A stretch of 33,596 nucleotides of DNA from Myxococcales bacterium (lineage in GTDB: Bacteria; Myxococcota; UBA727; GCA-2721815): positions 1 through 33,596 of the forward strand of contig PBLQ01000028.1 in assembly GCA_002721815.1 (NCBI GenBank), in the 5' to 3' direction. This document shows, piece after piece, positions 1 through 33,596 of the stretch. The first letter of the stretch is position 1. Each line of letters starts with the position of its first letter. Position numbers and translations under genes: made by a program. Under the pieces are notes generated by a model, which had not been told where the DNA came from, made no database searches, and was given only the letters and a program-made list of their open reading frames with translations.

Positions 1-410
1 AAAAAAATAAAAAACTCATTCAAGAACTCATCCTTCAATTTGAAAAAGCCTTGAGCACCAAATACCAGCTCCGCAAACGAAAAATTCAAATGGGTGATCG
101 CTCGGGCACTTGCTTTTCTGAGGTTCCCATTTTTCCGCAATTGGCCCCTTGCGTTCTTATCAAAGAGGAGGCGGTGGTTTTTGCTTGGAATGAAGACGGA
201 CTCAAACAAGCCACCGCGAAAGAAAAATCGCTCCCAACAACAGATGCGCTACACGGCCATTTGGACCTGCAAGCCATTTCCAACGCCAATGCCATGCTCA
301 ACGATCAGCCCCTCATAAACCAACAAAAGAACCGCGTTGTGTTCACTGGCAACAAACAAAACTCGCAATACCGTTTTCAAGTCAACTGGCGACATGGGGA
401 GAACCCATGA
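1..410 (+). CDS. 3' end of a hypothetical protein (partial at left edge)
   Basis: The frame is open from base 3 to the stop at 408-410, with no stop before the left edge, so this is the tail of a longer gene. An internal TTG at 51 could be proposed as a start, but the lysine-rich codons before it read through in frame. The visible ~135 residues have a hydrophobic stretch (around PCVLIKEEAVVFAW) followed by a polar tail, and no cysteine cluster or catalytic motif. The segment with two short hydrophobic strands and an alanine-containing helix faintly recalls the C-termini of DUF3352-type proteins, but this is not firm. The stop overlaps the ATG of the next gene by four bases (ATGA at 407-410), which implies translational coupling and a shared transcript. 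Function unknown. Confidence 0.6.
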   Translation, partial: KNKKLIQELILQFEKALSTKYQLRKRKIQMGDRSGTCFSEVPIFPQLAPCVLIKEEAVVFAWNEDGLKQATAKEKSLPTTDALHGHLDLQAISNANAMLNDQPLINQQKNRVVFTGNKQNSQYRFQVNWRHGENP

Positions 411-2674
411 AGAAAATCCTTTTGCTCATGGGGTTGCTGTCTGCTGCAGCCATCTTGATCTACAATGGCTATCAAGAAAGCAAAGAGCTCCAACAGGTGG
501 CGGCCATCTGTGAAGCTGCGGGCCAAGGGCAACACGAAACGGTGTTGGCCCAGACCGAGCAATGGTCCCGTTTTGAATACGACGCCCACAATGCGGTCAT
601 GTGCCGCGCATTGTCCTTGCTCGAAACCAACCAAACTTCTGCCTGTGCTGAACTCATTTGGCAGGCGGCATCCCAACAATTTCCTTCCTCGTGGCTGCCC
701 CCGGAGCGACCAGGGTTGGCATTTCTCAATTGGGCCAACGCGGCGGCGCACGAACCGCTGGTGGCAAGAATTCAAAATGGCTATTTGGGTCATCTGCCCA
801 TTCAAAAAGCTGCTTTTGGGTTTTGGCAAAGACAGGGTACCGGGGCCGAAGCCATGGATGACATGTTCAAAGCCCACGGCAACAACAGCCCTGATCATGT
901 GGCCATCCGACTGTGGTTGGGCAACGAATGGTTGAAAAACAACCAACACGAAAAAGCCGTGCAGGCTCTGTCTGGCATCCCTTCAACGCCCGAGATAACC
1001 CATCTTAAAGACGCCTTTTTTGACCTTCAACTGCGCACGCTGGGGGCCGCTGGCGAAGGAGCAAAGCTCCTAGAAACGTCTCAGAAATGGACGGCCAGTG
1101 GTGCCCATCCCATGATGGTTCAAGCCAAAACAGCGCTGGTCATGCATGCACAAAAATTGAAGAGTCCGGGCTACAATTCACTGGAGCAACTGCTCGATCT
1201 GGTCAGCCACCTCGACAAGATTCCAGATCCCAAACTTCAAAAAAATGTGGCCGCACGACTCATGGTTCACTACACCAGCCGCAGCGAATTGGAGGCAGCC
1301 CAAAAGCTCTACGCCCAACTCCCGGCTCACCTCGAGGTACCAAACCCTCAAGAGATGGCCCCCCAACAAACACAACAGACAGAACTGCAAGCAGATGGAA
1401 CCTGGACTGTCACCTTCTCTTCCGACTGGCCCAAACAGATGGCTCTGTGGGTGAGTCCTCAGCACGAAGAAACAGAACCGCTGGCCCCCTACCGAAAGTT
1501 CAGCTTAATTCCAGGGCAAAAACTCACCCTTCAAACCACCTTGTCGCGTCGCCCCTTGCGTTGGGTGCTCAAAGATGGTGAAAAAGTAATGCAAGCGGGA
1601 ACCGCCTGGCCAGGACGTGAACACATACATTCTGGCCCGGCGCCAATGGCTCCAAAACCGGCGCCCCCTTATAAAGAGTCGCCATGGGCGGCGGCTGATG
1701 GCCATCGAAAACTGGTGACCTTGTTCTTAGATTGTGCGGACTGGCATCTGATTCAATATGGACGCCAGCTGGGCATGCTCCCCTATTTTGATAAACTCAT
1801 CACGGGCGGCCTATCCGGTGCCATGATCTCTGAGCCACCCATCACCGCCATGGCCATGGAAAAAATCGTTTGGCCCCAACGCCAATTGCAGCCATCAGTT
1901 CAAAGTTTCTTGTACCAAATGGGTGCCGAGTTGGGGGGTCTGGCGAGCGTGGGTCAAAATCCCCTAGAAGCGCTTCAATGGGTACTGCCACAAAGCCAAA
2001 ACTTCTTTGATGTCATGGGCGAGCAGGCCCTTAGTGTGGCCAACATGCTTTTTTCTCACGGGGGCATGAATGGCGGACGGCAAGCCTTGGTCACGGGGCC
2101 AAAAGGGCAAGAACAAAAACTGTCTGTACCCATTGGGCGGCGTCCCATCACTTCTGCAGAGCATGCAGCATTGGCCGGATTAAACGACATTCACAAGCCC
2201 CACCAGCTTCAACAACTGGAGATGATGGCCGCACAAATGGACATGGTAGCGCAATTTTATGGGGAACGTCACCCAGACATCATGATGATGCGAATCGAGC
2301 CTTTAGACATTCTCACCCATGCCATGTTCCAAGGGGCTTTTCGAAATGGAACGGATAACGGTCACTTCTCACTCATGTGGGTTTACCGTTATTTGGATCA
2401 CCGCTTGGGCACTTTCATGAAGCAAATGCAATCCGATGATCTTTTATTGGTCTATTCCGACCACGGAATTGAAACCGCCACCAAACACCATGAGTTGGCC
2501 TTCTTCGCCCTCTACGGTGCTTCGATCAAGCCGTCTACGCTCGATGGGCGCCCTGAATTTGCGGGCATCCCGCAACTCATCGCCGAGCTCATGGGACAAG
2601 GGGCTTCGTTCCCCCACACCGAGCTCGCCGATCAAGTGAGTGCTAAATCTACACCTAAAGGGACTGAGCAATAA
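407..2674 (+). CDS. Membrane-anchored alkaline-phosphatase-superfamily phosphohydrolase with helical N-terminal half
   Basis: The 755-residue product starts with a signal anchor (about residues 1-20, hydrophobic core LLLMGLLSAAAILIY). Residues ~30-310 are Ala/Leu/Gln-rich and look like degenerate TPR-type helices. Residues ~435-740 carry alkaline-phosphatase/type I phosphodiesterase landmarks: D442 in LDCADW, a candidate nucleophile T480 in PPITAMA, D634 and H638 in EPLDILTH, D685-H686 in SDHG, and H694/H695 in KHHE. All the metal-ligand positions expected for this two-metal superfamily can be placed, so a hydrolase of phosphate mono- or diesters outside the cytoplasm is likely. The substrate is not predictable. 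The ATG overlaps the upstream stop by four bases. The 3' end overlaps the convergent fusion gene by 20 bases, leaving no room for a separate terminator. Confidence 0.8.
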   Translation: MKKILLLMGLLSAAAILIYNGYQESKELQQVAAICEAAGQGQHETVLAQTEQWSRFEYDAHNAVMCRALSLLETNQTSACAELIWQAASQQFPSSWLPPERPGLAFLNWANAAAHEPLVARIQNGYLGHLPIQKAAFGFWQRQGTGAEAMDDMFKAHGNNSPDHVAIRLWLGNEWLKNNQHEKAVQALSGIPSTPEITHLKDAFFDLQLRTLGAAGEGAKLLETSQKWTASGAHPMMVQAKTALVMHAQKLKSPGYNSLEQLLDLVSHLDKIPDPKLQKNVAARLMVHYTSRSELEAAQKLYAQLPAHLEVPNPQEMAPQQTQQTELQADGTWTVTFSSDWPKQMALWVSPQHEETEPLAPYRKFSLIPGQKLTLQTTLSRRPLRWVLKDGEKVMQAGTAWPGREHIHSGPAPMAPKPAPPYKESPWAAADGHRKLVTLFLDCADWHLIQYGRQLGMLPYFDKLITGGLSGAMISEPPITAMAMEKIVWPQRQLQPSVQSFLYQMGAELGGLASVGQNPLEALQWVLPQSQNFFDVMGEQALSVANMLFSHGGMNGGRQALVTGPKGQEQKLSVPIGRRPITSAEHAALAGLNDIHKPHQLQQLEMMAAQMDMVAQFYGERHPDIMMMRIEPLDILTHAMFQGAFRNGTDNGHFSLMWVYRYLDHRLGTFMKQMQSDDLLLVYSDHGIETATKHHELAFFALYGASIKPSTLDGRPEFAGIPQLIAELMGQGASFPHTELADQVSAKSTPKGTEQ

Positions 2675-5600
2675 TCGCTAAGCCAGATTTGAGGTCTGTC
2701 TCCGTGAGCGTCAGAGGTGGCGCAACCACCACCCGCCCAGGCAACCCGCGTCCCAAACGCAAACCCGCATCGTAACACTTTCTTAAAAAGGCTTCGGCCG
2801 CGTCTTCATTGCCAAAGTCCAAAACTTGCCACATGCCCTGTCCCTTCACATCTACTTTGCCAGCGGCTTTGGCCAAACCATCTTCAAAGGTTTGGGCTAC
2901 GCCTTTACCTAGGAACTTTTGCGCTTCCCTCAAGTGACAAACAGTGCGGCGCATACACACCTCGTCACCGTCCCAAGTGGAAATCAACGTTAACGGCTTG
3001 GGGACATAGTATTGGTCATCCACAAAGATTTGTCCCAACTGCGCCCCCGTGTACCAAAGGATCATGTTGGGCTTCACCTCGGTTTGTTCAGACACAAAGA
3101 GGCTTTTTCCATTTCGACCCAATGCCCCGGCAGACTCCACGAACACCAGAGGAATGCCGGTATTTTCTCGTAAGGTCTCTGCCGCTGCCAAAAACTCTTC
3201 TGAAAGAACATAGCCAGATCGTTCCCCCACCAGTTCTAAGGTGAGTGCTAAAATATTATCGGCACCTTGTTCATTGATGATGTTTTGTATTTGCTGAATG
3301 GTTTCTAATGTTCCCACTTCGGCGGGGTGAGACACCAACGGCCAATCAAAGAAAGCGAAGGGCTGCTGAAACCCTGCTGGATCGGACAAACTTCTCGCCG
3401 CCGCGGTGGTGTGACCCACGTATTGGCGTTGTAAACCGATGATGATCTGAGCGTCCTTTCTTTGAATACGCAAAGAACGCAGACCCTTATCCACCAGTTC
3501 ATCCCGAGAGGAAGAAAAGTACACATGGTTTAGACCTTGCGGTGCCACTTCGCGCAAAACCTCGGCGTAACGCACAATCTCCGGCGTGGTCCAGTTGGAC
3601 AAGGTGAGCTTGGTGCCCACTGGCTCCGTGAAATATCCAGCTTCCAAAGCTTCTTGAATCACCTCAGGCTGCAACCCCAAAGGCGCATGGACCGAAGAGG
3701 CCCACTCAATTTTACTTAAGCTTGGTACCCCTTCACGTTTGGTCAGCGCAGGGTGCTGCAAAGGAATACGGTAATACAAGGCCTGTGCTTGCTCATCACC
3801 GTATTGATTTTCGTATACCTCAACTTCATAGGCCCCTAACTTTTTGTTGATGTGGCCGATTTCAGCGGTGTGACCCACACGGTTGCGGCCCGTTACAAAA
3901 TGATACCGGCTTTCGCCCAGCATATTTTTCTCACCCGCGGCCGCAGTGGCCTGTGCCAGTTTTAATCGGCTGCCCCCACCACATCGCCGCGCTTTTTCGT
4001 GCAGGGTGATATTGGCCGTGTAAAAGGAGTTATTCTTTCCGTGCATTTTTTCGGTCCCGGGGCCATCGACTTTAAATGCTTCGATGGGACCACCAAAAGC
4101 ATACCCTAAGAGTTCTTTGCCCTCTTCGGTACGGCGCTCCAATTTGAAGCAGAGACTGCCTTCGCAATTGAGGAACCCATGTAAATCGGCCTCGCTGTCT
4201 TGGCGACCCGCTTCATAGGCTTTTTCTTCGATGGCCATCACATCTTGCTTCAGCTTCGGCCAGTGATCGGGCAAGAGCCGTGTGATGCGGCTGCCCAAAG
4301 ACTGGGCCATGATCATGGCAGGATCTTCACCCAACGAAACGACCCAGGCTTGGAAACCCTCGTGGTTATCCAGACCTTTCTCTAAAGCATTTCTAATTTT
4401 ACTGGGTTTATAACCATTGGAATCGTCGGCCCCCAAGAGTTTCTTAATCCCATTGGCCAATCGCTTCGCCGGCCACTGACCTTCGCGTTTCAATATCAAG
4501 TCACATACTTGGTGCTGAGTAGCCATGTCTAAAGACAATGCCCACGCCAAACGTGCATGAGGCTGCGACTCCATCCCTTCAAAGGTGGCAATCATGTCTT
4601 GGGGTTCTGCTTCGGTGTCTTCGTCATCCACCCAAGCCGGCGCTTTAAAGGTGTCCAGATGCTGTTGCACCGCGGGCCCCTCTAAATCGCCCACAGAATC
4701 CAGAATATAATTGAGCGCGTCGGCAATACCAGCAAACAATCGGTTTAAATCTTCTTGGGTCATCAAGGTGTTCAAACGATAACGAACCGTCTGACTGCCG
4801 GCGATATATACCATGAAGCCCCGATAAAAACGCTGCGCAATAAGTTGCTGGGCCAGATTTGGAGAGGGCAAATCAAAAGCAAAAGCAAACCCACAAACGC
4901 GGGGTTTGAGGACGTGTTCCGGAAACCATTCTTGCAGCTCTTTCAATGATTGTTTGGTCATATTTTCTAAGCGTTCAAGGTCGAATGCTTCTAAATCTTG
5001 GCCATGAATCAAACCGCGTTGGGCTTGTAAAACGTGTGGTGCACCGGGTCGGGTGTCTTCCCAGCGAGACAATACCACGCCCAGCTGGGCTTTCTTCGCC
5101 AAGGTGATGCAATCGGGGGCATCGGGCTCTCCTTTGGCGTTCTCCAAGTTGAAGAGGTCATGCCAGTAAAATGGACCGCCCAATCGAAAACCCACCTGCA
5201 CTTCATCAAAAATCAAGGGCACATTGTGGTGTCGGGTTAAAGCCCGCAGTCCGTTGTAAAAACGTGCGGTCCCGTAGTTATCACCACCTTCAGACTGCAT
5301 GGGCTCAACAATGACGCAACAAATATCGCCGCCTTCGATCTGGCCTTTCAGCTTGGTGAGGCTTTCGATTTCTCGGGAGCGCAGTTCATCACCATCACTT
5401 TCAGGAATTTCACCGTTGGACCATGCTTGAATCCAAGCCGAAGTCACCTCGGGTTCGTTGTCCGGGGTTTTGAAATCGGGGTAAGCAACAAAATCACAAG
5501 TATACCCATCGAACTGAAAAGGCGCCCGCTTGGTTTTGTTCCAAGTGGCTTGCAAGCTCATCATGGTCCGGCCGTGAAAAGAACCTTCAAACGCGAGGAT

Positions 5601-7874
5601 GCGTTTACCGCCGGGCCCATTCATGCGACACAAATCAAAAGCCTTTTCGTTGGCTTCTGCCCCACCATTGGCCCACGCCACGTATTGAATGTCATCGTGG
5701 GCGCGCTCTAGCAGAAAATCCGCATAGGCTTGGGCCGCGTCACGTTGCTGGGCCATGGGACCCTCTTGATCTTCGTTCACGAAAGGCGCGGTCAAATCCC
5801 CATTGGCCACAATGCTGGCATCCAGCGAGCCATCGTCCAGGGCACGCAGGTAACTGTCGGCATTGAAGCCAGTCCCCAAAGAAGCAATTTGGCTGGCCGC
5901 ATCGTTAATGACCAACGGATCGGCATCTGAAGACCTTAAAAAGATCCCCCGTGACCGACGCATGTCCAGAACAGACTTTTTCTCCACGGGCACAAAACCA
6001 TCACGATACAGACGTCGCAAAAAAGCATCCGAACGCGGCATTTTCCCTTGCAGCGGCAAGTTCACATCCGTGGGTCGCCGCAACAAAAGCTGGTCAGCGT
6101 TTTCAGCGAATACTTTAGCCAAGAAAGAATCCAAAGCTTTCAAGAATTCACCGGTGCGGTCTCCCGATGGAATTTGAACGCAAACCCCATCATGCCGGCC
6201 CTGACCCACCTCAGCCCCTTCCCAGTGACGGGCGGAAAGAGGCTCACCATTCAGAGTCAATCCGCAGTAAGACGAGGCCAGCAGATCAATGCCTGCCCCT
6301 TGGGCATCATCAAAAGGAATTCCGTACCGCTCAAGCAAACGCTCAGCATCGTGCCGCGCCAGCAAGGTTTGCGCTTCGGTGCGTAATTGCGACGCCAAAC
6401 CATGAAACGGTTTTTGCAGTAAAGCTGGTGTTTGCACATCGCCACACTCTTTTTCTTGGATTGCGACCGGAAAAGTGCTGTAACGAACGGCGTCAATTCC
6501 CGCCGCACGCTGGTTGCCACTCTTACCCACCCCACCAAATGGCAGCATGCCCGAAGCCCCATTGGTGCTGCGATTGTAATTCAACAAACCAGAACGGGTG
6601 CCCACGTACATTTTTTCAAAGTTGTCTTTGTTTGCAGTGAAAATAGAGTTCGACAGGCCGTAAGGGCTTTGGTTGATCTGGGCCATGGCATCTTCAAGAT
6701 CTTCCACCACTTCCACACAAATGTCAGGGCCAAAGAGTTCTTCATCTAAGTAGCCCGGCACTGCCACGCGCTGGCGGTTAAAGTGCAAAGACGGGGTCAC
6801 AAAAGCGCCGCCCCCCAATGTTTCGCCCGCCACCAACATCTCTAAGCCAGCCTTTTCTGCCAACTCCCGCCGCTGCAAAAACCCTTTGAGGGCATTTTCT
6901 GATGCCAATGGCCCCATGAAAGTTGTTGGTTCTAACGGATCCCCCGGTTTGATGTTTTGGGTTGCTGTCACCAAAGCGTCTAAGAATTGCTCCGCCACGC
7001 CTTTTTGCACCAAAACACGCGAAGTGGCCGTGCAGCGTTGGCCCGCCGATAAAAACGCACCCTGCACCACTTCAACCAGGGCTTGATACAAATCAGCATC
7101 ATCCAACACCACCGACATGTTTTTGCCGCCCATTTCTAAGGCCAACATTTTCCCAGGATAATCCAGCATGGTCTGCGCAATGGCGCGTCCAGTATTGTAG
7201 GATCCTGTAAACAAGACACCGTCGGTCAAAGCGTGGGTGGTCAATGCTTGACCCACATCACCACCACCTTGAACCATGTTGTAAACGCCGTTCGGCAAAC
7301 CCGCTTCTTTCACACAATGCGCGTACAGCTCACCCACGCCGGGCGTGATTTCACTCGGTTTGACCACCACCGTGTTGCCCGTGAGCAAAGCCGGAATCAC
7401 ATGGGCATTCACCAAGTGAGCGGGAAAATTATAAGGCCCCAATACAGCCAACACACCCTGGGCACGATAACGTGCTTCACCCGCCACCCCTGCAGGCGAT
7501 TCAGCTGCCACCCGGGACAAACCATGGTGCAACATCAGATCAATACGGGCGCCCAAAGAAGCAGCTTCGCCTTTGGCCTCACTGAGCGGCTTGCCCATTT
7601 CATTGACCATGCGCTCTGCCATCTCACCTTGGTGCGCAACAAATTGCGCTTTGAGCTTGAGTAGAAAATCGTTGCGCGCAGATTGGGGCAGAGACATCCA
7701 ATTAGACAAGCTTGCTTTCGCGGCGTCCACTGCATCATTTACTTGAGAAGAAGCGGTGGTGGTTTGAAACACCGGTTCGTAATTTTTCGCAGGATTGGTG
7801 CTCAGCAGTTCAGACCCGTCACCCTTCACAAATGCACCGTTAATAAAACTTCCACGACCTTCGATTAAAGACAT
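2655..7874 (-). CDS. Four-domain fusion: AstD-like aldehyde dehydrogenase, class III aminotransferase, GNAT-like domain, degenerate aminotransferase
   Basis: The product has 1739 residues. Residues 1-475 are an aldehyde dehydrogenase close to succinylglutamate-semialdehyde dehydrogenase (AstD), with N149 in GPYNF, E247 in LALEMGG, C281 in GQRCTA and E379 in EELFGP. Residues ~640-1065 are a PLP-dependent class III aminotransferase, most like lysine or ornithine types: ANGGAEANEKAF, FEGSFHGRTM, D890-E891 in IFDEVQVGF, and Lys at 927/928 in LAKKAQLG. Residues ~1236-1375 look like a GNAT acyltransferase (RRCGGGSRLKLA, VTGRNRVGHTAEIGH). Residues ~1385-1739 repeat the aminotransferase fold without its active site. 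Residues 476-640 and 1065-1235 are unassigned helical linkers. An AGGAG site lies 5 bases before the ATG. The gene starts 21 bases after fdhD, so it probably ends the mobA-fdhD operon. It could channel an amino acid through transamination and semialdehyde oxidation, but the substrate is unknown. Confidence 0.88.
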   Translation of the reverse strand: MSLIEGRGSFINGAFVKGDGSELLSTNPAKNYEPVFQTTTASSQVNDAVDAAKASLSNWMSLPQSARNDFLLKLKAQFVAHQGEMAERMVNEMGKPLSEAKGEAASLGARIDLMLHHGLSRVAAESPAGVAGEARYRAQGVLAVLGPYNFPAHLVNAHVIPALLTGNTVVVKPSEITPGVGELYAHCVKEAGLPNGVYNMVQGGGDVGQALTTHALTDGVLFTGSYNTGRAIAQTMLDYPGKMLALEMGGKNMSVVLDDADLYQALVEVVQGAFLSAGQRCTATSRVLVQKGVAEQFLDALVTATQNIKPGDPLEPTTFMGPLASENALKGFLQRRELAEKAGLEMLVAGETLGGGAFVTPSLHFNRQRVAVPGYLDEELFGPDICVEVVEDLEDAMAQINQSPYGLSNSIFTANKDNFEKMYVGTRSGLLNYNRSTNGASGMLPFGGVGKSGNQRAAGIDAVRYSTFPVAIQEKECGDVQTPALLQKPFHGLASQLRTEAQTLLARHDAERLLERYGIPFDDAQGAGIDLLASSYCGLTLNGEPLSARHWEGAEVGQGRHDGVCVQIPSGDRTGEFLKALDSFLAKVFAENADQLLLRRPTDVNLPLQGKMPRSDAFLRRLYRDGFVPVEKKSVLDMRRSRGIFLRSSDADPLVINDAASQIASLGTGFNADSYLRALDDGSLDASIVANGDLTAPFVNEDQEGPMAQQRDAAQAYADFLLERAHDDIQYVAWANGGAEANEKAFDLCRMNGPGGKRILAFEGSFHGRTMMSLQATWNKTKRAPFQFDGYTCDFVAYPDFKTPDNEPEVTSAWIQAWSNGEIPESDGDELRSREIESLTKLKGQIEGGDICCVIVEPMQSEGGDNYGTARFYNGLRALTRHHNVPLIFDEVQVGFRLGGPFYWHDLFNLENAKGEPDAPDCITLAKKAQLGVVLSRWEDTRPGAPHVLQAQRGLIHGQDLEAFDLERLENMTKQSLKELQEWFPEHVLKPRVCGFAFAFDLPSPNLAQQLIAQRFYRGFMVYIAGSQTVRYRLNTLMTQEDLNRLFAGIADALNYILDSVGDLEGPAVQQHLDTFKAPAWVDDEDTEAEPQDMIATFEGMESQPHARLAWALSLDMATQHQVCDLILKREGQWPAKRLANGIKKLLGADDSNGYKPSKIRNALEKGLDNHEGFQAWVVSLGEDPAMIMAQSLGSRITRLLPDHWPKLKQDVMAIEEKAYEAGRQDSEADLHGFLNCEGSLCFKLERRTEEGKELLGYAFGGPIEAFKVDGPGTEKMHGKNNSFYTANITLHEKARRCGGGSRLKLAQATAAAGEKNMLGESRYHFVTGRNRVGHTAEIGHINKKLGAYEVEVYENQYGDEQAQALYYRIPLQHPALTKREGVPSLSKIEWASSVHAPLGLQPEVIQEALEAGYFTEPVGTKLTLSNWTTPEIVRYAEVLREVAPQGLNHVYFSSSRDELVDKGLRSLRIQRKDAQIIIGLQRQYVGHTTAAARSLSDPAGFQQPFAFFDWPLVSHPAEVGTLETIQQIQNIINEQGADNILALTLELVGERSGYVLSEEFLAAAETLRENTGIPLVFVESAGALGRNGKSLFVSEQTEVKPNMILWYTGAQLGQIFVDDQYYVPKPLTLISTWDGDEVCMRRTVCHLREAQKFLGKGVAQTFEDGLAKAAGKVDVKGQGMWQVLDFGNEDAAEAFLRKCYDAGLRLGRGLPGRVVVAPPLTLTETDLKSGLAIIAQSL

Positions 7875-7895
7875 GTTCGCTCCTGTGAACCCTTC

Positions 7896-8735
7896 TTAAG
7901 AAGAAGTTCCGCCTGTTGTTTCAAACCGTTGTAAAGCGCCAAAGCAATTGCCACTGCCCTGACGTGTGAATGACATGAGGCCCATGTTCGCCTCTTCGGC
8001 GACCTCGACCGCGAGGGAGGATGCCGCAGATACGGCCACCAAAATGGGGACGGCGGCTTTCCATGCTTTTTGGGCAATTTCAAAAGAGATGCGACCGCTG
8101 ACCACTAAAATACTGTCGGCGAAAGACAAGTCGTGAGAAAGGCCCCACCCAATCACTTTGTCGGTGGCGTTGTGACGTCCAATGTCTTCGCACACTTTGA
8201 TGCAATCACCGTCTTTGGAAAACAGCGCAGCCGCGTGAAGGCCTCCGGTGCTCTCAAAAATGTCTTGCGCCTTTCGCATTTGCTCGGGCATTTGAGCCAA
8301 AGAGGTCAGATCAGCTCGCCAATTCACCGGCATGGGCCCCAAATCTTTACTGAGGTTCTCGAGGGAAGCTTTGCCGCATACCCCACAAGATGCATTGGCA
8401 AACAGATGTCGTTCTTGCGCGTTCCAGTCCATGTGGATCGATTCGTCCAACCGGATTTGTAAAATATTTTCTTCAGCCTCAGGCGTGGGAACAGTGCTAC
8501 AATGTCTGATGCTTTGAATGTCTCGGGCATTGGCAATGATGCCTTCACCGAACAACAAACCTTTTGCTAAATTGAAATCGTCGCCCGGGGTGCGCATGAC
8601 CGTCACCCACCTGCGGCCTGCAATTTGAATTTCCAACGGCTCTTCACACACCAAAACATCCGCTTGGGGTACTAAAGCGTTGTCAGAAAATTTAGACGTT
8701 CCTTTGGAACGGATGCGGGAATCCTCACCGGACAT
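7896..8735 (-). CDS. fdhD: FdhD, sulfurtransferase for formate dehydrogenase maturation
   Basis: FdhD carries sulfur from a cysteine desulfurase to the molybdenum cofactor of formate dehydrogenase in the cytoplasm. The product is 279 residues from the chosen ATG. It has the two-cysteine signature NASCGVCGK (C117 and C120), the EDIGRHNATDKVIG motif and the C-terminal SGRISFEIAQKA segment of the family. The frame can be opened further to a TTG at 8750. However, the GGGAGG at 8742-8747 sits directly behind that TTG and is six bases before the ATG at 8735, so the ATG is the better start. The gene follows mobA by 51 bases and precedes the fusion gene by 21 bases. No formate dehydrogenase subunit is in the window. 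Confidence 0.93.
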   Translation of the reverse strand: MSGEDSRIRSKGTSKFSDNALVPQADVLVCEEPLEIQIAGRRWVTVMRTPGDDFNLAKGLLFGEGIIANARDIQSIRHCSTVPTPEAEENILQIRLDESIHMDWNAQERHLFANASCGVCGKASLENLSKDLGPMPVNWRADLTSLAQMPEQMRKAQDIFESTGGLHAAALFSKDGDCIKVCEDIGRHNATDKVIGWGLSHDLSFADSILVVSGRISFEIAQKAWKAAVPILVAVSAASSLAVEVAEEANMGLMSFTRQGSGNCFGALQRFETTGGTSS

Positions 8736-8786
8736 GACAAACCTCCCCAACAGCTTAGATCCCTAAAACATGCTGGCAACACCCTT

Positions 8787-9401
8787 TTATGGACTCACTG
8801 AGTCATAATAATCCTGGAGGGCTTCGGGGGTGTTCACATTAAAAAGCGTGGGCTCAACCAACGGCGAAACCGGTATTTTTTCGGGGCTCAATTGGGCCAA
8901 TACGGGCATCAAGGCGCGCTCTCCATCTAAAAACGCGTGTCGAAGTGCCCCGAGGCTTTGAGGCGCCAGGACCAGCGGAAAGGGGCGAAACGGATATTTT
9001 CTAACGTTTCCCTCTCCTGTTGGAAGGGCGTAACAACGGGCCAACACACTGTTATTAATAGACTTGTCCATGAGGTAGCGGAGACTGGCCGCTTGGAGGC
9101 CCGGCATATCCACCGCCACGCACATCAAGTATTTACCCGGGTATGCCCTCAGGACAGAAATGAGCCCTCCCAAGGGACCTTCGCCTTTCAGTTCATCAGA
9201 AATGACCGGTGCGGGCCAGTTGTCTTCGCCCGGCAAATGGCCTGAGATAGCGGTTTGAATGTTTATTTGCTCAAACAAACCCACCAAATGGTCCAAAAAG
9301 GTGCCGCCTTTGGGGTGAGCTAAAAGAGCCTTATCTTGACCCATTCGACGGCTTTGCCCGCCCGCCAACACCACCCCCATCCACTCAACCGAAGAAGCCA
9401 T
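8787..9401 (-). CDS. mobA: MobA, molybdenum cofactor guanylyltransferase
   Basis: MobA links GMP to molybdopterin to make the guanine dinucleotide cofactor used by formate dehydrogenase and related enzymes. The 204-residue product has the nucleotidyltransferase P-loop-like motif LAGGQSRRMGQDKAL, the EGPLGGLIS segment and the metal-binding VAVDMPGL. A GTG at 9428 would add nine residues. The ATG at 9401 is preferred because AAGGGG lies five bases upstream of it. As first gene of the group with fdhD and the fusion gene, it suggests a maturation cassette for a molybdenum or tungsten oxidoreductase encoded elsewhere. It is divergent from nhaD, and the 129 bases between them should hold both promoters. 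Confidence 0.92.
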   Translation of the reverse strand: MASSVEWMGVVLAGGQSRRMGQDKALLAHPKGGTFLDHLVGLFEQINIQTAISGHLPGEDNWPAPVISDELKGEGPLGGLISVLRAYPGKYLMCVAVDMPGLQAASLRYLMDKSINNSVLARCYALPTGEGNVRKYPFRPFPLVLAPQSLGALRHAFLDGERALMPVLAQLSPEKIPVSPLVEPTLFNVNTPEALQDYYDSVSP

Positions 9402-9455
9402 GGCCACCCCTTGACAATTAACCCTCACAACAAGAAGGTCTGCCTCTCCAAGTTG

Positions 9456-9486
9456 TCCTTTTGTAAGGCAAAAAGGAAGTCCTTTC
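9456..9486 (+). promoter_or_regulatory. Possible alternative stem-loops in the nhaD leader
   Basis: TCCTTTT (9456-9462) can pair with AAAAGGA (9471-9477) across an 8-base loop. The same AAAGG can also pair with CCTTT at 9481-9485, followed by a T-rich stretch. The two pairings exclude each other. The second stem is only 5 bp with a 4-base loop, so this is a weak structure. No convincing -10 box was found on either strand between mobA and nhaD. Confidence 0.25.
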
Positions 9487-9530
9487 TTTTTATTTCCACC
9501 TTGAATCCCGAACGATCAAAGGAATTTCAC

Positions 9531-11237
9531 ATGTTTGAATTGATGAAAAAGACCCTACTCCTTTTACCTGCTTTTGCACTCTTGTTCGTGCCAGGGTTGG
9601 CTTTCAGCGCAGGCGGTGGGGGGCAAAGCCTCGATCTAACCACCTCATGGGTGGGTTATGTGGCCATCATCATCTTTGTCATCGCTTACGCGTTGGTGAT
9701 TTTAGAGCACAACATTCACATGCGAAAAAGCAAACCCGTGATCGTTTGCGCAGGCATTATCTGGGCTTTGGTGGCCTACTCTTACGCACAAACAGGTGAT
9801 CACCACACGGCCGAGCATGCCGTGAAACATAACATCCTTGAATACGGTGAACTCTTTCTCTTTTTGTTGGCCGCCATGACCTACATCAACACCATGGACG
9901 AGCGTCAGGTGTTCAACAAGCTGCGCGTGGTTTTGGTGGGCGCCGGCCTGTCACTGCGGTCCATCTTTTGGGTGACCGGCGTATTGTCCTTCTTTATCTC
10001 GCCCATCGCGGACAACCTCACCACCGCTTTGCTCATGTCCGCTGTGGCCATGGCCGTGGGTGGCGAAAATAAGAAGTTCGTTACGTTGGCCTGTATCAAC
10101 ATCGTGGTAGCCGCCAATGCTGGTGGCGCCTTTTCTCCTTTTGGAGACATCACCACTTTAATGGTCTGGCAAAAAGGCTTGGTGACTTTTGGCGAGTTCT
10201 TTGCGATTTTTGTCCCCTCGGTGGTGAACTGGATTGTTCCCGCAGCCATTATGTCCTTCGCCATTGGGCCTGGCAAACCCGCTGAAGTCACTGATGAAGT
10301 AAAAATCCTCGACGGTGGACTGACGGTGGTCTTCCTCTTTATTTGCACCATCACCACTGCCGTATGTTTTCACAACTTCCTGCACTTGCCTCCGGTGGTT
10401 GGCATGATGACCGGCTTGGGTGTCTTGATGTTGTTCGCTTACTATTTGAAGATGAAGCAAGGTCACGGCCATGACAGCCATGAAGACAGCTACGATATTT
10501 TCCTTCGTTTAGAGAAATGTGAATGGGATACTTTGATGTTCTTTTACGGCATCATTTTGTGCGTGGGCGGCCTGGGACAAATCGGTTACCTCGCCGTGGG
10601 CTCCCAACACCTCTACGTTGATATGGGCCCCACTTTCGCTAACGTGGTGGTAGGGATTGCTTCGGCCATTGTCGACAATATCCCCGTCATGTTCGCAGTG
10701 CTCACCGAGCTTCCTGCCATGGACCACGGTCAATGGTTGTTGGTCACGCTGACCGCTGGGGTGGGTGGCTCCATGTTATCCATTGGTTCTGCCGCTGGTG
10801 TGGCTTTGATGGGCCAAGCTCGTGGCGTCTATACCTTCTTTGCCCACCTCAAATGGACCTGGGCCATCGCCTTGGGTTACGCCGCCTCCATCTGGGTCCA
10901 TCTGCAGTGGAATGCTGAGCTTTTCGACGGTAAAGTTGTAATGCTGCCCGGTCAACAAGCCAAACAGGTAGAAAAAGCAGATGCCGAACCCACACCGAAA
11001 CAAGCAATTGAGGTGCAAAAAGCAGTGGCCCCCGCAACGAATGCTGCCGAAAATGCAGCTCAGGATGCAGCGGCCGCAGCCCCGGCAGCGGATTCACAAG
11101 AAGCAAAAGACGCTGCTGCCAATGCTGTTTTGAATGAAATGAAAAAGGTGAAGGCAGAAGGTCAAGTTCCCGCAGCTGACACCGCCAAGTCCCAGGATGC
11201 AAAAGCAGCACCAGCAGAGAAACCAGCCAACCCGTAA
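9531..11237 (+). CDS. nhaD: NhaD-type sodium/proton antiporter with long Ala/Lys/Glu-rich tail
   Basis: NhaD exchanges Na+ or Li+ for protons across the inner membrane. The 568-residue product begins with a cleavable-looking signal (MKKTLLLLPAFALLFVPGLAFSA), usual for this family. It is followed by about a dozen hydrophobic segments. Family signatures are SPIADNLTTALLM with D161-N162 and T164-T165, NAGGAFSPFGDITTLMVW, and the later DNIPVMFAVL. The frame extends upstream to 9336 without a stop. The ATG at 9531 is chosen because the signal peptide starts there, AAAGGA precedes it, and the longer version would run into divergent mobA. The last ~95 residues are a low-complexity Ala-rich cytoplasmic or periplasmic tail not needed for transport in known family members. 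A small lipoprotein gene follows 18 bases after the stop. Confidence 0.93.
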   Translation: MFELMKKTLLLLPAFALLFVPGLAFSAGGGGQSLDLTTSWVGYVAIIIFVIAYALVILEHNIHMRKSKPVIVCAGIIWALVAYSYAQTGDHHTAEHAVKHNILEYGELFLFLLAAMTYINTMDERQVFNKLRVVLVGAGLSLRSIFWVTGVLSFFISPIADNLTTALLMSAVAMAVGGENKKFVTLACINIVVAANAGGAFSPFGDITTLMVWQKGLVTFGEFFAIFVPSVVNWIVPAAIMSFAIGPGKPAEVTDEVKILDGGLTVVFLFICTITTAVCFHNFLHLPPVVGMMTGLGVLMLFAYYLKMKQGHGHDSHEDSYDIFLRLEKCEWDTLMFFYGIILCVGGLGQIGYLAVGSQHLYVDMGPTFANVVVGIASAIVDNIPVMFAVLTELPAMDHGQWLLVTLTAGVGGSMLSIGSAAGVALMGQARGVYTFFAHLKWTWAIALGYAASIWVHLQWNAELFDGKVVMLPGQQAKQVEKADAEPTPKQAIEVQKAVAPATNAAENAAQDAAAAAPAADSQEAKDAAANAVLNEMKKVKAEGQVPAADTAKSQDAKAAPAEKPANP

Positions 11238-11255
11238 CCAGAGCACGCCCACCGC

Positions 11256-11588
11256 ATGAAGCATCTGCGAGTTTTCTATTTATTATGGATGGCGGGCGCT
11301 GGCGTCGCCTGTGGGGAAACCCCCATAGCAGATAGCAAAACGCGGTTGGATGCCAGCGATTACGATCAAAGCTGCCTCGACATTACCCATTGTATTTTGG
11401 TGGATCTCGAAGCCTGCACCTACTGTAATTGTCCTGACGCGGCCATTTCGGATGAAGCTTTTGAGGCGTACGTTGCAGACAGAAATGCACTCCAGGAAAC
11501 TTACTGTCCTGAAACAGATAAGGAGGTGTGCCCCTCCTGCCCATTACGGGAGCCCAGATGCTTCAATAAACAGTGTGAGATTAACTGA
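11256..11588 (+). CDS. Small Cys-rich lipoprotein of unknown function
   Basis: The 110-residue product has a short signal peptide ending in a lipobox (GAGVAC, with C19 the acylated residue). The mature part has cysteines in pairs: SCLDITHC, CTYCNCP, and CPSCPLREPRCFNKQC. This suggests a small disulfide-bonded domain on the outer membrane or in the periplasm. Short lipoproteins with this spacing of cysteines are common in Myxococcota-like genomes, but no function is known to me. It starts 18 bases after nhaD with no clear Shine-Dalgarno sequence, so translation may depend on nhaD. It ends two bases from the convergent methyltransferase gene. Confidence 0.7.
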   Translation: MKHLRVFYLLWMAGAGVACGETPIADSKTRLDASDYDQSCLDITHCILVDLEACTYCNCPDAAISDEAFEAYVADRNALQETYCPETDKEVCPSCPLREPRCFNKQCEIN

Positions 11589-11590
11589 AT

Positions 11591-12595
11591 TTATTTCTTA
11601 AAGATCATGCCGTACGAATGGGGACTCGTGCGCATGCCCAACGTGATTTCATGTGCTAACCCAGCAGGCCGCACCATCTCCAAGACATCGTTTTGTGAGT
11701 ACGTATCTCCATCGTTCCCCACCAAGGTCATCATGATGCCAAAGCGCAGGCTTTTGAGGGGGCCCGTTCGTGCATCGTCCACCTCAAAATCTTTGATCAG
11801 CATCCGACCACCCGGACTTAACGAATGAGATAATTGAGATATCAGCCGTTGATTGGCTTGCATGTCAAAGCAATGCACCAAATTAGAAAGGATGATCAAA
11901 TCGTAACCCTCACCTAAAGGGTCTTCAAAAAAATCGCCACCAAGAAAATTAACACGATCCACAACTCCTTCTGCGGTGGCCACTTCCTGAGCCAGCCCAA
12001 TTGCATTTTTTCGATCCACCCATTGGCCTTGGGCCTGTGGATGAGCCTTTAAGACTTCCCATAAATAAGTGCCAGCGCCCGAGCCAACATCCATCACCCG
12101 CGATAAACTAAAGTATTGGGTCCAACTGGCCACCTCGGCCGCCACATCTAATGAGGCATGGTGCAAGTAACTCAAAAAACCTCGGCGATCCGCTTCTGAC
12201 ACATCGCCACCACTACCGGCCACCTCAAGCGGAACACCTGTTCGCAGAATTTCATCCGCGGCCAAAAAAGTGGTGAGGCGCTTCTTTAAACCCTGCAACC
12301 GGTTTCCGTGTCGATAGGACTGTTCGGGATCAAACAGATCGCGATCCCCATCCAAGAGCGCATATTCATCGCCATTTTTTGCCATGAACCCCAATGCAGA
12401 TGCCAAGTTTAAAAACCGACTCAAACGAAATGAATCGGTTTGGGTCGCTTGGGCCAATGCTTCGGCACTCTGCGCTTTTTTAAAAAGCAGGTCGAAGACA
12501 CCCAAGTCAACCAACGTTAAAATGGCAGCACTGTCTTCAAGTTGTTCCACCAAGTTCTCAAAACGTTGGCGGGTGCGCTCTACTTGAATGCTCAT
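11591..12595 (-). CDS. SAM-dependent O-methyltransferase-like protein (acetylserotonin OMT fold)
   Basis: The 334-residue product has the two-part build of the O-methyltransferase family 2. Residues ~1-95 are a helical, winged-helix-like dimerisation domain (EQLEDSAAILTLVDLGVFDLL). Residues ~160-334 are a Rossmann SAM-binding domain with glycine-rich motif I at 169-177 (DVGSGAGTY), an acidic motif (GGDFFEDP), SNLVHCFD with H241 in the place of the catalytic base, and SPGGRMLIKDF. Proteins of this family methylate hydroxyls on small molecules, often in secondary metabolism. The acceptor here is unknown. It starts three bases after the PilZ stop, so the two genes are probably co-transcribed. 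The lone context gives no biosynthetic cluster. Confidence 0.85.
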   Translation of the reverse strand: MSIQVERTRQRFENLVEQLEDSAAILTLVDLGVFDLLFKKAQSAEALAQATQTDSFRLSRFLNLASALGFMAKNGDEYALLDGDRDLFDPEQSYRHGNRLQGLKKRLTTFLAADEILRTGVPLEVAGSGGDVSEADRRGFLSYLHHASLDVAAEVASWTQYFSLSRVMDVGSGAGTYLWEVLKAHPQAQGQWVDRKNAIGLAQEVATAEGVVDRVNFLGGDFFEDPLGEGYDLIILSNLVHCFDMQANQRLISQLSHSLSPGGRMLIKDFEVDDARTGPLKSLRFGIMMTLVGNDGDTYSQNDVLEMVRPAGLAHEITLGMRTSPHSYGMIFKK

Positions 12596-12598
12596 TAA

Positions 12599-12940
12599 TT
12601 ACGCTGCCGCCGATTCAATGGCCAAATCCGCCAATGCGATCTTTTGGGTGTGAGTGAGGCCTTCGAACTCCACTGCCATCCCTTCAGGACGTACCCATAC
12701 TTTATTATTTGGGTCGTAATGGTCTGAACGGACCACTGTGGCCTTCACATCATGAAAATCAATTCCTGGAGAACCGAAGATGCTCATGGTGATCTCCTTG
12801 CCCGGGGGCAATCCCATGGTGGTCTCCAAAAACAGGCCCGTTTCAGATGCGTCCACTACGTCGGCTGCCATGTACCCTTCTTCATCTTCGTAGATGACTC
12901 GAAAGTTGGCATTGAATCGAAAAGAATGTCTTGCAGTCAT
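12599..12940 (-). CDS. PilZ-domain protein, probable cyclic di-GMP receptor
   Basis: The 113-residue product is a single PilZ domain. Both nucleotide-binding motifs are intact: RxxxR at residues 4-8 (RHSFR) and D/NxSxxG at 30-35 (DASETG), followed by the GLFLET strand. It should therefore bind cyclic di-GMP and pass the signal to a partner by protein contact. Single-domain PilZ proteins in delta-proteobacteria are often involved in motility or surface behaviour, but no such gene is nearby. GAGG lies five bases before the ATG at 12940. The methyltransferase gene follows three bases after its stop. Confidence 0.88.
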   Translation of the reverse strand: MTARHSFRFNANFRVIYEDEEGYMAADVVDASETGLFLETTMGLPPGKEITMSIFGSPGIDFHDVKATVVRSDHYDPNNKVWVRPEGMAVEFEGLTHTQKIALADLAIESAAA

Positions 12941-12945
12941 GGTGT

Positions 12946-13040
12946 CCTCACTTTGCGGTTTTAGGGTTCCTTGTGCCGTTCTGTGCCTACACTATCCCAC
13001 ACGAACCTACCCTCCTATTTTTTGGTCCCGCAAAGGTGAG
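12946..13040 (-). promoter_or_regulatory. Long inverted repeat in the PilZ leader that could mask its ribosome binding site
   Basis: On the minus strand CTCACCTTTGCGG (13040-13028) is complementary to CCGCAAAGTGAG (12958-12947), with one bulged C. The 3' arm contains most of the GAGG just before the PilZ ATG. The enclosed 69 bases contain a second weak pairing (GGTTC with GAACC) and a purine-rich AGGAGGG. If this folds in the mRNA, translation would be restrained until something opens it. Promoter position unknown. Confidence 0.4.
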
Positions 13041-13104
13041 TTGCATCACACCCGCCCTAAACCTTTGTTTTTTTGTGTCTTTATAGCGACACCCTGGGCC
13101 CATC

Positions 13105-15594
13105 CTATTGAGATGCTTGTTGTGCCCGTTTCAGTGCCTCAAATGCCGCCTGTTTCACATTGTCTCTGCTGTCATTCAGATACCGCTCAATAATGGGAAT
13201 GGCTTTTTGTCCGTGGGCGCCCAAGGCCAAGATGGCTGGTGCCACCAAGACCCTTTTGGGTTCTTTCTCAATGTATTCAGACACCTTTTGGCGCTGGTCT
13301 TCTGTGAAGGCCATATCTGCAATGAGAGGCACGACCCTTGTTTTGACGTAAAAGGACTTCTCCTTCAACAAAGCATTTAGATAGATGGCCGACGCTTCCG
13401 GTGATTTGTTCATGCGCATGCTTTGGAATGCCGCCACCCGAAGGTATTGGCCATACTTCGATTGGTCCGCCAAATAAGGCTGTATGTGATCGAGTACTTT
13501 GGGGTGGCCCGCGTTGGTCAAGCCCCGAAGGAGCTGAAGCTTTCGCCAAAGATGCTGGGCCTTGGGCAACTCGCTGAGTAGAAGATTCACGCCACGGTTG
13601 TATTGTTCCAGATTGTTTTCTCGGCGAACGGAATTGGCCACCATGTAACAGGCTTGTTCTGACACGATTCGATTGGTGGGATCTTCGTAAGGTTGTTTCA
13701 CCAGATCGTGCAAGACGGCCTCTCCCACATCGGAAAGTTTGGGTGACTTGCCCAACGCAATGACGCCAACCGACCTGAACTGGGTACGCAAGTTGGGATG
13801 GCGAATGGCACGACCCACCAGAGCTTCTCCCGCCTCCCCGCCGTGGGACACTGCGGCGCGAATCATTAATGCCGCTAAGTTGGTATTGTATTCACTTCCT
13901 TTTAGGTGGCGTTCAAACAGTTGCATCATCAAATCGGGATTGGCCCTCGACATATCGGCCAGTTCACGTTGGATGCGTGCGACTTCTTTTTTGTCGACAT
14001 TTTGCCCTTGCCCAACAATAGGCGCTATCTCGTTAATAAATGTGTTGAAGTTTGCCTCAATGTTTCCACGCTCCTCGTCGGTGAGATGGCGTTGCCTGTA
14101 TGTCTTTCGTTGCGCCAACAGTGCTGCATCTAATTCATTGGAAAGAGGAAATACCTTAAAATTTTGTAGGTAGGTATTGAGATCTGCAATATTCGTCACC
14201 GGCGTGAAGTTAGCCAATTGGCTCCGCGGTGATTGAACAATTTCAACTTTTCCAGATGCGTCGGTGACCACGTACTTGTTGTCTATGTGCATGCTTATTT
14301 CACCGATGGAAGATGTCACCACACCCGTGACCGGAGACCACGTCATGACCATAGCGCCCGAAATCGAGATGTGATTGGGGCTTTCAACAATTTGTAGGCG
14401 GTCCGTGGGCTGATGCGAAGCGGGCAGTTGAAGGTACTTCGTTTTTGATTTTTCGATTTTCCATACGGTGTTGTCTGCAGCGCGCGCTTGATATTGTGCT
14501 TGGTATTGCCCCGATACATCCCATTCTTTTTTAGACCAAGCCGGGGGCGGGCCCTGCACCATGGCCCCCTGAGGAAACTGAATGTACAATGCATCCACCA
14601 AAAACAGGAAACGCGAGATAACGTCGGCGCTCATTTCAGCGTGTGCATACAACGCCTCAATTTCCGACTGGGGATTCATTTTTAGTAAGAATGGTGCCCT
14701 GCCCAATTCCTTCGTTAAGCCATACTGGAATGCCTCATTCACCTTGGCCTGATCCGCGTAGCCAGGCACTTCAAGGGTCGAACCCTCATCATGCCATTGC
14801 ATTTGCATCCAGCGGTTATTGCCAGCGTCACGGCCCAAATCGTCTAGGCTCAACTTACCTTTAAGGGTTTGCGTGGTGTGTTGGGTGGGCATGTTCACGC
14901 TGGGCCGCTCCCCATTGTGCGATGTCATTTGGGCCAGATAATCACCCATCCCCTGGGAATTAGCATCCAATTGGGTGGCCAGCTGAACGTCATAAGCCAA
15001 CTGAGCGGGCTCTTCAAATTCTTGAATGGGATTGAGGTTCCACTCCTTCATGAGTGGCCCTTTCTCGTCTATGGCTTTTTGGGTGGCACTCGTCGATGGG
15101 GCGAGCAAGCCCGCCAATGAAGCGCCCGTTAATGCCCCCGTGTTCGCTTGCAGCATCTCCAACAGATCTGATCGCAACAAGCCCGCCTCAAAGCGCGCCT
15201 GCAAACTTTTAATTAAGGCCTCGCCCCCCCTATCAAAGCCCGTCAATGTCGCACGTGCTAAGTCCATTTTTCCTTGCAACAAATGAACACTGGCCAAAAG
15301 CGTACGAACGACATCGTTGCCAGAATCATTTTCGAGCAAACCACTCAAAAGGCTCTCAGCATCTGCGTAGCGCTCCTGTTGAAGCAAGTCAGTGAGGGTG
15401 GCCTTATCTTTGGCACTGACCGACCCTTTTAAGTTGGCCATGAGCCCTGCCAACGAAGGTTCTTGCTCAACTGCCACCGCATTACCGTTGCGTTCCGCAG
15501 ACCCTTCTTGCGTGTTGAATGGGAAATCTGGACCGCAAGCTGTGGCCAAAACCAAGCCGGCCAAAGTGGCACCCAACATTAAAATGTTCGTCAT
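13105..15594 (-). CDS. Lipoprotein with helical module, vitellogenin-N-like region and HEAT-like superhelix
   Basis: This is an internal start within the long frame. The ATG at 15594 has GGAGA six bases upstream and opens a lipoprotein signal peptide with lipobox LATAC (C20). The 829 residues comprise a TPR-like helical module (48-149), a beta-containing region (~240-480) and an alpha-solenoid of HEAT-like repeats (~510-829). Two places resemble the lipid-transfer protein N-module of vitellogenin, apoB and MTP. One is residues 300-368, where a PFLLKMNP strand, a helix and then EWDVSGQYQAQY recall the N-sheet. The other is 688-730 (LRGLTNAGHPK, then LRVAAFQSMR), which recalls the repeat of the helical domain. 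The assignment rests on remembered family patterns and needs a profile search. A lipid-anchored periplasmic or surface protein is expected. Confidence 0.72.
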   Translation of the reverse strand: MTNILMLGATLAGLVLATACGPDFPFNTQEGSAERNGNAVAVEQEPSLAGLMANLKGSVSAKDKATLTDLLQQERYADAESLLSGLLENDSGNDVVRTLLASVHLLQGKMDLARATLTGFDRGGEALIKSLQARFEAGLLRSDLLEMLQANTGALTGASLAGLLAPSTSATQKAIDEKGPLMKEWNLNPIQEFEEPAQLAYDVQLATQLDANSQGMGDYLAQMTSHNGERPSVNMPTQHTTQTLKGKLSLDDLGRDAGNNRWMQMQWHDEGSTLEVPGYADQAKVNEAFQYGLTKELGRAPFLLKMNPQSEIEALYAHAEMSADVISRFLFLVDALYIQFPQGAMVQGPPPAWSKKEWDVSGQYQAQYQARAADNTVWKIEKSKTKYLQLPASHQPTDRLQIVESPNHISISGAMVMTWSPVTGVVTSSIGEISMHIDNKYVVTDASGKVEIVQSPRSQLANFTPVTNIADLNTYLQNFKVFPLSNELDAALLAQRKTYRQRHLTDEERGNIEANFNTFINEIAPIVGQGQNVDKKEVARIQRELADMSRANPDLMMQLFERHLKGSEYNTNLAALMIRAAVSHGGEAGEALVGRAIRHPNLRTQFRSVGVIALGKSPKLSDVGEAVLHDLVKQPYEDPTNRIVSEQACYMVANSVRRENNLEQYNRGVNLLLSELPKAQHLWRKLQLLRGLTNAGHPKVLDHIQPYLADQSKYGQYLRVAAFQSMRMNKSPEASAIYLNALLKEKSFYVKTRVVPLIADMAFTEDQRQKVSEYIEKEPKRVLVAPAILALGAHGQKAIPIIERYLNDSRDNVKQAAFEALKRAQQASQ

Positions 15595-18500
15595 TCTCAA
15601 TCTCCGTTTTCTCTTCACCGATTGATTGCCTCTCAATTCGTTCCCTTTTCGTCGCCAAAACAGCAAGAACAGGAGTCCCCACAACACATCGGAACCACCA
15701 CTCGTGTCACAATCACACCCGCCGGAGGGTGGGTTTTGGTCGTTGTTTGCACCTGGACCCTCAACGCTCATTGAACCTGCATCGCTGGATGGCAGACCAC
15801 CTGCTTCCGTACCGCTTCCAGCATCGATCAGGTTGGATTCAACTGACTCACCTGCATCTGCCACTGCTTCCACCGGCGTGTCTCTGCCAGCATCCATCGC
15901 TGGATCTTCAGGCACAGACCCGGCGTCGGTTTCCGGGCCTACGGGTGGATTTTCAGTGCCAGTACCTGCATCAACAACAGGGTCGACGGGTGGATTCTCA
16001 GCGCCAGAACCTGCATCGACTGCCGGGTCATCTGGTGGCGTCTCAACGCCAGTGCCTGCATCGGCAACAGGGTCAACGGGTGGCTGGCTGCTACCAGCGT
16101 CAGCTCCAGCGGGGACCGTTGGTTCGTCACTGCCCGCATCAGATGTTTGCGTCACTGGGTCTTCCGTCGCTCCCGCATCTGGTGCATCTGTCTCGAGCGT
16201 ACCAGCTCCGGCATCTAATGTCGGGTTCAAAGGGCCCTCCGTAGTGCCCGCATCGGAGACGTTACTGACAGGATCCGGTGTACCGCTGTCCAATGTTGTT
16301 GGCATGCCGGCATCACTCCAGTCGGCCTCGCCCACAAAGCCACTGGAAAAATGAGTCACTTCGGCCACCACAAAGCGACCGTCCTCGTTTTCTTCTACCG
16401 CACTGTCCAGTAAATCGTAACCTCCCGTTTCATTGGACCAATACATCCCCACGCCGCGCACATCGCCTGTGAAAGGCAACATCACTTTCACAGGTTCAAC
16501 GAAAGACAATCCATCCGGACCGAAATGGTACAACGGCGAAAGCAAAGTATAATCCGCAACGCAACGCACCTGGGTTCTCTCCACGCTGATTTCCACAGAA
16601 TCAGCCAACGCCCCGGACGGTACTTCTAAAGATGCGCTGTTGGTCAGTGTGATCACCCCTCCGGATACTTCCATATCCTGTATTTGCAATTCCCCTTCGG
16701 CATCATCCCAACAGTCAGGCGGACAGTCGTTCTCAGGGTTATCGTCACAAACGCCACAAGTATCGAGCGTGGCGGCGCCGCCCCATTCATCATTACAGTC
16801 TTGGACGCATGCCTCAGCCCCAGAGTTGCCGCCGGTACAGTTCCCGCAATTGTCCACCACAGCGCTTCCGGCCCAATCACCATGGCAGTCTTGGGTGCAA
16901 TCATTACTCGGATCATTGTCGCAGGTGCCACAATTGTCTTCCAAGGCATCACCGCCCAAGTCTCCGTTACAATCCACATCGCAGTCATTGGTCGGATCGT
17001 CGTCACACGTTCCACAGTTGTCTTCATAGGACTGACCGCCGCATTCCTCGGCACAGTCTACAACCTCAATGCCGCCCCATTGGCCACTGCAGTCCTGAAT
17101 ACAAGCCACCAAACCCGTGGTGCCTCCCACGCAGGTGTTGCAATTATCCAGCTCTGCCGTGCCCCCCCATTCGTTGTTACAATCTTGCGCACACGCTTCT
17201 AAGCCGGTGGTGCCTCCCGTGCACACGTTGCAATCATCCAGCACCGCGGCGCCGCCCCATTCACCGTTGCAGTCTTGCTCGCAAGCAACCACACCGGTGG
17301 TACCACCGACACAGTTGTTACAGTTGTCTAGCGCTGCCGTGCCACCCCATTCGTTGTTACAATCTTGGGTACACGCTTCTTGGCCGGTGGTGCCCCCCGT
17401 ACACACATTGCAACCATCTAGCACCGCGGTGCCGCCCCATTCACCGTTACAGTCTTCGGCGCAAGCGGTAAGGTTGGTGTTACCGCCCACACAGGCATCA
17501 CAGTTATCAAGTGCGGCCGAACCACCCCAATCCCCATTGCAATCTTGTATACAATCATTGGCAGGGTCGTCATCACAGATATCACAATTGTCTAAAGTGG
17601 CTTCGCCGCCCCAGTTCCCATCACAGTCTTGTACACAGTCATTGGTGGGATCATTGTCACAGACATTGCAGTTGTCCAGTTGCGCATCGCCACCCGGGGC
17701 ACCTGTACAATCGTTGTTGCAGGCGCTCTGACCTGTAGTGCCTCCCACACAGTCACCACAATTATCATAAAATGCACTGCCATTGTTCACGCCGTTGCAA
17801 TCATCACAAAAGGTGTCAGGCCCGGCAGCGCTGTCACCGGCGGTGTTGGTGAAGCCTAAATCACAATCGATGCACTCATGACCCTCAACCCGTCTGTCCG
17901 CTTCACAGTACACTATTTCACACGCGTTTTGGTTCAGTTGGTAACCCAATGTACAACTGCTGCAAGCCGCCGTGTTATGGGAGTTACAATCGAGCCCAGT
18001 GGCCGCTGTGCCATTTTCACAGGTACAGACATTCACGATACAACTGCCGCTATCCAGGTGGTAACCATCCGCACAGGAGCTACAAAGCGTTCCTGCATGC
18101 ACGGCACAATCAACACCCACAGCGCCTACGCCATTATCGCATTCACAAATATTTTCCACGCATGCATTTCCATTGAGATGGTAACCATCGCTACAAGTAT
18201 CGCATCTTGAAGCGTCATGAGTCACGCAGTCAGCCCCCGTGGCTCCCACGCCGTTTTCACAAGTGCAAACATTCTCTGTACAGCTGCCGGCTTCAAGATG
18301 ATGACCGGTGGTACAACTCGCGCACCAAGCCGATTGATGGTTCTCGCAAGCAACGCCCGTCGCTCCGACGCCATTGGCACAAACGCACACGTTTTCAGCA
18401 CATTGTTCATTTTCGAGGTGAAAACCAGTCTCACAAGAAGCGCACGTCACCGTTCCATGGGCATTGCATGCATCTCCGGTGGCGCCAACCCCGTTGGCAC

Positions 18501-21500
18501 AAGTACAAATGTTTTCAATACAGGCGCCATCATCCAAGTGATAGCCGGTATAACACTGACCACAGAGCGACTCACCGTGATTTGCGCAATCCAGTCCAGA
18601 AGTACCAGCCCCATGGGCACAATTGCACTGGTTTTCGTCACAAGTAATTCCATCGCCATGGTACCCCGAAGGACAATCACCGCATTCAGCTCCCGTACCC
18701 GGTGCAGGTACGTCCAAACAAGAAACGCTGTCATCAAAACAGGGGGCCGACGCACAGCCATCGATGTCTTCGCCGCAGGTTTCGCCTTCGTAACCTTGCG
18801 CACAAACACACAAAAAGCCATTCACCTGATCTTCGCAATAGCCTTCATTTTGACAAGGGTTGGGGCTGCAATCGTCAATATTCGTCTCGCAATCATCGCC
18901 CTCGTACCCTGCAAAGCATGAACACGTGTATGCGCCGGGCGCTCCCTCACTACAACTGCCCCCATTGAGACACGGATTGGGGTCGCATTCGTTTATGTCG
19001 TACTGGCATACGTCCCCATTGAAGCCTGGCAGACAGTCGCATGTGAACTCCCCGATGCCGTCAACACAAGTCCCGCCGTTGTTGCAGGGATTTCCTTCAC
19101 AATCATCAGGGTTGATGTCGCAATGCTCGCCTTCCCAGCCCGGGTCGCAAATACAAACGTAGTCGTTTTTCAGATCTTTACAGGTACCTTTGTGGCAATT
19201 AACCCCTTCGCATTCATTTATTTCTAAACAGCCTCTGGGGTCGTCAGGGTTAACCGTAAACCCATCGGGGCATGAACATTCGTAGGAGCCAATGGTGTTA
19301 TTGCAGTTCTCTTGGCATCCGCCGTTCAACTCTTCGCATTCGTTAATATCAGAGCAAGTGGTGCCGTTCGGTTCCAACTCGTAACCTGCCGCACACCCAC
19401 ATTCGAAACTGCCATATAAGTTGGTGCATGTGCCTTCGCAATTATGGGTACCACTGCCGCACTCATCGATATCCTCATCACAGGCAATGCCTGCGTAATT
19501 GGGAATCCCGCTCGGTGGTGGCGTACAGGAATCACAACCCATTTCCTCATTGATTGGGCAGTTTGGCATTCCCAGCGCAGGCACACCATTGGTACACTCA
19601 CACCGGTTCTCGTGACATGAATCATTTTTCAAATAATATCCCTCGTCACACGCCACACAAAGCAGATCACCATTTTGCTCACACACCGGGTCGTCTGTGC
19701 CCGAGCCTAAATCGTCACACTGCAAATAATCTAAGAGATCTTGGAGCAGCAAACCCGCGGTCACCCTTTGCTTCAGTGTGGGCCCTAAATCGCTCACGCC
19801 CAGGTCGAGAAGCCAAATGTCCCCAGTGGGGATATCACCGTTGAGGTACAAAACCGCTGCAAACAGCATTTTCGCCACTTCGTTGTTCGCGTCGTCCGTC
19901 ACCAATACTTTTAAGTAATCCGATGCTTTTTTGTAGTCGCCACCAACGTCTTCACCGTGTTGCAAGAAACCCGCCAACTCTTCCTTTTGGACTTCTGTCA
20001 GTGCGCCACGCAACCCTTCAGGCCACCAGGTTGGCTCGCAGGTTTGACCAGGAGAACCTCCACCCCCAGCGACCGTTGCCGCAGTGCCATTGGGGCAGAT
20101 ACAACTCATAGTGTCCACGCACTGATTGGCTTCGTTGATGTACCAATCCGTATCGCAAGAGGTACACAGATTGGCACCATTGGTGGTACAATCTGTTCCC
20201 GTAGCCGCGGTCCCATTTTGGCACGTACAAGAATTGCCGGCACAAGTGTTTCCGTTCAGATGGAAACCTGCTTCACAGTCCCCGCATTTTTGGTCACCAT
20301 GATTCGGGCAATCCACCCCAGTCGCGCCAGTTCCATTGGCAGGACAGGTGCAGACTTTAAGCAGGCACGTATGTTCATCACTCTGAGATGGCGGATCGAT
20401 GGGATCCTGTGGGCCTTGCGGTCCATCATTAGACCCGAGTTCGTCACCATCGCCAGCACCTGCATTATTGCCGCCGGCGCTGCCACTGCCAGGCCCCAAA
20501 CCATTATTTCCTTCGCTACCTCCACCCGCATTAAGGTAATACCCATCAAAACATGAAGCACATTTCATTTCACCGTGGGTATCGCATTCGCTTCCAGAGG
20601 CTGGGGTACCATTGGCGCACAAGCACACGTTCGCCACGCAATAGTTATTGACCAACCGGTAGCCTACCTCGCATGAGGCGCAACTGGTGGCCCCATTAAA
20701 CGGACATGCACTTCCTTGAGACTCTTGGCCATTGATACAGAAACACGCATTGGGCAGACAGCTTTGGCCGCTGGCATAATAGCCAGAGCTGCAACTGGTG
20801 CAAATGTTGGCCTCGTGCGTGGTACAATCATCACCTGTTGCAGCAATACCCCCGTTACAAGTACAAGTGTTGGCCTCGCAGGTGGGACCGTCTCCCCCGG
20901 TACAGCCAGAAGCCTGGGTGCCGTCTTCAGCGCACACACACAGATCAGCTGCAACCTGACACTGCGGATGGGTGAGGCAAGCGTTCGGGTCGCCCATGTG
21001 GTCTTGGCAATCATACGCCTCATTTTCTAAATGATAATTCCCGGCACAAGACTGGCAAATGGTTGCGGAATGGGTATGGCACGCAGTCCCGGTGGCTGCA
21101 GTGCCATTGGGGCAAGCACAAACGTTATCCACACAGGTGCTACCATCCAAGTGAAACCCATCATGGCAGGAGGCGCACGTGTTCACGCCCACATCTGGAC
21201 AAGCTGCTCCAGTGGTTCCCGCACCATTGGTACAAGAACAGATGCGTGATTGCCAATAGAAGACCGCAGGAGATGGGTCCCAATTAGCGTCAGCGCTGCG
21301 ACCATCCTTCGCTTTTACCTGGAAGGTATGCAATCCGTCGCCTAAATTATTGTAGGTAACGGTACCGCTGTCGCAATTTTCCCAAGCGCCCGCGTCCAGT
21401 TTGCATTGGTAGACCCCACTGCAGTGTACATTATCCGTACAAGAAAATGCGAAGGTCACCGAGGTGGCATCAATTTCATCTCCTTGGGGTCGAGCGGTAA

Positions 21501-24500
21501 TCAAAGTATCGGGCGGCGTTGTGTCGGCCACACATTGGTGGTTCTCACAGGCTTGACTGGTGCCCGAACAATCGGAATCGACATAACATTCTGCCCCTTC
21601 GCTGTAACTGTTGACGCAGTTGCCTTCTTCAGAGCAAACCCACATGCTCCCCGTTTCACCACAATCGGAATCTTGGGTACAAGCCACGCATGAAGCACGA
21701 CAGTCTTCGCCTTGACATGATTCAATGCTGCCATCAATCACATTATCAGTACCGCGTTCCACACATTTTTTACCGATGGCGCCGCAGTTCACATTCTCCC
21801 AAACGTAAGTACACGCATGGGCTGGACCAGAATCGTCCTGGACACAAGCCCCGCCCAAACCGCAAGTATTGGAACCCGGCATACAAGTGGTCCCTGCTGA
21901 GACGAAGGTACCATCAATCAGAACCCCCTGGCCATCGCATACAAAGGCCAACTGACACAAGCCCGGGGTACGTCCCATTCGTAATGTTAATGAGTCGTTG
22001 CAATACGACGGCGCTTCAACGCACGGGTTGCGCCCTTCGGAACCTTGATCGCAAGAACAGATTTGACAATAATTGCTCTGACCCGGCGCGCAAGGATTTT
22101 GGCACGCGTCCTCGTTAAAGGACTGCGGCTTACACTCGCCAGCCTCACAGACTTCGCCCGATCCACAGGGAATGATTTCCAGACTCTCCGTGTAATCGCA
22201 ACCGATGTCTCCTCCAGAATCGAAGCATGCGCCAGTCCAAGCCACGTAATTGCTATCGCTATCGTCTTGCCCCCGGTACACCAATCGGTTCACCATGGCG
22301 CCAGCTTCATTGGGGACACAAATGGTTTCAGGCGGCCAATGCATGGGGTTCGCGGAGTCTGCACAAATCACGTCGGGATAGGTGTCGAGGTTTTCGGAAG
22401 TGATGGCATTAATGACATCGTCACCATCCAGGTCACATGGAGAATGGTATACGGGGGTGTCCACCAGATCACTGTCCATATCAATGGGGTCATCACTCAA
22501 GGCAACGTTTTCGAGCAAGGAGCACATGGAGGGTGGCATTTGATATTTTTCAAACAAGGCGACCATGGGGTTATCCCGCGAATGATGGATGTCGAAGAGG
22601 GGCACCACCAAAGTGGCATTGTTCGCCAGGCTGGTGGCAGGCGAGGTCCATTTGCCGCCGCCCACAATCGGTATTTTGACACTTACAAAACCAGCGATAT
22701 CAATGTTGGGGCCAGTGAGGTCCATGGTCCCCGTTAAATCCACATTGATTTTTTGCCGATCCCATCCACTGTCGAATTTCCCCTCTACCCCTGCGGTGGC
22801 CACATCCCCGCTGGCCGACACGCCAATGCTAATTTTGATGCCGTAAAAATTCAGATTGGTGAGCTCAATACTGCAATCTACATTCACCCCACTGCCCACA
22901 TCGGCATTGGCCGCAATAAAGGCAGGGGACATGGCCCCTTTGATTTGGTAGTCAGAATCGAGGCCCACTTCTAAGTCAATGATGTAATCGACACCCAGCA
23001 AACTGTAGGTTCGGGTGAATTGCATGTCATCGCCCCATCCCCCGTCATAGCCATCGTAATCAGAAGAGCCCATGTCGCTTCCCGCCCAAGCATCGTCATT
23101 GTTTTCATGAGGTGCTGGCACCAAGGGGTTACACGCAAAAGATGCTGCCGATAGGAATTTATCAAAATGCGGCGCATTCAGATGGGGCAACCCCGCGCCA
23201 TTGAGATTCAAATGGTTGATGTCCGGAATCGTCAATGCCCCCAACAAAGAGTTCATCACGCGTCGGTTGGAAATGTTGTTGATGCGCCAAGCATTTTTGA
23301 GGAACTGTAAAAATCGTTCAGCACCGTAGCTCGTGAGATGCCATTCACCTGCACCACCGAACTTGATGAGACACGCATTTCCAGAATTATCATCCAAGCA
23401 TTGTCGGCATAAGTCCGATCCACAGGACAATGTGGGGCCATGGAACTCGAAAAAGATATCTGGCAATTCATTGAACAAATTCACGTTGAACGAAAAGCCA
23501 TCGAGCCCAGGAATGGCCCAGTTGGGATCCGGCCAACCACTCAGAATACTTCCTTCACCACTGTGAAAGGTGTTCAAATAATTGAGCAGCGCACTCCAGC
23601 CACTAATGCTACCATTAAACCCCGGACACATGGGTTGGCCATTGGGGAATTCGGCAGAAGCGTTCCCCGTCCAGCTGCTCAATGTATCAAAGAGGGTGCC
23701 CACGAATTGAATGTCATCTTCGGTACCATAAAAGCCGTCTGGTCCAGCCTGCCGGTATTTTTCAGTCCAAACGTCGTTCACGTTGTCATACAGCTGGCTG
23801 GCGAATGGGCTGTCGGCAATGGCCGCGCCACTCTCCGAAATCATATAACGCGCATTGGCAAAGGCCATGAGGAGGATTTGAAACTTATCCACCAATCCGG
23901 GGTAATCTTTGGCCACTGCTGGGAACGTGGTGAAATGGCTGTCCAGGTGATGCAAGATCACCCGAAACCCGCAGTCGTAACTCTGACCCGTAAAGTCCGC
24001 TTCGTCACCAAAACCGAAAGATGGCGGGGAAAAAGTAATGAAATAATCATAAAAGCCACTCAGCCCCGGAAAGGTTCGAAAAAATTCGGGGGTGGCCACA
24101 TCGATCCGGAAATCAGGCAATCGAAATGGCAGACCAGAGCTACCAAAACTCATGGAGTTAAACTCAGGCGCCAGATGCAGCTGAGGCCAACCCAAGCTAT
24201 TTATTGGCACACTGGTCAAGATCGCCGTGGCGTCTCCCAGGCTCAACCGCAACAAGTTGGCCAAATGTGGGGTTTTCAAAAGAATGCCCATTTTATCAAA
24301 GTCGGCATTGCCCAGCTGAATACGAGGCAGTTGATAATTCGTCCAACTGAATTCGCAGTTGTTGCCCGGCGCCCAGGCGCACATGTTTCCGCAAGGACTT
24401 TCCGGCGTACCGGAACATGAAAAATCAGTGTTGTCCAAAAGCCCGAAGGACGGAATGGTGATCCCCGGGAAGGCCACCCCACTGCCCACGCCCCACGTGC

Positions 24501-27500
24501 CAAGATCGATGCCATCCCAATCTCCAAAGTTGGGCAACCCACTGCCCAAGTCGATGCTGATGTGCGGCAAGGTGGTGTTAATTTTCATTAAGTTCGAAGG
24601 CACCTGCAGGCTGCTCAAATTCAAACCGGCCCGCAGCCCTCTAAAGGGATTTAGATCTGCGTCACCCACCCCGGTCATGCTGAAGGAAGGCAGCGCAAAA
24701 CCACGCAAGCCATGATCGGGCCAATTCAAAAAGCTGTCACCGCTGCCGGAATCCAATTGAAAACGTGAGCACAAGCCAAAACGGGCGACAGGGTAAATGT
24801 CTGACTTCCACCTGAAAAACAGACCTGAGCTTTTTTCACCATTGCCCCCAAAATCTTCACCGCAATCCGCCAAAGAAGGCTCGGCCAATAAGAAAAGATG
24901 GGTGGTCGACGGTGGTTCGTTTTGTACGGTGACATCGGGTGCGTTCGCGCCATGAAAAACGCTATTGGCGTTGGTGCTACCGCCAATGACTTCTCCGAGC
25001 ACGTAGACCCGCCCCAGTACACCGGCGTTGAAAAACTGGTCGTCCTTACTCAGTTTACCAGACAGCCACCAGGTGCCATCGAGTCCAGCAGAGTCATCCC
25101 CCAGAGCCTCAGTGCCTTGACGGGCACACTGCGCATACGAATCCCCACCTTGCCATTGCATTTCACAACCACAAGAACCCTGGGGCTCGGGCCCGCAGTC
25201 GGTGACCAAACCACCGATCCCCGAAGTAATGGGCTCGGGGGCATTCCCCCAAAAAGAAGGGTTGGTCAAACAGTTGAGTTCATTGGCCGAACCGTTGCTC
25301 ACGTCAGCTAAAATCGCACCAGCACAAGTGGTGGACTCGCTTTCGAACAAACATCTTTCGTCGCAAAAGGCAAAAGCATTACAAACATTTAAGCACGATT
25401 GACACGAGCCGAATTCACCACAAGTCGTGAGGCTTTCACCACCGTTGTCACAAGACCAACCACAATCTGCATCTGTGCCACAAACATCATTGCAATCCGG
25501 CGCATACCCTGCAGCCTGACAGGTGCTGTTAAAATAGTTGTTATCCTCTTCTTTTAAACAAGCTGTGGCGCAGCTGTCTGCATCTCCCACCATTTCGTCA
25601 CACAGACTCGAACACAGAGTGCTTTCACATTCTTGGCACAACACTTCATTATTGGTTTCACTGTATTCACCGCAACTGTTCAGCCAATCGGGGTCTTGAG
25701 TAGCGTTGTCAAGGTCGCCGTCCACGTCACCCACATAGCCTTCACCGTTATACCAACAAGCGCGATCGCAGGCCGCATCGGCATGACAAACATCGGTATC
25801 TGGACAACTGGCGCACATGGCATAAGCCCCACATGAGCTGGGCTTGTTCCCGTCTGCACACAATGTCTCGCAGGCCGTAGGAGCACTGGGCACATCTTTG
25901 AGGAGAAAAACCGGTTCTCCCAAATTGTGAGGGTGGGTGGTGCCCGATGTCAAAATCAGGGTACCCGGAACCCCGCGGTTCCCGATTTGAAATGATTTAG
26001 ACTCTGCATTGCAGTTGTTCCCACAGTTGGGGTTCAACCAAACGGTGCCCTGTTGTGGGAATGCCCGCGTATCGGCCAGCCAAAGTTCGGTCACCCCACT
26101 TAGAGCAGCATGGTGGACGGTAGATTCCACCCGCAACGGGTAAATCGTATCCACGCTCGAATTGCTCACCCCAGTATGATGGGAGGGCAAATAAATTATG
26201 CCTTCGTCTTCCCCACCTGCTTTATTGTCATGGCTGATGTAATTGACGATTTGATCACCCACGCGCAAGGCGCCGGTATACGGAAGACCGGTGGCATCTT
26301 CAACGGCGAGCTGGGTATAAGTCAGCCCGTTGTGTGTGGATGACGCAACACTTTCGAGCCCCACTTCACGTTCACAAATGGTGGCACATTGCTGACACTT
26401 GCCAAAGTCATGACAGGTGGTCATGAAATAATCGGTGTCGTATTGCTCGCTCCCGCTGTTGGCGGGCAAGTTGGCATTGTTCCAATCGGTGTCTGTATTC
26501 CCTTCGGTTTCATTGCCCCCCATCATCATGCAAGGGCTGTTACAGGCGGTATCCCACTCGCATAAATTGCCACAAGTGCCGCAAGCGAAACCGGTTTCAT
26601 CGCCCACGAATTCGCTGCAATAATGCGCCGAAGAGCCATCATACCAACAACTTTCACCGCCCGATGCACACCCACTGCCCAGGTTGCATTTCACGCGGCA
26701 ATCGTCACCGCAAAAATTACCTGTGGTCCCACAGTTTGTGTAGGCACCGTCCAGCCAACATCCTTGGGTGCAGGCCTTGGAGGCGTCGCAATAACCGTTG
26801 TCACAACTTTGAATACACGCCTCAGCTGCAGCGCCACATGACGTGTAATTGCCATCCGCCCAACAAGGGGTCCCGCACGCCGTGCTGTCGGTGCACAACA
26901 AGTCACAAGACTGATTACACGTTTCACCGGCCTGTCCGCAGGATTGGTACGCTCCATCCTTCCAACAGTTGAGCCCCACAGGTGGACAAGGGCTGCTGGC
27001 ATCGCAAGTTAAAGAACAGGCTTGATTGTTGGGGTTACCGGAACTGGCACAGGTGGCGTCGGCACTGCCTTGACCACTGTTGAGGTAGCAGGCTTTATTG
27101 GGCGCGGAGGTATACGTGCAATGATCGGTATTGCTGCACTCATTGCTGCACACCTGGTTGGAACCCTCTAAACAGTGGGTCCAGCCACTCACTTCGCCCG
27201 TTCCAATGCAGTCGGTGTTGCACGTGGTGTTCGACCCACAAATGTTACTGCACATTTCATTACAAACCCCAAAATCACCACAATTGTCTGCCCACACATC
27301 CGTGCAGGGAAGGCCGCAAGATTTGCTCCAAGAACAGGTGATATCACAAGCCGGATCATTATTGCCCCCACCGCCATTGCCATCGCTGCTCCCCCCGTTG
27401 CCATCGTCACACACACCAAATTCGCCACATGAACTCATGCCATCGGCTTCCACGCAAACTTGTTCACAATTAGAGTCCGATGTGCACATCTCGCAAGCTT

Positions 27501-27582
27501 CTATTGCAAGCGCAGCGTGTGACCACCACAAGGGGCAACCAGCAAACAATAAAAGTATTGCATTGAAAAAAGGATGTCTCAT
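13105..27582 (-). CDS. Continuous 4825-residue frame: giant mosaic Cys-rich surface protein read into a downstream lipoprotein
   Basis: The start is set at 27582 because a signal peptide (HPFFNAILLLFAGCPLWWSHAALA) begins there, AGGCGAG precedes it, and a candidate promoter lies at 27728-27756. That promoter overlaps the ATG at 27756 that would give the longest frame. From the N-terminus the protein has a Cys-repeat region, a beta-rich Cys-poor region, a mixed Cys/Ig-like region, 40-residue Cys repeats with a helical insert, calcium-binding EGF domains, more 40-residue repeats, 30-residue DCNGEWGG repeats, a ZU5-like domain, an Asp-Ala-Gly linker and a MYXO-CTERM-like tail ending at RRK near 15643. 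No stop follows: the frame runs straight into a lipoprotein with its own signal peptide. The surface protein proper is probably ~3980 residues (27582 to ~15633), exported and anchored at the cell surface. The disulfide-rich, extended build suggests adhesion or ligand binding. Confidence 0.8.
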   Translation of the reverse strand: MRHPFFNAILLLFAGCPLWWSHAALAIEACEMCTSDSNCEQVCVEADGMSSCGEFGVCDDGNGGSSDGNGGGGNNDPACDITCSWSKSCGLPCTDVWADNCGDFGVCNEMCSNICGSNTTCNTDCIGTGEVSGWTHCLEGSNQVCSNECSNTDHCTYTSAPNKACYLNSGQGSADATCASSGNPNNQACSLTCDASSPCPPVGLNCWKDGAYQSCGQAGETCNQSCDLLCTDSTACGTPCWADGNYTSCGAAAEACIQSCDNGYCDASKACTQGCWLDGAYTNCGTTGNFCGDDCRVKCNLGSGCASGGESCWYDGSSAHYCSEFVGDETGFACGTCGNLCEWDTACNSPCMMMGGNETEGNTDTDWNNANLPANSGSEQYDTDYFMTTCHDFGKCQQCATICEREVGLESVASSTHNGLTYTQLAVEDATGLPYTGALRVGDQIVNYISHDNKAGGEDEGIIYLPSHHTGVSNSSVDTIYPLRVESTVHHAALSGVTELWLADTRAFPQQGTVWLNPNCGNNCNAESKSFQIGNRGVPGTLILTSGTTHPHNLGEPVFLLKDVPSAPTACETLCADGNKPSSCGAYAMCASCPDTDVCHADAACDRACWYNGEGYVGDVDGDLDNATQDPDWLNSCGEYSETNNEVLCQECESTLCSSLCDEMVGDADSCATACLKEEDNNYFNSTCQAAGYAPDCNDVCGTDADCGWSCDNGGESLTTCGEFGSCQSCLNVCNAFAFCDERCLFESESTTCAGAILADVSNGSANELNCLTNPSFWGNAPEPITSGIGGLVTDCGPEPQGSCGCEMQWQGGDSYAQCARQGTEALGDDSAGLDGTWWLSGKLSKDDQFFNAGVLGRVYVLGEVIGGSTNANSVFHGANAPDVTVQNEPPSTTHLFLLAEPSLADCGEDFGGNGEKSSGLFFRWKSDIYPVARFGLCSRFQLDSGSGDSFLNWPDHGLRGFALPSFSMTGVGDADLNPFRGLRAGLNLSSLQVPSNLMKINTTLPHISIDLGSGLPNFGDWDGIDLGTWGVGSGVAFPGITIPSFGLLDNTDFSCSGTPESPCGNMCAWAPGNNCEFSWTNYQLPRIQLGNADFDKMGILLKTPHLANLLRLSLGDATAILTSVPINSLGWPQLHLAPEFNSMSFGSSGLPFRLPDFRIDVATPEFFRTFPGLSGFYDYFITFSPPSFGFGDEADFTGQSYDCGFRVILHHLDSHFTTFPAVAKDYPGLVDKFQILLMAFANARYMISESGAAIADSPFASQLYDNVNDVWTEKYRQAGPDGFYGTEDDIQFVGTLFDTLSSWTGNASAEFPNGQPMCPGFNGSISGWSALLNYLNTFHSGEGSILSGWPDPNWAIPGLDGFSFNVNLFNELPDIFFEFHGPTLSCGSDLCRQCLDDNSGNACLIKFGGAGEWHLTSYGAERFLQFLKNAWRINNISNRRVMNSLLGALTIPDINHLNLNGAGLPHLNAPHFDKFLSAASFACNPLVPAPHENNDDAWAGSDMGSSDYDGYDGGWGDDMQFTRTYSLLGVDYIIDLEVGLDSDYQIKGAMSPAFIAANADVGSGVNVDCSIELTNLNFYGIKISIGVSASGDVATAGVEGKFDSGWDRQKINVDLTGTMDLTGPNIDIAGFVSVKIPIVGGGKWTSPATSLANNATLVVPLFDIHHSRDNPMVALFEKYQMPPSMCSLLENVALSDDPIDMDSDLVDTPVYHSPCDLDGDDVINAITSENLDTYPDVICADSANPMHWPPETICVPNEAGAMVNRLVYRGQDDSDSNYVAWTGACFDSGGDIGCDYTESLEIIPCGSGEVCEAGECKPQSFNEDACQNPCAPGQSNYCQICSCDQGSEGRNPCVEAPSYCNDSLTLRMGRTPGLCQLAFVCDGQGVLIDGTFVSAGTTCMPGSNTCGLGGACVQDDSGPAHACTYVWENVNCGAIGKKCVERGTDNVIDGSIESCQGEDCRASCVACTQDSDCGETGSMWVCSEEGNCVNSYSEGAECYVDSDCSGTSQACENHQCVADTTPPDTLITARPQGDEIDATSVTFAFSCTDNVHCSGVYQCKLDAGAWENCDSGTVTYNNLGDGLHTFQVKAKDGRSADANWDPSPAVFYWQSRICSCTNGAGTTGAACPDVGVNTCASCHDGFHLDGSTCVDNVCACPNGTAATGTACHTHSATICQSCAGNYHLENEAYDCQDHMGDPNACLTHPQCQVAADLCVCAEDGTQASGCTGGDGPTCEANTCTCNGGIAATGDDCTTHEANICTSCSSGYYASGQSCLPNACFCINGQESQGSACPFNGATSCASCEVGYRLVNNYCVANVCLCANGTPASGSECDTHGEMKCASCFDGYYLNAGGGSEGNNGLGPGSGSAGGNNAGAGDGDELGSNDGPQGPQDPIDPPSQSDEHTCLLKVCTCPANGTGATGVDCPNHGDQKCGDCEAGFHLNGNTCAGNSCTCQNGTAATGTDCTTNGANLCTSCDTDWYINEANQCVDTMSCICPNGTAATVAGGGGSPGQTCEPTWWPEGLRGALTEVQKEELAGFLQHGEDVGGDYKKASDYLKVLVTDDANNEVAKMLFAAVLYLNGDIPTGDIWLLDLGVSDLGPTLKQRVTAGLLLQDLLDYLQCDDLGSGTDDPVCEQNGDLLCVACDEGYYLKNDSCHENRCECTNGVPALGMPNCPINEEMGCDSCTPPPSGIPNYAGIACDEDIDECGSGTHNCEGTCTNLYGSFECGCAAGYELEPNGTTCSDINECEELNGGCQENCNNTIGSYECSCPDGFTVNPDDPRGCLEINECEGVNCHKGTCKDLKNDYVCICDPGWEGEHCDINPDDCEGNPCNNGGTCVDGIGEFTCDCLPGFNGDVCQYDINECDPNPCLNGGSCSEGAPGAYTCSCFAGYEGDDCETNIDDCSPNPCQNEGYCEDQVNGFLCVCAQGYEGETCGEDIDGCASAPCFDDSVSCLDVPAPGTGAECGDCPSGYHGDGITCDENQCNCAHGAGTSGLDCANHGESLCGQCYTGYHLDDGACIENICTCANGVGATGDACNAHGTVTCASCETGFHLENEQCAENVCVCANGVGATGVACENHQSAWCASCTTGHHLEAGSCTENVCTCENGVGATGADCVTHDASRCDTCSDGYHLNGNACVENICECDNGVGAVGVDCAVHAGTLCSSCADGYHLDSGSCIVNVCTCENGTAATGLDCNSHNTAACSSCTLGYQLNQNACEIVYCEADRRVEGHECIDCDLGFTNTAGDSAAGPDTFCDDCNGVNNGSAFYDNCGDCVGGTTGQSACNNDCTGAPGGDAQLDNCNVCDNDPTNDCVQDCDGNWGGEATLDNCDICDDDPANDCIQDCNGDWGGSAALDNCDACVGGNTNLTACAEDCNGEWGGTAVLDGCNVCTGGTTGQEACTQDCNNEWGGTAALDNCNNCVGGTTGVVACEQDCNGEWGGAAVLDDCNVCTGGTTGLEACAQDCNNEWGGTAELDNCNTCVGGTTGLVACIQDCSGQWGGIEVVDCAEECGGQSYEDNCGTCDDDPTNDCDVDCNGDLGGDALEDNCGTCDNDPSNDCTQDCHGDWAGSAVVDNCGNCTGGNSGAEACVQDCNDEWGGAATLDTCGVCDDNPENDCPPDCWDDAEGELQIQDMEVSGGVITLTNSASLEVPSGALADSVEISVERTQVRCVADYTLLSPLYHFGPDGLSFVEPVKVMLPFTGDVRGVGMYWSNETGGYDLLDSAVEENEDGRFVVAEVTHFSSGFVGEADWSDAGMPTTLDSGTPDPVSNVSDAGTTEGPLNPTLDAGAGTLETDAPDAGATEDPVTQTSDAGSDEPTVPAGADAGSSQPPVDPVADAGTGVETPPDDPAVDAGSGAENPPVDPVVDAGTGTENPPVGPETDAGSVPEDPAMDAGRDTPVEAVADAGESVESNLIDAGSGTEAGGLPSSDAGSMSVEGPGANNDQNPPSGGCDCDTSGGSDVLWGLLFLLFWRRKGNELRGNQSVKRKRRLRMTNILMLGATLAGLVLATACGPDFPFNTQEGSAERNGNAVAVEQEPSLAGLMANLKGSVSAKDKATLTDLLQQERYADAESLLSGLLENDSGNDVVRTLLASVHLLQGKMDLARATLTGFDRGGEALIKSLQARFEAGLLRSDLLEMLQANTGALTGASLAGLLAPSTSATQKAIDEKGPLMKEWNLNPIQEFEEPAQLAYDVQLATQLDANSQGMGDYLAQMTSHNGERPSVNMPTQHTTQTLKGKLSLDDLGRDAGNNRWMQMQWHDEGSTLEVPGYADQAKVNEAFQYGLTKELGRAPFLLKMNPQSEIEALYAHAEMSADVISRFLFLVDALYIQFPQGAMVQGPPPAWSKKEWDVSGQYQAQYQARAADNTVWKIEKSKTKYLQLPASHQPTDRLQIVESPNHISISGAMVMTWSPVTGVVTSSIGEISMHIDNKYVVTDASGKVEIVQSPRSQLANFTPVTNIADLNTYLQNFKVFPLSNELDAALLAQRKTYRQRHLTDEERGNIEANFNTFINEIAPIVGQGQNVDKKEVARIQRELADMSRANPDLMMQLFERHLKGSEYNTNLAALMIRAAVSHGGEAGEALVGRAIRHPNLRTQFRSVGVIALGKSPKLSDVGEAVLHDLVKQPYEDPTNRIVSEQACYMVANSVRRENNLEQYNRGVNLLLSELPKAQHLWRKLQLLRGLTNAGHPKVLDHIQPYLADQSKYGQYLRVAAFQSMRMNKSPEASAIYLNALLKEKSFYVKTRVVPLIADMAFTEDQRQKVSEYIEKEPKRVLVAPAILALGAHGQKAIPIIERYLNDSRDNVKQAAFEALKRAQQASQ
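15595..15660 (-). other. Junction with missing stop between surface protein and lipoprotein
   Basis: Codons after the membrane segment read Trp-Arg-Arg-Lys-Gly-Asn and then 16 more residues to the lipoprotein ATG, with no stop. In the +1 frame a TGA lies at 15635-15633. Removing one base from the GAAAAGGG run (15650-15643) would end the protein as Arg-Arg-Lys-Gly-Thr-Asn, a normal ending for a sorting signal. The linker also holds the Shine-Dalgarno sequence of the lipoprotein, which is what an intergenic stretch would contain. Confidence 0.7.
15642..15726 (-). other. MYXO-CTERM-like C-terminal sorting signal
   Basis: The segment has a Gly-Cys-Asp-Cys motif, a short polar spacer, a hydrophobic run (VLWGLLFLLFW) and a basic cluster (RRK). 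This is the three-part plan of MYXO-CTERM signals, which are processed at the cysteine and anchor proteins at the surface. It belongs at the extreme C-terminus of a protein, yet the frame continues past it. Confidence 0.7.
15735..16315 (-). repeat. Asp-Ala-Gly / Pro-rich spacer repeats
   Basis: About fifteen degenerate units of roughly 10-17 residues are built around Asp-Ala-Gly, with Pro, Val, Thr and Glu (for example VDAGSGAENPPVDP and VDAGTGTENPPV). There is no cysteine. The position between the last folded domain and the membrane signal fits an extended stalk across the envelope. The DNA repeats at about 51 bp in 15960-16080, so the number of units may vary between strains. Confidence 0.75.
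16325..16690 (-). other. ZU5-like beta domain
   Basis: The ~120-residue segment has the ZU5 pattern: LEVPSGALADSVEISV, then YHFGPDGLSFVEPVKVMLPF, then MYWSNETGGYDLL and a closing VTHFSSGF. In bacteria such domains are usually next to a membrane anchor in large surface proteins, as here. Role probably structural. Confidence 0.65.
16708..17812 (-). repeat. DCNGEWGG-type 28-30-residue Cys repeats, about 13 units
   Basis: Units follow the pattern DCNGEWGGTAxLDNCxxC and then either xGGTTGxxAC or DDDPxNDC. Each has about four cysteines and many Asp/Asn, so disulfides and possibly calcium stabilise the rod. The four middle units alternate in two types (Asn-Gly-Glu-Trp and Asn-Asn-Glu-Trp), giving a higher-order repeat of exactly 180 bp (compare 17161 with 17341). 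One unit near 17040-17090 is shortened and irregular. Similar Asp-Cys repeats occur in large secreted bacterial proteins. Confidence 0.85.
17905..18638 (-). repeat. 40-residue six-cysteine repeats, block 2 (six units)
   Basis: The consensus is CxCxNGVGATGxxCxxH, then CxSCxxGYHLxxxxCxEN, at 40 residues (120 bp) per unit. The six units are very regular and directly contiguous, as expected from tandem duplication. The spacing of cysteines is EGF-like in density but does not match the EGF signature. A Cys-poor half-unit (EADRRVEGHECIDCDLGF) closes the block. Confidence 0.85.
18640..19479 (-). repeat. Array of calcium-binding EGF-like domains
   Basis: About seven domains lie in tandem. They begin with the calcium signature (DIDEC, DINEC, EINEC, DINECDPNPC, NIDDCSPNPC, DIDGC) and contain the NGGxC and CxCxxGYxGxxC core of EGF modules as in Notch or fibrillin. 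The calcium-binding Asp/Glu, the Asn and the aromatic residue (for example GSFEC, GAYTC) are present in most units. A final module (ECGDCPSGYHGDGITC) is atypical. In animals such arrays mediate protein-protein contact. They are uncommon but known in delta-proteobacterial surface proteins. Confidence 0.9.
19495..21250 (-). repeat. 40-residue six-cysteine repeats, block 1 (about ten units, three with insertions)
   Basis: The same consensus as the block at 17905-18638 is seen, but less regular: CxCxNGTAATGxxC, CxSCxxGYHL, C. One unit (about 20395-20540) carries a Gly/Asn/Pro-rich loop after GYYLN. Another near 20980 has an extra Cys-containing loop. A third is split by the helical module at 19720-20035 between Gly-Thr-Ala-Ala-Thr and its next cysteine. 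The last unit merges into the first EGF domain. Confidence 0.8.
19720..20035 (-). other. Helical (TPR-like) module inserted inside a Cys repeat
   Basis: About 100 residues with no internal cysteine replace the loop of a 40-residue repeat. The segment is Leu/Ala/Asp-rich and predicted helical. It aligns end to end with residues ~52-149 of the downstream lipoprotein: LKGSV/LRGAL at the start, NDVVRTLLASVHLLQG/NEVAKMLFAAVLYLNG in the middle, and AGLLRSDLLEMLQ/AGLLLQDLLDYLQ at the end. Confidence 0.75.
21250..22459 (-). other. Mixed Cys-rich region with TSP3-like calcium loop and an Ig-like domain
   Basis: The region starts with a calcium-loop-like DLDGDDVINAI near 22430. It continues with irregular Cys-rich segments (CAPGQSNYCQICSC, CTQDSDC, CYVDSDCSGTSQAC) typical of delta-proteobacterial secreted proteins. 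It ends with a ~95-residue Ig-like domain (TTPPDTLITARP, FAFSCTDN, CKLDAGAWENC, LGDGLHTFQVKAKD) at about 21245-21530. That domain type recurs in bacterial cell-surface proteins as a beta-sandwich spacer. Confidence 0.65.
22460..25315 (-). other. Cys-poor beta-rich region of about 950 residues, no recognised family
   Basis: The region has few cysteines and recurring short strands of the form Leu/Phe-Pro followed by alternating hydrophobics: LPHISIDLG, FPGITIPSFG, LPRIQLG, WPQLHLAP, LPDFRIDVATP, LPDIFFEF. Near 22640-22900 alternating strands (IKISIGVSASG, INVDLTGTMDLTG, IAGFVSVKIP) look like amphipathic sheet. It is the largest globular part of the protein and probably its functional core. I do not recognise it. 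Confidence 0.5.
25316..27504 (-). repeat. N-terminal Cys repeats, about 13-14 irregular units, with one beta insert
   Basis: Units of ~30-40 residues follow C-x2-3-C-x5-C-x3-C, a short loop, then CGxxxxxC, for example CTSDSNCEQVC with SSCGEFGVC, and CTDSTACGTPCWADGNYTSCG. Between about 25890 and 26370 a Cys-poor beta segment interrupts the array (LRVGDQIVNYISHD, VTELWLADTRAFP, HNLGEPVFLL). The unit type differs from the other repeat families in the same protein. Confidence 0.75.
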
Positions 27583-27684
27583 GGCGCTCGCCTGTTCTGC
27601 ACATGAGTGCTTTTGAAAGTTTTTTTTGGGGGGATGGGATGCGCGAAATTTCGAACGATGAAAAGCATGCACAAACGGTCCTCC

Positions 27685-27724
27685 CAGTGGCCAAACCTCA
27701 AATATTTCGGGTTCTTGGCCACTG
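27685..27724 (-). promoter_or_regulatory. Stem-loop at the predicted 5' end of the giant-gene mRNA
   Basis: A perfect 10-bp inverted repeat (CAGTGGCCAA with TTGGCCACTG) has a 20-base loop in which ACC and GGT can add three pairs. No U-run follows on either strand, so it is not a typical terminator. It begins about four bases after the -10 box of the candidate promoter, so it would cap the transcript and could stabilise a very long mRNA. It could also be an operator. Confidence 0.55.
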
Positions 27725-27727
27725 AAA

Positions 27728-27756
27728 AGTGTAGCTCGATATGAAACATCCATCAA
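27728..27756 (-). promoter_or_regulatory. Candidate sigma-70-type promoter of the giant gene
   Basis: On the minus strand TTGATG (27756-27751) and TACACT (27733-27728) are separated by 17 bases. Each hexamer matches four of six consensus bases. Transcription would start near 27721, giving a leader of about 139 bases to the ATG at 27582. Confidence 0.5.
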
Positions 27757-27759
27757 ATC

Positions 27760-27783
27760 GAGCCCGCTAAAAAAGCAGGGCTC
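27760..27783 (-). terminator. Hairpin downstream of the aldolase operon, possible terminator
   Basis: GAGCCC-T-GCT and AGCGGGCTC form a nine-pair stem with one bulged base and a T-rich loop. It lies ~100 bases after the aldolase stop and just before the giant-gene promoter, the right place to end the BMC operon transcript. No U-run follows the stem, so intrinsic termination is uncertain. Confidence 0.35.
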
Positions 27784-27879
27784 CGCGGCCAGAACTGAAA
27801 CAAGGTGGTGGGTCGGGGCACCAAGTCTACAAGCGACTGTTTTTGTTAATTTAATTTAGGGTCTGCGCCGCTGCTGTGC

Positions 27880-28563
27880 CTATGACTTTTGACGGCCTGC
27901 CCGGCCCAACCCGGCGGCAGTTCGCTTCGCTAACAAGGCTTTGAGATCCTCGGCGGGGATCGGTTGAATTCGACCGTAGGAAGAAGCCGCACCCAAAATG
28001 CGCGCGTAGTGTTCAATGAGTTCTAATCGCAAAAAAGCTTGCTCTAAATCCACACCCACAACCAACACACCATTGCCCGCCAACAAGACACCATCCGCAT
28101 CACCTTCGTTTAAGGCGTGGGCCAAAGCGGCTTCTTGTGCAGCAGATTTGGGCAAAGCGTAATCCAACGTGGGAATGTTGGCCCCCAGACTGACCACCAT
28201 TTCTGGCAAAGCAGGGGTCCCTAATGAGCCGCCCGTCACGCCCAAAGCAGTGGCATGTACCGGATGGGCATGAATCACCGCGTTCGCATCGGGTCGGGCC
28301 TTGTAACATACCGCATGCAAATGCCACTCAGAGAAAAGGCGTCGACGACCCGACAAGCGTTTGCCCGCAATGTCCACCACGATGTTGTCGTGCGGCTCGA
28401 TGAGTCGTTTGCTTTCAGCAGTGGGCGTGGCCATAAAACGTTTGTTGTCCGCCAAACGCGCAGACACATTGCCGTCGTGGTTGGCCACCCAGCCTTTTTC
28501 GTAAATCAGCTTCGAATAATCACTGACCGATTTTTGTAAAACGCTCTGTCCTCGTGATGTCAT
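27880..28563 (-). CDS. Class II aldolase/adducin-family protein, probably microcompartment-associated
   Basis: The 227-residue product matches the L-fuculose-phosphate aldolase family, whose members cleave sugar phosphates to dihydroxyacetone phosphate and lactaldehyde with a metal ion. Visible motifs are NHDGNVSAR, the catalytic Glu E79 in SEWHLH, and the metal ligands H98 and H100 in VIHAHP. The third metal His of the usual NHG motif is missing: the sequence reads LLAGNGVLVVG, with N164 in its place. Aldolases of this family accompany BMC loci of the fucose/rhamnose (Planctomycetes-type) kind, which fits the two BMC-P genes upstream. The ATG follows directly on the stop of the protease gene. 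The C-terminus is a basic Ala/Gly/Arg-rich tail that could be an encapsulation or interaction peptide. Confidence 0.85.
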   Translation of the reverse strand: MTSRGQSVLQKSVSDYSKLIYEKGWVANHDGNVSARLADNKRFMATPTAESKRLIEPHDNIVVDIAGKRLSGRRRLFSEWHLHAVCYKARPDANAVIHAHPVHATALGVTGGSLGTPALPEMVVSLGANIPTLDYALPKSAAQEAALAHALNEGDADGVLLAGNGVLVVGVDLEQAFLRLELIEHYARILGAASSYGRIQPIPAEDLKALLAKRTAAGLGRAGRQKS

Positions 28564-29388
28564 TTACATTCCCGATAACTTCTTTGATTCTGGTTTGTAT
28601 TTCATAGCCAACTTTTTGGCTTCAGGCAAAAAGGCGCGTAAATTTTTAATGCGTGAATCGTTGGAGGGGTGGGTGCTGAAAAACTCAGGCGGCTCACTGT
28701 CTTTGCTGGCTTTCATGCGTTCCCAAAGTTTGATGGACTCTTCAGGATCGTACCCCGCCATGATCATGAACACCAAGCCTAACTTATCTGCTTCCTCTTC
28801 GTGCAACCGACTGAACTTCAGCATGCCTAAGCCTGACCCTACACCGTAGGCCACATTCCAGATTTCTTTTTGTTGTTCGGGTTCGCCCGAAGTGCCAATG
28901 GCCACCGCAACCCCGCCAAGCTGCGCCGCCAATCCACTGGTCATGCGTTCTTGGCCGTGTTTCGCAAAAGCATGGGCCACCTCGTGACCCATGATGGCCG
29001 CAATGCCATCTGTGTTTTTGGCAATGGGCAAAATCCCCGAATAGAAAACCACCTTGCCACCGGGCATACACCAAGCGTTGACGGTTTCATCCTCAATGAG
29101 GTTAAACTCCCATTCGTAACTGTCGGCTTCATCGGCCATTTCATTTTGTCGCATGAAAGTATCGACGGCCTGAGAAATTTTATTGCCAATCTCTTTAATG
29201 TTCTTGGTTTGTTCGGCGTCTTTTGATTTTGGGTGCTCTTTTAAAAAGTCGTCGTACTGCTGAAAGCTCATGGGAAGAATTTGCGAGTCAGGAATTACAT
29301 TCACCCGGTTGCGCCCCGTGATGGGGACCGTGCTGCAGGACGCAACCCCCATGCAAATCGCACAACCCAAAAGTACTGGTCTGTACAA
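28564..29388 (-). CDS. M48-family metalloprotease lipoprotein
   Basis: The 274-residue product has zinc protease motif HEVAH (135-139), the third ligand E197 in SRLHEEEAD and the late FFSTHPSNDSR motif, as in outer-membrane quality-control proteases BepA and LoiP. The longer frame to 29571 overlaps the upstream BMC-P gene. The better start is TTG at 29388, where AAGGAG lies six bases upstream. This start gives a compact signal peptide with lipobox VASC (C18). The start is one base from the stop of the BMC-P gene, so translation is probably coupled. A periplasmic lipoprotein protease between cytosolic microcompartment genes is unexpected. It may simply share the transcript. Confidence 0.87.
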   Translation of the reverse strand: MYRPVLLGCAICMGVASCSTVPITGRNRVNVIPDSQILPMSFQQYDDFLKEHPKSKDAEQTKNIKEIGNKISQAVDTFMRQNEMADEADSYEWEFNLIEDETVNAWCMPGGKVVFYSGILPIAKNTDGIAAIMGHEVAHAFAKHGQERMTSGLAAQLGGVAVAIGTSGEPEQQKEIWNVAYGVGSGLGMLKFSRLHEEEADKLGLVFMIMAGYDPEESIKLWERMKASKDSEPPEFFSTHPSNDSRIKNLRAFLPEAKKLAMKYKPESKKLSGM

Positions 29389-29389
29389 C

Positions 29390-29695
29390 CTATACTCCTT
29401 GCTCAATGGCGTCGACGATTCCCACCACCACCGAACGAATGGGCAATGCCTCTTTAACGGCTTTCTCAACGGGTAAACCTTGTTCGCGACCAAAGATTTG
29501 ACGAATGCCACTGCCTTCGCGAAGTAACAGCACGCGATCGCCTTTACCCGCCTGAGCCTTATCCACCGCAATAATTCGATCGCCTTGAGGCTGATAATCT
29601 TTATCGAGGGGTTGAACCCACAACAAACGTTGGCCTTCGTATTTTTCGTGTTTGGCGGTCATCACCACCGTGCCCACCACATCGGCAATGTACAT
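29390..29695 (-). CDS. BMC-P microcompartment vertex protein (EutN/CcmL family), second copy
   Basis: The 101-residue product is an OB-fold pentamer-forming shell protein: MYIADVVGTVVMTAKHEKYEG, LLWVQPLDKDYQPQG, AVDKAQAGKGDRVLL and SVVVGIVDAIE. Such pentamers close the vertices of polyhedral microcompartments. The frame extends upstream, but the ATG at 29695 aligns with the family N-terminus, has GGAGG six bases upstream and starts one base after the stop of the other copy. It is longer than that copy by an insertion around GIRQIFGREQGLPVEK. Two divergent copies suggest mixed vertices or specialised roles. Confidence 0.92.
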   Translation of the reverse strand: MYIADVVGTVVMTAKHEKYEGQRLLWVQPLDKDYQPQGDRIIAVDKAQAGKGDRVLLLREGSGIRQIFGREQGLPVEKAVKEALPIRSVVVGIVDAIEQGV

Positions 29696-29696
29696 C

Positions 29697-29969
29697 TTAA
29701 GCCTCCGAGGTATCCAATTCGTCAATGATGCCAATGATGGCGCAATCGACCGGAACAAAAGTAGGGTTACAGGCCAAAGCGGCTTCACGGGACCCCACAC
29801 AGGTGACCACATCCCCTTCACCGGCACGAACCGTATCCACAGCTACCTGCCGCACACCTTTAGGTTGTTGATCATCGCCCAAGGGTTGAATCAGCATGAG
29901 TTTAAATCCCTCAGTACCTTCGTATTTTCTGTTGGCCACCACATTGCCAACCACGCGCGCTAAAAACAT
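29697..29969 (-). CDS. BMC-P microcompartment vertex protein (EutN/CcmL family), first copy
   Basis: The 90-residue product has the EutN/CcmL core: MFLARVVGNVVANRKYEG, KLMLIQPLGDDQQPKG, AVDTVRAGEGDVV, GSREAAL and CAIIGIIDELD. The ATG is preceded by GAGGAG at five bases. It is the first gene of a tight operon with a second BMC-P gene, the M48 protease and the aldolase, all separated by zero or one base. No hexameric (BMC-H) or trimeric (BMC-T) shell gene is in the window, so the main shell genes must lie elsewhere if a compartment is made. Confidence 0.93.
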   Translation of the reverse strand: MFLARVVGNVVANRKYEGTEGFKLMLIQPLGDDQQPKGVRQVAVDTVRAGEGDVVTCVGSREAALACNPTFVPVDCAIIGIIDELDTSEA

Positions 29970-30165
29970 GGGTCACTCCTCAGCCTGGAGCATGCCCTTT
30001 TTTGTGCTTTTCAGGCAAGCTCTCCTTTCTTTTCTATGCCTCTGCTGAAACCCAAAAAAACGGCCCAAAAACACAATAATTCCAGCATTCAAGGCGCAAC
30101 TGCCGCCTCCCCTTCCCATTAACCCTGCCAGGTCGCCCCCTTTAAAAACTGACTTTCTTGTATTT

Positions 30166-30195
30166 TTTGTACTTTTAACAAGTAAAACGTCACAA
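30166..30195 (-). promoter_or_regulatory. Weak candidate promoter for the BMC operon
   Basis: Minus-strand TTGTGA (30195-30190) and TACAAA (30171-30166) are spaced by 18 bases. Each matches four of six consensus bases. The surrounding AT-rich sequence makes chance matches likely. Confidence 0.3.
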
Positions 30196-30220
30196 ATTAG
30201 ACGCCAAACCAGCTCGTACT

Positions 30221-30260
30221 TTTGATCTGCGCCTTGGCGGTGGCCCGAAAATGGATCAAA
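30221..30260. promoter_or_regulatory. Inverted repeat TTTGATC...GATCAAA upstream of the BMC operon
   Basis: Two perfect 7-base arms are separated by 26 bases. They could be a spaced regulator site upstream of the candidate promoter. No known operator is recognised. Confidence 0.3.
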
Positions 30261-30298
30261 CCATCAACACCGTTCAGCCGAAGCACCCGACAAAATAA

Positions 30299-30332
30299 GC
30301 CAGATTGTAATTTTTCTTACTAAAATCTTGGC
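30299..30332 (-). terminator. Possible terminator of the secA-lspA transcript
   Basis: On the minus strand GCCAAGATT and AATCTGGC pair with one bulge and are followed by TTATTTTG. It lies ~67 bases after the lspA stop. The loop is long (about 17 bases), so the structure is imperfect. Confidence 0.4.
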
Positions 30333-30398
30333 TGTGTAAAAATTTTGAGCAATGGCCACGAGAATACAAAAGACAACAGAAGAAATGCGTGTAGCGAT

Positions 30399-31070
30399 TT
30401 AGGCCTGACTTCCGCTCGCAGCATCTTTGCTGACATTTGCATCTTCTTTGTCAGGCTCCGGGAGCGGAAAGAAGGTCCGCCAGAAGATGAGAATGGCCCC
30501 CACCACAATGCATGAATCAGCCACGTTAAAGGTGGGGTAATGGGGCCAACTGGGGTCATAAAAGCCGGCGTAAACGTCAATAAAGTCGATCACATAGGCC
30601 AAACGCACCCGATCGATGAGATTGCCTACCGCCCCGCCCGCAATAAGCGACAAAGCAGTCATGAAAAGGCCATCAGGCATGGGGTACCGAAAATACCAAA
30701 ACAGCAAGACGATGAAACAAATCAAACTCACAATGACCAAGAAGGGCCGGCGAAACCATTCAGGAAAAGACTGGGTCAGGCTAAAGGCCGCCGCCGGGTT
30801 TTCACGATAAATGAAGTTGAAAAACTTGGGAACGATCACGATGGTGTCGGAATGCCGAAACACTGTTTTCTCAGTGGTGACGGGTTCACCGTCAACTACC
30901 TCAGTGACCGGAATCGTTCGCGGTGTGGCCAAGCGCTCTTGTGCCCAGATTTTACTGGCTTGATCCGCCACCACCGAAATCAACATAATGCCCGCAAGCC
31001 AGATGAGCTTTTGCTTCCAAACGAACACTGAAAAAGCGGAGGGGACGTAATCTTTAAAATCTTTTGTCAT
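30399..31070 (-). CDS. lspA: Lipoprotein signal peptidase II
   Basis: LspA removes signal peptides from acylated prolipoproteins in the inner membrane. The 223-residue product has four hydrophobic segments and the family motifs: DQASK near residue 36, ENPAAAF, GNLIDR with catalytic D153, and FNVADS with catalytic D185. It is longer than the typical ~165 residues. The extra length is an N-terminal extension, a ~30-residue loop after the first membrane segment (PVTEVVDGEPVTTEKTVFR) and a polar C-terminal tail. The ATG directly follows the secA stop, so the two export genes are co-transcribed. It should act on the lipoproteins encoded in this window. Confidence 0.96.
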   Translation of the reverse strand: MTKDFKDYVPSAFSVFVWKQKLIWLAGIMLISVVADQASKIWAQERLATPRTIPVTEVVDGEPVTTEKTVFRHSDTIVIVPKFFNFIYRENPAAAFSLTQSFPEWFRRPFLVIVSLICFIVLLFWYFRYPMPDGLFMTALSLIAGGAVGNLIDRVRLAYVIDFIDVYAGFYDPSWPHYPTFNVADSCIVVGAILIFWRTFFPLPEPDKEDANVSKDAASGSQA

Positions 31071-33596
31071 TTAGGACCCCGCACTCGGACGTGATTTACT
31101 GCCTTTACGCTCTTTCGACTTCATGCGTCTTCGTTGGGCACGGTTCATTTTGGCGGGTGGTGCGGAAGCCCCCGGCATTTGCCCGTTGTTTCGCACCCCT
31201 GTTGGCATGCTGCCTGCCCTTTGTGGCATTCCGCCCGCTGGCTTTCCTTTTTGTGCACCACCCGCTGACGGATGCGATGCCACCATGTTGTCGGCTTGTT
31301 TTTGTGCACGGGCCATTTGTTCACGACGCAACGAGGCAATTTGGTCTTCGCCATCTGCGTTTTTCACCGTGGCTTTAAAGACCTTTTCGAGGACTTCATC
31401 ACGAATCAATGCCATGAGCATTTCAAACATTTGGAAGCCTTCTTTTTTGTATTCTTGCTTGGGATCTTTTTGTCCGTACCCGCGCAGGTGAATGCCTTCA
31501 CGCAAGTGGTCCATGGCCGACAAATGCTCTTTCCAGCGCTTGTCGATGGTCTGTAAATACAAATACGTTTGCATCTCATTATAGACTTCGGTGCCCATGG
31601 CTTCTTCGCGCGCCTGGTAATACCGATGGATGTCACCGAACACCTGGTCTTCGAGATCTTGGCGAGCGCCTTTGAAACCCACCAAATCCACATGGACACC
31701 TAAGAGTTCAAAAAGAGTTTGAGAGAGCTCTTCGATTTTCCAATCAGCAGCCGGTACTTTTTCGGGTGCAATGCTGGCCACTTGGTGAAGCACAAATTCC
31801 TCGACCAGATCTAAAATGAGTTCTTCGGTTTTCTCACCGCCCAACACCTCGCGACGCAAACCATAAATAGACTTACGTTGCATGTTCATCACGTCATCAT
31901 ACTCAATCACGTTTTTACGGGAATCGAAGTGAATGCCCTCCACCCGTTTTTGGGCATTGGCAATGCTCTTATTCACCCATTTATGTTCGATGGGGATGCC
32001 GTCTTCCATGCCCAGGCGCTCCATCACGCCAATCATTTTTTCGGAGCCGAAAATCCGCATGAGGTCATCTTGCAAGGAAAGGTAAAAAGACGAAGAGCCA
32101 GGATCGCCCTGACGGCCCGCCCGACCACGTAGCTGGTTATCGATGCGACGGCTTTCGTGACGCTCTGTGCCCACGATGTGCAGGCCACCGGCGTCGAGTA
32201 CTTTTTGTTTTTCCTCGCTACAGCTTTTTTCGAACTGGGGCAGCACCTCGTCATAATACGCCAAGGCTTGGTCATAATAAGCTTTGCGATCTTCAAAAAT
32301 CGCGCGCTGCACATCCTCCATACTGCCCGGCCCATCGGGCATCACAAAGTCGTCCCCTTTTTTGGCAGCTTCTTCTTGCAAGCGTTCTTGCTCAGCCTGC
32401 CATACTTGCTCGTGGGCAATCATGAACTTGAGATCTTTGGCATCGTTTTGCGCCATGCGCTCCGTGTTGATGAGTTCGCGGTCACCGGTCAGCCAACCAA
32501 ATTCTGCCACCTGCTCATCGAGATGGCCCATGCGGCGCGCCACTTCTTGCCGCGACAAATGCTCGGGATTGCCACCCAACAAAATATCGGTACCACGACC
32601 TGCCATGTTGGTGGCGATGGTCACTGAGCCCAGCTTACCCGCCTGCGCCACAATACTGGCCTCATCACGGTGCCGCTTGGCGTTGAGGATATGATGGGCA
32701 ATGCCCTTACGTTTGAGCCCCGTGGACAACACTTCGGATTTCTCCACCGAAACGGTACCCACCAAAACGGGCTGGCCTTTGTTGTGGGTGGTTTCAATAT
32801 CATCCACGATGGCCATGTATTTTTCTTTATCTGTTTTATAGATCAAATCGTTATCATCTCGACGAATGACCGGCTTGTTGGTGGGAATCACCACCACATC
32901 GAGATTGTAGATTTTGGCAAATTCTTCGGCCTCGGTGTCCGCCGTCCCCGTCATGCCTGACAGCTTGGTGTAACCTCTGAAGTAGTTTTGAAAGGTGACC
33001 GTGGCAAGGGTTTGGTTTTCTTTTTGAACCCGTACATTTTCTTTGGCCTCGATGGCCTGGTGCAAACCGTCGGACCAACGACGACCGTGCATCAAACGCC
33101 CGGTGTGCTCATCAACGATGACCACTTCGCCGCCTTCTACCACGTAATCGCGATCACGCTTGAACATGGTTTGACCACGCAATGCTTGATTGATGTGGTG
33201 AAGGATTTCGATGTTCACCGGATCGTACAAATTATCGATCTCAAACAATGACTCACTGCGCTCCACCCCTTCTTCGGTGAGCAGCACGGTGCGGCCTTTT
33301 TCATCCACCACGTAGTGTTCATCTTTTCGCAGTTGTGGAATCAGTTTGGCGGTGCGGTGGTAGCCCTCAGAACGGTCGTCGGTGGGGCCAGAAATGATCA
33401 ACGGCGTTCGGGCCTCATCGATCAAAATGGAGTCCACCTCATCCACGATACAAAACGCTTGCCCTCGCTGTGCGTAGTCGGTGAGCGCGAATTTCATGTT
33501 GTCGCGCAAATAATCAAAGCCAAACTCATTGTTTTGGCCGTAGGTGATATCGGCTTGGTAAGCGGCTTTTTTGTGCTCGCTTTCTTGATTGGGAAT
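31071..33596 (-). CDS. secA: SecA preprotein translocase ATPase (C-terminal part, start beyond right edge)
   Basis: SecA drives proteins through SecYEG by ATP hydrolysis. The frame is open to the right edge, so the first ~100-200 residues are outside. Visible landmarks are FGFDYLRDNM at the edge, the DEVDSILIDEARTPL Walker B region, GMTGTADTEAEEF, TNMAGRGTDILLGG, GTERHESRRIDNQLRGRAGRQGDPG, and the scaffold motif LREGIHLRGYGQKDP. Between GGNPEH and GGLHIVGTERHES there is an insertion of roughly 100 residues relative to the E. coli enzyme. The C-terminus lacks the zinc-binding Cys/His SEC-C motif and ends in a Gly/Pro/Met-rich and then basic tail (MNRAQRRRMKSKERKG). Confidence 0.97.
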   Translation of the reverse strand: MPNQESEHKKAAYQADITYGQNNEFGFDYLRDNMKFALTDYAQRGQAFCIVDEVDSILIDEARTPLIISGPTDDRSEGYHRTAKLIPQLRKDEHYVVDEKGRTVLLTEEGVERSESLFEIDNLYDPVNIEILHHINQALRGQTMFKRDRDYVVEGGEVVIVDEHTGRLMHGRRWSDGLHQAIEAKENVRVQKENQTLATVTFQNYFRGYTKLSGMTGTADTEAEEFAKIYNLDVVVIPTNKPVIRRDDNDLIYKTDKEKYMAIVDDIETTHNKGQPVLVGTVSVEKSEVLSTGLKRKGIAHHILNAKRHRDEASIVAQAGKLGSVTIATNMAGRGTDILLGGNPEHLSRQEVARRMGHLDEQVAEFGWLTGDRELINTERMAQNDAKDLKFMIAHEQVWQAEQERLQEEAAKKGDDFVMPDGPGSMEDVQRAIFEDRKAYYDQALAYYDEVLPQFEKSCSEEKQKVLDAGGLHIVGTERHESRRIDNQLRGRAGRQGDPGSSSFYLSLQDDLMRIFGSEKMIGVMERLGMEDGIPIEHKWVNKSIANAQKRVEGIHFDSRKNVIEYDDVMNMQRKSIYGLRREVLGGEKTEELILDLVEEFVLHQVASIAPEKVPAADWKIEELSQTLFELLGVHVDLVGFKGARQDLEDQVFGDIHRYYQAREEAMGTEVYNEMQTYLYLQTIDKRWKEHLSAMDHLREGIHLRGYGQKDPKQEYKKEGFQMFEMLMALIRDEVLEKVFKATVKNADGEDQIASLRREQMARAQKQADNMVASHPSAGGAQKGKPAGGMPQRAGSMPTGVRNNGQMPGASAPPAKMNRAQRRRMKSKERKGSKSRPSAGS

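Follow-up and report, generated by a model that had tools for sequence, protein, structure and literature searches.

The closest described systems to the protein analyzed here are the large lipid transfer proteins (LLTPs), which the literature we examined regards as metazoan proteins. The large subunit of MTP comprises a barrel (residues 22-297), a helical domain (298-603), and C-terminal sheets (604-894); the barrel and helical domain dock apoB and PDI, and the C-terminal sheets bind and transfer lipid (PMC3337244). In animal LLTPs, the open beta-sheet of vitellinogen (PF09172) comes after the Vitellogenin_N region (PF01347).

We analyzed a 33,596-nucleotide stretch of DNA from a Myxococcales bacterium (contig PBLQ01000028.1), referred to here as the window. 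An initial annotation had proposed that it encodes a membrane-anchored bacterial lipoprotein resembling the lipid-transfer module of vitellogenin and apoB. The gene, P0001, has the following features:

13105..15618 (-), family A gene P0001, a predicted lipoprotein with an LLTP N-module, based on the open frame and the leave-out family profile (E = 8e-32)
15618 (-), probable GTG start, or 15594 (-), ATG start; stop at 13105-13107
15535..15594 (-), predicted lipoprotein signal peptide with the relaxed lipobox LVLATA-C20, based on sequence
15142..15432 (-), TPR-like N-terminal extension, residues 55-151 (PF14559)
14185..15024 (-), predicted LLTP-type N-terminal beta-barrel, residues about 191-470, based on a barrel-only leave-out profile and alignment to the model of homologue L022
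13108..14184 (-), predicted alpha-helical solenoid, residues about 471-829, based on PF01347 and PF13646 matches and alignment to the model
13255..13569 (-), Vitellogenin_N (PF01347) match, residues 676-780, profile positions 471-578 of 590

P0001 is an 829-residue open frame on the minus strand, running from 15594 down to 13108. A plus-strand reading of the same interval was rejected, as it contains many stops. The ATG from which the protein was initially read leaves it without a charged n-region. Starting instead at the upstream GTG (15618) would bring in MKRKRRLR as a charged n-region and give the N terminus MKRKRRLRMTNILMLG..., a more typical signal peptide; this is the likelier start. Judged by eye, the signal peptide and lipobox cysteine identify P0001 as a putative bacterial lipoprotein. 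The lipobox had been described as clear; the cysteine is there, but the motif, VLATA-C, is relaxed, with Ala at -3. The four motifs quoted in the initial annotation are all present in the minus-strand frame: PFLLKMNP at 14671-14694 (residues 301-308), EWDVSGQYQAQY at 14491-14526 (residues 357-368), LRGLTNAGHPK at 13498-13530, and LRVAAFQSMR at 13414-13443. The quoted strands fall within the predicted barrel, although the beta region is larger (about 190-470) than the residues ~300-368 originally assigned to it.

Vitellogenin_N matched P0001 above the Pfam cut-off (E = 1e-8, 34.7 bits versus a cut-off of 24), and HEAT_2 (PF13646) matched it as well. The Pfam scan gave no PF09172 match in P0001, and a direct phmmer search of the PDB with P0001 returned nothing relevant. 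The barrel-only leave-out profile detected P0001 at E = 4e-12, whereas the next protein, an unrelated one, scored 0.08. Ahead of the beta region, the PF14559 match spans residues 70-133, within a TPR-like extension that was not seen in the other aligned members of the family.

Based on sequence, P0001 belongs to an uncurated Myxococcota family, which we call family A. Vitellogenin_N matches occur in 50/195 genomes of the phylum at E <= 1e-6, and the loci carrying them yielded about 87 full-length family A sequences, with more found later. All of the aligned members (61/61) match Vitellogenin_N at E <= 0.01. A leave-out profile, built without P0001 and P0001 copies, recovered P0001 at 8e-32, and BLAST matched P0001 to L022 at 3e-8; a scan of the genome collection with P0001 alone as the query found no relative. 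Named members belong to Myxococcus (including M. xanthus AM003), Corallococcus, Hyalangium, Archangium, and Citreicoccus. Many Myxococcaceae genomes carry several copies, some of which lie beside dnaA. Besides P0001, the genome from which the window comes contains one more full-length copy, at C8:60230-62095, and others are found in its order. Family A also appears in a public record named Comamonas sp. KCTC 72670 (L105), evidently a misnamed myxobacterial genome. The scanned members match no NCBIfam model above cut-off; some family A sequences may already carry automatic Pfam or InterPro labels. A long N terminus of one member (L036) was rejected as a wrong-frame extension. An N-terminal hydrophobic segment scored above a strict threshold in 75/84 members and just below it in the other nine. 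Membrane anchoring, as proposed initially, is thus predicted for the family, but by different means: through the lipobox in P0001 and through an N-terminal hydrophobic segment, with no lipobox, in most relatives.

AlphaFold2 prediction of P0001 from its single sequence was unusable (pLDDT 41), and its fold was therefore assigned by homology. The model of L022, predicted from 61 sequences including P0001, reached a pLDDT of 87. P0001 aligns with this model over its whole length, and its barrel region aligns to the model's strands and helices. In a Foldseek search of the PDB with the L022 model, ranks 1-8 were all LLTP chains: MTP, which gave the best match (2.2e-18, 1.9e-17, and 6.3e-14), lipovitellin (2.7e-15), bee vitellogenin (3.6e-12), and apoB (1.5e-12 to 6.9e-12). 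The first generic HEAT proteins, which were HEAT designs, appeared at 5e-7, below all eight. VIA, a DALI-like comparison, placed model residues 63-649 on MTP 26-629 (6i7s, Z 19.8), residues 64-649 on lipovitellin 17-640 (1lsh, Z 19.7), and residues 61-324 on the apoB beta-barrel (9bd8, Z 18.6, 4.8 A over 245 residues). On Z alone, an alphaRep tops the VIA ranking, and alphaReps stand beside the LLTPs. Because HEAT designs score about as high in Z on the helical half by itself, the barrel is the discriminating part. Whole-chain TM-scores against LLTPs are modest (0.34-0.44) and the rmsd is large, and thus the angle between the two domains is uncertain. A search of the PDB with the family A profile matched lipovitellin at 7.6e-15 and MTP at 1.6e-7 (MTP 294-500), with alphaRep proteins outranking lipovitellin.

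These results agree with the proposed order of a beta region followed by a helical superhelix, which the model renders as a beta-barrel with two helices and then a solenoid. Neither of the outcomes named at the outset as refuting the proposal was seen: the vitellogenin match is present in P0001 and its aligned relatives, and the family model, of L022 rather than P0001, ranks LLTP structures first across both domains, with an LLTP-type barrel and helical layer predicted. The barrel is assigned to the family by the model and to P0001 by homology, and P0001 very probably carries the barrel and helical domain of an LLTP N-module.

In domain order and in similar domain lengths, family A is like the MTP large subunit (6i7s, 8eoj). 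The family A model ends at residue 649, aligned to MTP 629, the end of the helical domain. In contrast to MTP, family A is bacterial and membrane-anchored, has no C-terminal lipid-binding sheet domain, and pairs with a second family, B, where MTP pairs with PDI. Its barrel and helical domain also superpose on those of lipovitellin/vitellogenin (1lsh, 9enr) and apoB (9bd1, 9bd8), which have Pfam Vitellogenin_N in common with family A. However, the family A chain, at about 650 residues, lacks the open beta-sheet, the C- and A-sheets, the vWD domain, and the lipid cavity. HEAT-repeat proteins (PF13646, alphaRep, PP2A-A) have the helical solenoid half in common with family A but no barrel, and Foldseek places them below the LLTPs. 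Since family A ends after the helical domain, it is not a complete LLTP. The term "lipid-transfer module" was too strong, because the sheets with which MTP holds and transfers lipid are missing; what stands is the barrel and helical module, the docking part only, which corresponds to about the first two-thirds of the animal carriers. The description of P0001 as a bacterial member of the LLTP family likewise holds for an anchored N-module homologue, but not for a complete LLTP.

Family A genes adjoin those of another secreted family, B, whose members carry a signal peptide or lipobox. B proteins combine a variable N-terminal part, such as C-type lectin and EGF (L094), laminin-G (L147), or Cys-rich sequence (L047), with a conserved beta-rich domain. 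A B gene was detected at 56/64 family A loci having flanks; at 4 of these 56 it lies about 3.5 kb away, across dnaA. No B was detected near the other eight family A genes, six of which are beside dnaA. Two out-of-sample tests gave the same pairing: each of the four A loci from the order to which the window belongs has an adjoining B (4/4), and every one of the B loci picked from a genome scan with the B profile has an adjoining A (20/20), most of the latter from genomes with no Vitellogenin_N match at 1e-6. The window's own genome contains a second B-A pair of canonical form (L135, G000:C8:53000-69592, positions 4611-9111, +), with a B of 861 aa bearing a lipobox and an A of 631 aa. In four Myxococcaceae loci (L048, L079, L087, L090), dnaA has an A gene on either side, in the order B - A - dnaA - A, adjoining the presumed replication origin; DnaA was identified by Pfam in L048. 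Some B proteins are very large (L147, >2600 codons; L137, about 2100 codons), with the B domain at the C terminus, and L147 is Cys-rich with laminin-G.

Amphipathic beta windows are about threefold more numerous in the B domain than in its shuffled copies. By the same measure, the barrel of A exceeds its shuffles and the helical half does not. The only recurrent Pfam echo in B is PF09172, always below cut-off (best 16.6 versus 23.7 bits) and at about profile positions 177-281 of 303; B genes hold 4/28 sub-threshold PF09172 matches phylum-wide. This resemblance is limited to a few B proteins, and the case differs from vitellinogen itself in that no match passes the cut-off, searching the PDB with B profiles gave no match, and B is a separate polypeptide. 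We predicted that other top PF09172 matches would adjoin family A genes, which was wrong: the eight other match regions inspected, better-ranked rivals of the B matches among them, were mostly low-complexity, with a family A gene near none of them, and the matches were mostly artefacts of this kind or unrelated. PF09172 matches to low-complexity repeats (QM, EV, DADAA, and DG runs, in G010:C1243, G103:C2, G046:C145, and G002:C1) should be ignored.

The best explanation of these observations, to which we assign a probability of roughly 0.55, is that P0001 is a membrane-tethered LLTP N-module, barrel then solenoid, facing the periplasm or the cell surface and forming one half of a two-gene system. 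This module would dock the co-encoded secreted partner B at the membrane, and the amphipathic beta-strand domain of B would supply the lipid-handling or client part, making A and B either a split LLTP or a chaperone-client pair. The analogy is to the MTP barrel and helical domain docking apoB in lipoprotein assembly. That A and B act together is very probable, and lipid as the cargo of the system is an even bet. The narrower version, a Myxococcota split LLTP in which anchored barrel-helical A and secreted beta-sheet B carry or assemble lipid, is tentative, falling somewhat short of even odds; that B represents the missing LLTP sheets is a good hypothesis, not a result.

The main rival to the lipid reading is a secretion-chaperone pair with no role in lipid handling, in which A, though homologous to the LLTP N-module, would serve purely as a protein scaffold or as a secretion chaperone for a B protein of the envelope or extracellular matrix. 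The absence of lipid-binding sheets from family A, whose model ends with the helical domain, is consistent with this, as are the adhesion-type N termini of many B proteins (L094, L147, L047) and the docking of proteins by the two corresponding MTP domains (PMC3337244). However, the abundance of amphipathic beta strands in the B domain and the LLTP-sheet identity of its only recurrent Pfam echo point toward lipid, and we regard the pure scaffold as possible but on balance doubtful.

At the P0001 locus itself, the position of partner B is occupied by a giant protein with the following features:

15595..27756 (-), giant secreted protein of Cys-rich/EGF type, about 4054 codons, sharing the frame of P0001 with no intervening stop
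15661..15726 (-), sub-threshold MYXO-CTERM-like match at the tail of the giant protein (14.9 versus 20 bits)
19714..20013 (-), segment like the TPR-like extension of P0001 (35% identity, E = 9.7e-4)
22279..23028 (-), most B-like stretch of the giant protein, residues 1577-1826, by rank and not significant

The TPR-like segment common to the extension of P0001 and to the giant protein ties the two together. Several profiles were tried in a search for a B domain in the giant protein, and scores were no higher than those of decoys. In the most B-like stretch (residues 1577-1826), 10/20 top matches were to B, versus at most 6/20 in 80 controls, with profile scores within the range of decoys. Giant Cys-rich B proteins exist elsewhere (L147). 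In a different part of the window, 2655-7874 (-) encodes a 1739-aa protein with aldehyde dehydrogenase and class-III aminotransferase domains.

A single stop-free frame of 4883 codons (13105-27756, -) holds the giant protein with P0001 at its 3' end, which raises the alternative that the two form one natural fusion polypeptide. The continuous frame is what would be expected of a fusion, but after the MYXO-CTERM-like tail comes a new signal peptide that has its own start and a ribosome-binding-like sequence, and at the other loci inspected A and its neighbor are normally separate genes. At the junction, about 15600-15660, loss of the stop or a one-base sequencing error (an indel) is just as likely, and we regard a fusion as unlikely. 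Least probable is a generic HEAT protein beside an unrelated beta domain, with a Vitellogenin_N match reflecting HEAT periodicity and convergence: HEAT profiles do match, alphaReps outrank lipovitellin in the PDB profile search, one of them tops the VIA Z ranking, and PF01347 matched unrelated HEAT proteins at loose thresholds in a control, but this reading is disfavored by the modeled barrel, which alone matches that of apoB at Z 18.6, as well as by the coverage of both domains in the eight leading Foldseek matches and by domain lengths and order that fit MTP (22-297, 298-603).

Within the preferred reading of an anchored N-module working with B, the giant neighbor would play the B role in the window. 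We infer this role, as well as the A-B contact, the lipid cargo, and the direction of transport.

Our literature search, which was confined to papers outside subscription and in which absence is no proof, found no description of bacterial vitellogenin or MTP homologues. The barrel and helical domains are known; we did not find the bacterial, truncated, anchored, and B-paired form described in the literature searched. Family A offers an outgroup for LLTP evolution, sharing the two-domain module without a lipid cavity and genetically tied to B, as well as a tractable system in which to ask how the docking half functions when the lipid half is missing. The pairing hints at a two-piece lipid carrier, where the LLTP has been thought an animal invention. 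A split LLTP, if true, would give bacteria an equivalent of MTP and apoB, and would mean that this architecture is older than animals or shared beyond them. For the myxobacteria themselves, A and B point to a two-gene system, as yet unstudied, that would act in the envelope or in secretion.
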